Origin: Bryoerythrophyllum caledonicum | Lineage: Eukaryota > Streptophyta > Bryopsida > Pottiales > Pottiaceae | Reading direction: 5' to 3' | Assembly: GCA_963971425.1 (NCBI GenBank) | Contig: OZ020524.1 | Location: 15,813,845 to 15,877,844 of the forward strand | Length of the DNA: 64,000 nucleotides | Shown: piece by piece, positions 1 to 64,000 of the stretch | How positions within the stretch are numbered: position 1 is the first letter of the stretch | Layout: each line of letters opens with the position of its first letter | Position numbers and translations under genes: made by a program | Notes under the pieces: generated by a model | Databases searched by the model: none | What the model was told of the DNA's origin: nothing | The model's input: only the letters and a program-made list of their open reading frames with translations

Positions 1-3000
1 AATCTTTTCTCAAAGTTCTTCATAGACATTAGTGATGACTTCTCTTCCTCTGCTCCTACAGATACGTGAAGAATTTAGATCATTCTCGAACTTGTCTCAA
101 GTTCAATGAATAGAGATGAGCATCCGGGAGTGCTTGCCATAGAACTAACATCTAGATAAAGAAACTAACATTTGATGTTAACAGAAAGTTCTGAATCATA
201 CCCTCAATTTCTTCTTCAATGTCTTCAAGACTGAAGATAGGTGTTGCAGAGCCGTTTTTTAAGGGAGATTGCTTCAATTTTCCACCTCTTTTACGATTTG
301 CCTGCTTGTGTCCAGTCTTCCGAGGTCCGCAGCACCATGAACTGCTGTGCCCCTTCTTTGAACTGATATCCTTAGGAGGAGGGTCGTAGCCATAAAGAGC
401 TTGTCTTTTGAACACACAACCAGTACCCACATACACAGGACCCTGAATACCATCGAGTCCTTTCAAGTTGATCTGCAGTGCGGAAATCACAAGTTCGATA
501 TCTTAGAAAGAAGATGTGAAATCTGCTCAATTGAAATATCAAAGTAACAGAAAGGTGAATGTGACGCATGGTAATTAAGCTATCCTTCATGCCATCATAT
601 AGAGCCTCCAATGTACAAATATCTTTCGAATTACTTACGTCAAAGAAGACCGTGTTGTGATTGGCGTATCGATCATTCCTGTCGATACCATCAAATCGCT
701 GTGGAAACTGGACATAGCAAACTCTCTTGCCGACATTTGGATCCATCAAGAAACACATTGCCTCTCGAAGAGCCTTGCTGTTATTGATGTAATGGTCGCA
801 ATCCAAGTTGAGGAAAAAGGGAGCATTTGTGAGGACTGCAGACACCCGAACTAATGCATTCATGGCGCCAGCTTTCTTGTGGTGATTGAAACCCGGGCGT
901 TTCTCCCTTGATACATAAACAAGACGAGGTAACTCATTTCCTTCTGTATCGAGTCCGCCGCTGTGTCCCAAGAACACCTGATGAAAAACAGAATAGAGAA
1001 CAATTGAAATATACGCAATGCAGCAAACCACTTAACCACTTAATTAGCATAGAGAGGGATTTCCAAAGGAAGTTCTTAGAAGGAAGAAAGAAAAAACATA
1101 TGGGCGGCACAGAGAATTTTATCAGAAAATGAACTCGAGAACTTCAATGAACGACTCCAAACCTATGAACTCACCTGAATCATCCCAGGGTGGTCTCTTG
1201 TGTTATTTCCAGGCCAAGGTGTTCCATCTTGCATCGTCCACCCTTCCTCTGGAACTTTATGGGCTTTCGCTACAAGGGCATTCACCCGCACTTTAAACTC
1301 CTCGTACTCTCTCTGCAAAATCGACTCATTTTATCAAGGGAAGTTAAGGCCAAAAATTCAAGAAGTTTGATTCAATTTATAAAAGATCTACTTCAGGCAC
1401 ACTGAAGGAATGTACGAACACAAGGGACGCCAGAGATAAACGTAAATTCCAACCTTCATAGCCCTTCGCTCTTTGACAAATGTCGGTTGAACTTTATCCC
1501 TCAGGTAATCAATCTTCAGAGCGAAGTAAACTTCGGGGGCCCGAGGTTCAATGCTAAACTTCTTACAAAAAGGAACCCACTTTCGAGCAAATTCTGATGT
1601 TTCAGATAGAACCTCGAAACTCAGCATTGCTGCACCATCGTCAGACAAATAGCAGGAGACCTTATCCACTGGATAGTCAACAGAAAGGATCGATAGGATA
1701 GTATTGGCTGTCACCAGCGGCGGTTCCTTGGTAGGATCCACAGTACTCACGAATATATCAACATGAGCCAGCTGAGATGGTTCGCCTTCTTTTTCATACC
1801 TACGGTATTCAATAAGTAAGACATGGTTGAGTGATATCTTCTCGTAATGTAGAAAACAGGTCAACCTTTGCAACATGAGAAACTAAGAATTTTAATCAAT
1901 GGCAAGATCTCCTGGATGCAGGAGTCTTCCTCGTATTCAAAGCTGTTTATAAGTCTTGTTCAAGCTAGCTAATACATTCTTAACCACAAAATCAAGAACA
2001 GAGGAATCATTAACTACATTGTAACCCAGGAAATTCTGATCACATGACTCATTTTCAGACTTCTCCTAATCATACAGAAATCATGCCAGGGACGTAGACA
2101 CACCTGAGTGAAAGCCTGTCCAAGTAGGTCACACGGTTGATAGGTAACCACTTTGGAAACTGGTCGAGGATCCAGGAAACAGCAAACCAGATTTCGCATA
2201 TTACAGATGTCAGCCACAATCCATACGCGTCATGGACCGGGTTCAATATGCGATAGCGGAAGAAGAAAGCAATCACAACTAAACGAATCGCAATTATCAT
2301 CCTGTAGGGATTTATCCTGCTTGACGGGAAGGGCACTTTTCTTGACAAGGGCTGCCTTGACTCGTCCATTCTACAGTTGAACACAGTACATGACCACGTG
2401 ATGTCAGTGGCCATTCTTGATAGCCTAGAAGATCAGTTATAAGTGTGTCCCGTGCACTGCCCGAAAAATCAGAATCTCCCTTGATATGGAAATTGATTAA
2501 TTCCCTATCGAGTCAGAAAACACATACCTCTACACAATATAGATATAGATTTGAAGGTGCAGACATCCTACAGAAGTAAACAATCAAATGTGGCAAACCC
2601 ACACGAACTAAAAAGATATCATTCAGCTGCAAGTGAGCAATAAGAGACGCTGATACAATCGCGCTTCATTCGAAGTGGCTCCTGAATCATGACTAACTGA
2701 GTCCCTGATTATAAGACCCTCCCTTCAAGATGTATGGTAAATTTGGACTCTTACATTGGCAGGTCGGGGCCATTGAGGTCACCATCGTTATCAGCACCTT
2801 TTCCATTGCCTTGATATTGACCTCCCTCCGTCATCATCATTTGCAACTTCTCCTGCCTCAACCTCCAGCTCTCTACCCTTTCCTTCCACGCAATACTGCC
2901 ATAACCATACTGAGCAAGATCCTTGGTTGGATCCATGGGACGAGCTTCCGCTGCAGCATATGAGTCAAGTACGTTGAGGAAATACAATTGCAAAGGAAGA

Positions 3001-5081
3001 TGCACATATCCAAGAGGGTTATACTCAGAGGCCAACATTCTACGAGTGATTACAATGTCCACACTGCAAGAAGACAAACTATCAAGTCAGACACTGAGAA
3101 AATCATACACCCCTGTTTAAGACATAACCCCATCACATACCTGGAATACTGCCTTCAAGGTAAGGAATGGGATGCACCCTCTTCCCACCTCCTGTACTCG
3201 GAGGAACAACAATAGCATGATGTTCAGGTGAAGTCGTACTCGCCTCACTCGTTCCGGACACCTGAATGACAAGCACTAATGTCAGATTCCCACTTTCAAG
3301 AAGCAAAACAGTAAAAAAACATGAAACTCATGAGGGGAGGAAGTAGACTTCGGATCCTGCCGAACATTCTAAAACTCAAAGAATCAATACACAGTTACAA
3401 AGCACAAATGACAGGTTCAATCTACCATGTGCCCGCTCGTAAGTAGGGGATACTGAGGGTGTATCGGGGTCATCATCACATCACTATCATGTCCATATCC
3501 CATGTGGGCATGGAGCATTTCCTCTGTATCCGTGTCTTGATGCTTGTCATGGCTTAGATCATGGTCAATGTAATTGAACTCATTCTCAAGATCATCAGTG
3601 TCCTCCTCCTCTTCGTCTCCGCTTACTCGTGCACTACCTACACGTCCGGCAGTCATAGATGCAGCATTAGTAACTGTGACTTCCGTGACTTACTTCAAAT
3701 CCCAGGCTATTAAGACAAATGCTTTCTGAAGCTCGCAAACCAAATGTGACCAATAAGAAATCAATCTAAGAATGTTGAACTCCTGCTTGTTCAACCTCAG
3801 CTGCTCTGTGCTCCGAGAAAGATAGTGTAGTATTAATAGCTGATTATGTCATGTGCCACAATCAATTTCTCAGAGCATTATTCTAAAATCCAAAGAGGTT
3901 ATCGATGAAATGGCTATCCACATTGGCCTGATCTCAAGTCATACCGACACGCTAGACAGACATAAAACCCTAAATCCTATCGACAGAAGGAACATCCTAG
4001 ACAATTCAAACAAGTGAGTGGCGCTGCACCTTTGTGGCGTTTATAGCGAGTTCTGCACTGAGGGCACAACTGATTGCCATCGTTCCGTTCGTACTCGTAG
4101 CACGGGCGGCAGACGGGGAATCCGCACTCGTTGCAGGCCACGAAAAGCTCGCCCTCGGTTGTGATCCCAACGTCGTCGCCACAGATTTGACAGATATGAA
4201 TGTTGACATTGCTCAGCGGCTTCGGCTGCAGCATCATGGATATAATCCACCATCCAAGTCAGAACTAAAACCAAGACCCTCTTCCCACTTCTTACCCAAG
4301 CCATGGCAGTAGTCTAACGGCAATCCGTCATTCGAAATGAATACAAGAATCGACCATGACTTTCGAAATGCAACCCCTCCCCGAAAATTAACAGCGAGTT
4401 TGCTGTAGGAGAACCAGTCGATTAAGGGCCGCACAACCTATGCAGATTACAAAGCTTGGGAGGGATTCAAATCCGTGATATATATAGGCAACCTCAAATT
4501 TGAACCTCTTAGACAAGCTTTTCACAGTTTCTTCGTGCCACGGAGCGTTATTTTTTATTCGGCATTGCATTCTTCCGAGTCTCAGACCATAAACTTCTTT
4601 TCCTCTGGACACAGATGCCATTACGCGCTTGCGAGATATGGATTTGTGGTGAGTATTAGCAGCTGTGGCCAAGGCTCATATTCTTGCCTCTCGGGACCCT
4701 GCAGTCTGTATCTATCTCTCTCTCTCGCCTAGGGAATTTTGTCTCAGTTGAAGACGAACACCCGGGAGCGTCTACAACCAACGTCTCCTACCAAACTATT
4801 CCCTCCTGCTTCAGAAACGAAAGTGCCCCCCACTTAACCGAAGCAGCGCAATGCCCGTGTTCTTACATGCAAAAACCTCAACGTCCAAGATGACTGAGTC
4901 ACATGTTTTCTTGCCCAGCACGCAGCAAATCTCCAAGCAAAAAATCATTGGAGTCAAACCACAACAACGACTCAAAGAGCCAGGGACGCAATCAAAGACG
5001 GACCCCATCACCATCGCGCCGAATAACAACGAGCTCGTTGCGATTGTGCGAACCAGCCACCAAGCCTCCATACGCCTCCAT
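1..5081 (-). CDS. CesA: Cellulose synthase catalytic subunit (CesA), 5' two thirds, 11 exons visible
   Basis: Family 2 glycosyltransferase of the plasma-membrane rosette that polymerises UDP-glucose into beta-1,4-glucan. Exons by splice signals and continuous frame: 5004-5081, 4030-4225, 3426-3637, 3141-3261, 2755-2950, 2104-2370, 1454-1799, 1175-1312, 639-977, 202-472 and 1-55 (cut by the window edge). They encode residues 1-739 of about 1,080. The start gives [20 protein letters not shown], the classic CesA N-terminus. Next come the RING-like zinc finger (about 38-82, CQICGDD... to CPQC), an acidic variable region, [16 protein letters not shown] (about 266-281), two membrane spans (about 291-307 and 318-337), the first catalytic Asp motif DDG (410-412), DCD (577-579), and the start of the class-specific region. 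The TED and QxxRW motifs and C-terminal spans lie off the window. Phases match at every junction. The first intron's donor (GTCCGT) is weak, so that boundary is the least sure. No break is seen. Confidence 0.95.
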
Positions 5082-6679
5082 CTCCTCCCTCCCGCCCAGT
5101 CGCACCACGTGACAGCGCTAGCTTCTCTCGCACCTGCCCACCATTCTCCTCACCCCGACAAAACCCACCCTGCATCCAACAAAACACACGGAAGCTCCCA
5201 CAATCATGCTCCATCTCACCTACACAAATCTCTCTCCTCTCAACGGCTCAAAACTCATAAAAACAACCACCTGCAGGAGCCTCAAAACCCTCGTAAAAAC
5301 CCACGTGAACTCCTCCAACCAAACATGTAATCCACCAATTCTCTCACCATTCCAAAAACGAACAACAACATCAAGCTCCCACCTCAGGCTGGCATTAATC
5401 AACGTTAAACCCTTAATGAATCAACTTACCCCAGAAAGGAAGAACCAAACCACAACGACACATGCAACGTCTCAATAGAAACTCCTGCAGCATGATTTCT
5501 CTACACTAAATCAGCCTTCCTACTCGCAACATCGACGACTCATGTGCAAACTCATGAAACTCGCAACCATTCCGCTCATGTAACCAACGGCTTCCTCGTC
5601 CCACCACATGTGCAAAATTTAGCGATGGAGCTTCACATCCTTTGACTCGAGCGCCTTGAGGTTTATGACGTGAATATTATAATGTAGATGAAAATGGCGT
5701 CATGAAAGAGGGCTTTGGCGGGGAAGGAGAGGGTTCAGGGCGACTTACTATCGTAACTTACTAGTACGGGTGACAGTCGTGACAGCCGAGGTGGCGGGAG
5801 AGTTTGTGTCTTTGGAAATCTGCAGCTTGTCAGGCGTCGTTGGAAAAGATTCACAATGTCGTTCATTGTTATCAGTTTCCTCCTTGGCTTTTAGCACAAG
5901 CTTCCCCCCAACCGAGAAGTTAACCCTTTAACCCCTAAAGGACTCAAATTCGGGAAGGAAAAAAAAATTTAATTGAAAATTGTATATTAGCTAGAGCCTA
6001 GTCATTGATAAGAACTTTGTGGAGATTTTTACTTTTGTTTTTTTTGGATTCATGGTTTGAGGGTTAGTACCTTCCAAGGTCAAAAGTTGGGGACAATGGG
6101 CGGCCTAGGTGGCTGTGTTGAGTAATGAAATACAAGTGTCGAAAAGGGGCAGTAAGTAGGGGCATGAAGGGTGGAGGAAAGGTGGGGCAGCTAAAATCAT
6201 GGGTAGAAGGAAGTCCTATAAAGATATCCTTCATGTAAAGTTTAGAAATCATGTTTTTTAGATATGAAAAGACTCCATGTCGACTGGGCCCGCCGGCTGG
6301 CCGTGGGACCTACAAAGCAACTAGCACGGTCCCGCCACGTATAGTTATGAATTTTCAAAGTATGTTGTCGTGTTTAATTCGGTGGTTGTCAATAGGTATC
6401 CTCTATAAGCAGCAAACAAAAGTAAGGCAACATGGCTAACGGTGATCCTCTGTTTGGATGTGTGAAACGGTCGTAATGGTATGGAAGTGGGTTGGACATA
6501 CCCCAAATATTAGAGGTTTTGGTTGGTTGGCCACCTTGGGGGTTACTGTAGTTCTCAAAGCACTCTCTATTTTGCAAAATCTTGAAACTCGTGAGAATTG
6601 AAATCTTTACTAAGTGGTACTTATTTCTAGTGGATGGTATGTAAGCCAAACACCCCTTATGAACGGTCGTTGCATGACA
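5082..6679. other. Upstream region of CesA, no gene seen
   Basis: This stretch holds the 5' UTR and promoter side of CesA (transcribed leftwards). I see no open frame with protein-like composition. At about 5920-5950 lies TTAACCCTTTAACCCC, the terminal motif shared by many dispersed repeats in this window. Confidence 0.5.
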
Positions 6680-6684
6680 CTGAG

Positions 6685-7237
6685 GGCCGCTTTACACTTA
6701 AAGGCTGGTCCAATTCATCTCCAAGCCGATTGCACAAAATTTCAACCCATTTTTGGGCTAGAGGCCGACCTCAAGTAGTCATTATAATAAGATTATACCC
6801 GGGGCCAATTCCCCCATATGTAAAGCCCTTGGGGCCAAGAAGTCAGGCCGACTCAATAAATGTAGAGAATTTCAGCCATAAATGAAGAGAAGACAAGGCC
6901 AATAGAGCCGTTCAGATTTCTCTAAAATCCAACAGATCTGCTTTGTTGAAAAATATTATATTTTATTAAAAAAAAGTTTTTTTTATTGAAATCTGACATT
7001 GACCCCTAGGCCAAGAATTGGCCTTCCATTCTTGGTGCACCCAATTCACCATGCTCGGGCCATGCTCGGGCCATGTCAGATCATGGTTTTTTTAAATAAA
7101 AAATTCTGACAACCAAATTGGCCCAGCCTCTAGGTGTAAAGGGCTTCGGGCCAATTTTAGCCTCTCGGCCAATCCAAAGTGAGGATTTCAAGCCTCTTAC
7201 ACAACGAATTGGCCCGGCCTCTAAGTGTAAAGCGGCC
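6685..7237. mobile_element. 553-bp inverted-repeat element (MITE-like) with CTGAG target duplication
   Basis: The ends are inverted: GGCCGCTTTACACTTA at the left and its near-complement TAAGTGTAAAGCGGCC at the right, with imperfect inverted similarity running further inward (phrases such as GGCCAATT and GTGTAAAG recur). The element is bordered on both sides by CTGAG (6680-6684 and 7238-7242), which fits a 5-bp target-site duplication. No coding capacity is seen. A roughly 26-bp similar stretch (CTTATGAA...GTTGCATGACA) occurs at about 6657 and again at about 7262, outside the proposed ends, so an alternative nested history is possible. Superfamily is not assigned. Confidence 0.6.
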
Positions 7238-7242
7238 CTGAG

Positions 7243-9134
7243 CATACCGTTGAGCTACATCCTTATGAATAGCCGTTGCATGACATTGGCATACCTTTGG
7301 GCAACAGGCTTGGTGAATTGGTTTTGTCGGGTCTTGTAACAAGAATCATCGCTAGGTCGGGTCTAATGACATATCCCCATACAACTAGGTCTTCCTGTAA
7401 AGTGACCGCAAGCCAATATCCACCCACCACCTCACGTTGACACAAGTCAATGAAAGAATCCTTCTCATTATCTGAGCTAGAGCGGGCATGGTAAACTCCC
7501 ATACTTGATCGAGTTGGGAGGTTATTCTAAGGGCCAAGGGATGTGTTGTTGTTCGCCGTCTACCTAGTTTGGAGTAGAAAGGATGTCTCCCACGTTGCTT
7601 GACCCAACCGTTTGTTGCCCGGACCAACCGGTGCGAATGCTCTTAGGAGTCTTTGACCTCCAAACTTTGACACTATACTAAATATTGCATTTAGTGTACT
7701 AATACAAATAGTGTACCCACCCTAGTACACTAATTGCAAAGAAGTTGATAAATAGAGTACTAATTGCAAAAAAGTTGATAGATAGAGTTAGCCATCCATG
7801 GCCTTCATGATACTCCCAAGCAACTTGTGCCAATAAAAATATAATGAACTAAAAAGAAACCCCCACTCTACCGCCAACCGGTTGTCGTGCCTTAATTGAA
7901 TAAAATGCTTCCTTTTGAAATGTCTAATTCAGAAAAGGTTACTTTCTTTCAAGTTCTTTTTTTCAATGGTAACTTTTTCAAAATGTTATTTTTTCAAATG
8001 GTAAAATTTTTAATGTATACTTTTTCAACAGGTTACTTAATTGTCTTCAAAATACTTTCTTTTTCAACATGTTACTTGTATGTTACTTTTTCAAATGTTT
8101 TCTTTTTCTGTTTTTTATTTTTTTTTATAGTATTCGTTTTCCAAATTTTTCCTTTTTCAAATGATCCCTTTTTCGACAAGTTTTTATTTTTTCTCTTCTT
8201 CACTTTTGATACTCCAAATGTACAAATAGTTCTCTTCTAGTTTTGATACATTAAATGACCACAAGTAGAAATTTTTTAATTCCAATCTTTACTAGAATTC
8301 CCAAATATTGTAGTAGTTGGCATTTAATATAGTAATTTGCCACTACACTAATTGTGTAGTTTGCAATTAGTGTACATGTTTGTATTTAGTGTTTAATTCA
8401 TTAAAAGTAATATTAAGTGTACTTCTATACTAAGAAGAAATTTACTACTCCCTTCTTTACTATAAGACCCCCTCCATATTCGGGTTAAATGGTGTATGGT
8501 AAGCCCCCCCTAACCAACCAAATCCGGTAAGCAACGAGTATAAAATTGGGATATATTCAACCCACTTCCCTCCAAGTACCACCCATTCACCATCCAAACA
8601 GAGGTTCACTATTACTCTCCATCCCTTACTTATCCTCGAAGCTTTTAAGAAGTACGTGTCAACGGAGGTCACCAGCTAAACATGGCTGCACACTTTGAAA
8701 ACTCATAATCAATTCACATCTTATCATAAAAATATGAAACCACTTGGGTTGAAATTGCAATTCAATTGGCTACCACTGAAAATTAAATGTAGTATTATTT
8801 GGGCTCTCCGTATATGCACATTGCTTAACTTGTCGCTTAAGGCGGGGTTATAAGGAGCATATTCAATTCAAAACGACAGTGATGCCATTTAGTGGATCAG
8901 ATGATATCGTGAATATCTACGCCAATTGATAACTACTTGAGAGGCACTCATGTGCATAAAAATTTAAAAACTTAAATACCCTGACACACGGCTTGATGTG
9001 AATTAGTGCGAACGAACCCCAATAGATTTCAATTCAGTATACAAAGGACACGAGGTGTAGATGACAAGCTATATCTATTATTTTCTTAGGTAATGTACGC
9101 CCTGAGTACGTAATCCAAGGAATCTGATATGTTT
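7243..9134. other. Gene-free stretch
   Basis: Nothing protein-like is seen. The sequence is AT-rich and includes a low-complexity TTTTTCAA tract listed separately. Short T-rich open frames inside it are composition artefacts. Confidence 0.5.
7900..8215. repeat. Degenerate T-rich tandem repeat (CTTTTTCAAATGTTA-type unit)
   Basis: About 15 loosely similar units of CTTTTTCAA(A/C)(A/T)TGTTA follow one another over about 300 bp. The pyrimidine bias is confined to one strand. An open frame of 114 codons across it is rich in Phe and is explained by the repeat rather than by a gene. Confidence 0.6.
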
Positions 9135-10590
9135 TAACATAAGTAGCCCTTTCACAACAAGTGACAATGTACAAAATTTGAAATGACAACATGTACAGTA
9201 CCCACCAATAAGTATACGTTCATTTTGCATATGTACGTTTCCACTCTACACTGCTGCCAACTTTGACACCCTTTTAAAGGCTGAAAAATTGTCAATTCAC
9301 CATGATATTTTTGGCACAAGATCATTTCTACGTTGACAACATGTGTGCAAAATTTCAAGGTCGGAAGTCGAATTAAAAGAAAGATATTCAAGATCTACCA
9401 ACATGGGTAGCACTAAGAAAAGTTTCATAGCTACGAACTTTGACACCCTCCCAAGGATTGAATTTTTTCTTTCTGCCCATGTAATTTTCGGCATGGGACC
9501 GCCTCTGTGTTTATTACATGTTTAAAGTCTAAAACATCCACACAAAGAGACATATTTAAAATCTAGCAACATGTGTAGTTGTGAGTGTAGTTGTGAGTGT
9601 AGCTGTAAGAAACATTTCACTCCTGGCCAACTTTGACACACTCCCAAGGATTAAATCTTTTGTTTTTGCGCATGAAATTTTCGGCATGAAACCATTTCAA
9701 TATCAAATACATGTGTGCCAAGTTTTAAGGCCAGAATACCTACATAGCAAAAGATTTTTGAAATCTACCAACATGTGTAGTTGTGAGAAACATTTCACTC
9801 TTGCCAAATTTGACACCCTCCCATGGATTGAGTTTTATATTTTTTCCCATGAGATTTTGGACATAAGACCATCTCTATGTTGATTATATGTGTGCTTAAT
9901 TTCAAGTCTAAAATATCCACGATAGAAAAGAAAAAATTCAAAATCTACCAACGTGCTAATTGTGACAAACAACCAAGGGTACCATTTCAACTTTGGCACC
10001 TTCCCTAGGTTTGAAAAATTGTTATTTTACTATAAATTTTTTAACACATGATCACCTCTATGAATATAACATGTGTGCCAAATTTCAAGGCTAGAAGATG
10101 AATAAAAAAACCCATATTCAAAATCTACCAACATGTGTAACTATGAGAAACAATCTTGTGTATCTATTATTGTATTCATCACATGGCTTTGAAATTTAAC
10201 ACACATGTTATGAGCATAGAGATGATCTTTTGATAAAACTTTCATGGTAAAATATCAAATTTTCAGCCCTCAAGAGGGTGTCAAAATTGGCAATAGTGAA
10301 TGGCTTACAACTACACTTGTTGGTAAATTTGGAATATCTTTTTCTATATTCATCTTCTGGCCTTGAAATTTGGCACACATGTTGTCAACATAGAAATGAT
10401 CTTGTGCCAAAACTTTAATGGTAAAATGACATTTTTCCAGCCCTCATGAGGGTGTCAAAGTTGGCAGCAGTGTAGTGTGGAAACGTTCATGAACGTATAT
10501 TTATTGGTGGGTACTGTACATTTGAGACGACAACATGACTGCACCAGGTACATTTTAGATTTGTACATGGTTGCCTTGTCATTAAAGGGT
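9135..10590. mobile_element. Foldback-like element, ~1.45 kb, arms made of ~180-bp tandem units
   Basis: On the left, units containing CTTTGACACCCTCCCAAGG start near 9261, 9438, 9631, 9808 and 9991 (spacing 177-193 bp). On the right, the reverse complement (GAGGGTGTCAAAGTTGGC) appears near 10275 and 10447. The outer flanks are also inverted copies: ACAGTACCCACCAATAA at about 9195 and its complement TTGGTGGGTACTGT at about 10505. The right end runs into ATTAAAGGGTTAG, the left into TAGCCCTTTCAC. The whole is therefore a long palindrome with tandemly expanded arms, as in Foldback elements. It has no coding capacity. Confidence 0.7.
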
Positions 10591-10665
10591 TAGTGAAAGT
10601 CTAGTAAGAAACGGCAATGAAGTTGGGAGTGTTGAAAATTGGGTAGCCTTCGGTCTAAGGGAAGG

Positions 10666-10891
10666 GGGGGGGGGTTTAAAGGACCAAGTGTTTGTACATG
10701 GGACAATTTTTTTTCACTTTGGATGCAATTATCTTTCAATCCGTATGGTCAAAATTCACAAAATATTTATTCTATCATTTCATATAAGTTTAGAAGAAGA
10801 TCCTCTGGTTATGTTCTCAAAAAATTTATCTAGGAAGATTTTAATTATAAAGTAGAGATTCTTCTAATACGCCATGGTCCTTCAGGGGTTA
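10666..10891 (+). repeat. Dispersed repeat family A, ~225 bp, TTAA-type ends
   Basis: This copy runs from GGGTTTAAAGGACCAAGTG to CCTTCAGGGGTTAAC. Its core CAATCCGTATGGTCAAAATT followed by AGAAGAAGATCCTCTGGTTA recurs in the copies at 17.1-17.6, 34.3, 49.9, 62.3 and 63.1 kb. It is non-coding and short, consistent with a miniature inverted-repeat type element with CCC/GGG-TTAA ends. Confidence 0.6.
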
Positions 10892-13800
10892 ACTCATTAA
10901 TTTACTTCATTTATGAGGAGGAAGCTTCAGCACCTAGTAAGATTTGTGACAATAGATTCTGTTGATTCAAGGAAGGTTTCACACTAGGACCAAGGACCGA
11001 AGTTTAAACTCCATCAAAGATTATGCCAAGAGGCCGAGTTTTGGAGTTGGAAAAAACCAATTTAATATGCAATTTGCCAAATTTGGATTCATGTAGTGTG
11101 AAAGCCTAAGGGCCGAGATTTTTTGGTGAAAATTCACATCAAATACAACGTATGCCTAAATTTTTTGAAAATTTCACCAATGGTGTGCATTAGAGTGCCA
11201 AAACTTAGGGTGTAGATGAAACTTCCGTGTTCTTTTTAAATTAATAAATTGGTCAACCATGGTCATAGGTCCAAAGTTCAAACTGCAATAACTTATTGAA
11301 TTTAATATATTTTTCAAATTTTTTATATTGGAATGGAAACTAGACTTCATGAGCTCTGTTTCATTAGTTGGATTCAAATTCAAAAAATATCATTTGAATG
11401 ACTCGAATTCAAATTTAGAGAAAAAGCTAGAAGCTTCTAAAATACACTACATTGAAATCCATGTCACAAAGATTTCTTCTCTAGATAAAACATAACTTCC
11501 TGAATGAGGCAAATTTCATCATCATCTATTACTTACACATTCAATGAACTCTCCAAAAAAAAAAGGATGAAAAAAGATCATTCACTTGATGATCATCCTT
11601 GAAATGTCATCCGAGAAGCTCATTTTTGGCTCCTCTAACGTTTCGTGGGTTAACAAATTCTATTCTTGTTCGTTCCAAAGTCTCCTTAAGAGACCAAACA
11701 CTTGGCACTAAAAGCTTTTAAAAAGTGTCCATATGTAGACATTCTTGACATCGGCATCCTCTCGACCTTGATCTACAATGTGAAGGTCAAGAGTCAACCT
11801 AGCCAGATTCAAGGCTCTAGACCACTGCAATCAAATTGCTGGTAGCACTTGGCCTCTCGACCCTGGTCTGTACTGCAAAACCCCCTAAGGTCTCTCTCAC
11901 ATGAAACGCCACATCAAGAGAAAATTGGAAATTAATTTACGATTCCACTTTGTCTCTATCACTTCTAGATAAATATTTCTCTTCCAAGTTTGCCATTATC
12001 AGGGTCTCATTACAATTCCATTACAACCTACCCACACCTCTCACAACCTCTCAATGTCCCGCTCACAACCTCACAACTTCACCCACACCTCCCACAACCT
12101 CACAACGTTGCCGCTTTCAACATCACAACCTCAAAACCCTAAACCGGCTCACAACCTGTCTGGCAGTCGCCGGTGATGGGAAATCCAAGGCCACCGTGGC
12201 AAGGTGTGGACGTGACGGGGATAACGTGGCGAGGAGGACACGGTGGCAGGACGGGGACACGTCGCCGGCAAGGTGGGTAGGGTTGGGCACTGAGCCAAGC
12301 GCTCCCCCAAGCCTTGCCTCCCGAACCACCATCAACAGGGTCGATAACGGGATCCGTCTCAAATGACTTAGAAACAGTATAAAAAATAAAAAATTGCCCC
12401 CACAAAATATCAAGTGATGGTTTTTATTTATTTATATTTATTTTTAGACAACCCTCAAATGATGCTATGATAATGCGGAATTCCTTGTGTGATCGATGTT
12501 ATAATTTTTCTGTAGTCTATCTAGAAAAGAATGCACCCGATACCCGGGGTGGTCGAGACCCTCCCGCCCAGTTCTCGCGCTCGACAGGGTGTCGTGACCG
12601 GGACAGGGAGACGGATATCACTATTACGCAGTTGTTCCCGGAGACATTCATGTCAAGGAATTCCACTCACCAAATAATTCACTGCTGATAGAGATTGGAC
12701 TGTAATATTACTTCACGGAAGTCATATGTGAAGTAAGGCGAAGCTTTTCTATTAGAGATATGCAACCATAAACTTGACATGGTATGAGAGTTTGGGCGTA
12801 AGCACTTGACTACTCCTCAACGCTTCACCACCGTTTTCCTCAGTTCATTTTTCTGCTTTACCAAAGGTATTCAGATTGGTTAATTATCAGAAATAAATCC
12901 TAAATATCTCTCAAGAGAATTCAATACCTCCTAAAACTTAATATCAGTACAAAAGAGGTGCCGACTAAGGTACCGACATTATGAATAAAAGAAGACAATT
13001 TATATCTCGTTTGAGAGAAAGCGTTGAACGTGGACGAAGGTTCATTATATTCAAGATAAGGTGATAGTCTTCATGCCACTTGTTACTTGTTGAGAATTGT
13101 GACAGTAGGATTTCGGCGGAGCATAACTCTGCAATGACAAGAAGCTCACGTGAGTCTGCAAGTCTGTAGGATATGGCGGTCATGCAGCCCAAGTCAAAGT
13201 GAGCAGCTAAGTTCATCTGGTTGGCAATATTGTGTCACCAAAATTCTGAAGTAGCATGCCACCAGCTGCTCATGACTTTGAGGATTTTTCAGTCTGGACT
13301 CCGCGTTGTGTACTTTGAATAGTGATGACAACAACTTTCATAGTTTGGGTGTGGAAGTGTCGTGATGGGAAATCGCTGCAGACAGGATTCCTACAAGAAA
13401 ATCATAACAACAAGTTGACTGCAGATTATCACATCACAGGCATTCAAAGAGACCTTGCTTTAGAACATCTCATGGACATAGAATGGCCCTACTTTTTAAT
13501 TAGTTTTCAGCTAGTATTCTACCTCCAATATCTCTCATGTGACATATCACAATTCAATTCAATGTTCCTAGGTAACGTCTGGCAAAGAATCACGCAGCCG
13601 CAATTTGGTTGTTGGTATACGCATCCTGATAATGTTTTCAAGCTAATTATGGGCCTGTATATAATCTGCACATCACCATCTCCAAACTCATCACTGTGCC
13701 TGCTTTTCTGTTGCTAGTATTCTTGTCCTCCCATTCAGCAGAGTCTCTGCAGCTGTGAACATGGGTGTCTGTTCCTGCAACAGATGTTCACAGATATTCC

Positions 13801-15152
13801 TGCAACAGATGTTGCAGCCGATGGCCCGCTTCAAGCCAATTGATGGAGGTCCAATTTCGCATCCGGATCCAACGCCAGATGTGCATTTCTGTTTTGACGA
13901 CAAGTGCCCCAGATGCAACAGGAGATCTGCAGCTTTCGCAACTTACTCGACGTCATATTTTCGTCCAGGTGCAGCATACCATGTGATTCTGGCACCCATC
14001 TCGCGCCCGGATGAAGACCATGTCTGCAAAGGCATGCCGTGTGATCGACTAATCTAAGCTTCATGAATCATCAATACATCAAAGATTCATGCGTCGGTCT
14101 TCGAGGTTAGCTCACTTCGCTCGTGTGATGAAAGGCCGCTGGTTTGGAATAAGCATGATCAATATAGTCACCTCTGTGACTATACAGAGTTAGTATTTAG
14201 TGTGTGGAATAGAAGAAATAAAAGACCGCTGATGTTGGACAAGCATGATATTTTGCAAAGTCCACTTCAGTTCGTACTAGGATTTGTGGTCTCTGAATGT
14301 ATCGATTACATGCTTGCTGCATGTGTGGAAAAATATGTTGTAAGAGGTATTCATTGAGTAAGCGCAGTTTTCGTTCAAGGCCCTGTTTCTGAAGTCTCTA
14401 ATATTGAATGAGCTTACAGATGATGTCAACTGTAAACACAAGGTACATGCCAATTCCGGTAGAAGATAACAATTGTCCACCCATATTACATGACATATCC
14501 AGTGAGGATATAGCTAGCAAGTCGTTTCCCTCATTTCATGATCTTTCAGCTAAGTAACCCTTCATTCGCCATGCAATTTCTGTAAATCTTTCATGGCCAT
14601 GGCCCTTTCTCCTTCCTCTGTACTGCGAGTCCGTCGAGAGGCAGCATGAAGTGCATGTGTGATATCAATAGCGCGTTATCTACTTGAGTATAGACAATTA
14701 CTTTATGAATTGGTACTAATGACTTATCCCTTCTCGTGATATTTGTACTAACATATTCTCGATGATTCGCAGTTCTAAACCCTATTTCTTATATTTTTAT
14801 GATATTGATATACGATGAATGTTAAGTGCACAAATATTCGGATTGTTTGAAATCTCACAACTAGTATCTTTCATCATCGCTTGCAACGCAACAAAGAGAC
14901 GCAAAACGCACCATATCGACACAAATCTTAGACATATATTACACACTTCTGGATACAATGCTGTTCTCAATCACAGCCTTAAAACAACACATGTGTCTCA
15001 GCTTACGCCGATGCCTCCAGAATCGCAACCGCCAGGAAAAAATGAGGAAAAAATCTTAGGTTTCACGACAATTTGCACAGGAAAGGATAGGTACATATCC
15101 ACACTAGACTGGTTCACATTGAGAGCGAGCAGCGCGTGAAGCCGCGGTCACT
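10892..15152. other. 4.3-kb stretch without a confident gene
   Basis: Several open frames of 60-140 codons exist (for example 13322-13717 and 13755-14057 on the plus strand) but none has a recognisable domain, convincing splice context or consistent composition. The only clear structure is the CTCACAACCTC tract near 12.03-12.15 kb. The last kilobase is the 3' flank of the LEA gene. Confidence 0.45.
12027..12155. repeat. CACAACCTC-type degenerate short tandem repeat
   Basis: The phrase CTCACAACCTC or CCCACAACCTC recurs about seven times in 130 bp. It lies in an open frame (11950-12366) rich in Thr and Pro, which I regard as repeat-driven. Confidence 0.5.
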
Positions 15153-16239
15153 CTAGTCCCGGGTGATGTTCTCGCCGGGCGCGTTGACATTATCCTGGAT
15201 CGTGGCCGACGCCTCGCCCAAAATGTTCTGGAACACGCCCAGCAGCCCCTTGGCACCCTCCTTGGTCTCCCGCGCAGCGTGGCCTGCCTCGTCCTCCGTG
15301 GCCCTGCCCGCGCGCTCCGCCTCGCGGCCCGCGCGCGACGCCTTGTCCTGCACCTTGTCCCCGGCCTCGTCCGCCTTCACTTTCGTCGCTCCGAGCGCGT
15401 GGCCCACCGCGTCCTTCACCTGCCCCGCCTTCTCCTTCACAGCACTCCCCGCCGCGCCCGCCGTGTCTTGCACCGACCCGGCGAATTCGCCCGCCTTACC
15501 CTTGGTGTGGTCCCACTTCTGCCCGGCCTCCTGCTGCGCCTCCTCCACGCGCGGCTGGTGCGCGCGCGCCGCGCGGTCCGCCTCGCCCTTGATGTCGCCC
15601 GCGGTGCCCTTCACGGCGTCCCCGGCCTCCCGCGCCTTGCCCGTCACATTGTCCCGGGCCTCGCCCGCCTTGTCCGCCACATTGTCCCTGGCCTCGCCCG
15701 CCTTGTCCCTGGCCTCCCGCGCCTTGCCCGACACATTGTCCCGAGCCTCACCCGCCTTGTCCGCCACATTGTCACGAGCCTCCCGCGCCTTCTCGCCCGC
15801 GCGGTCCGCCTCCGACCCAAGCTCGCCGCGCGCGGCCCGCAGCGCGTCCTCCACCTCCTCGTCCGCCGTCTTCACGTGGTACCGCCCGGACGACTGGAAA
15901 CGCCCAGAATCACCCCCGCCGCCCCCCGAGCGGCTGCTGTATGTGTGCTTCTCCTCGTGCGCGCTCGTCTTCGTAGTCACGTCGAACTCCGACCCCTCAA
16001 AGTTCTTCACCTCGCGCTTCGTGTCCGACGCGTCCCGCACGTAGTTGTCCTTGTCGTCATTGCCAGTAGTGGTGGGCACATCCTCAGTCGTCAGCACGTC
16101 CGTGTCGATCTTCTGCGTGATATCACGCTCCGACCCCTCATAGTTCTTCGACGCCTGCAATCAATCCACCATCAGCACCAATGCAACCACACGAGCACCT
16201 CACATCACCGGCCGCATTGGCCTCCAAGCAACTTACCAT
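15153..16239 (-). CDS. Group 3 (LEA_4-type) late embryogenesis abundant protein, two exons
   Basis: Exon 1 is only the start codon (16237-16239), followed at once by donor GTAAGT. Exon 2 is 15153-16154 after acceptor TTGCAG. The product is 334 residues starting MASKNYEGSERDITQKID. It is highly hydrophilic, with no Cys and a single Trp, and rich in Ala, Lys, Glu, Asp and Gly. From about residue 110 it is built of 11-residue amphipathic repeats such as DKAGEARDNVA and GKAREARDKAG, including a local duplication. An N-terminal motif N(Y/F)EGSE.D(I/V)T occurs twice. Proteins of this family are disordered when wet, fold to helices on drying and protect membranes and proteins. GC-rich codon use contrasts with the AT-rich flanks. 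ABRE-like sites upstream suggest abscisic-acid control (inference). The intron placement after codon 1 is the only way to supply an ATG in frame at the conserved-looking start. Confidence 0.88.
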
Positions 16240-16286
16240 GTTTGCTATTTACTCTTGAGGATGCTACAACGTCCACACACCGACTG

Positions 16287-16320
16287 CGAGAGAGAGAGAG
16301 ATTGATAGATAGATAGATAG
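16287..16320. repeat. GA / GATA microsatellite
   Basis: A (GA)n run is followed by four GATA units about 50-80 bp upstream of the LEA start codon, probably within its 5' leader or core promoter. Confidence 0.8.
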
Positions 16321-16445
16321 AAGGGGATTGAGAGTGGAATGCTGGTTGAATGGCGTGGGCTGTGTTCCGGTGGTATTTACCTGGCTGACTGACACGATGG
16401 ACGTTCCTCGTGAGGCCACCTGGAGCGCGGCATGCCTGAGGGTGC

Positions 16446-16474
16446 GACACGTCGCAGAAGGTGGGTCCACGTCG
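16446..16474 (-). promoter_or_regulatory. Two ABRE-like elements upstream of the LEA gene
   Basis: Read on the gene's strand, GACGTGGACC (16465-16474) and CGACGTGTCGC (16444-16454) contain ACGTGG and ACGTGTC, the ACGT-core ABA-response elements bound by bZIP factors in plants. They lie about 205-235 bp upstream of the start codon and about 20 bp apart; paired ABREs are typical of ABA-induced LEA promoters. Function is inferred from motif and context. Confidence 0.5.
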
Positions 16475-16904
16475 GCTTGTGCCAAGTGGGTCGGTTTTTA
16501 CACTTGGCTTCCCGGATGTGGCCGGTTGATATGTGGTGATCATGGGTTTGGATAGGGCTTTGTGAGTCGCACATGAGTGCGGATGGGGAATTTCTTTTGT
16601 GTGGTTGTACGAGCTTCTTCGGGGAGGTGGGCCTTCGTCTTAATGGCACCTTCTCATTTTTTATGGCCTTCTTGTTTTAGGGGCTCTAGAGGCTTTTTTC
16701 TATAACTTCTTAGAGGCCCCCGTTTGGTCCCGCCATCCAAAAGTAAAATAGGGGCTAGGTTTTACCCCACCCCCTCCTCCAGAAGCTCGTACGACCAAAT
16801 TATAGACATCTCGGATGGGGTTGCGTTGGGGCACAACAAGTGGTGGTGGGCCCCCACTCAACAAAAAGTAAATTTGGATGTTATTTGAAAAGTTTATTTT
16901 GGTT
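16475..16904. other. Gene-free flank of the LEA gene
   Basis: No coding or RNA feature is seen. Confidence 0.5.
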
Positions 16905-16914
16905 GCATATGGGA

Positions 16915-17092
16915 ACACCTTGAAAACTCATTGAGAACTTTGTGCGAACGACCAAGAACGTCTTGGGAACACGCTGGAAACATCTTGGTAACATATTGAA
17001 AACTTCTTGGAAATTCATTGGGAACATATTAGAAATTCATTGGGAACATATTAGAAATGCACTGGGAACATCATGGGAACAACTAGAAACAT
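16915..17092. repeat. 22-bp tandem repeat, ATTGGGAACATATTAGAAAT type
   Basis: Units such as ATTGGGAACATATTAGAAAT follow one another with decreasing similarity over about 170 bp; two neighbouring units near 17020-17060 are almost identical. The open frame across it (repeating W-x-x-x-x-x-N-I-L) is produced by the repeat. Confidence 0.7.
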
Positions 17093-17124
17093 ATGAGGGT
17101 GAAAGAGAGGTCAAGTTTCAATCC

Positions 17125-17567
17125 CTGAATGACCACGCCCAATTTTAGAGGAGTTTCTGCTCCATTGATTAATAATTGCCTAGATGAGTTTTTTGAGAAT
17201 GCATTCCATAAGGTCTTCTTCCACCCTTCAATATGAAATGATGTGGTTATAATTTTGTGAAATTTGACCCTACGGATTTGAATGAGAGAGTTGCAGTCGA
17301 AGTGAAAGAAAAAATTCCCTCCAACGGACACTTGGCCCTTTGGGGGTTAACCCCTAAACAACCAAGTGTACTTGTGGGGTTCAATTTTTTTCACTTTGAC
17401 TGCAATTCTCTCTTTAAATCCGTATCTTTTACCACATCATCTTATATTGAAGGGTAGAAGAAGATCATATGGTTATATTCTCACAAAATTCATCTTGGCG
17501 GTTGCTAATCAAGGGAATAGGAATTCCTCTAAAATGCTTTGGTCTTCTAGCGCTTAAAGGGTTAAGT
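17125..17567. repeat. Two family-A repeats, head to head, joined at GGGGTTAACCCC
   Basis: The left copy (17125-17347, minus) and right copy (17343-17567, plus) are about 220 bp each and align along their length in inverted orientation. Shared phrases include TTTTCACTTTGACTGCAA, ACCACATCATNTNATATTGA, GGGTAGAAGAAGATC and AATTCCTCTAAAATG. They meet at the perfect palindrome GGGGTTAACCCC (17343-17354), as if they share one TTAA. A transcript across the pair would form a long hairpin. Confidence 0.75.
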
Positions 17568-19875
17568 ATGGCCATGTTGAAGATCTTAATGTTTCTTTTT
17601 AGCGGGGTGACATCTTCATGTTGGTTTTTACTTAGGTGTAAAAATGTTTTTACCACCAAACCATTTCAATTAACGTAATCAAAAATCACTGAGTAAATGT
17701 ACAAATCATAGAGATTACAATTGTAAGAAATATCAATGAGTTAAAAACCAAAAAGAAAAAGATGAAAGTACAGCTTCAATCAACTAAGGTAGAGGCACCT
17801 AATTCCAATCGGCCACCCAATTCCGATTAGTAGAGTATGCATGGAATGGTGCATGAAGCAACCCAAAACCAATAACTCAAAATCTGAAAACTCGAATCAT
17901 TATCAGCATTGAGTCATGAAGTGTGCAATTTTGGGTTGCTCCATCTCAATTGAGCTCTCATTGGTGGCCTTGCCTAGAAAGTTGAACAAGGCTAGCCAGC
18001 ATTTGGTACCTTCATAAGTTGGTTATCCATGGCATGTCTTCTCTCTTTTTACTCACTCTCACTTTTTGGCATAGGGCAAAGGAGGGCACCAAATCTCACC
18101 TACTCTATGGTTTGATTATGGGCTCTGGTGGTTTTTGGGCTTCTAAATTCTATATCAATTGCAAATCTTTGAGATTAAATTTGAATTTTGTTTTGTTGAG
18201 TTTCATTCCTAATTCTGCATCTTTCTTCATAAATGATTTTGACATACATTGTCAATTGAGTCCCCAACTGGCTTAAGTGATTGGAATTGGGTACTTCTAC
18301 CTTACTATACATTGGTGAGCCAAGGACATGCATTGGTGAGCCAAGGATGGTGCAAGGAAAAAAATAAAAATAAAAAAGGAAGAAAAGAAGGAAAATATTT
18401 TTTGAATAATTCATTAACCCTTTAAGGCCGATGAGCTTTTATAGCCTGCAAGAATCTACGAGTGTTCTAGATCATGCAAAATAGCATCAACACATATAGT
18501 ACATTTCATCACAACCCCCATTCACAAAAATCATTGTTGCTTGCCAATGCTTGCACCAATTTTCGTGGCAATGGTCTCAATAATTACCCACCTTCCTCCA
18601 CCTCTTTTTTTCATAGTACAATTCTTTAAAAAAGGTGGCGAGAAACGGTTGCTATCAAGATTATCATGCCAACACGACCCAAAATGGGTTGCTCGGCTTA
18701 AAACGGTTAACTCTAATCAGCAAAAATCAGCTGCAGATGGCCCAAGAGGTGAGCAATTAGAATTTTCTACAATGAAGATAATTTTCTTCTAAAAAGGATA
18801 AAACGGGTAAGAAGAAAAAAGAAATCCAAATTAACGACCTCGTAATAGTTGTAATCTGTTGACTTTGAGACTTGAGCTTTAATTTTCAACACATGAATAG
18901 GAAAAAAAAGCAAAAAACGAAACAAAACAAGGGAAAGTCACTCTTTCAAAGAGAGAAAAACTCAAGTCCTCGAAGGGGGCCGGAGTGAATAAAGAGTCTA
19001 TTCATTCTACCACTAAATCCATGTCCACCGAACATAGGTTTAGTAGTATGGAACTACTCCCCCCTCTCGAGGGTAGACACTGTGTGGCCAGTGACCAGTG
19101 ACTAGTGACCAGAAACTAGCCATTCTTTCATACGTTAGGTGGAGCAACCCTAAAGTGTTGTTTTAAGCCAAATGGGGTCTAAATCACAGAGTATGTTTTT
19201 TGAATGAGAATCGAACGGTCAATAAGAAGGTTTAGAGAACTTCTTATAGCAGAATTTGTTTGAATAACAATCAAGATCTCTTAGTTTTTTGTGGAAAAGA
19301 AGTTCTTTCGGTACCTCTTGCCCGACAATGTGGGAAATATTTGATTGCACTTCAAATGTTTTTCTAAACTTAGACCAAGGTTTTGTTTTGGGGAAAAATA
19401 TCAAATAAAATTATATGTTATTTATCTACATGAAAATCTTAATGTCACTAGAAAGTTGGACATGCTCAGAAATCCCCAATTTTGCATTAGAAGATCATAA
19501 CTTTTTTCTTGAGGTCGAGTGTGGAAAAGAAACATATTCCCACAAAGGTACACTAAATGCAACATTTAGTGTAGCTTCACTACATGATTTGGAAGTACTA
19601 TCATTTTTTTACTTTTGACAAAGATTTTTATTAAGACCACAAGTATCGAAATTGCTCAACGAAGGAAATCATTGTAAATGTAGTTGGAAAAAATATTCAC
19701 CAAGGGTAAGAACTTATAGCATATGTAAATCAATTAGTGTGGATACATTAAATATCATATTTAGAGCAGTACTTCTATGCCGCATCTTCACAACAAATTT
19801 CAGAAATTCATTATCATAATTGAAACCATAGGAATGTGCCCGAAGTGGAAAACATTTGCCAAGGAGCAAATGATC
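17568..19875. other. Gene-free, AT-rich stretch
   Basis: Only short open frames without recognisable content. No RNA gene is recognised. Confidence 0.5.
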
Positions 19876-20330
19876 CTTTGGGGGTTAACCCTTAAACATC
19901 ATAAGGTGCCATTGGTGGCCACACTATTCTACATGAATGGTGTCATACTTGAACATGATAAGGTGCAAATATTGAAATGACCTCCAAATGAAAGATGTTC
20001 ACTGAAGAACCTTCAATCCAAAGGTGTAAGTCTTGCTAAACTTTAACAGATTTTTTGTATTCTATAGAGTAAAATACATGCATGTATATACGGTTCCTGA
20101 TTGACATTTACCCCTTACATGTCATAAGGTGCCACTAGTGGCCACAATATTCTACAGATATAATGTCCTATTTGAACATGATAAGGTTGAGATATTGAAA
20201 TGACCTCCAAAAGAAAGATATTGGTTGAAGAATTTTCAGGCCACAGGAGTAAATCTTGCTAGACTTTAGTACTTTTTTGGTATTCTAGAGAGTAATACGT
20301 CCCTGTATATACGGTTCCAAGGGTTAAGGC
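19876..20330 (+). repeat. Dispersed repeat family B, two tandem copies (~213-bp offset)
   Basis: ATAAGGTGCCA(T/C)T(G/A)GTGGCCAC occurs at 19911 and 20124, and the units stay alignable through TTGAACATGATAAGG, GAAATGACCTCCAAA and TGTATATACGGTTCC. The outer ends carry GGGGGTTAACCC (about 19880) and AAGGGTTAAGG (about 20322). Another copy lies inverted at about 61.03-61.28 kb and a fragment at about 30.69-30.81 kb. Confidence 0.7.
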
Positions 20331-20785
20331 TTAATGGTATTGCCAAGATTGAAAAGGTAGTTGCAAGTAATTACAAATTAATACATAATGTATATACACA
20401 TAACAATGAGTTTGTCCCGCACAACCGTCTTACAGTGGAACAAGCTGGCCAATATTGTTCTCAATACGTGGTAGGTAAGTATGACGTCAATAATATACTT
20501 TTTACTACAATTTAATACACTAATCTCCGCTTCCAGTCTTTTGTCCAACTACTTTGCCTATCAAACTCTATTCATTATTGTTGATTTCGTAAGGTGGTCA
20601 ATTCCTACAATTCTGATGAAAGTTCTCTACTATACAGAATCTTACATGACATACATCTTCACACAATCATACACATTATGATGCACATTCAAAACCGCCT
20701 TGGAAACTGGAAAATTCAATGCAACATCCAAAAAACAGTTGGTGGTGATCAAACAAGAAGAAGCATTACCCAAAGCGTAGTCTCA
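20331..20785. other. Gene-free stretch downstream of a small minus-strand gene
   Basis: Probably contains the 3' flank or UTR of the gene at 20786-21166. No other feature is seen. Confidence 0.4.
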
Positions 20786-21166
20786 TCACCAGAGCCAGAA
20801 GCGCCAGCTGAGCTTGGGGCTCCAAGCAAAGCAGTAGGATCTCCAACTCTTGGCAGCAGCGCTCTTCACAAGTTGATCACCTCGCGGGAGTTTGGCCGCC
20901 TGCAGGTTCCCTTGGAGGGACTCCGTGATGGTGATGCGCTCGAAGTCACAGCAGTCGTCCGAATTGACAATGATCTTCTTGTGAGGATGTGTGATGGGCT
21001 CCAGAGAGAACTCCTGGTACGTCCAGTTGACATCGATCTCCACCTTGTGCTCGCCGCCCACGCCCACCGTGGCCAGCTTTGCGAAGCAGTTCTGGTTGCC
21101 CACCTTCAGCACCAGCACTTGCAAGGTGCGATTGATGATCGCCGTGGTCAGCTTGGAGCACGCCAT
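20786..21166 (-). CDS. Small uncharacterised plant protein, 126 residues
   Basis: I chose the ATG at 21166 (MACSKLTTAIINRTLQVLVL); an in-frame upstream Met at 21190 adds eight residues. The first 85 or so residues look like a compact beta-rich domain: alternating hydrophobic strands (TLQVLVLKVG, FAKLATVGVGGEHKVEIDV, KIIVNSDDCCDFERITIT) with a Cys-Cys pair. GC content is higher than in the flanks, which supports real coding. The last 40 residues (from about KSAAAKSWRSYC) read poorly and are Trp-rich, so the true 3' end may be an unrecognised splice (a GTGATC donor-like site lies after CTCCCGCGAG). I do not recognise the family with certainty. Confidence 0.55.
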   Translation of the reverse strand: MACSKLTTAIINRTLQVLVLKVGNQNCFAKLATVGVGGEHKVEIDVNWTYQEFSLEPITHPHKKIIVNSDDCCDFERITITESLQGNLQAAKLPRGDQLVKSAAAKSWRSYCFAWSPKLSWRFWLW

Positions 21167-22686
21167 TGCCGACAGTCCGCTGCAGCACACGACAGAGGAA
21201 GTGTGATCTTAGATACCAGGGGTGCTATTTCTAGTCCTTCATTTAGTCGGGATAAATTGGTAGAGAAATCAGTAAAAAAAGGAGATGGGACGGCAATTCA
21301 ATGAAAGCATCTGAAAAGTCTGGCAAAGACAGCATGCGTTTTGACCGCTACTTCAAATCCAAGTAAATAAAATCATCTCTCAATTAATCTATGATCAGCT
21401 CAAAGAAGAGAAAAAGGCAGCTTAGATACATGGTCTCAAAGGCGGCTAAAACTAGTTCTAACTTGAGTTTATGGAACATCAATATTTAATAAGGATTCTA
21501 GTCGAGAGAGTTGACCAAACTCTCCCATTGATCTTACAGCGATTAAGAGTAGAGAAAGAGTAGTGTAATGAATGAGAAAAGGGATTACTATCTTTACAAA
21601 TTGATTTCGAATTGGGAAGCCGACTTACTGAAATTGATTGTTGACTGAGTAATGTTCTTCAGGTTTGGTCCAGCTGTTGTCTGCAAAACAATTGGCCATC
21701 AGTTTTGTCGGAGTTGACAAAAGTGGACCCAACCGATAGAAATTCAAGCACGTCGACACGTGACCTGGACCATGATTCCCCGACTGAGTATAGTACTACT
21801 CCAACAGTTCAAGGACCCTCCTACAAACACCTCCAGGCTCACTAAGTGCAACACCGGATCCACACGTGATAAGACCTTTACTCAATCGGAAGGTACACAG
21901 CAACCCTTTCAAGATAAAGACTTTTCACATTAAAGTTTCAGTGGAGAACAGTAGAACTAACCTTGAGAACTGGGCACCTAGATCCGTGGAGCAGCTACAG
22001 CCCTCTCTGGAGTGATAAACCTTGAGGTTTCCACGTCTCTCTGTTTCAACTGACGGGTCCACATGGAAGGAGGTGCAGGGAAAGGTAAATCTACCAAACT
22101 TCTGGTCAAACTGCTGATCAATAAGAAGCAAGCATCCATCTTCTGAGTCTGGAGCCTGCACTACAACATAATATTGACTATGACACACATCGCCTGTCTC
22201 TATTTTATAAGAAGCTTGCTGCAGTTCTACGAGAGGACTATTTCGAACGTGTAAGGGGAGACCTGACTTCGTGATGGCAAGCTGCTACTAAACGATGGAA
22301 GAAGCAAACTTGCAGTTTACTTCCAGTAATTGGATGATGTTCTCAACAACTATGCATCGGTTGCCACTCCAAGAAGGGCGTATCCCTTTCTCGTACGCTG
22401 CAATATGCAACAGTTTGCGCAGGCAGTTTGACCGTTCTGGCACTGAATCATAAATTCAAAAACATTCCATCAGAAGTAGGGTCTCGTACCATATGCACTT
22501 TCTTAATAAAAAGCCGTATCACGATCTCGCAGATCATAACACTGACATGACCTCGACAGAACAGTTTGCTCCTCAAAACATCAAATTCTTTTTTGTCATT
22601 GACTTGGAGTGGAAGAAGCTCATTTCAGACCTTTAAGCAATTTTATAAGATGTGATTAAGTACGTACCTGAAAACGTATCTGTGGA
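21167..22686. other. 1.5-kb intergenic stretch
   Basis: It holds the upstream region of the small gene on the left and the 3' flank of USE1 on the right. A minus-strand open frame at 21925-22188 has a protein-like mix of residues but no recognised domain or paired splice sites. Confidence 0.4.
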
Positions 22687-23391
22687 TTAAGTAACCCTGA
22701 TCAACACCACCATGAACATGAACATGCCGAACACGACGAACAGCACGAGCCATGTCAAGCAGCTGGTCTTCCAGCTCTGGCTGGAGAGAGTGCCCATCCT
22801 CTGGTTGGCGCGATTGGTAGACGCGAGGCTGTACTCGACGGCTTCCTCCGTGGACTCCAGGACCGCGTCCGTCTCGTGCAGCGCCTGGTCCATGAGCAGG
22901 CTGCTCTCCTTGAGCTGCGCCGACAGCACCACCATCTCGTCCGTGAGCCCCTCCTGCAGCTCCCGGTGCCGCTGCACCAGCGTCTGCAACGACGCATCCA
23001 CGCGCACGCCTTCATTACCAGACTTCACGTCGTCCGCCCGAAGCCGCCTCCGCATGCTCGTCGGCATCCGCTGTTGATCCCCCTTAGAAACCCTAACTGG
23101 CTCCTCCCACTCAACGCCAGGAGCTGCTGCTGTATCCTCGATGTGCTGCTGCTGCTCCTGAATTCCGCGTGATTGCAGCTTCTGCGCAACCATATCGATC
23201 TGCTGTGCGTACTCGCGAGCACGCGAAGCGGGGACCGTTGGCAGCTGGTCCTGGTGCGCCGGGTCGCCCGTGAGCTCCGCCAGCAGCGACCGCATGGTGG
23301 CCACATAGTGCACCAGCTTCGCCTCGTTCGTTTGGTTTCCCTGCGCTCGCAGCAGCCGCTTCAGATTCACCTCCGCCTTGCTCACGCCCAT
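22687..23391 (-). CDS. USE1: USE1-like Qc-SNARE (ER/Golgi retrograde vesicle fusion)
   Basis: The 234-residue product starts MGVSKAEVNLKRLLRAQG and continues NEAKLVHYVATMRSLLAEL, the hallmark N-terminus of plant USE1/MIP3-complex SNAREs. The middle is polar. Residues about 145-205 form the heptad-rich SNARE helix (LTDEMVVLSAQLKESSLLM, then ALHETDAVLESTEEAVEYSL), and the last 25 residues are a hydrophobic tail anchor (TWLVLFVVFGMFMFMVVLI). Use1 acts with Sec20 and Sec22 and the Dsl1/MIP tethers on the ER membrane to receive COPI vesicles. The ATG at 23391 is preferred: the longer frame upstream begins at a non-ATG codon. It appears single-exon in the coding part. A tandem duplication lies immediately upstream. 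Confidence 0.88.
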   Translation of the reverse strand: MGVSKAEVNLKRLLRAQGNQTNEAKLVHYVATMRSLLAELTGDPAHQDQLPTVPASRAREYAQQIDMVAQKLQSRGIQEQQQHIEDTAAAPGVEWEEPVRVSKGDQQRMPTSMRRRLRADDVKSGNEGVRVDASLQTLVQRHRELQEGLTDEMVVLSAQLKESSLLMDQALHETDAVLESTEEAVEYSLASTNRANQRMGTLSSQSWKTSCLTWLVLFVVFGMFMFMVVLIRVT

Positions 23392-23407
23392 CGCTGCTGC
23401 TCGATTC

Positions 23408-23700
23408 TTCTCCACCAAACCCTAACTGGTTGGCCCCAACTCACCAGCTGGACAATTTGGCCACAAATGACGTCAAAAGAAAGAAGAAGGAGAAGTCTCT
23501 CTGGCCGTGGAAGGAGATCAGGGAAAGAGACCGGAAATCAGCAATTCTCCGGGGTAACCTGCTGCTTCTCCACCAAACCCTAACTGGTTGGCCACAACTC
23601 ACCAGTTGGACAATTCGGCCACAAATGATGTCAAAAGAAAGAAGAAGGAGAGGTTTTACTGGCCGTGGAGAGAGATCAAGGGAAGAGACGGGAGATGAGA
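23408..23700. repeat. Tandem duplication (158-bp offset) just upstream of USE1
   Basis: The block beginning TTCTCCACCAAACCCTAACT at 23408 recurs at 23566. The two copies run in parallel for about 110-130 bp through GGACAATT(T/C)GGCCACAAATG and TCAAAAGAAAGAAGAAGGAG with around 10% differences. The copy nearer the gene starts 17 bp upstream of the USE1 ATG, so the 5' UTR or core promoter is what was duplicated. Confidence 0.8.
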
Positions 23701-24072
23701 GCAGATTTTGCAATTTTCTTGAAGCTCTCACATGCAAACTTCACTTGACAACGCCGGACACAGATCTCATGCTTTTACTGTAAGGCTTTTATTTTATGCT
23801 TTCTCCTTTACCACTTTCGGAGGAGCTCTTAGCGCCGGGGTGTTCCGCCCGCCGATTAAATTAGGGTTTTATAATACCTGTGCTGTCTTAACACCAAGTT
23901 CAGAAGCGTGCTGCGGGAGGCGCCTGGCACGGTGTGGCGACGGAGGTTCGATTCGCTTCGGCTCGAGGTGCTTTTTTTAACCTTCACTGTAGTATTCTTT
24001 GTCTTTTACTCTGTCTTCTGACATTTCCAACATTGAAATTACTACTGTAGAGACTGCGCTGCCTACAGTACC

Positions 24073-25161
24073 ATGCCGAAGAAGAGCAAGAAGAAGAGGG
24101 GTGCTGGAGGCTCAGGTGCTTCCTATGCTCGGAACCCTAGCGATGGTGCTGGTAGTTCTGCATTGGACCTCGACGCCATCGGCCAGGGTTTCGACGACCT
24201 CTCTTTAGGTCCCGAGGACGAAGTGGTAGAGGTCGTTTATGTTGAGCCCTCGTTGAAGAGGGTGGAGTGGGTGCCTTTTGGCGCCCCTATTTCTCGGGAT
24301 TGGTTGCGCCGATGTGTGCAGGATGCTCATGGTGCATGGCGGGACCATCTCCCGAGTGGTGTGGAGCCTGCCCATCTCACCGGGCGCTTGATTCCGGAGG
24401 CAGCGCAGTCCTTTGCCGATGTTGCCGTTGGCGAAGGCGTCGTGGTGGTTGAGCTGAAGGAGGGTCACGTGGATAAGGGTCTCGTTGGCCAGCTTGCTAT
24501 GGCAAGTGCCAGTAGATTGACCATGGAGGAGCGATTGGCGGAGATGGAGCGCCGATTTGAGGAGATGGAGCGCCGTTTTGACACGGAGTTGGCCCGAGAG
24601 AGAGAGGCTGCCAACTCGAATGTTTGCAGAGAGATTGAAGAGTTGCAGCATCGCCTACGCATCAGCGAGGAAGATTGCTTAGAGCAGAAGCAGACTATTG
24701 AGTCCGTCAACAACACCATCCAGTCCCTCAGCGACAACCTGCACCAGCTTCAAACCTACATGAAGAAGGGATTGCGGCTTACAAACAACGTCAAGAAGAG
24801 GGTGGCGCTCACCCTTGCGAGGACAGCTGTGGAGACGGCAGTTGGCAGGACAAAGAGTGACAGCGATACATGGTTGGCTTTCATATGTGATTTCTCAGCT
24901 GCAGACTGGAGTGCGGTGGGTGTCACCAAGAAGCTCGTGAAGGACCTCCTTGCCGATGGTGCATATGAATTCAATGATTTAATTCATAATATGCCAGCTG
25001 AGGAGGTGGTCGGGAGTATTGCAGGCATGCAACATGGATCATATCGCAGCGCATGGGAGGAGATTTTCTATATCGCTTTTAAGAAGCGGGTGTCGGACGA
25101 GGTGTTTGTGGAAGAGGTCGACTTTGCAGCACACCAGCAACAAATGTTAGGAGAGTCCTAG
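24073..25161 (+). CDS. Uncharacterised 362-residue coiled-coil protein
   Basis: A single long open frame starts at ATG 24073 in the context TACCATG. The N-terminus is Lys-rich (MPKKSKKKRG), then a Gly/Ser linker and an acidic DDLSLGPEDEVVEVVYVEP stretch. Residues about 150-225 are a coiled coil (MEERLAEMERRFEEMERRF; later IEELQHRLRISEEDCLEQ), and the last 120 residues are a compact helical domain (TWLAFICDFSAADWSAVG; VKDLLADGAYEFNDLI; YRSAWEEIFYIAFKKRVSD). Codon use and lack of breaks support a real gene. I do not recognise a family. The charged N-terminus could be a nuclear localisation signal (inference). It is divergently arranged with USE1 (about 680 bp between the starts), so they could share an upstream region. 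Confidence 0.7.
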   Translation: MPKKSKKKRGAGGSGASYARNPSDGAGSSALDLDAIGQGFDDLSLGPEDEVVEVVYVEPSLKRVEWVPFGAPISRDWLRRCVQDAHGAWRDHLPSGVEPAHLTGRLIPEAAQSFADVAVGEGVVVVELKEGHVDKGLVGQLAMASASRLTMEERLAEMERRFEEMERRFDTELAREREAANSNVCREIEELQHRLRISEEDCLEQKQTIESVNNTIQSLSDNLHQLQTYMKKGLRLTNNVKKRVALTLARTAVETAVGRTKSDSDTWLAFICDFSAADWSAVGVTKKLVKDLLADGAYEFNDLIHNMPAEEVVGSIAGMQHGSYRSAWEEIFYIAFKKRVSDEVFVEEVDFAAHQQQMLGES

Positions 25162-26090
25162 GTGAGCCTAGTCTCATATGTTCAAGTATCAATTCGGATT
25201 TTGGATTTTTGTTGTTTAGTTAGAGAGCGTTAGATCAGGAGTGATGAGTTTTTGATTTTGTAACGCAATGTCTAGTCTGGGGCATAAACGTTCGTGCGGT
25301 GCTCAGTAAACTTTGAATATCAATTGATTGGCTCTTCAGAACGATTTTGGCCTTGAGTTCTGAAGGTATGTCAGTTTAATACCTCCTTGTCAAGAATAAT
25401 TGTGCCCTCGGTTTAATTCTGTCCCCGGTTCGATACTTAGTTCAAAATTCTGTATTCAAGAATCATTTTCTGAGGATGCGGAACGGCGGTTTAGGGTTTC
25501 ACATGCAATGATCCAGAATCACAACACAAGCAGGTGCAACAAACGAGACCACTATCACAATGACAGAAACGCTGTCCAGACCAACTAGATTAGGACTTCA
25601 GATGCAGTGGTAAAGGGTTTCTACTCTTGGAGGTCTGTGGTCTGATTGATGCTGATGTCATACGGAAGTTGTGTGATATTAAAATGTTGCCCAACGACTC
25701 CATTCCTTGCCATAGGGTAGAGTGTTTGCTCAAACTCTCGAAACAAGCAAGGCAGTCACACGAAACAACACATCAATGCCAATTGCACAACTGGTGAATG
25801 TGCATTTCCCTTGACTAAAACCTAATATTTCGTGCAATGGTGGAGTTCCGGATTCGGAGAACGAGAACTCTAGAGCGAAGATTGACACACAGAACGCTCA
25901 GTTTGACACAATGAACGATGAAGCAGAAAGCAGAAACTCGAATGGAAGAATGCGCAGAATTTTTCAGCTTCTTCGTGTTTCTAGAGCGTCAAGGTATTAC
26001 AGAGCTGGAGACCTAGTCTTGTCGGAAGTACAAGCGACATGGGAGAGAAGGAAAGAATGGGAGAACAGCAACGCATGATCTAGCATCTAG
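25162..26090. other. Intergenic stretch
   Basis: 3' flanks of two convergent genes. Nothing else is seen. Confidence 0.45.
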
Positions 26091-26405
26091 TTAGTTGTTG
26101 AAGAGCGTCTCGTCAATGTCGACGTGAATGTACTCCGTGTCCTCCGTGTCCTTCTTGGGGCGCGGCGGGAGCGGCGTCGCAGCCAGCCCCGTGCCCTTGC
26201 TCGCGTCCTTGGGCCGGCAGTTGCCGAACGACCCGCGCGCACGCTTCCCCTTGGCGGTTCTCTTGTCGCCCCGCCCGCACACAATCTTCGCAGGCGACGA
26301 GGAAACGCGCGCAGACTGAGTCGAGGAAGAAGCGCCCACCAAAGGCGCGCGGAACGCAGACGACGCGCAGCGCAGAGACGACGAAGCGGACACGAGTGAC
26401 GCCAT
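26091..26405 (-). CDS. PSRP4: Plastid-specific 30S ribosomal protein PSRP4 (bTHX / S31)
   Basis: The 104-residue product starts MASLVSASSSLRCASSAFRA, a Ser/Ala-rich chloroplast transit peptide. The mature part opens with CGRGDKRTAKGKRARGSFGN, the Thx family signature (GRGDKKTxxGKR.xxS.GN.RP) found in the small subunit of bacterial and plastid ribosomes, where the peptide sits in the head and stabilises the 16S rRNA. The acidic tail ending YIHVDIDETLFNN matches the plant-specific extension of PSRP4. An in-frame Met 19 codons upstream exists, but the MASL start fits a transit peptide better. GC content is high relative to flanks. No intron is evident in the coding part. Confidence 0.9.
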   Translation of the reverse strand: MASLVSASSSLRCASSAFRAPLVGASSSTQSARVSSSPAKIVCGRGDKRTAKGKRARGSFGNCRPKDASKGTGLAATPLPPRPKKDTEDTEYIHVDIDETLFNN

Positions 26406-27261
26406 GGCTGCAAATAACTCTAGCGAACGGGAGATGGGTCTCGCAAATTCAAGGGCTTTCAATCTGAAATGAGCGCTTCCATCGCCAGGAATTCTTCGAG
26501 ATAAGGTTATGATATCCGAGGTTTTTCTCTTCGTCCCGGCGGGGCCGGTTCGCCCCGGGTATGTGTGTCACTGGGCCAGCTACTATCAGGGCGCCTCTCA
26601 GAACAAGTCTCAGTGACTTGTCGTTGTTTGCGCTGCCTGTGGTGGGTTTTGCGATTTCTCAAGAGATTAATTCCGGCTTTAGCAGCTTGGAGCTCGGATG
26701 GGAATGCGTCAAGGTTCTGATTGCGCGTGGAGCCTGTCTGAGATGCGTGGTGGCGCTTTTCGATGGCAAATCCATGATCACTAGGAGCTGCTGCGGAGCG
26801 TAGGGTTGCGGAGAACATCTATCAACCCTGTGAATCTGGTAGTTTTTCCTCTTTTTTTTTTTTTTTTGGTGGGCGATGGGTTATGGTTGTGTGATTCAAG
26901 CTGTGAGGCGCGTTTGAGGTGCTAGATTGGGTGCAGCGGAGGATGGAAGGTCTGTGCTTAGTTTTCTTGTGTGGACTTAGGGTTGTCTGATTCCGCTTAG
27001 GGTTCAGTAAATTTGATCCGAATTCTAGGATCAGGACGATGGTGGACGTTCCTGTGCTTGGAATTGAAAGAGAGTAACTGGTTGACAGAAATTCTACTTG
27101 GGTCCGGGGTGGTTTGATCCAATTCTCGCTGATTCGTAATTGATGCAAGCACTTGTTAGTATATGGGTTTCTTCACGTGGTTTTCATTTGATGTTTTTCT
27201 GTGCAATGGCTGAGACGGGGGATTCTTTCTTTTTCCTTCTTTCAGAGGAGGAGCTTTGGCT
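26406..27261. other. Divergent intergenic region between PSRP4 and the SANT-ULP1-like gene
   Basis: The two genes face away from each other with about 855 bp between start codons, enough for two promoters. TTTTTCCTTCTTTCAG ending at 27245, 16 bp before the ATG, looks like a splice acceptor, so the right-hand gene may have a 5' UTR intron. Confidence 0.5.
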
Positions 27262-30244
27262 ATGGAAAGTACTGGCGGTGGCGAGGTGGTGCCGTTGTCG
27301 ATGATTCCGCTGCTGGAGGTGGCGTACAGCAAGTGCCAGGAGGAAGAGGGCGGAATGCAGCGGAAGCGGAAACGGTCGTCGAACTGGAGCGAGGCGGAGA
27401 CGCTGCAGCTGCTGGTGCTGCGGAAGGCGCAGCTGCAGCCTGGCAAGGAGTCGAAGGGCATGGCGTGCCCCAAGGGCTCCAGCGCGTGGGACGAGATCGC
27501 TTCGCAGCTCAAGCAGCTCAGCTTCACGCCGCGATCCGGGAAGCACGTCGGCGAGCGCTGGGACACGCTCCGACGCGTCTACATGGACATCGAAGAACAC
27601 TGCTCCAAAACACACCAAACCTACGCCCAAGTCCTCGACGCTAATCGCGACCTCTTCAAGTTCATCCCCTCAGAATACACTCACAAGTGGCATGAACTCA
27701 TCGCCGATTGCAAACCTGGAAAGCGAAGGGGCAAGAAAACCAGCGAACTTCTGCCGAAACCTCAACCTGCACAAGTCTCTCTAGAAGATAATTTCTTCCA
27801 GGTGCCAAATCAAAAATTCTCTGCGGAGGTTGAATTCAGGCCAAGTGACTTAGAAGTGAGTCCAGCGCAGACTACTTCTGGAAAGATTGCGTCTGCGTTT
27901 GGGACGTTGATCAGCGATATCGAGTGTATTCTTTCATGCCGGAAAGATCAGGATAAGTTGAGATGTGCTGATGACAGTAATGGCAACGTTGGAGTAGCTG
28001 ATGCCAAGGTGAAGGTGGTTGCGTCTTTGCAGTCTGTGTTGGCTGCTTTGAAGAGTGCTTCGGAATTTACAAGTTCAGGTAAGTGGTGTATTTTTTTTCA
28101 TTTGGTAGCAGATGTGAAATATGTGTACATTCAGGAGTTAACTGGTTGTGATATGCTTCTTTTTCTATGGTTTGAAACCTGGATTGGACATCCGTGTTTT
28201 TTGTTTGGTTTTGGTTTCCAGAGTCATACCTTCTTAAAATAGACAAGCGTGAATTGAATCTTGTGGAGCATAATGTGCGTGCTTTTTCGGAAAGGCAGCA
28301 ACCGAGGTGTGCTTTCATCTGCCCAGTTAAGGATTGTATGACAGTTTTGGCTCTGGAAATCACCTTGTTGAACAGTTTTGGCTTGGTAATTTTGTCTTGA
28401 AGTGACAGAAAAACTTTATGAGAGCCTTGATAATCTATTGTTGTGAGGTTTGTCAGGTTTAATGGTACAGTTGAATCGACCTTCAGGAAGGTCGTGTGGC
28501 CGCCAGATGATTCAGATCCTGTGATTGTCTTACCTGACGATGTGAAGTCTCTAGAGCCGGGAGAGCAGTTGTCTGACAACATTGTAAACTTCTATTTGAA
28601 GTGAGTGACATCTTCTGATCCAAATCAGCACGTACTAATTCTTCCTCAAGTTATTACAGTTGTTTCAATTTCATGAGCAGAGGTCTTAGCTCCAAGACAA
28701 CTATTTGACAATCTAGAGAATTGCTTACTTGTTGCAGACCTTGGCTCAGTCAGAAGCAGAAAATGAACACCTGCTGTGCAAGAAAAAGAGCTCTGGCAGG
28801 CTTGGGCTTAGATTGAATGACTGTTGTTGATCTTTCTTCATGTTACTCCCTCTGAAAATTATATTATTTCCCTTACAATGTAACTTCTTTACTTTCAGTC
28901 TAGGTAGCGGTAGGCCGACCATCTTAGCACATCCGTTTTGTCATCTTGCAGATATCTTCATAGTAAATACACACGAATTCCAGATGTACAAATCTTCAAA
29001 CCTTTCACAAAGAATATTTCGGCTAATTTAAATGCCCTCAAGTATGGGAGTGTACGACAGTGGATGAGAAGCATTTTTTACAAGAGCTATGTTTTGATCC
29101 CAGTTTTTAAAGAGTAAGTCTCTGTACTCCATTGAGCCCTTTTTTTTTCTCCTGCTGGACTCTTCACAAGAATGCCTCAATTCCAAAAGGGCCACCTACT
29201 TACACTTGTGTGTTTCTTGGTTGCGCAAACAATAGGGAACAGTGGAGTCTTGTCATCATATGTTTCCCCGGAAGACCTCTTGCAGGTAACAATCATGAAC
29301 GTGTCCTCTGGTTCTCTCATTGAATTCTGGCTGAGGTTGTGCACAACCAATACTTCCTTTGTGAAAAATAAGATAGTCTTTCTTTCCAGCAAGGTTAACA
29401 TTATAAAGTGGTGTGGGTGTGCAGAAGTATTGGAGTCACGAGTAGTAGCGCCTTGCATTTTGCACCTCAATCCATCAAGACAGAAGGCTCACCGAGATTT
29501 GGAGAGACACATAAGATTGTAACGATCCAATCATGTAGCATCAGCTATTTGTTGTTCGCATGATAATAGGATTCTGACCAGAGTTTCTGGGGGTTATTCT
29601 CACATGTTTGCTGATTGAAGTTTATGGTTGATTTGCAGCATACTGCTCATGGAGTGGACTTGGCAAAGTGGACGCACTTGTGTCCCAAACGAGATATCAG
29701 ATATTCCCTTTCACTCAGTCGTGGTAAGCAGAACTTCACGAAATTGTTTCATTAAAACCTGAAGATAGATCATTAGCCCAGCCCAACCTTGATTTCTGAT
29801 GATTAATCTAGACATCTCCTCTCTAGGCTTCGAAACTGTCCAAATTGCGCATATATTAGAGATCTTCTCACACTAAAACTATTTGCAAAGTGAGCATGAC
29901 CTCTTTTGATGATGTGATGATTTGAAGGTTCCCCAAGAAGGAAATAGCGACGATGCTGGTTTATTCATATTGCAATACGCGGAGCTTCTCCTCAAGAATG
30001 GACCCGAGACCTTCAATCTGGCACAGAGTACAGGCTTCCCCTTCGTAAGTGTACTGGGCTTACATGATGTTTTAGACATCCTCGTTCCATCTCTTTGGTC
30101 ACATGATTCTAATGTTGCATTTGCATGTCACAACAGCTCACAGATTCATGGTTTGGACCAGCTTCCACTACTGCCATGGCGATGCGGACGAGCATCAGGC
30201 AGGTTTTGCTGGACATGAAAGATCAAGAGGCGGCCCCAGGCTGA
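27262..30244 (+). CDS. Myb/SANT-like (trihelix-type) protein fused to a ULP1/SENP-like C48 domain lacking all catalytic residues
   Basis: Nine exons join in frame with GT-AG borders: 27262-28078, 28222-28306, 28457-28600, 28952-29113, 29236-29285, 29425-29518, 29639-29723, 29928-30044 and 30137-30244, giving 553 residues. Residues about 39-107 form a trihelix/SANT-like unit with W42, W76 and W100 and a basic lead-in (QRKRKRSSNW). Residues about 310-540 follow the plant ULP1/SENP (C48) fold in order: LEPGEQLSDNIVNFYLKYL, RQWMRSIFYKSYVLIPVFKE, EQWSLVIICFPG, APCILHLN, VPQEGNSDDAGLFILQY, LTDSWFGPAS. Active family members have HWSL, ILH(M/L)D, PQQ and DCG. Here the aligned residues are Q405, N435, E483 and A489, so SUMO-protease chemistry should be absent. 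The frame is open and splice signals are sound, suggesting a maintained protein that might bind SUMO or SUMO-modified chromatin factors (inference). The real ATG is 27262. The intron between exons 3 and 4 is the least certain, since a candidate extra exon exists near 28.74 kb. Confidence 0.82.
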
Positions 30245-30997
30245 TCATGCTAGAGGTAGTCTCTTTGGCCACCACCAAGAGGAATCATCATGTATTTATA
30301 CCATTTCCACGTAATTTATACGTATTGAGTCGTTCTTTCTCCTTCATTTGTAAAGTCACCCAAAGTCCCAATTATACCCCCTCCCTTTTTATTTATAAAT
30401 CTCTTTTTTCACTCCTTAGATCAATGAAGCTCAAAGTGGTCCTGGTGGTCTCTAAACTAGAGTTTAAAGTAGTTGTGGCTGTCTTTGAGAATGAAGGAGA
30501 CGCCATGTTGTACCATGAGTCATAGCCACTTTTTTCTTCCTTGAGCTCATTCTAGACTGATTTCCAACTGTTTAGGGCTGATTTTAAATGAGAGAGGAGG
30601 TCATAACCCACCTTACTTTACAAATAACTTCATTGTGGAACAACATTGATTTTGTAGAGGTCATAAGCTAGCAGAGGTTATAACTCACTGATAGGTGAGT
30701 TATAACCTCTGAATCTTCAATCCAAACAAGTTTAGTAAGTCTTGCTAAACTTTCATATACTTTATGTATTCTACAAAGTAAAATGCGCAGGAGCCCGACT
30801 AACGTTTCAGGGTTAAACATTGAGATGGAGCGGCATCATTGCAACTGAGAAAGTAGGTCAAAATTATTATTATTACCAGAAGTGAAAGTAATCTTCCATC
30901 TGACGCCTTCAATGCAACTTCTCTGATCCAGAGTCCTAGTGTGAAAGAAAAATGTTCACAAATGAATATACCCCTTGTTTCTAAGAAATGTATATGA
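30245..30997. other. Intergenic stretch with a family-B repeat fragment
   Basis: Lies between convergent genes. At about 30690-30815, CAATCCAAACAAGTTTAGTA, CTTGCTAAACTTT and a terminal CAGGGTTAA match part of the repeat at 19.9-20.3 kb. Nothing else is seen. Confidence 0.5.
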
Positions 30998-32487
30998 TCA
31001 AGCAGGCGACTCGAGCTCAACCGCGTTGTTGATGTTGGCAAAGCCATCATTCTTCACCTGTGCAGACACATCATCAATGGCGGCGCTCAACTGCGCAATC
31101 CGCTCATTCAAGTTCCTCCGCGTGCTCTGCATGAGAATCATATATAAATAAATAAATAAATAAATAATGAGCGAAAATGTAGTATTGTAATAAACAAAAA
31201 TTCGTAAGAAACGCGGATGAGTTCTGGTTGTTTTAGTTTTTTTTTCACCTCAAGGCTCTCATCATCTTCCATCTTCGATGCCAGTTCATCTTCCTTTCCA
31301 GTTTGAACCCGTTCCAAAGACTTGGTGATCTGACAATCAAATGAAGATGAAAAATCAGTCACTTCCATGAACATGTCTCCCAAATTACTCTTGTTCCTTA
31401 TCATAAATGACATGGATGAAAAAGCTGGCTTTATACAACAATCATCACGAACCCCAAAAGAAAACAATGCCTGTGAAGGAACTGTATTCCTACACATCAT
31501 ACAAGAAGCAAGATAATGTTATGAAAAGATTACCTGAGGTGCAAGCGCATAGCCTAAGGCACCGAAGACTAACCCGCCCAGAAAGAAACCAGCCACAAAG
31601 TCACCTCCACCTCCTCGTCTGTTCAAAAATTACCAGAATATAATACACTAGAGGTTAGAGACCTCCACATTCAATCAAACAGATTATGTCTAGGATACTA
31701 GGCAACAAGGTAGGCCTTGTTCTCAATCCCCTACACTGATTATCCTAGTTACTAACATCTTTACAAAGTCTGTTGTGGATACAATATCATTATAGATATC
31801 TAGAGCAATTTAGGGCTGACCTTGAAAATGAGAATAGAGGTCAAAACTCTGGGTATCCTTGCTTGAACTCTATTAGATAGTATGTTCTAAATAGGATGAT
31901 GGGGCATGCACCTGTATTCAGCAGCAACAAGGGCTCGCTTGCCAGAGACTTGCGATGGCCAGATCCGTCGAAGCTGAGAAAGCCGGAGTGAAGACCTCTG
32001 AGAAGCACCTGCTCACCAACAACATACATTGCACATGAACATAACAACACCAACCACATAATCACCTGAAAGGCAATCACATCTTCATTCCTCGGAATAA
32101 AGACATCCAAAACTAGGTTTTCCAGCACTTTTTTAATTTTGTACTCTGACCCAATAGAGCGAAGGCAATTTGAAAATGGAGACAACTCCTTTTGCGAAAC
32201 TCATCAGAATGTTTACATTGTTACTGTAAAGCTAAGTCACTCTTGATCGCAGAAAAAGGTGTCTGAAACCTAAACCCCCAAACCAAACCCTCGTCGCAAA
32301 CTTCGAGGCTAGATTGGTCTCCCCATAGCCCCAACTAGAAAAACAGGAATCATGTTTCCTCTCACACCAAAACTGCAATTGCGAACTGCATTCAGAGTGT
32401 CTGTTGTTGCTGATTGAGTGTACCTGGGAGAGGATTGAGGTGCAATGTGGAAGTGGTCCACAATGCGGTGCAAGAGGAGGAAGCCAT
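30998..32487 (-). CDS. Chloroplast inner-envelope membrane protein (Arabidopsis At1g42960-like), five exons
   Basis: Exons 32424-32487, 31912-32008, 31534-31618, 31249-31329 and 30998-31126 join in phase to 151 residues. The N-terminus (MASSSCTALWTTSTLHLNPL) and Ser/Arg-rich continuation form a transit peptide ending near KRALVAAEYR. Then RRGGGGDFVAGFFLGGLVFG and ALGYALAPQ make a Gly-rich single membrane span. The C-terminal part is a soluble helix (STRRNLNERIAQLSAAIDDV). This arrangement matches the small plant family represented by At1g42960, reported at the chloroplast inner envelope; its biochemical role is not established. All introns are GT-AG. A 1.55-kb foldback element begins 88 bp upstream of the ATG. 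Confidence 0.85.
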
Positions 32488-32574
32488 GGTGGAATGCAGC
32501 GATGGCGAGAGTGATGGCAGCGAGAAGGCGGTGTGATGAGCGAGCGAGGGAGGCGATGCGAACGAGGCGCGCCT

Positions 32575-34127
32575 CGGCACTATCTCCCAGTCAAGTTCGG
32601 GGATAGTGCCGCCTGCCCGGCTGCCATAGCTGCCCGTCTCTCCTTGGCCCTCCTACGCTCCCAGACGCTCCCTACGCTCCCAAAGTCTCACCGAGCCTTC
32701 CCGCTTCTTCCTGCTTAGAAGTTACTCTCTCCTTCCTTCGCAGCAGCTCTCACTCCGCTCCAAAAACCAGTAACCCTAAAACCCTATGAGTGTTGCGACA
32801 TGTACTCGTGTTATGTATTTGAGATGCAACTAAATATCCTGCCAGAATTGAAACCAAATCGAGAATATGTTACAAAGCCACCACTCCTATCTACAAAAAC
32901 TCGAGCCTTATTACTAATGGACTAACCTCAATGACCTCAATGAGGTGCCAATTGACTCAACCACTCCTACCTCCAAGAAGAACTCTAGTTTCACTCAGAG
33001 GGCGCCGGTGCAATTCGTGTGCAATTCGTGTGCACATCGTGTGATGGGATTCCTACACAAACCAGTGACCCTAAGACCTTGATGCCGTGCACACCACCTC
33101 ATATTGTGCTGCAAATTGTGTGTACATTGTGTAGAAATTGCAATAATTACCATAGAAACTAGTGTCCTTGACAGCCCTAAAATTTGAATGATTTCCTCAC
33201 AGATGTATTTGCAATGCACATCACCTTAAATTGATGTTGAAATTGTTGTGCACATCATTCCATCACAGTGCATGTGATGAAACTACAGAATCAACCAGTC
33301 CAGTGACCCTCACTTTTTCACATTGCAAACTTGAGCATGCATAATTACACATGTGATGAAATAAGTGCTCTTGACACTCTAAAACCTTGTGTGATGTTGT
33401 TTGATTACAATTATGTGCATCTCGAGATGTGTGTACACTTCTTTTTGCCATTAGCGAACTTCTAAATCGCAAAGTGCATGTCATTGGATATCTGCAGAAA
33501 CCAATCACCATGATGTAAATCTTCTCAAAACTCGTGTTCTTTTCTGCTTTCATATGTTATGTACTTGTGATTTGTACTTCAAGTACTTTGAGTACTTTTG
33601 ATTGTCGGTGACCATCACAACGGGGTAGGGCTGCTTGATGGAGAGTAGCCCATGTGAGTTGTGAATACTCCTCTTGTTGCAAGGCGTAATATGAACAGGC
33701 TTTGTTCACGTCGCCCTCCGAGTGAAACTAGAGTTCTTCTTGGACGTAGGAGTGGTTGAGTCAATTGGCACCTCATTGAGGTCAATTCATTAGAAATGGG
33801 ACTAGAGTTTTTGTAGTTAGGAGTGGTGGCTTTGTAACATATACTTGGTTTGGTTTCAATTCTGGCCGGATATTTTGTTGCATCTCAAAGTACATAACAC
33901 GAGTACATGTTGCAACTCATAGGGTTTTAGGGTTACTGGTTTTTGGAGCAGAGTGAGAGCTGTTGCAAAGGAAGGAGAGACTACCGTAACTTCTAAGCAG
34001 GAAGAAGCGGGAAGGCTGAGGAGCGTAGGGAGCGTCTGGGAGCGTAGGAGGCCCAAGGAGAGGCGGGCAGCTATGGCAGCCGCGCAGGCGGCACTATCCC
34101 CCAATTTGACTGGGAGATAGTGCCGCG
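32575..34127. mobile_element. Foldback element, ~1.55 kb, arms ~420 bp, beside the envelope-protein gene
   Basis: The left arm (about 32575-33005) and right arm (about 33705-34127) are inverted copies, more than 85% alike by eye. Ends read CGGCACTATCTCCCAGTCAA inward on both sides, and the terminal 35-40 bp are themselves palindromic (GGCACTATC...GATAGTGCC). Shared internal phrases include TAACTTCTAAGCAGGAAGAA, GAACTCTAGTTTCACTC and GGTGCCAATTGACTCAACCA. The 700-bp centre has degenerate repeats around ACCAGTGACCCTAA and GTGTGCACATC. No coding capacity and no clear target duplication are seen. Confidence 0.75.
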
Positions 34128-34256
34128 GCAAGGCGCGGCGAGGAAGAGTACCCTTGCACCCTAGGCCCTAGGATTGGGCCGAATAATCATTTATTTCTAA
34201 AAATTAGAAGTTTGTCAAAGTGCAAAAAATGTTAAAAAACCTGTTTTTTCACCATG

Positions 34257-34481
34257 TTAACCACTAAAGGCCCAAGACGTTTGAGAGGAATCTCTACTCC
34301 GCTGTTTATAATTTGTCAAGATGAACTTTTTGAGAATGTATCCGTAGGATCTTCTTCTAACCTTGTATGAGATGATGTGGTTAAAATTTTGTGGATTTTG
34401 ACCGTACGGATTGAAAGGTGGTTGGAGTCAAAGTTAAAAAGTTTGTACCCAATAGGTAGACTTGGGTCTATAGGGGTTAAA
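34257..34481 (-). repeat. Dispersed repeat family A, minus-strand copy
   Basis: The complement of the family core is seen: GATCTTCTTCTAACCTTGTA, ATGATGTGGTTAAAATTTTG and TTTTGACCGTACGGATTGA. It is bounded by AACCACTAAAGG on the left and TATAGGGGTTAA on the right. Confidence 0.65.
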
Positions 34482-34909
34482 AACATTGAAGCTTTAGAAA
34501 AAGAAATTTGGCATCTATTTATAGAAATTATTTTTAGCCGAATCCGGCCCTTGGATATGGGTAGTCGGGTATGGATACCCTGACGTCAATTCTATTTTGA
34601 TTTGTTTTGGCACATGCTAGTTGCTATATTGGTAATTTTGAGGCAATTTCTGTCGAGTGAGAAGATTTTTACAGCCAAGGATTGATTTTGCAACCTCATG
34701 TCTTTGGGTATCTTATATTATCACCCAATGGGTAGTTTAGGTCATCTCGGATTGGGCCAAGGTTGTCCCGGCGTCCGTCTGTCCGGTAGTGTCCGTCCGT
34801 CCCATTGTTCGTCTGATAGAGGTTGTTGTCCGTCCGATAAGGATCAATGTTGGTTTGGCCAGGGCAATAGGTAAATCAATTTATCCACTACCACGAAGGC
34901 AACTACGTG
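34482..34909. other. Short gene-free stretch
   Basis: Nothing recognised; a GTCCGTCCGT-type short repeat lies near 34775-34835. Confidence 0.5.
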
Positions 34910-37344
34910 GCTGACACGTAGACTGGAGGGTCGCGTGCGTGCAGAAAGGGGATGGGTGCGTAAAGGGGGCGAGCGCATACTGTCCGGGCAGGGTGCATAT
35001 CAACAGGGGCCACGCGCATGCTGTCTAGGTTGGGCACGTGTGAAGAGGCAGGGGTTGGGCGCGCCCATGAGTTAGAAGTTAAGATCATTGTAGGCATAAG
35101 CTTCACTCCATCTAACACGAGAAACGGGTCAGGTGCATACCGATATGGATAGGGCGCGTATCTAAATTGGTCGGGCGCTTATCAACAAGAGTCGAGCGCA
35201 TGCGCACTTGAGTCAGGCGTGCATAGGGAGGTTGGGTGCACTCGTACGGGGGTTGGGCGCTTGCGCTCAGGGGGTTGGGCGCGTACCAATAGGGGTCGAG
35301 CGCGCACGCATAGGAGTTGGGCGCGCACGCTTGCAAGATCGCCTATGTGCGCCAATTAAAAGTTGGGATTCTTCTTGGACATGAACTTCACACCACTAAA
35401 AGCATGTCCGCCCCTTGTACGCCAACCCGGCGCAACTATAAATTTCTTAAAGAATTCAAATCCACAAATTCCATCATTTTGACTAATTTCATATTATATA
35501 TTTTCTAGGACAATACACATGATATGTAGAGTATTTATTAATCCGACGCAAGATCATCACAAAACAAAAATATAAGATTAATGGAACATTTATACACATT
35601 TTTTCTTTAGGGATTTCATAAAATTGGTCTATTTTTAATAAATCTTTTGTAATTTTATGATCTACTTGGGGTCCCCAAGTGGCTCAATGGGGGCCCGAAG
35701 TCATCTACTTGGGGTCTCCAAGCGGCTCAATTAGGGCCTCAACTAATCAAAGATTTAGGATTTAGGGTTACAAAGACGTCTTAGGCTTTAGGATTTAGAA
35801 TTTAGGGTTTAGGGTCCCTAAGAGATCTTTTGTTCTAATTTTTTAGCATTTTGAAATCATAGCCATAGAGAATCTTGTAACCGGTACTTCATTTATAAAT
35901 GGCTTGAGTTCTTTACAATCTTATTTCTAATTTTGCTACTTATGTAGGAAAACTAATTAGCAAAGGAAATAAAATGATCTAGAGAAGTAAATTGTAGAGT
36001 GCGTTACCCTTTTCTTTATTTTGTACACTAAGACCAAAATTGTAATGATTCGAATCAATTCAAGAGCTTTGATTGTTGTTTTTAATCCAAATGGTTTATA
36101 TTAATACATTGTACAATGCTATCATTTATGATGTATAAGAATTCTTATTAAATTTCCTTACATACACAAAGTTTTGTTCGATCTCAATGTCTTATAGTGG
36201 TTCAATCACCAAGATTGCATTGCAATGTGATAACTTGCTACATTTGTTGGAGTTTATGGATGTTACTTCAAATATATTTTTAGAACTTGATTCACATCAT
36301 GGATATGAATTTACAAATTTCCAATTTATTAAATTCCACAATTTCATATAACAAAACAAAGAACTTATATTCCATTTACAATCACATTTATTAGTCTATG
36401 TCAACATCTTGTGGCAAACAATGATGTTATTCACTTCATTTCCTCCTCTTTTATTCCCCCTCAAAAAAGACAACTCTTGAATAATTTTATAGTGAAATAT
36501 TTAGGAAACTTTGGAATATAAGCATTCTCTACGTGCATGAATTAAGCATGTAGGAAAAGCATGTAGTTTACTTATGATTGTGTTTGTAGATGACAAGAAG
36601 TACATTCTCATGGCAAAACATTAAAATAGATAAGGAATGCAACTAAGTTTTAAAGAACCAAATTAATGCAACCATTTGGCTTAAAAAAATAATCAAAGCG
36701 CTTGAATTGATTAGGATTATTATAGTCTTTGGCTTAGTGTAAAGAGAGGGATAACGCACTCTACAATTTACTTCTTTAATTGTTTTATTTCCTTCGCTAA
36801 CCAGATTTTCTACATAGGTAGCAAAATTAGATATAAGATTTTTAAGAATTCAAGCCATTTATAAACAAAGAACCAATTACAGGATTCTCCATGACTATGA
36901 TTTCAAAATGCTAAAAAATTAGAACAAAAGTTCAAAGATCTCCCCAAGACCCTATACCCTAAAACCTAAGATGCCTTTGTAACATTAAATCCTAAGATGC
37001 CTTTGTAACATTAAATCCTAAACCCTAAATCTTTGATCACTTAGGGTCCCCATTGAGCCACTTGGGGACCCCAAGTAGATCATAAAATTACAAAAGATTT
37101 ATTTAAAATATACCAATTTTATGAAATTCCTAAAGAAAAAATGTGTATAAATGTACCATTGATCTTGTATTTTTGTTTTGTAATGATCTTGCGTCAGATT
37201 AATAAGTACTCTACATATCATGTGTATTGTCCTAGAAAATATATAATATATGAAATTAGTCAAAATGATAGAATTTGTGGATTTGAATTCTTTAAGAAAT
37301 TTATGGTTGCGCCGGGTTGTCGTACAAGGGGCGGACATGTTTTT

Positions 37345-37880
37345 AGTGGTGTGAAGTTCATGTCTACAATGAACCCAACTTCCAACCCTTACACGCACGC
37401 GACCCTACAAGCGTGCACGCCCAACCCCCTATGCGTGCGCGCCCAACCCATTTAGGTACGCGCCCGAGTCATATTCGTATGGGCACAATCTATATCGGTA
37501 CGCGCTTGACCGATTTAGTGGTGTTAAATGGAGTGGCGCTTATATCCACGATGAACCTAACTTCTAAGGCACGTGCGCGCTCAGCCCCATGTGTGTGCGT
37601 CCGACCCATTTAGTGGTGTTAGTGGTGTGAAGTTCATGTCCAAGAAGAATCCAACTTCCAATCGGCGTACGCGCACGACCTTGCAAGCTTGCACGCCCGA
37701 CCCCTATTGGTACGCACCCAGCCCCATGAGCGCGCACGCCTGACCCATTTAGGTACACTCTCGACCCATTTAGTGGTGTTAGTGGTGTGAAGTTCATGTC
37801 CAAAAAGAACCCAACTTCCAATCCGCGCACACGCGCGACCCTACAAGCGTATGCGCCCAACCCTCTATGCGTGTGCACCC
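37345..37880. repeat. Larger tandem unit (~165 bp) in the right foldback arm
   Basis: GTGTGAAGTTCATGTC followed by AACCCAACTTCCAA and a GC-rich tail (CGACCCTACAAGCGT) recurs near 37350, 37628 and 37791, with a diverged copy near 37530. This explains why the right arm is longer than the left. Confidence 0.65.
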
Positions 37881-37949
37881 GACTCTATTGATACGCGCCC
37901 AGAACCTAACCGTACGCGTACAACAAGTAGATGCGCGCGCGGCTCACAA

Positions 37950-38085
37950 TGGTATGCGCCAAGACCCGAACGGTACGCGCCCGAGTCTTAATGGTATGTG
38001 CCCGACCCTCAGTGATATGCGCCCGACCCTTAATGATATGCGCCCGACCCTCAGTGATACGCGCTAGGCCCTGAATAGTACGTGC
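37950..38085. repeat. 21-bp minisatellite, TATGCGCCCGACCCT core
   Basis: Six to seven units of 21 bp (for example GATATGCGCCCGACCCTTAA) stand in register near the outer end of the right arm. Because 21 is a multiple of three, each frame stays open and repeats, producing artefactual open frames on both strands. Confidence 0.8.
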
Positions 38086-38140
38086 GAGGCTCAAAGGTGC
38101 GTGCGCGCCGAACCCTATGACTTAATGTGGACAGTGGTAT

Positions 38141-39605
38141 GACGTGTCTGCAAACGTGTTTTACCATGGTATAAGTTGTAAATTTGGTTTAGAACTTGTA
38201 AAAAAAAATTATACGCAATTGTGCACTAGAAAGTATTGTCCATCATGTCCGTCCGTCCGTCCGTTCACTGTCTTTGGGCCCCTCTCCGTCTATGTAGACA
38301 ACCTTCATTGGGTCCACCTCAATTCTCAATCCACATCACATCATGTTCCTTAGAAACAATGTGGGCTGATTCAAAATTATTGACACAAAATCATTGTCGA
38401 TTGATGGAGAGGTGGTGGTGAGGAGCTGGTCAAGGGGGGAAGTAGAGGATATTTGGTAGTGAGTGGCAGTGAGGTGGGAGTGAACGGCGTGACACATGTT
38501 GAAATGTGTCCATCACTTTTATTCTGTAGGAAGAAGAAGTTATATAAAAAATATATATACATTTTTATAGTGGACCTTCTATTGTCTCCGATGGACGATG
38601 GATAGTGTCCAGATAAGTCTCTAATTAAGTCTCAGTCAAGCCTCCATCCCCAATTAAGTCCTTGTCTTCTTCCTTGGAAACATCGCCCAATATCTCTTAG
38701 ATTAGTCCTAAATTTAGTCCTCAATCAAGTCCCCATAATTCCTCCACGTGGTTTCATCGCAAGGACCAAAATAGTACAGGTGGCAAGGCTACTACACTTA
38801 CTAAGAGGGAAGAGAGAGAAGAAAGATGCAAGAAGAAGAGATATACAATGGTTAGTATAAGTATAGGATAGTATACCCTAATCAGAATTATTAGGTAGTA
38901 ATCATATTTACGTTATCATTCAACTGTGAGAACTTTAACAAAAGATCTCATTGATGCAACAAGCATATAGCACACTATTCATAATAATAATAAATCAATT
39001 GAAAGATTGACCAAGAATGAAATACATGATATAATTGTACCACTCTTTAATGCAAAAATAATTTTGTTGTTTATATACTATGAAAACTAAAACCATGAGT
39101 TGCGAAATCAATCTCATAGCTTGCAATAGGTTTCAAGGAGAGATTACAATTGGTCCTTTGTGGCTCCTAGAAGGCCTATGGATCAACATAGGGCAATTTT
39201 TGATTGGCATGGAGAAGAAATTCTTTGTTCCAAGATTTCAATAGTTTTGGACATCCTCGTAGCACTTGTAAGGATATTGTGCAAAGGTTTTGTATCAAAG
39301 TGATTTGAGAGATAGGCATTAATATGGTGGACATCGAATTCTTGATGGATGTTGTGATTATAAGGTCAAAAGGGTGTTGAATGATTCATCTAATGGTACG
39401 ATTGTAGCAATGGATAGAGAGTCGCAATACGGAAGCTTGGATTTAGTGATGATATGGTTAGAAAGAGTCTTCAAAAGCAAAGGACTATAAGCACGTGTGA
39501 AGACAAACGAGCCATCTACTACTGTAATAGGCGGCAGTCTGTCTGACCGCCGCTCCTGGAGGACCAACAGACCAAGAAGACCAACACCAATAGACCAAGA
39601 AGACC
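38141..39605. other. Gene-free stretch
   Basis: AT-rich, with a GTCCGTCCGTCCGTCCG run near 38248. No coding feature is recognised. Confidence 0.5.
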
Positions 39606-39730
39606 AACACCACCACACCAAGAAGACTAACACAAGTTTCGGTACACCAGCGGACCAAGAAGAACAACACCACCACACCAAGAAGACTAACACAAGTTTC
39701 GGTACACCAGCGGACCAAGAAGAACAACAA
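39606..39730. repeat. 60-bp tandem repeat, two near-identical units
   Basis: The 60 bp from 39606 are repeated from 39666 with one mismatch (CACCACACCAAGAAGACTAA, then AGTTTCGGTACACCAGCGGA). Shorter related CCAAGAAGACCAACACC units lead in from 39570. The near-identity suggests a recent duplication. Confidence 0.9.
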
Positions 39731-39775
39731 GACGATCCGAGTGAATGGGCTGACAAGACGTTATTTGAAGAAGAT

Positions 39776-40309
39776 GACCCTAGCAGTGGAAGGAGCGTCA
39801 AGAGAGAGCGGCGAGAGCGCTGCACGAAGAGGAACTCGCGCCGACTGGACCTAAAGAGGACAGGGACCTGGAGGAGCTGCTGATGAGCAGCCTGGAGGAG
39901 TTCCTCCGGGTCGAGGCCGCGGGCGCGCTGTACCTGGAGCTGGCGTCCAACCCCAACTCCGAGCACGCGGCGCACACGAGCACGTCGGAGGGCGGCAGCC
40001 TCGTGACGGGCGGCCGGTCGAGCGACACCATCGACATCGCCGAGGTGGATGCGCGCGTGTAGAGCGAGGTCCAGCACCTGCAGCAAGCCAAGCAGCACGG
40101 CATTATGTACGTGCTGGGCGAGACCAAGCTGCAGTGCAAGCGCGAGTCCAACTTCCTCCGCAAGTTCGTTATCGACGACTACTACGGGTTCTTGCGCCGG
40201 AACTCGCGCAGCATCAGTGACACCTTCGACATCCCGCACACCTTGCAGTGACACATCTTCGACGGGTACCGACCCTAGCAGTGGAAGGAGCGTCAAGAGA
40301 GAGCGGCGA
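39776..40309. repeat. Identical 39-bp direct repeats flanking the HAK/KUP relic
   Basis: A 39-bp sequence starting GACCCTAGCAGTGGAAGGAG occurs at 39776-39814 and again at 40271-40309 without a mismatch. It brackets 456 bp holding the transporter relic, so the relic arrived or was duplicated together with this sequence. Confidence 0.85.
39810..40251 (+). pseudogene. Relic of a HAK/KUP/KT potassium transporter, C-terminal cytosolic part
   Basis: One frame reads DLEELLMSSLEEFLRVEAAG, then ...SEVQHLQQAKQHGIMYVLGE, ...KRESNFLRKFVIDDYYGFLR and RNSRSISDTFDIPHT. This order (acidic helix and EFIR, Ser/Thr-rich linker, EVxxLxxAKExGVxYxLG, FLxK..I...Y.FLRxN, xIPHxxLLEVGM) is that of the soluble tail of plant HAK/KUP potassium transporters. 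An in-frame TAG lies at 40060-40062, the last conserved residues after IPHT are missing (TGA at 40249), and no membrane domain is present upstream, so it is a truncated pseudogene. GC content (about 65%) is far above the flanks. Confidence 0.85.
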
Positions 40310-40762
40310 ACTTACTTGCAGCAAAAAACGGTGATGGGTTTTCGTGAATTTCAGTGATTAGTGCAATTCTGTTCAGGATTTTGTTACAACGCATGCTTTA
40401 TTCAAATTCTTGAGCTGTTGAGGTGATCACAATAGGCTGATGCTTCAGAATGAGCTTCTTTTTGATTTATGTTCTTGACGATCTGGACGAGGAACCAGTT
40501 CGAATTGAGTTAATGTTTTGTTTCATCAGTAGCATACTTCATTTGAACTCATCAGCGCCACCTCCGTTTGATCCATATATCCATATACACAAGATTGTCG
40601 AGGTGAGGGTGTGGAGTTTATTGGAGACGAGGTTCTGGGTTTAGGTCAAATTTCAGATGATTTCGGTGCGACCAGATTGCGTAGCTCAAAGACCGATATG
40701 ATCAAGTAAGTGGTAACGTTTTTTTGTCACTGAATTCATCGCTTTGAATGCTTTGAGTTGTA

Positions 40763-40806
40763 TGGAGAATGAGGCGAGGAGTCTTGACCAATTGCGCAAA
40801 GTAAGT
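40763..40806 (+). pseudogene. Second copy of the 3' end of a golgin-like exon with its splice donor
   Basis: Forty-four bases, from TGGAGAATGAGGCGAGGAGT to the donor GTAAGT, are identical to 41422-41465. It encodes ENEARSLDQLRK. The flanks differ, so it is a short recent segmental copy. Confidence 0.75.
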
Positions 40807-41346
40807 ACAACTATCTTCAACTTATGTGGTAAAACATGTGGTGCCTTGGGAGTGAGGCTGATATGGATGGCATGTCGTTATGGATGGCATTTCCTGCATG
40901 TCTTATTTTATCCCATGCTCACCAACTCGAATGCATTTTTGAAAAGTCTGTGTTTAGTGATCAGTACACTAAAATTGAGAATTAGTGTAACCACACTAAT
41001 TAATTTGTAAATGCTATAAGTTTTTACTTTAGATGAAGGTTTTTACTATGAGCACAACTATTGATACTATTCAACGAGGGGAACCATTGTAAACATCGTT
41101 GGTAAATGAATTTTGAGGTACAATGTCATTTTGTGTAAGATTGTTCGAGAACGTTGTTGATATAAATCCTACAAATACAACTAATCAGAGATTCTTTCTC
41201 TCCTTGGAGCTGATTTAATTGTGAAGTATGTTGAGGTGATTACAGTAATAGAAGAAAGAGGTTGGTATCTTATTGAAACGTTGCGTGAATTTACTAATAC
41301 ATGTAGGGATCGTACCAAAGACTGCAAGTACTACGTTTTTGAGTAG

Positions 41347-41459
41347 TGCATGCTAAGGAGCAAGAAATCGAGAAGCGGAAGGTTCAAGTGCGAGAGAAAG
41401 TCCAGGCACAACTCAATCGTGTGGAGAATGAGGCGAGGAGTCTTGACCAATTGCGCAAA
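41347..41459 (+). pseudogene. Single exon of a RAB6-interacting golgin-like (DUF662) gene
   Basis: After an acceptor-like TAG the frame reads HAKEQEIEKRKVQVREKV, then QAQLNRVENEARSLDQLRK, and ends at donor GTAAGT. The plant DUF662 family has (F)RAKEEEIERKKMEVREKV..QLGRVEEETKRLAxIRE at this place, a coiled coil. No upstream or downstream exons of that family are seen within several kilobases, so I read it as an isolated exon fragment. Confidence 0.6.
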
Positions 41460-42467
41460 GTAAGTGTATTGAGATTTCAATTGATCAGAGGCTGGAACTA
41501 ATAAATTAGCACTGGATGTGCTTTTTGATTCCCATTTGTTGCCAGGACCACGATCATAATCTGTTCCTGAGCACATCTATGTTCATGTGTGGTTGTAGAT
41601 GTGCTGATTGCGTTTGTGTTTGGTTTTAGGAATCAGGTACATGATTATAGCACATGAATGGTAGTCTTTATGAATGGTAGAACTAATTCAGACTAGAGCA
41701 GTTGATTTTTATTCTCAGGACCAATATTATGTAATAGTGTGTATAATAATTTCTACTCTCTTATGAGTAAATTTTTACTCTAAGATTTTCTTTCCATAAA
41801 CTCTGAGTCTCCGTTTTGAGGTAGCAGAAGTTGATAGAAGATCTGGAAGTTGGAGCGGCGCTTCACGTTGCGTCGGCATTCTATAGCTTCATTCCATTCA
41901 TAAATTTTGTTGGTTTGTTTTCGTCTATCAAATTTTTGTTGTGTTTCGATACCCTGCACCATCTTATGTGCACCAGTTTGCGAGTTGTGGCAATCACTTC
42001 AATCTTATGAATGAAAATCGCATCAATCTCATAAAAAATATGATAGCTGGAGCGTTCCCTTACTTTTACTTTTACTTTATTTTTACTTTTACTTTACTTT
42101 ACTCTACTTTTATTTTCATTCTACAAACCTATACAATGGATAGGACGTGATTTTGTTAACTTATCTAAACTTACACCATCAGTTGGAGACCATGGATAAG
42201 TATAATATAATTGAAGGCGTTTGTTGAACTACCTCACCTTCAACGCCAGTGACTAGGTCTCTTATTTTAACATTCAATAACAAAAGGATCTCCATAGTAA
42301 GCTTTAAAATAAAAGCAAACAATTTACAATGGGCAGGATCGTCGCACTCGGCGAACGCAGGGTGGGGACAGTGCGTGGCAGGGGGTGGCTCCAGCGTTTT
42401 GCAAACGGAAGCACCGTGAGGGGGCACTATGTGCTGTGTGCAATGCTAAATAAATGCACGAACCTCA
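41460..42467. other. Gene-free stretch with a (TTTTAC)n microsatellite
   Basis: A TTTTACTTTTAC run lies at about 42059-42120. Otherwise nothing is recognised. Confidence 0.5.
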
Positions 42468-42486
42468 ACCCGTCGGAACGATGGGT
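42468..42486 (+). other. Stray Helitron-type 3' hairpin upstream of the autonomous element
   Basis: ACCCGTCGGAACGATGGGT can fold with stem ACCC-TC / GA-GGGT and matches the hairpin of the two Helitrons in this window. It may be the 3' end of an older element lying to the left. Confidence 0.4.
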
Positions 42487-42525
42487 ATGTTCATGAAAGT
42501 ATGCCTGAAATACGAGGGATGCAAA

Positions 42526-42610
42526 TCTAAAATATAATACTTCAAACAAATTTTATTCTGAGGAGCACAAATCAAAATACTTCCCCGGTCAAAACGACGG
42601 GTATTAGATG
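42526..42610 (+). repeat. Left copy of the Helitron terminal module
   Basis: It aligns to 47428-47510 with about 75% identity, sharing TTTATTCTGAGGAGCAC, an AATCAAAAT-like stretch, CTTCCC and AACGACGGGTA. It could be the 5' end of the element, or the 3' end of another Helitron inserted head to tail. Confidence 0.65.
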
Positions 42611-45600
42611 TGTGGAGGCATACATCGTATGTCTGCTATCACTTTGAATGGCCCATCTCTGACAACACTTTGCATTGCAAATTAGAAGTCGTCCAGGCCG
42701 TGGCCACCGACGCGGTGGTCAACGAAAGCCCGCGATCACGGAGAAATTGCCTTGCTCGCGAGCGTCGTGCCAATCGGAGTGCAGCTCAACGCGAGACAGA
42801 TAACGCCGCACGGTAGACGAGGCGTGCTCGGCAGCTGGAGCAAGAAGGAGAACGTGAGCGGCAGCGGCAGCGAGTGGTGGATCGCCGTGACGTACGCACA
42901 GCTGAGGAACGGCTTGAGGAACTCCGGATTGATCGTGAAGCGCATGCGACTCAGAGGGTGGCTCAACCTGAGGAGCAGGCAGCGGCAGTGCGTGAGCAGG
43001 ATCGACAAGTACATCGAGCGGCACGCGCAGCCAATCCTGAAATCCCTCTTGCGCGGCAAGCATTCAATGCAGCTATGGGTGTACTTCGACATGTCCTTGG
43101 CCGCATGAACATCCGCTGTCGAGCAGGTCCTGCGCTTCACTGGTTGGAGGAGCACGCTGTGGGGCACGGGTCGACAATTGCAGAGCCGCTTTTGACGATG
43201 TGTTGCGACCAAGGAAAGGTCTCGAACATCGAACTGCTGGCGGCGCCGCCTGAGCCTCTTCGGACCCTGCTGAGCAGCCAGACGCCCGTGGCAAAGGCAT
43301 TTCGAACAAACATCCGAGCGTACAATAGCGCTCTGTCGTTCACGTCACTAGGCGCTAAGATTGATGAACGGTTCACACAGGGCGGGGTGTACACGTTCCA
43401 GCTCCAAGGTTCCCTATATCACAGGATGGGAAGCTTACTGCCGGAGGTGGGGGAAGCTCCAAAGTTCTTTCAACTGTACATCACCGACAACAGCACCGCA
43501 CTCGACGGTCGGATGAATGTCTTTGGCAGCCTTGATCAACGGACGATGGCCCAGCTCTAGACCATGCTGCAGGAGTGCAATCCGTATGCACAGGTGTACG
43601 AACAAGTACAACAGCGCATTGCAAACCAGCCTGCACCAGAGCTCGAACTTCGGTTGTTATCTTTGTCGTCGAAAGATCGGCGTCGGTACAACACGCCAAG
43701 AGTCGACGAGATTGGGGGGATCATGGTGGGAGATGGTCACGACGGCAGCATGACTGATCGCGACGTCATTGTCAAGCTCCGTGGAGGACCGCTCCAACGC
43801 CTTTCGGCTCTTCATTCGACATACACTCCGCTCCATTATGTCATGCTCTTTCCTGATGGGCGGCAAGGTTGGACCACAACCATGCCGCTGCAAGGATTTG
43901 AGTATGATGAGGATGCGCAACAGTTCAACAATGTCAATCAAGATGCCGTGCGGGGCCGTGGTGGCGGGATGCGTGTGTCTCAAATGCAATACTACGCGTA
44001 CATGTTGCACCCACGTGAGCGCGACGAGCACATCTTCCTAGCTGGTCGACTACTCCAACAGTACATGGTGGATGGGTGGGCGTGCGCCGAGCAGAACAGG
44101 CTTAATTGGCTTGCGGAGAATCAGCAAGATCTTCGATTTGAGCTGTACTCGGGAGTCATGGACGCTTTGAATGCTGGCGACCACGACGCAGCACAAGTTG
44201 GGCAGCGGATGATTCTGCCGGCAACGTTTTCCGGGGGGGACCGGCAGATGAATCAACTCTACCAAGATGCAATGGCCATTGTGCGACGATTTGGGAAGCC
44301 TGACCAGTTCATTACCTTTACATGCAATCCAAAGTGGACGGAGATCACGGAAGAGCTAGAAGAGCGGCAGACGGCGCAGGATAGGCCGGATTTGGTGGCG
44401 CGTGTGTTCAGCATGAAGTTTGAGGAGCTCATGACCGACCTCAAGGATTGGAAAGTTTTTGGGACTGTGCTCAGATACCCCTGGGTGATTGAGTTTCAGA
44501 AGCGAGGCCTTCCGCACACGCACATCCTGCTGATCCTAGACGAAGATTCGAAGCGGAGAACGGTTGACGAGATCAACTCTGCTCTCTCGGCAGAGATTCC
44601 TGTTCGGGAGACGCATCCGGATGCATACGAGACAGTCACTCATTGCTTGGTTCATGGACCGTGCGGGGCAGAATACCCGAACGCGCCATGCATGGAAGAG
44701 GGAAAATGTACCAAGCGGTACCCAAAGACATTCCGAGAGGAGACAATCGCAGATCATGATGGTTATCCCGAGTACATGCGGCGGGATGATGGACGTTCTT
44801 TTGTTGACTCGATAGGCCGGCGCGTGGACAATCGATGGATCGTCCCACACAACCTCTACCTGAGTTCAAAGTTCAACGCACATATTAATGTCGAGGTGAG
44901 AGGGTGGCCCGGTGTGCAGCAGATCTTTATTTTCATCATTAATGCATCAATCTCACCAATTTTCACGTGTCAGGTGTGTTCATCCATTTCCGCCGTCAAG
45001 TACCTATTCAAGTACGTGTACAAGGGCCATGACCGGGCAACCGTGGTCATCGGGGACGTGAATGAGATCCAACAGTACATTGACGCGCGCTACGTCTCAG
45101 CTCCGGAGGCGGCTTGGCGGTTGTTCAGCTTCAGGATGCACGACCATACACCACCAATCCAACGTCTCCAAGTTCACCTGCCAGACCAACAACGGGTGAC
45201 GTTCAGGGCCGATGGAGACTTGGCACAGGCCGTGAATGCGGAGAGAGTACGGAAGACGACATTGACCCAGTGGTTTGAGGCCAATCGCACAAATTTGTCA
45301 GGCGCATGTGACACCTCATACCTCGACTTTCCATCACGCTTTGTGTGGAACAACTCGAGGAAGGAGTGGACTGTGCGCAAGTGTGGAATGTGTATTGGTC
45401 GGCTTTATTTTGTGAGCCCAAACGCTGGCGAGAGATACTTCATGCGTACACTGTTGACGGTGGTGAAGGGTGCAACAAGTCCAGAGGCGCTTCGGAGGTT
45501 TGAGGATGTCCAACACCCGACGTTCAAGGCGGCGTGCGTGGCGCGCGGGTTGTACAAGAATGACAAGGAGTAGGAGCACTGCTTGCGTGAAGCCGCGTTG

Positions 45601-47361
45601 ATGCATAGCGGAGCACAACTGCGATCGCTCTTTGTAACGATCCTCACCCATGGCCCACCAACGGATCCGAGGCAACTATGGGAGCAATTGAGCGCAAGCC
45701 TGTCTGATGATTGTGCTCATCGGGTTTGTCAGAACGGGGGCTTGCAGAATCCATCCCAACAGCAGATTATCAGCCTTGCCCTCAACCTGATTGCGTAGAT
45801 CCTTCAGAACAGCGAGATGACTCTGGCGGATTTCAACCTACTGGAGCCTGAGTTTGCAATGGAGGAGCTGCAGGGAAATTGGTTCGTGGCCGAGCAGCTG
45901 TCGTTCAACGCTGCAGAGCTGAGGACTGAAGTTGAGCGTGAGGTTGAGACGTTGAACGAGGAGCAGCGGGATATCTACGACCAGATTATGGACTCCTGTC
46001 AACGCGATGTTGCCGACACGATCTTCTTCGTTGATGGCCCCGGTGGGACAGGCAAGACATACCTTGAGAACCTGATCCTTAAGGCCGTCCGAGGGCAGGG
46101 CAAGATCGCATTGGCAGTCGCTTCGTCGGGGATTGCAGCGTTGCTTCTAAAGCTTGGGCGGACGGTACATTCAAGGTTCAAGATTCCGATTCAGCTTAGT
46201 CCCACATCTGTCTGCAACTTCAGCAAGCAAGGCAATCTCGCAGAGACGATTTGCCGTGCAAAGCTCATTCTGTGGGATGAAGCTCCGATGATGAGGAAGT
46301 TTGCCTTCGAGGCGGTGGATCGCACGCTGAGGGATATCACCAATCGTCCCAATAAGCTGTTTGGCGGCATCACATTTGTCATGTGTGGTGATTTTCGACA
46401 AGTCCTGCCAGTGGTGCCCAAGGGCCTCCGGCCAGATATCATTGCAGCATCCATCAAAGAATCTCATCTGTGGAATCGAGTGCACGTCTGTCGACTTCGC
46501 CGGAACATGCGCGCTGTTGTTGGTGAACGCCGTGTGGATTTGGGCAACCGTACATTTCGAGAGTGGCTCTTGGCGTTGGGGGAGGACAAGTTAGAGAAGG
46601 TGAAGGATGACATGATCAGGTGTCCACGGGCGATGATTGTCGGCAATCACACCTTGAATGGCTTGATCAATGCCGTCTATGGAGGAATTGCTGACGTCGA
46701 AGCAAATGCACGCGAGTACTTCAGCGGTCGTGCCATCCTTGCCGCACGGAATGACGACGTTTCGCGGATCAATGCAGCCGTGCTTGACATGGTACAAGGC
46801 GATACGTCTGAGTTTCTGAGCGCAGATAAGGTGGACAGCGAGGATGGTGCCAACTTGATTCCCGTGGAGTACCTCAACAAGCTTGAAATCAACGGATGGC
46901 CACCGCACAAGCTCACGGTCAAAATTGGAACACCGGTCATGCTTTTACGGAACCTAGATCCAACCAGCGGTCTATGTAATGGCACGCGCCTTATTGTTCG
47001 ACGATGTGCGTTGCGGGTGATCGAAGCAGAAGTGTTGACGGGAGATCGTGCCGGTTACGTTGCTTTTATCCCGCAAATTCCCTTGATCAGTGAACAATCT
47101 AGGCTTCTGTTTCCAGTGCGACGCAAGCAGTTTCCGATCCGAGTTGCGTATGCAATGACAATCAACAAGTCTCAAGGGCAGACGCTTCCCAGGGTTGGCA
47201 TTTGCCTCACGAAGAACGTGTTCTCCCATGGTCAGTTGTATGTTGCTTTCTCACGTGCCACGGATCCCGAAAACATCACTGTTCTTCTCGATGCAGAAAC
47301 AGTTGAAGGGACCGAGGATCAACTTATGCGTAACATTGTATACGAGGAGGCCTTGTGCTGA
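42610..47361 (+). pseudogene. Helitron Rep-helicase (RepHel), one frame with four TAG stops and one intron
   Basis: A single frame holds, in order: an Arg-rich N-terminus (about 42650-43050); the Helitron-like N-terminal domain (LHYVMLFPDGRQGW, MLHPRERDEHIFLAGRLLQQ); the Rep nuclease with HUH-type KRGLPHTHIL (His codons 44515 and 44521) and the tyrosine motif KYLFKYVYKG (about 44998); and a Pif1-like helicase with Walker A GPGGTGKT (46036-46059), LILWDEAPM, and C-terminal INKSQGQTL and GQLYVAFSRA. In-frame stops are at 42814, 43558, 45571 and 45796, all TAG. 44896-44973 is a 78-bp GT-AG intron whose removal gives INVEVCSSISAVKYLFKY, the family sequence. Rep nicks and transfers single-stranded DNA; the helicase unwinds it. 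Confidence 0.85.
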
Positions 47362-47427
47362 AGGCCATTGATGCCGCACATAAGATCAATGGATCCTGTG
47401 ATGTAAAATGTGGAATGCAAATTGCAA

Positions 47428-47510
47428 TCTACCTATATAATACGTCAATTTATTCTGAGGAGCACTAATAAAAAATCTTCCCTAGTCGGAACGACGGGTA
47501 CCAAAACTTG
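47428..47510 (+). repeat. Right copy of the Helitron terminal module with 3' hairpin
   Basis: It begins TCTACCTATATAATACGTC, identical in its first 13 bases to the start of the 433-bp Helitron, and ends with hairpin, seven bases, CTTG, then T. Having a 5'-type start 83 bp before a 3'-type end is odd and is raised as a finding. Confidence 0.6.
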
Positions 47511-48989
47511 TTACTAATAAAAAAACAGAAGGTGCGTTGATATTGATGGACAAAGAAGTGCAAGCATGCAACTTGGATGGATTGGAGGTATGTCATTTTT
47601 TTTAAGGAGTCATAGATCAATATTTTTGACTCAAATGGACAGCAATATTACTTGAAGAGTAAAGAATTTTTTTTGGACCAACATGTGCAATCTATCTTCC
47701 AATTTGGAGGAACAAGTATTATGGTTTGGAATCAGGTGAGTTGGGAGGGGGATTGGATTTTTTTTAACTAGATCTCAAAAAATGGTGATTTTTAGACACT
47801 CAACCCTTTGAGGATGATGGCCAAATCTGGTCCTCACATGTCATATATTATGTTGGCCTAAACTACAATAGTTGAGGACCACATTTGGACAGTGTTCTTA
47901 AAGGGTTAAAAAAACTTAAACTCTAATTTCATGTAAAATGAGGCCAAATTGGGCATGGAAGGTGTTTTTTACATTTATATTTTTCATAGATGTCAAAAAA
48001 AACACCTCATATGCCAAGTTTGGATAAAATTTGAGTGAGTTATATTCTTCAAAGGATTGTTGATGAGTTGTTATTAGGAGACTGCCAATAACTCTTGGCA
48101 GACTGTACACAATGATTTTAGAACTTTTTTTTCCAGATTTAGTGAAATATGTGATACAACTTTTTCTTATAGAAGGGATTGTTAATAAAAGACTTACATT
48201 GTTGCATGCGAATGTCTAAGAAGAAAGTCACTAACAAAAAAGATGTGTTGAAGAAATTACAAGAAATTTGGTGTAGCATTAAAAGTTTATTATGTGAAGA
48301 AGATGATCATGTCTGAACCTCAAAGAAGTGGTGTTGTTTATCATGTAAAAACTGGTTGTACAAAGTGGTAGTCATTAGGTGTGCTTGGTAATTGTGCCTC
48401 CAAGCTATTGAGTTAATTTTGTAAGTATGCATTATTTAGGTCTTGGTGACCTAAGTAGTAAGGCTACCTCCAATAGGCTTTTTATTCAAATTGGGCATAG
48501 AGCCAATAAGGTCAATATTGATCTTCTTCTTCTACAAGAATGTATCACTCTACTATCAACTATAGGGTCTATAGAAATTCACTTCAATGACTCATAAGAA
48601 AAATCATAACAATTCATAATTCAAGATGAAAAATGGATTTAAGCTTCTCACTTAAAGTTCTAAGAGTGGATACTAATTTATCGCGGAGACCATTATTATA
48701 AGTGTTTTGCATGGCCTAATCCCAAAACAAATTTTGCCCCTCGAGGAACATTTTCCATTTTTGAAAAGTTCCAATAATGCTAATTTTAAGTACATATTTT
48801 TGTATTTTCTGTAACAATAAGCCATAGTATTTGCTTCATAGGAATATAAATTGTTTACACATTGGACTTCTAATATAACAATTTAGCTAATGTAAATGCA
48901 AATTGTTGAACTTTCTTCTCCAAGCAACTCCAAAACTTTTGTTACGACCTTCTACATACATTCAAATTATATATATATATATATATATA
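47511..48989. other. Gene-free AT-rich stretch
   Basis: Nothing recognised apart from an (AT)n run at 48969-48988 that served as the insertion site of the next element. Confidence 0.5.
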
Positions 48990-49422
48990 CTAGGGTTGAT
49001 ACCCGTCGTGTTCTGACGGGTAGAGCGGAGGGTGGTGTGTTAAATTTACGATTGTATGTTTTGTATTTTAAAACCTATAAGCTCAAATTGAATCTAAATA
49101 GAAAAGTACTTATATTTTTGGAGTGCATGTAAATGTTACCCTAGTTTAAATCCACTCCAAAAATAAAGTACTTTTTGCTTTACATTTGCATTTTGATCGA
49201 CCCTTTGTGCACGTAAGTATCACTTGCCTAATATAGGAGGAGAAAACCCTTCACATCAAGAGGTCGGAATCAAGAGTCATTAGGTTACTACCTAATATTA
49301 AGAGTCAAGAAGAGTGCATCACCGTGCCTCATCCTTCACATCTAAGAGGTCAAAATCAAGAAAGAGAGGTCACGTGACAGTGAGCGGCGGACACACATAC
49401 TGACGCCTTTTATATAGGTAGA
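48990..49422 (-). mobile_element. Non-autonomous Helitron, 433 bp, exact ends
   Basis: On the minus strand it starts TCTACCTATATAAAAGGCG directly after A and ends with hairpin ACCCGTC / GACGGGT (plus-strand 49001-49021), seven bases, then CTAG followed by T. This is the full Helitron signature: 5' TC, 3' hairpin and CTRR, insertion between A and T, no target duplication. There is no coding capacity. Its hairpin and end spacing match the autonomous copy 1.5 kb to the left, a plausible source of the transposition protein. Confidence 0.85.
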
Positions 49423-50227
49423 TATTATAAAAACACATATATTATATAATTATTGTGAGATTGTTAAAAAGCATCTTATCTTTTGTGTGAATATTTTATT
49501 ATCACACATTGTTGAGCAAGGTACCAAAGGACATCTTATTTTTTATATAAAAGCTTGAGATTTTATTGTTTTATAGTTACTTTTTTCTAGAATACATTGA
49601 AATGTCGTATAATCTTTCTTTTTGATTGTTTGGATTCTTATTGTATAAAAGATTTGGTTCACTGATATATTAAAGTCTCCATAGACGTTTTTAGAAACTT
49701 GTTTCTTTATTTAGTTGTTTTTAAAATGCTAATTTTTCATCTATTCCTAAAGATTATTGTACAAGCAACTGACACCATGCAGAACACAACCGTTTCGGTA
49801 GAAATTAGGACCTTGTATAATGCAAAAATTGGCACGAAGGGAAGTTGAAATCTGTTGAACATCTCAAAGCATGGAAGAAGACAAATACTTTTCTTCACTT
49901 AAACATTGCTAGCTTCCAATCCGTGTGGTCAAAGTTTGTGACATCTTAGGAGAATGTTATTTTATTAGCTCACTTCAAAATCTTATGGTTAACTACTTAG
50001 TTCCTCCATTTCCACTCTTTACACTAGAATGGACAATTTTGAAGTCTTCTAATATGAAATAGTCAATGAGTTCTAATTCTTTAAGGCCAAACTACTCACA
50101 AGTTCCACGAGAATCAATATGTATAAATCATGTAGAACAACATCTACAAATGGGGTACATTTCATTGCAACCCCACTTCACCGAAACCACTGTAGCTTGC
50201 CAATGATTGCATGAATTTTGGTGGCGC
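49423..50227. other. Gene-free stretch with a family-A fragment
   Basis: CAATCCGTGTGGTCAAAGTT at about 49918 and AAATCTTATGGTTAACTACT match the core of repeat family A. Otherwise nothing is seen. Confidence 0.5.
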
Positions 50228-50232
50228 CAGTC

Positions 50233-51141
50233 TGTTAACCGGAGATTTAGGCTTGTTACAAGGTCCCGGTAGTAATTTTTTTGAAGTTACTAAGTAGTTA
50301 TGGTTAAAAAGTAAACCAGTGGATGAATCTGGACAGTGGATGAAACTGTCCTGAATTGACAGTGGATGAAACTGTCCTGAATGACAGTGGATGAACTGTC
50401 TGTACTTTGGATGAAACTGTCCGGACCTGGATTCCATCCGGACATCTTTCATCCATTAGGGCAGGTTAGGGTTTGGAGGGGGTAGAGAGCCGCCCTCTTG
50501 GGTTGGAGGCTCACTCTCTCTCTTTCCTCTCTTCTCTTGGTGTGTGTGTGTGTGTAGAGCTCGTAATGTGTTAGACTAGAATGTAGACGTGTGGTTAGAG
50601 AGTTAGGATCTGGAGCTAAATGTGCGGATCTGTAGTTGTAGCGAGTATGGAAGAGGTTTGTGGAGGTTTGAGGAAGTAAAGCATGAATTGGATACTACCT
50701 CTTGCATGTTGGTGTTGGTGTTGTGAATGTGTGAGTAGATCTTGTTGTTAGAAGAGGGTTTGAGTGCAATTTGGTTGTGGGTATTGAAGATCTGGCCTAA
50801 ATGCATCAGATCTGGTATAGATTTAGCTCGATCTACTAAATCCTCATCAAATCCAGCATGTTAGAGTTAGAATCGAGTCCGAATCTGTTATGGGTATGGT
50901 CTGATTTACTGTAATTGGGTACGAAAACTTCAGATCTGTGTGTTAAACGTAAGAAAAACCACAGAAACGAAGTCCCAACTAACCCTCAATTCAGATCTAG
51001 ATTCAGATCTAGGTTGATTCGGAGGTTTTGGATTCAGTACAAGTCAGATCCTTGACTTGTGTCTTATGGCTTGGAACTACAGTTTGAATGAACGTAGAGA
51101 AGATGTTTCACGTAATCTTTGGGTGAAATCCCCATTTAACA
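50233..51141 (+). repeat. 5' LTR of the Ty3/gypsy element
   Basis: It starts TGTTAACCGG and ends CCCCATTTAACA. The upstream (U3) part contains a short palindromic tandem repeat listed separately. From 50647 on it aligns with the 3' LTR. Confidence 0.88.
50316..50440 (+). repeat. 25/26-bp tandem repeat in the U3 part of the LTR
   Basis: GACAGTGGATGAAACTGTCC stands at 50332 and 50358, with variants at 50383 and about 50403. Each unit is a small palindrome (GACAGT, seven bases, ACTGTC). Its position in U3 suggests an enhancer-like array (inference). Confidence 0.8.
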
Positions 51142-51142
51142 T

Positions 51143-51160
51143 TGGCGACCATGCATAAGT
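51143..51160 (+). other. Primer-binding site of the Ty3/gypsy element
   Basis: TGGCGACCATGCATAAG begins two bases after the 5' LTR. The leading TGG is complementary to a tRNA CCA tail. I did not identify the tRNA. Confidence 0.6.
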
Positions 51161-51299
51161 TCGAACCAAGTGGCTCTTGTTGACCCGCAGCGCATGCGAG
51201 CAGAGTTCTGGACGGTAGCCGGAAGCGGCGGATGAAGCGGCAGCAAACCAGTGCCACCAGCTGCAGACACGTACCGACCGGACACAGACAGGCCACAGA

Positions 51300-51870
51300 C
51301 AACCACAGACAGAAGAAGTCCGGCCGAGATCCGGTGATACCCTGCAGTAGAAGAACCGCAGAGACCCTCGCGACACCCTGCAGGCAGCAGTGAAGTTCGG
51401 TAGACGACCCGGAGATACCCGGCTGTAGTCACGTGTAGGAGAGATCCTGTAGATATCCGGTTGAAGGGCAGTCTAGCCGAGATCCGGACGATACCCTGGC
51501 GACCCCCGGTTAGAGTGAAGTCTGGAGGATACCCTGACGATACCCTGTTGGCGTGAGTCCAGAAGATACCCGATGATACCCTGTTCGAGTGACGTCTAGC
51601 AAAGACCCGGACACTACCCTGCAGCAGCAGACCTGCAGAGACCCCGTCGATACCCTACTGGAGTCAAGTCCGGCAGATACCGTGGAGATACCCTGCAGTA
51701 GTGAAGATCCACAAGAGCTTCTGAAGATACCCTGCAACAGTTAAAATCACCAGAGATCCTGAAGATACCCTGCAGTAGTGAAGATCCATCGAAATCCTGA
51801 AGAGACACTGCTCAAGTGAAGTCCGGCGGATACCCTGACCAGATCCTACTGTACAGTCTAGTCCAGAAAT
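51300..51870 (+). repeat. Degenerate GATACCCTGCAGTAG repeats in the element's leader
   Basis: The phrase GATACCC(T/G)G followed by CAGTAGTGAAGATCC-like sequence recurs about a dozen times at variable spacing of roughly 30-60 bp. It lies between the primer-binding site and the first open frame. Confidence 0.7.
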
Positions 51871-51929
51871 GGACAACATTTTTTCAACATTGGTGACGTC
51901 TCTGCAGAATTTGTAGCAGCCCCATAAGA

Positions 51930-52475
51930 TTGACCAAGTCCAGGTGGATGGGGTCAAGGAAGAGCACAGAGTTCAAGAGTGAGGCGCAGCTCCCATTGGA
52001 ACGATCCATTGCGAACTTTGACCATTATGTGGGCAACCGCAGCTACCAGGGCTTGGAGGAGGACGCAACCTTCTATACAGCCCCAAACAGCCCCTCCAGC
52101 TGTGATCATCTCACACTTGAAGACTTTCAGCGGGGCATCCTGCGACATCTGGAGTGTCCAGACTCATATCACCCCCGTCAGAGTCTTCCCAGACCTACCC
52201 CACGGTACAAGGAAACGTCCAGGATTACGGTCCAGGAACTCGAGTTGCACAACTTCCGAAGCCTGCCTTTGGACTCTCCACTAGCACATTCAACGTCTGC
52301 ATCTACACCTCCGCAGCAGAGCAGTAATGCCCCCAATATCCCTACCTATGACACTCGGACCCCTGTCGTGACTCGAGTACTGGCACTGGAACCTTGGAGC
52401 AGTGGTCTAGGTGACGATTATCTGGAGGCGCCAAAGTGCAGCCAACACATGACCAGCTCTGAATCAGAGGACTGA
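51930..52475 (+). mobile_element. Extra open frame in the leader of the Ty3/gypsy element, 181 codons
   Basis: Upstream of gag there is a hydrophilic open frame with Ser/Pro-rich composition (LTLEDFQRGILRHLECPDSY, SSNAPNIPTYDTRTPVVTRV). I recognise no domain. It may be an accessory frame of this lineage or chance. Confidence 0.35.
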
Positions 52476-53899
52476 TCCCACGATAAAAGGGGGATAGTCC
52501 AGTGTTAGTAAGGTAAGTTCCAAATCCAAAAATTCTGCAGTTGGGTTGAATGGAATGGGGATGTTGTTTGGATGATTGTCATCTATGGATGTAAACAACT
52601 ACCAGTAACTGAACGTAGACAGTAACTGGACGTTAACAAAAAAAAAATCTGGACAATTATTGGCTACATCAGTAAGGAATCCAAACAAAACTAGACATGA
52701 ACTGGATGTAACCTGAGATATGTATTAACATCTGGACATTCACAAAAATTAATATGAGAACGTAAAAACCATAAACAGGGAAGAACAAAACAACAAAAAC
52801 AACAAATGTGTATGGCGGGAAGAAAATCAAGAAACGAGAACCTAAATCAGTTGAGAACAGTTAGGGCAGAATGGGGACCTAAAACTCAAACTTGAAATTA
52901 GGTAAGGAGAAAGGGTGTAGCTGGAAATTAGATCCAGACATCCAGTGGAAAATGAACAAAGGAGGATGCAGTGGTTGGACCAGTGTTATCCGAGGAAAAA
53001 TGTTGGCAAAGAATATTTGATGGCGAAACAAATGATCTAGAACCAAGAAAGGACCTAACCTGAATGACGAGCATGTACTACTGACCACTGGTATGAGTGG
53101 GGTGATCTGGGTGTAGAAACAGGACAGTGGCAAAAGACCAGACCAGGTGCAGGTGACAAAGGCAGTACCGGAGGAGGTAACTAACTGGAGGACCACACAC
53201 TGGAGTACTGGAGATGCGCACTACTGGAGTGATACAACAGAGAAGTCATAACATACAGGGGCAACACTTGCTACAGGATGGAGGGAGACCATGAAGGTCT
53301 GGACATGGAGCTCGCAGCAAGATTCCAAGCATAGCAAGAGAAGAGACGAATTCTACCAAGGATTCACGAGCAGAAAGCAGAGGCAGAGGACACTACAGGG
53401 TACTGGAACCCAAGCTCAGAGGAGAGTACGGCAAACTGGAGACATCCAGTCGACATGGAGGTGATTGGAGAAAATTCATCACAAGAGGCAGACGAGTTGC
53501 CCAGAGAAGACCAGACGGACTTGGAGATCCAGGAGAGCTCCCGATCCGGACAAGGCAGGACAACAGAGAAGTAGAGGGAGCACCAGAGATGAACCGGAGG
53601 GACTTTGGAGTCCACAAAGGCACACTCCACCACCAATGGGAGCCGGTTCATACAAATGTCAGCATGTTGGTCAATGATCCAGACCCAAAAGAGAGGATGG
53701 ATCCCCGAACATGGGACAGACCACCAACCCCAAGGTATGAAGCTCAAACTCCTGACAATCTCCGTGCTAGTTTGGATGAGATGAGCCAGAGGTTGGGACA
53801 GGGATACCTTTAGAGATATGGTCCAGAGCTCGGACGTCCAGGACCAGACCAGTACAGGGGCGATCAAGGATTACCACCAGTACGAAGGACACCAATAGT

Positions 53900-55700
53900 C
53901 CACTTCAAGGAGGAGGACGATTTTGACCATGATCTAGAGTTCATTGTTGAACAAAGGCGCATGTTAGATGAGTTTAAGGCTCTACAGAGGGCGGAGATGG
54001 AGGCAAGACGCCAAAGGACACGAGGAGGCCCAGTACAACCGCACCGAAGAGAGTGGGACTACCAGACAAAAGCTGGACCTGAACTCCCGGAAGCCATGAG
54101 GTTACTGCAAGAGCAGACCCAACGACAAGATGTAGAGAAGACATGGCAGGAAGAGCAACGACGGTTGGAGGACCAGAGGGTTGCAGACATTCAAAGGCGG
54201 AAGGACGAGGCCCGACAGCAGACTTTCCAGTGGTGGGAAGCATGGCAGAGTGCAGCGGAGCCATCAACGGCAGCACCACAACCAGACCCGTTGGGAAGAT
54301 GGAGACATTTCCCAGAGACCGGCCCTACAGAGCGGCTGGGAGACTCATCCCGACAACCAGGCCCGGAAGAATGGGGATACATGAATCGGCGGCCTTCCAG
54401 GACAATGGGAGCCACGCCAACGCCCAGACCCGACGACAGGGGCGCAGGTCCAGGAGGTCCAGTCCATCCAACTGGAACATTACCAAGGGCACCGGAACCG
54501 GTGCACTACAAGGAGCAGCCGTATGTGGGTACGTATCCTACGGTCTACCCACCTCAGGTCGTTATACCAGGACCTAGATCCAGGGCTCCAGAGTTTGTAC
54601 GTATGGGCCCACCCCCGGGTTTGGCTCCAAAACCAAGCTCCAGTTATCCACCAGTGATAGACGACAGACCGTTGCCGCCTGGAGAGACCACGTACAGAGG
54701 ATCCATTCGGACGTATCCTCCACGAGATTACTCAGCTGGACCCCCAGCACCAGCTCCAGTTTGGCGAACCGCAGCACCCTCGACGGTAGTACCGAACAGG
54801 AAACCCCTGACGTACACCAAGAACAAAGAGGGGAGTAATCCAGACGCTCACATACTCCAGTTTGAGAGGACATTGTGGCATAATGGAGAAACCGACGAGC
54901 AAGTGATCATCAACTTGTTTGGGACTACTTTGGGAGACAAAGTTGGAGCCTGGTATAAAACATATCTGGAGAATCACCTGTACTGCTCATGGGCTGACAT
55001 CAAGGCGGCATTCCGAAAACGCTACCGGAGCCAGACTACCGATGAAGCCGTCTACAGGGAACTGAAGTCCTTCGCATAACAGGCGGGAGAAAAAGTCCAG
55101 GATTACTATGACCGGTTCATGACATTGATGAAATGTCTGTAGTCGGATCCAGGAGAGGGCTTCCGAATAACTAACTTCAGAACTGGACTCTTGGAGTACA
55201 TCAAGTTCACCACCAGCACTGCTCCGGCCAGGACTTTGACAGAGTTGCTGGATGCAGCACTTCGATGCGAGGAGAACTGTTCGGACCTGAATGGTAAAAC
55301 AACAGGCATGGAGATTCGAAGAAACGACTCCAGTGGCAAGGGTGGAGGCACCACGAGTAAGGCGGCCACTCCAGAAGCGCCCAAGAAATTTTGCACCCGC
55401 TGCAAACGTGCAGGATATCTGGAGCCCGATTGCTGGTTAAATCCCGATAATCCACAAGGACTGTCTCGAAAAAACACGGAGGGAGCATCAGTGAATGTAA
55501 ATGAAGTCTGGATCCAGCCTGAATCAGACCAAGGCCCACAACGAATTCTTCCGGAAGCTACTCCAGAGCGGTGTATTCGTGTGTTGGAGGTGGCGACTCC
55601 AATTATAACAGGCCAGAGGTTTGCCACTTATGCGGTCAATCGGGACACCGGAGATACAACTGTCCGTGCAGGAAGGAGTGGGAAGAGTTTCTAGCCACGA
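53900..55700 (+). mobile_element. gag region of the Ty3/gypsy element (fossil)
   Basis: A charged helical N-terminal part and Pro-rich middle are followed by a retrotransposon gag domain (DAHILQFERTLWHNGETDEQ; VGAWYKTYLENHLYCSWADI; AFRKRYRSQTTDEAVYREL) and a CCHC zinc knuckle (CHLCGQSGHRRYNC). The family's Gag packages the element RNA. Confidence 0.85.
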
Positions 55701-58700
55701 CGGCTAAGAGCAAGGCTCATCCTGCCCACCACGTGAGCAACGTGGAGATCCAGTTACTGGAGGAGGAAGATCCAGTTGCAGTAGCCAGCTTGACAAGAGC
55801 TCAGCGTCTCAAGGAGGGGATAGCAGCACCAGACAAGGAGGACCAAGCACCTGAACCTCGAAGTACGTGGACTCGGGCAGATTGGAAAGAAGAAGAAAGA
55901 TTGAGAAATGCGATGATGGATACTATCAAGGAAATGCAAGAGGACGAGCAGGCTCATCAAGGCACAACTTCTACTCAGCCCACTCCAGACCCAGACAAGG
56001 AAGTTGTACCTTCCTCTTCTGAAGACTGGTTGGATTTTCCAGACTCTGATGTCCTGGAAAGTCCAGTCCACCCCAAGGAGGCCACACCGAGCGAACCACC
56101 TCAGTCAGGAGGCCCAACAAATATCATTCCAGGAGTGGGGCGGAAGATATTACAGAGTCCAGTGACGGTGACTCTTAGACAGCTACTGCACATGGCCCCC
56201 AACCTCAGTGACTTTATGAGGACTCACTTGTTCCCCTCTCCAGAACCACGGGCAAGTCCAGAGAAGAGTACCACTCCGACCATGGACCCCGATACCTCCA
56301 AGGTACCAAGTCCAGTCTCTAGTGCTGCGGTAGATGTAGATCGGAATTTAACAGTACTACGCGTACAAATTGGTACTGGCACATTGGAAAATGTTCTGTT
56401 GGATGGAGGCTCTGGAGTTAATCTCATCACAGAAGAGGAGCGGAAGCGTTTGGGTCTCAGAGACCCACAATCCGCACCGTACAGATTACGTATGGCAGAT
56501 CAAACGGTAGTGGAACCGGTGGGCCTTATACGGAATGTCAAGATTCACATTCATGGTATTCCATACCTCATTAGTCTTACGGTCATCAAGAACAAGGAGG
56601 TTAACGAAGCTTACAGCATGTTGTTGGGAAGACCATGGCTGATAGATGCCAAAGTCCAGCATGATTGGGGCAACAACCTTGTGACCATTCGTGGAGGCGG
56701 CACTGTCAAGACCATTCGAGTCAACCAGTGCACAGGCCCTAGACCTAAGCTGCCAGAGGTCGTCGTCGCCTACAGCTTTGAAGTTGGGCTGACAGAAGAA
56801 GAAGAGACCCGGTGGCTGGATACAGAACTAGATGTTTTGGTTGTTGGAACCGTAACCTCACCTAGTTTTGGTGTCGGTCCAGATTCGGACCCCGTACCAG
56901 ATACTCTGCTAGTACAAGAGTCAGCGCCAGGCGCACAGACTGCTGCAGAGGACCAGAAGAGTCCACATGCCACGTACCCGGAGCACTTCTATACATTCAT
57001 GGAAGGTGACATCGAGGTAGACGAAACTCTCGTGCGGATCAACGTCCAGGACATGCAGGTGGCGGCCTGGACACTTCCTGAGTCAGAACAACTGCGGAAG
57101 GTCAATGTGGGGACAGAAGAGGAACCATAGTATTTGCGGATAAATGTTGATCTAGACCCAGACTTGGCTGCACAAGCAGAGACACTCCTTCGGGAGTATA
57201 AGGATGTCTTTGCATGGACATACAAGGATTTGAAAGGGATCTCTCCTTCAATCGTCCAACATCGGATTGAGTTGGAGAAAGACATACCTCCAGCCCATCA
57301 AGCCCGATACAAGATGAATCCAAACTACGCCAGCATTGTCAAGCGTGATCTGGACAAGTTGCTCCAGGCTGGATTCATCGCACCAGTGGAGGATGCTACA
57401 TGGCTATCACCCATAGTCATTGTGCCCAAGAAGAATGGGAAGTTACGCATATGCATAGACTTCCGGAAGCTGAACGCAGCAACCTCCATTGCTTGTTACA
57501 GACGAAGTTCTGGATACTGTGGCGGGTCATGAGATGTACTCGTTCCTAGACGGATACTCTGGATATCATCAGATCCAAATTGCTCCGGAGGACAGGTACA
57601 AGACAGCCTTTGTTACAGACTGGGGAGCTTTTGTCTGGATAGTTATGCCATTTGGACTCAAGAACGCTCCGCCCACATACCAGAGGGCAGTCAACAAAGC
57701 ATTTCGGGAGTATATTGATGACTTCATGAAGTTGTTTCTAGACGACTTCAGCATATACAGTGATATATTCACTCACCTGGAGAAGCTTCGGCTGTGCTTT
57801 ATCAAGTGTCGGGAGTACGGCATTAGTCTGAACCCGGAGAAATGTGCACTACTTGTGTACTCTGGAATCATATTAGGTCACGTCGTGTCCAGAGAAGGCA
57901 AATTTCCAGATCCGAAGAAAATCGAGGTCATTGCCAACATGTCAAGACCGACCAAACCTAGGGACGTCCAAGTGTTCAACGGCTTTGCCCAGTTCAACCG
58001 GTGCTATATCCGGTCCTATGCACACATCATGGAACCCATTACCAAACTCATGCGCCAAACTGAGGAGTTCATTTGGACGGATCAATGCGAGAAGGCTTGG
58101 TTGGACATCAAGGAGAGGTACCAGAATGCCCCGATTCTCATTGTACCACACTGGGATCTAGAGTTCCATATACATACAGATGCCTCCAACATTGTTGTGG
58201 GCGTCATGCTGGCCCAGAATCCCACTGGGAAATGTGACCAGCCAATCTCCTATGCTTCTCGACTGTTGAATTCAGCTCTGAAGAACTACACTACAACTGA
58301 ACGGGAAGCTCTGGCGATGGTGTATGCTCTGAGTAAGTACCGACATTACTTATTGGGCAATAAAATTATTTTTTTTGTTGACCACATGGCTTTAGTGTAC
58401 CTGGTTAATAAACCACAGGTGTCTGGACGAATCGCCCGATGGCTCTTACTTTTCCAAGAATACGATTTTATTGTAGTTTATAAACCAGGCAAGACCCATG
58501 GAATCGCGGATGCGTTGTCCAGATTACCCAATGGTGAACCCCCAACTGGAGTGGAAGATCAAACTGGAGATGCCGGTCTGTTCTATGTGAACCCAGAGTG
58601 GTTACAGGATGTGACAACCTACCTCCGCACCGGACATTTGCGACCCGAATTGACTAAGGACGAACAACGGAAGCTCATCCTCAAATCCCTTCCATTCACC

Positions 58701-59896
58701 CTCATATCGGGAGTGCTGCACAAGAGGGGGCAGGATCTGGTTATCCGTCGAGTACTGGACCCCGGTCAAGCCGAACTGGTGATGCGGGAGTTACACATGG
58801 GGATTGGAGGCGGCCATTTTTCACTAGACATTATTGCACGAAAGATTCTGGATGCTGGATATTGGTGGCCACCATACACAAAGACGTATCGGAGTATTGT
58901 CGGGCTTGTGACAAATGTCAACGGGTGGGAGGGATGACCACCACGGAACTTGCTCCACTTGTTACCAGCATGCCCGCGGAGCCCTTCATGAAGTGGGGAC
59001 TGGACTTTATTGGACCCATCAAACCCATGGCGTCCAGATCAGGGTGTCGGTACATTTTGGTGGCAACCGATTACGCTACCAAGTGGGTTGAGGCTCGGGA
59101 CTTGCGAACGAACTCTGCTGCAGTCACTGCAAGATTTCTGTATGAACAAATATTGACCAGGTACGGGTGTCCTTTGGCACTTGTCAGCGACCAAGGTTCT
59201 CACTTTATCAATGAAGCAATTGAATATCTGGTGGACCATTTTCTCCTCCAGCACCGAACTTCTACAACATACTATCCACAAGGGAATGGTCAAGCGGAAT
59301 CAACCAACAAGGTGATTGGCCAACTCCTTACGAAGTTGGTGAATGAGAAGCGCACGGAGTGGGACGAACATCTCCATACCGTGTTGTTTTCCTACAGAAC
59401 AGCATACAAGGTGTCAACTGGACATACACCATTCCAGCTGGTGTATGGCTTACATCCGATGATGCCCACAGAGTACATAATTCCAACCCGGACATCGGAA
59501 GGATCTCTGGACTATACAACTACACGGGTTTTGATAGCTCGGATTGCAGATCTGGAGCAGGTAGACACTTACCGGACAGTGGCCCAGGAGCAGGTTGGCA
59601 AACGGCAATGGGACCGAGCACTCTGGAGTCAGCAACATTACAAGCAGAAGGACTTCCAGATTGGAGATCACGTTTTATGGTTCCCAAAGGGCCACAAGGA
59701 GCACACCGGTAAATTCAAGAGCCGGTGGTTTGGGCCTTACCGGATCCAATACAGATTACCGAACAACACCACTCTTCTGGTGAAGGTGGACAACTTTGAG
59801 CCAAACCCAATTTTGGTCAACATCAACAAACTCAAGCCATATAGGTTCTATGAGACCAACCAGACATCCCCAGTTCTTTCGGATGACTCAATCTAG
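55700..59896 (+). mobile_element. pol region of the Ty3/gypsy element (fossil)
   Basis: Domains in order: aspartic protease (LLDGGSGVNLITEEERKRLG, about 56.33-56.70 kb), with the usual DSG replaced by DGG in the visible sequence; reverse transcriptase (WLSPIVIVPKKNGKLRICID, about 57.2-57.95 kb, with a YIDDF-like fingers/palm stretch downstream); RNase H (HTDASNIVVGVMLAQ, about 58.15-58.53 kb); integrase with zinc-binding H2C2 region and catalytic core (GLDFIGPIKPM, ATDYATKWVEA, SDQGSHF, about 58.78-59.87 kb). The domain order assigns it to Ty3/gypsy. Confidence 0.9.
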
Positions 59897-60428
59897 GGAC
59901 GGATTGAGCGGCAAAAGGAGGATAGTGATCCTAAAGACCAAGTTCAGAAGGCTCCGACTTTCCCACGAAATCCAGATATTGCGGGAGTCCCAACAAACCA
60001 GATAGTGCGAATGGCTCAGACAGTCCAAACAGATTGGTTGGGAAGGGAAGGCTTGGAAGACAATGTGGAGTCATTCGGACAGAAGGGTTCAGACAATTGG
60101 GAGTTGCCTGAACACAATGGTCCAGACAAGATAAAATTGGTGGAACATGATGGTCGAAACGGTCAGATGAACCAGGAGGGACTAGGATGTCTGGAGTTTG
60201 CAGAAGTAGAATCTGAAGAGGATAGGGAAAACACAGGGAACCCGAGCGAGTACCACAAAGTGGTTCTAAGGAATCATGGCAATTGGAAAAGTCCAGTGTT
60301 TACCTCAACACTGACAAAAAACAATCAGCAGGACACTAGTCAACTGGAGTTGGAGAACCCCAAATTAGGGAGTTATGTGGAAGAAAAATGCAAGCCCAGC
60401 CACAACCAGAAGCAGCAAGAGGAGGAAG

Positions 60429-60924
60429 AATGGAAGAGGTTTGTGGAGGTTTGAGGAAGTAAAGCATGAATTGGATACTACCTCTTGCGTGTTGGTGTTG
60501 GTGTTGTGAATGTGTGAGTAGATCTTGTTGTTAGAAGAGGGTTTGAGTGCAATTTGGTTGTGGGTATTGAAGATCTGGCCTAAATGCACTAGATTTGGTA
60601 TAGATCTAGCTCGATCTACTAAACCCTCATCAAATCCAGCATGTTAGAGTTAGAATCGAGTCCGGATCTGTTATGGGTATGGTCTGATTTACTGTAATTG
60701 CGTACGGAAACTTCAGATCTGTGCGTTAAACGTAAGAAAAACCACAGAAACGAAGTCCCAACTAACTCTGAACTCAGATCTAGATTTAGATCTAGGTCGA
60801 TTCGGAGGTTTTGGATTCAGTACAAGTCAGATCCTTGACTTGTGTCTTATGGCTTGGAACTACAGTTTGAATGAGCATAGAGAAGATGTTTCACCTAATC
60901 TTTGGGTGAAATCCCCATTTAACA
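60429..60924 (+). repeat. 3' LTR sequence of the Ty3/gypsy element
   Basis: It aligns with 50647-51141 of the 5' LTR, with about 18-19 differences, and ends CCCCATTTAACA followed by the target duplication CAGTC. Confidence 0.88.
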
Positions 60925-61029
60925 CAGTCCCAGTTGATGCTCATCTTGCTATGCCTTTATATCTTCTTTGGAAATGGTATGTAGTGCTTGCTACAAAGGT
61001 TAATGTGCCCTAAACAACCCAAAAATGGT

Positions 61030-61280
61030 CATTATGTCTTTAAAGGTTAACCCACAAACGTCAATTGGAAACCGTATATACATGCACCTATTTCAATTTG
61101 AATAATACAGAAAATGCATCAAAGTTTAGCAAGACTTACACCTTTACAATGAAGATTCTTGAACTAACATCTTTCATTTGGGGGTCATTTCAATATCTCA
61201 ACCATATCATGTTGAAATACGACACCATATATGTAGAATACTGTGGCCACAAGTGGCACCTTAAGGGCTTTTTTTATGAC
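61030..61280 (-). repeat. Dispersed repeat family B, minus-strand copy
   Basis: GAAACCGTATATACATGCAC, AAGTTTAGCAAGACTTACAC, GGTCATTTCAATATCTCAAC and GGCCACAAGTGGCACCTTA are the complement of the repeat at 19.9-20.3 kb, in the same order. GGTTAACCC stands at its outer end (about 61048). Confidence 0.75.
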
Positions 61281-62302
61281 AATTTGGAGCCAAATGATGA
61301 ATTTTTTTTCCCAAAAAAAGTGGAAAGTTTATGATTTAATATTGCCAAAATTTCATTGATGGCCATTGCCATATCACCATATTGCTATTAATGAACAATG
61401 GGGACTCCATCATGTCGCCATAAAGAATGTACAAATCTATGTTTATGGAGAAGGGTTCTTTAAAAGAGGTATTTATGGAGAAAATTTGGTTTTGTATGGT
61501 TTCAGGAGAAACTTTGCGTCGCAAAAGGTGTGGTCTCCAAAACTTTGTATCAAAACTCTGGCTAAAATCGTGAAAGCCAAAAAAAACGTTGGGCACCATT
61601 TGACATTTAACCCCTAAATGCAAAAAATCCCAAGGTGGGCTTCTAGTGATTTTAGGTAGCATACACCACTATCAATTTAGATCATGAATTTTGGAATATT
61701 TATCATTGATGTGTATAAGTAATAGCTTTGTAAGAAAAAAGATACAAATTCACAAAACTAAAGTTATTGAGGTTCAAAGTTTGAAACGCGCAGGGCGGGG
61801 AGGGTATTGTAGAGCTTAACAATACTACTGTAAAGCTTGAATAGTACCACTACAGAGCTTGAATAGTGCCACTGTAGAGCTTAATAGTGCACTTTTTTGT
61901 GGCAAGTAGCAATGAAGGAAAGTTCTTGACAACCTTCATTGTTTTTATTTAAAAACACATAGAAATTGAGGATTTATATTTTCTATTAATAGAAGAAGGC
62001 ATGATAGTTATTTTCACCTTTCAAATTTTAGATCAAAAAAATGTTTTTCTATTTAAAAAATAAAATTGCTTTCCTAAGTAAATGGTTGCTTTCTATACCC
62101 CTTGTCATTACAATTTTTTTCTTCTTATCCTCAACACCTCCATTGCTTGTGGTTTTTTTTGTTTGCAATGACCTAACACAAGGTAGAACATAGATTCATA
62201 ATATTTATGCAATGTATAGTGGAAAATATACCAATATCTTAAGTCAAAGTACATTGACCCTGTCCGCGCACAAAAGAAAAAACCACACTGCATTTTTCAA
62301 AT
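61281..62302. other. Gene-free stretch with a short tandem repeat
   Basis: At 61811-61893, GAGCTTGAATAGTGCCACTG-type units of about 22-24 bp recur four times. Nothing else is recognised. Confidence 0.5.
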
Positions 62303-62498
62303 GCATGTATCTTACAATCCGTGTGGTCAAAGTTTATGAAATTTTTTGAGTGTCACCTCGTAGTAGTTATATTGAAGATCCTACATTTGAAAGTAGTAAA
62401 AAGTTGTTTCAATCAATCTTACAACATTGCATCTTACAGAGGTAGTTTTGAAGTGTTTTTGGTGTGAAATTGTTAAGGAAATTTAGGGGTTAACCCTT
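62303..62498 (+). repeat. Dispersed repeat family A copy
   Basis: CAATCCGTGTGGTCAAAGTT and TTGAAGATCCTACATTTGAA match the family core. It ends TTTAGGGGTTAACCC, where it abuts the next repeat through a palindrome. Confidence 0.65.
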
Positions 62499-62600
62499 TA
62501 ACCCCTAAAGGACCGATGTCCCCTCGGGGGACGTTTTGAGTTTGGGTAACGAACCACGTTCTCAATTCTAGGCATTATTTTCTGAGATTTTTTATTGAAT
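62491..62600 (+). repeat. 110-bp repeat C (TTTAACCCCTAAAGGACC start), first copy
   Basis: From TTAACCCCTAAAGGACC through GTCCCCTCGGGGGAC, TTTTGAGTTTGGGTAA, ACCACGTTCTCAATTCTAGG and CATTATTTTCTGAGATTTTT it matches the last 108 bp of the window with about six differences. Confidence 0.85.
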
Positions 62601-63117
62601 GGCCAACTTTTGATTAGCTGTGCGTAGACACAAATTTCGTAGAATTCCAACTTACAGTACAAAAGTTACAACTTATTTTCACTTACATATACAAATAGTG
62701 CAGCAATTTAGTGTGACATATCACAAATACTGTCACCAAACTGTAATAACTTCTAAATTCAATAGAAATTCGAGTTTTTGTCCATTTAAGAGACTGAAAA
62801 TGTCCTCTTGGAAAGGAAATTGAGATCTTTGCATCTACCGTACGGATTTGTGAATTTCAAATATTTGAGAAGGATATGATATATGCAAAATATAAAGTAT
62901 ATTGTTGATTCTCGGCACATAGGTGCATTGCAGGATTTTTTAGGACATCTTCTACACCTCTTCTACTTCTAAAATTTGGTGCACATGTGCCTAACATGAT
63001 CCTTTTCAAGTTAAGACAATAAAATCACGGCTTGTAGTGCAAAAAGTTGCCATAGAAGGTGGTCGAAGTTTGTTGAAGGTGTATAGTATGACCTGGAAAA
63101 GAGATTATGTCGCACTT

Positions 63118-63315
63118 CAAAGGTTAATATCTTTCAATCCATGCGGTCAAACTTACCAAAAATTTCACCACACACTCTCATACAAGTCTAGTACAAGATC
63201 CTACGGTTAAATTTTCAAAAAAATGATTTTGTATCATTTTGTGTTGAATGCGCTGAAAATGGCAGTTTTGGAGTGGTTTTGAGGAAAAATTGCCTTGGTC
63301 CTTTAGGGGGTTAAG
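63118..63315 (+). repeat. Dispersed repeat family A copy
   Basis: CTTTCAATCCATGCGGTCAA, TACAAGATCCTACGGTTAAA and terminal CCTTTAGGGGGTTAAGG show membership. Confidence 0.65.
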
Positions 63316-63892
63316 GCCGGACCTGCTCCAAATATACCCAGGATCGACCCTGTTTGGGCTCTCCCTGTCTTACAGGCTTAAGGGTTAAGGGTGGACTAAC
63401 AGGAATAGTGTTCTCACCATTAATCAATGAGACATATGGTGATGTAGAAAGCACAAACATGGCAGTCTCACTGAACCATGAATGAACCTCATCTGAATCA
63501 TAGCCTGACAAAGCTAGCTTCTTCCGAAAACAGAAACCAAATGTAAAGTTAAATTTTTTGACCCAACAAGTACAACCGGAAGAAGCTTAATTTTCTATTC
63601 ATTTTTAAAAGAGAACTGACAAGGGCACGTTCACCATTCATTGCCAGTCTCCATCCCTGACCTAATTGTTCTCACACTTCACCTCATGTGTGTGAGGAAG
63701 CCGGTCACATCCCGTAAGGTTGAGGAGGGCAAGTCGGTTGTTGGCATCATATGGCTGTACGAGCCTGGAACGCCTGAAAATTCAATTCAGGCCTCAATCC
63801 GATTGATTGACGGTCATGACATGGTCACTTCATAGGATATCCTCATGTAATATACCCGTGGATGCAAAGTAAGGGACACTATTCATGTTGGT
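63316..63892. other. No confident gene
   Basis: A minus-strand stretch (about 63375-63515, GYDSDEVHSWFSETAMFVLS) and a plus-strand stretch (about 63690-63833) have protein-like composition but no recognised family or paired splice sites. They may be exon relics. Confidence 0.3.
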
Positions 63893-64000
63893 ATAACCCT
63901 TGACCCCTAAAGGACCAAAGTCCCCTCGGGGGACATTTTGAGTTTGGGTAAGGTACCACGTTCTCAATTCTAGGCATTATTTTCTGAGATTTTTTATTGA
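63893..64000 (+). repeat. 110-bp repeat C, second copy, running off the window
   Basis: Same sequence as 62491-62600, offset 1,402 bp. It continues past the window end, so the full unit is longer. Confidence 0.85.

Follow-up and report, generated by a model that had tools for sequence, protein, structure and literature searches.

The 64,000-nucleotide stretch of the genome of the moss Bryoerythrophyllum caledonicum analysed here (the window) contains a gene for a ULP/SENP-like protein in which other residues occupy the catalytic positions of the SUMO proteases. This raises the question whether the domain is a protease in decay or is maintained for a function other than cleavage, and what that function might be. 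A first-pass annotation, made from the letters of the window alone, had opted for a maintained pseudoprotease, and its claims were followed up by computational analysis.

Structure of the gene

Rebuilt from the window DNA, the gene spans 27262-30244 on the forward strand, where nine exons give 553 codons and every intron is of the GT-AG type; the 553 open codons, nine exons and sound splice sites of the first-pass annotation were thereby reproduced exactly. The interval it had named, 29236..30044, covers exons 5-8, but the remainder of the nine-exon gene lies outside it. Exon 1 (27262..28078) encodes the start Met, a trihelix (Myb/SANT-like) domain at residues 40-118, a basic tail and a variable linker, and is followed by exon 2 (ESYLLKIDKRELNLVEHNVRAFSERQQP; 28222..28306). 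The ULP-like domain begins in exon 3 (28457..28600), with the Pfam match starting at residue 338, and continues through exon 4 (28952..29113), exon 5 (29236..29285), which carries Q405 and W406, exon 6 (29425..29518), exon 7 (29639..29723) and exon 8 (29928..30044). The C terminus and the stop codon are in exon 9 (30137..30244).

A tenth, 5' coding exon (MITRSCCGA...) at 26774..26799 of the same strand, spliced to 27246, probably belongs to the gene, because its translation matches the start of a protein of the moss Ceratodon purpureus (P0001, see below). The junction AGC/GTAGGG ... TTTCAG/AGGAGG is in frame and yields MITRSCCGAGGALAMEST, and the N terminus of the Ceratodon protein is MITRSRGGGASNMES. 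The exon would add MITRSCCGAGGALA, for which the counterpart in Ceratodon is MITRSRGGGASN. On the reverse strand, an open reading frame at 26094-26567 matches Pfam RPS31 with 48.4 bits against a cut-off of 32.5, a ribosomal protein and perhaps a plastid one; since this frame is divergent from the gene and near its 5' exon, a promoter region common to both is possible. A tblastn search with the protein model found no second copy of the gene in the 64-kb window, and Rfam and tRNA scans of the whole window were empty.

A trihelix domain and a ULP-like domain with a replaced active site

Two Pfam domains were found in the window protein, both above their cut-offs: PF02902 (Peptidase_C48) at residues 338-510 with 39.7 bits (cut-off 20.7) and the trihelix family PF13837 at residues 40-118 with 38.4 bits (cut-off 27). 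The trihelix domain had been absent from the first-pass annotation. The best matches of the ULP domain among solved structures were to SENP7. A profile search with the exon-1 part matched no PDB chains, and a phmmer comparison of Ceratodon P0001 with the GT-1 chains 2jmw and 2ebi gave a weak match (E 0.016-0.017). A structure model had a mean pLDDT of 50.5 and a pTM of 0.43, with ten-residue blocks between 48 and 90 across residues 391-630.

The protein reads EQWSL at 404, ILHLN at 431, PQEGN at 481 and DAG at 488, which confirms all four replacements reported earlier (HWSL to EQWSL, ILHxD to ILHLN, PQQ to PQE and DCG to DAG). In the HMMER alignment to SENP7, Q405 (codon CAG, 29240..29242) stands opposite the catalytic His, N435 (AAT, 29469..29471) opposite the Asp, E483 (GAA, 29937..29939) opposite the Gln of the oxyanion hole and A489 (GCT, 29955..29957) opposite the catalytic Cys. 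SENP2 gives the same correspondence, except that the chain in the alignment carries Ser in place of the Cys. The substituted codons all lie within exons, that of Q405 beginning at base 5 of exon 5. The triad is reported to be kept in all Arabidopsis ULPs (PMC6117582, in excerpt). Judged from its sequence, the moss domain is homologous to Peptidase family C48 but would not be an active member of it.

A second moss has the same domains and lacks the triad

A protein search with the window protein gave 18 matches. One was a full-length homologue, eight matched the trihelix part, and another nine were C48 proteins from other organisms. The sole full-length homologue found, P0001 (hypothetical protein M758_10G052100 of C. 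purpureus), shows 71% BLASTP identity over 99% and 80% MAFFT identity, and has both PF13837 and PF02902 above cut-off, the latter with 46 bits. An orthologue with an intact triad was looked for, and the one full-length homologue (1/1) also lacks it: Leu, Asn, Gln and Ala occupy the four catalytic positions, compared with Gln, Asn, Glu and Ala in the window protein. When the ULP part of the Ceratodon protein was used as query, the region search returned a single match among 970 candidates, which was the query itself.

Conservation between the two mosses differs by segment. Identical residues amount to 110/123 in the trihelix part, 37/85 with 8 indels in the linker, 52/54 in the segment before the ULP domain (residues 247-300, in support of exon 2) and 152/173 without any indel in the C48 region. 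The C48 region thus differs from the linker (Fisher p = 1.6e-13) and not from the trihelix part (p = 0.72), a pattern which, at the level of sequence, is consistent with purifying selection acting on a domain that does not catalyse. Differences from Ceratodon do not cluster significantly at or near the catalytic residues (2/4 catalytic, p 0.07; 4/20 nearby, p 0.27). As the inactive state is found in Ceratodon too, and the C48 region has remained free of indels while the linker has diverged, the domain appears to be an old, maintained pseudoprotease, in agreement with the first-pass annotation. We consider it very probable that the window protein is maintained in a non-catalytic role.

The notion of four independent losses did not hold up. 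Asn and Ala are common to both mosses and were probably inherited from their common ancestor, whereas the Gln is retained in Ceratodon, so that its loss came later on the window lineage and can be a consequence of the earlier loss of catalysis. The His site is changed in both species, yet to different residues.

The eight proteins matching the trihelix part (P0002-P0009) show no ULP exons and therefore say nothing on the active site. Seven of them diverge right after the end of exon 1 (T(S/N)SG), as expected of genomic DNA read into intron 1. In the remaining one, P0002 from another moss contig, exons 1 and 2 are contiguous without the intron and the sequence departs from the gene after exon 2. 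This junction suggests transcription in a relative of the window moss, and the departure is perhaps a retained intron. A search with a ten-sequence alignment, in which 8000 candidates were scored under a cap, gave at least 12 matches, of which three were new and covered the trihelix part only, namely P0019 and the more distant P0020 and P0021 (about 40% identical). Scans of the viral_contigs and genome_contigs sets found no relatives. Exon-1 identity of the window gene to any of the nine other sequences is at most 0.74.

The putative SUMO-binding surface

The C580S catalytic domain of Ulp1 binds SUMO, with a preliminary Kd of 12.8 nM to SUMO1; D451 of Ulp1 forms a salt bridge with SUMO, and D451N abolishes the two-hybrid interaction of that domain with SUMO (PMC3216068, in excerpt). 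The position of D451, an equivalence derived from aligned ranges, is retained as D341 (28575..28577) in the window protein and also in Ceratodon.

W406 is likewise retained in both mosses. Together with an aromatic residue at position 338, it makes up what we take to be the pair lining the Gly-Gly tunnel in the Ulp1/SENP structures. The pair is incomplete in the mosses, both of which have Gln at the partner position (Q338, 28566..28568; Trp in SENP2) and Ser (S340) in place of the next conserved Asn. In Ulp1, N450S is one of three temperature-sensitive mutations that jointly reduce the septin-ring enrichment of the C580S domain; its two-hybrid signal with SUMO rose nonetheless (PMC3216068, same excerpt).

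Among 76 columns in which at least eight of nine other homologues agree, 33 are altered in at least one of the two mosses, and the binding face may thus have been reshaped for another partner. An insertion of 30-87 residues after FPG, present in nine SENP-like relatives, is absent from the window domain.

ULP loci of the same genome

In the assembly that contains the window (437,360,962 bases, 894 contigs), 25 exon-level matches to PF02902 were found, and 20 loci covering 24 of them were fetched, the match at C4:23807180 being left out. Twelve of the 20 (L009, L010, L015, L017, L018 and L022-L028) are ULP2-like with an intact His exon (HWSL) and Cys exon (P(Q/R)QxN..DCG). The His pattern demanded His and is blind to loci in which it is changed, and the Cys pattern admitted Ala and Ser. 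The motif ILHLD was present in 8 of 16 loci searched (L009, L010, L015, L017, L019, L022, L023 and L024) and was unmatched in L018, L025-L028, L014, L020 and L021, so that for several copies with a trihelix (L018, L025-L028) "intact" refers to His and Cys and not to Asp. L011 and L012 have a ULP1-type appearance with HWCL and DCG, L013 and L016 are of other types on a partial reading, and only some exons were seen in L014, L019, L020 and L021.

Two splice sites, placed by consensus, recur in the window gene and in all five loci compared (L009, L010, L015, L024 and L025): a donor following FY(L/I/V) and an acceptor immediately ahead of the Val of VPQ. These two common intron positions indicate that the window domain is a relative of the ULP2 type. 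The position of the pseudo-ULP relative to the named ULP2 subfamilies is poorly supported in the trees: the window gene stands on a long branch in the ULP tree, with values of 0.16 and 0.84 (FastTree) and 50 and 65 (IQ-TREE) at the adjoining nodes. The trihelix tree pairs the window with Ceratodon (0.87).

A trihelix match lies downstream of the ULP exons in 8 of the 20 loci, in one open frame with the Cys exon in L018 and L025-L028 and in a following frame in L017, L023 and L024. When six frames from these loci were submitted to Pfam, those of L026 and L027 not among them, L025, L018 and L028 were above both cut-offs and L023, L017 and L024 had PF13837 in a separate frame. These loci thus have the same two domain types as the window gene, with His and Cys intact, but in the opposite order. 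The trihelix domains compared share only about 22-27% identity with the one in the window protein (25/113 to 30/110 in four of six aligned pairs), and from this low identity the two trihelix-ULP associations look independent.

The ULP2-trihelix fusion genes exist in several copies, some of them clustered on contigs C4 and C8. Asn (LSNN or LGNN) occupies the position equivalent to Ulp1 D451 in L018, L022, L023, L024, L026, L027 and L028, whereas L025 has Asp there, as does the dead window gene; the copies with Asn may have a preference for a different SUMO form or a different modifier. L014 and L019, about 0.21 Mb apart on contig C11, are near-identical ULP2-type copies when compared with L010. 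Unlike L010, they show no Cys exon within the fetched stretch and are possibly truncated duplicates.

Proposed function and alternatives

The explanation we favour, and consider probable on balance, is that the moss protein combines an N-terminal trihelix domain with a ULP2/SENP6-7-type domain devoid of catalysis and serves as a DNA-tethered SUMO binder that does not cleave. Tethering to DNA is likely, as predicted from the trihelix domain. Putative binding of SUMO or another ubiquitin-like modifier, which is argued by analogy, is more tentative and falls a little short of an even chance. The predicted DNA binder would place the protein on nuclear DNA, and the dead ULP domain would then hold SUMO or sumoylated partners uncut, like the laboratory Cys-to-Ser form of Ulp1. 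At its target genes, the protein would read or shield SUMO, the shielding possibly directed against active ULP2 proteases, some of them trihelix-bearing themselves. The functional picture thus changes from that of the first-pass annotation through the trihelix domain missed there and the intact, partly trihelix-fused ULP2 relatives.

A more elaborate scenario is improbable as a whole. Mosses would have joined trihelix and ULP2 twice, once as DNA-targeted active proteases (ULP2-trihelix, multi-copy in this genome) and once as a dead trihelix-pseudoULP (found in Ceratodon too). The dead protein would then read SUMO at particular loci and shield conjugates there from the active fusions, the two forming an on/off pair at chosen genes.

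The strongest rival to a non-cleaving SUMO binder, although rather unlikely, is that the dead ULP fold is a scaffold only, which has lost SUMO binding and provides a dimerisation or protein-interaction surface to a trihelix transcription factor. The loss of the tunnel aromatic and the adjoining Asn in both mosses and the 33 altered columns would suit this reading, and scaffold roles are documented for pseudo-DUBs (PMC10919355, in excerpt); it is opposed by the retention of D341 and W406 in both mosses and by a C48 region without indels.

A decaying duplicate that is open by chance is very unlikely. The catalytic residues are gone and the branch of the window gene in the ULP tree (0.125) is longer than that of Ceratodon (0.023), but the trihelix tree shows the same imbalance (0.122 against 0.012), so that the longer window branch is not special to the ULP part. 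Moreover, nine exons are intact, and the equally dead domain of the second moss has been conserved next to a linker which has not. Slightly less likely still is hydrolysis of SUMO or another ubiquitin-like modifier by means of other residues. Some supposed pseudo-DUBs were later reported to be active (PMC10919355, in excerpt), but here the nucleophile, the general base and its partner are missing in two species, and the exchange of Gln for Leu at the His site between them is unexpected for a working site. An artefact of sequencing, assembly or splice modelling can practically be dismissed: the nine-exon model was drawn by hand from genomic DNA without RNA-seq, but the codons lie inside exons and Ceratodon independently has Asn and Ala at the same positions and no His.

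Relation to known systems

The window protein differs from the ULP2-type SUMO proteases (human SENP6/SENP7, Arabidopsis SPF1/SPF2 and the bryophyte SPF-like proteins) in lacking the triad and in bearing an N-terminal trihelix; the likeness to SPF1/SPF2 and the SPF-like group is drawn from published descriptions. Among the plant ULP groups described in PMC11371177 is an SPF-like one that comprises bryophyte, lycophyte and fern proteins; section 9 of that paper names no dead ULP, and its main text does not use the word trihelix. The literature searched, outside which most subscription papers and preprints fall, yielded neither a natural, conserved SENP/ULP of plants that is dead nor a fusion of trihelix and ULP domains.

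The laboratory SUMO traps, region 3 of Ulp1(C580S) and KmUTAG, are likewise ULP domains minus the nucleophile, and the moss domain has the same salt-bridge Asp as Ulp1. These traps are engineered single mutants, whereas the moss domain is natural and lacks three or four catalytic residues as well as the tunnel aromatic (PMC3216068 and PMC5774762, both in excerpt). Pseudo-DUBs resemble the moss protein in that they are related to deconjugating enzymes but catalytically dead, and they are retained in scaffolding or regulatory roles. They belong to the ubiquitin system, however, and the excerpted text names no dead SENP/ULP among them (PMC10919355). Among plant SUMO-protease relatives, the nucleophile is also missing from two DeSI isoforms, rice DeSI1 and a Polypodium DeSI2, which have no catalytic Cys; they are reported as single-species cases and belong to a different protease family, C97 (PMC11371177, in excerpt).

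With the trihelix (GT) transcription factors the window protein has PF13837 in common. These factors usually carry activation or dimerisation parts, in place of which the window protein has a C-terminal dead ULP domain. The stronger story is probably one of architecture: a predicted DNA-binding domain sits on a dead SUMO protease, and the same genome also encodes putatively DNA-binding SUMO proteases that look active. Should the dead domain read SUMO and the trihelix set the address, the protein would represent a locus-specific layer of SUMO control of transcription in mosses and the natural equivalent of the SUMO trap engineered from Ulp1.

Other features of the window

Downstream of the gene are two nested inverted-repeat (foldback-like) elements at 32571-34129 and 35366-37376, with arms 84-96% complementary. 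A Helitron with a Helitron_like_N domain followed by a PIF1 helicase, in two long open frames, occupies 43561-47358 of the forward strand. An LTR retroelement at 50644-60726 is bounded by 300-nt direct repeats (50644-50943 and 60427-60726, 96% identical), between which reverse transcriptase, RNase H and integrase matches are found. Upstream, an exon matching cellulose synthase (PF03552, 237.5 bits) lies at 375-1031 of the reverse strand, and a late-embryogenesis-abundant-like frame at 15153-16157 of that strand has internal 33/87-nt repeats and an LEA_4 match under the cut-off. At 24037-25161 of the forward strand, an open frame of 374 codons without a Pfam match contains short internal repeats.
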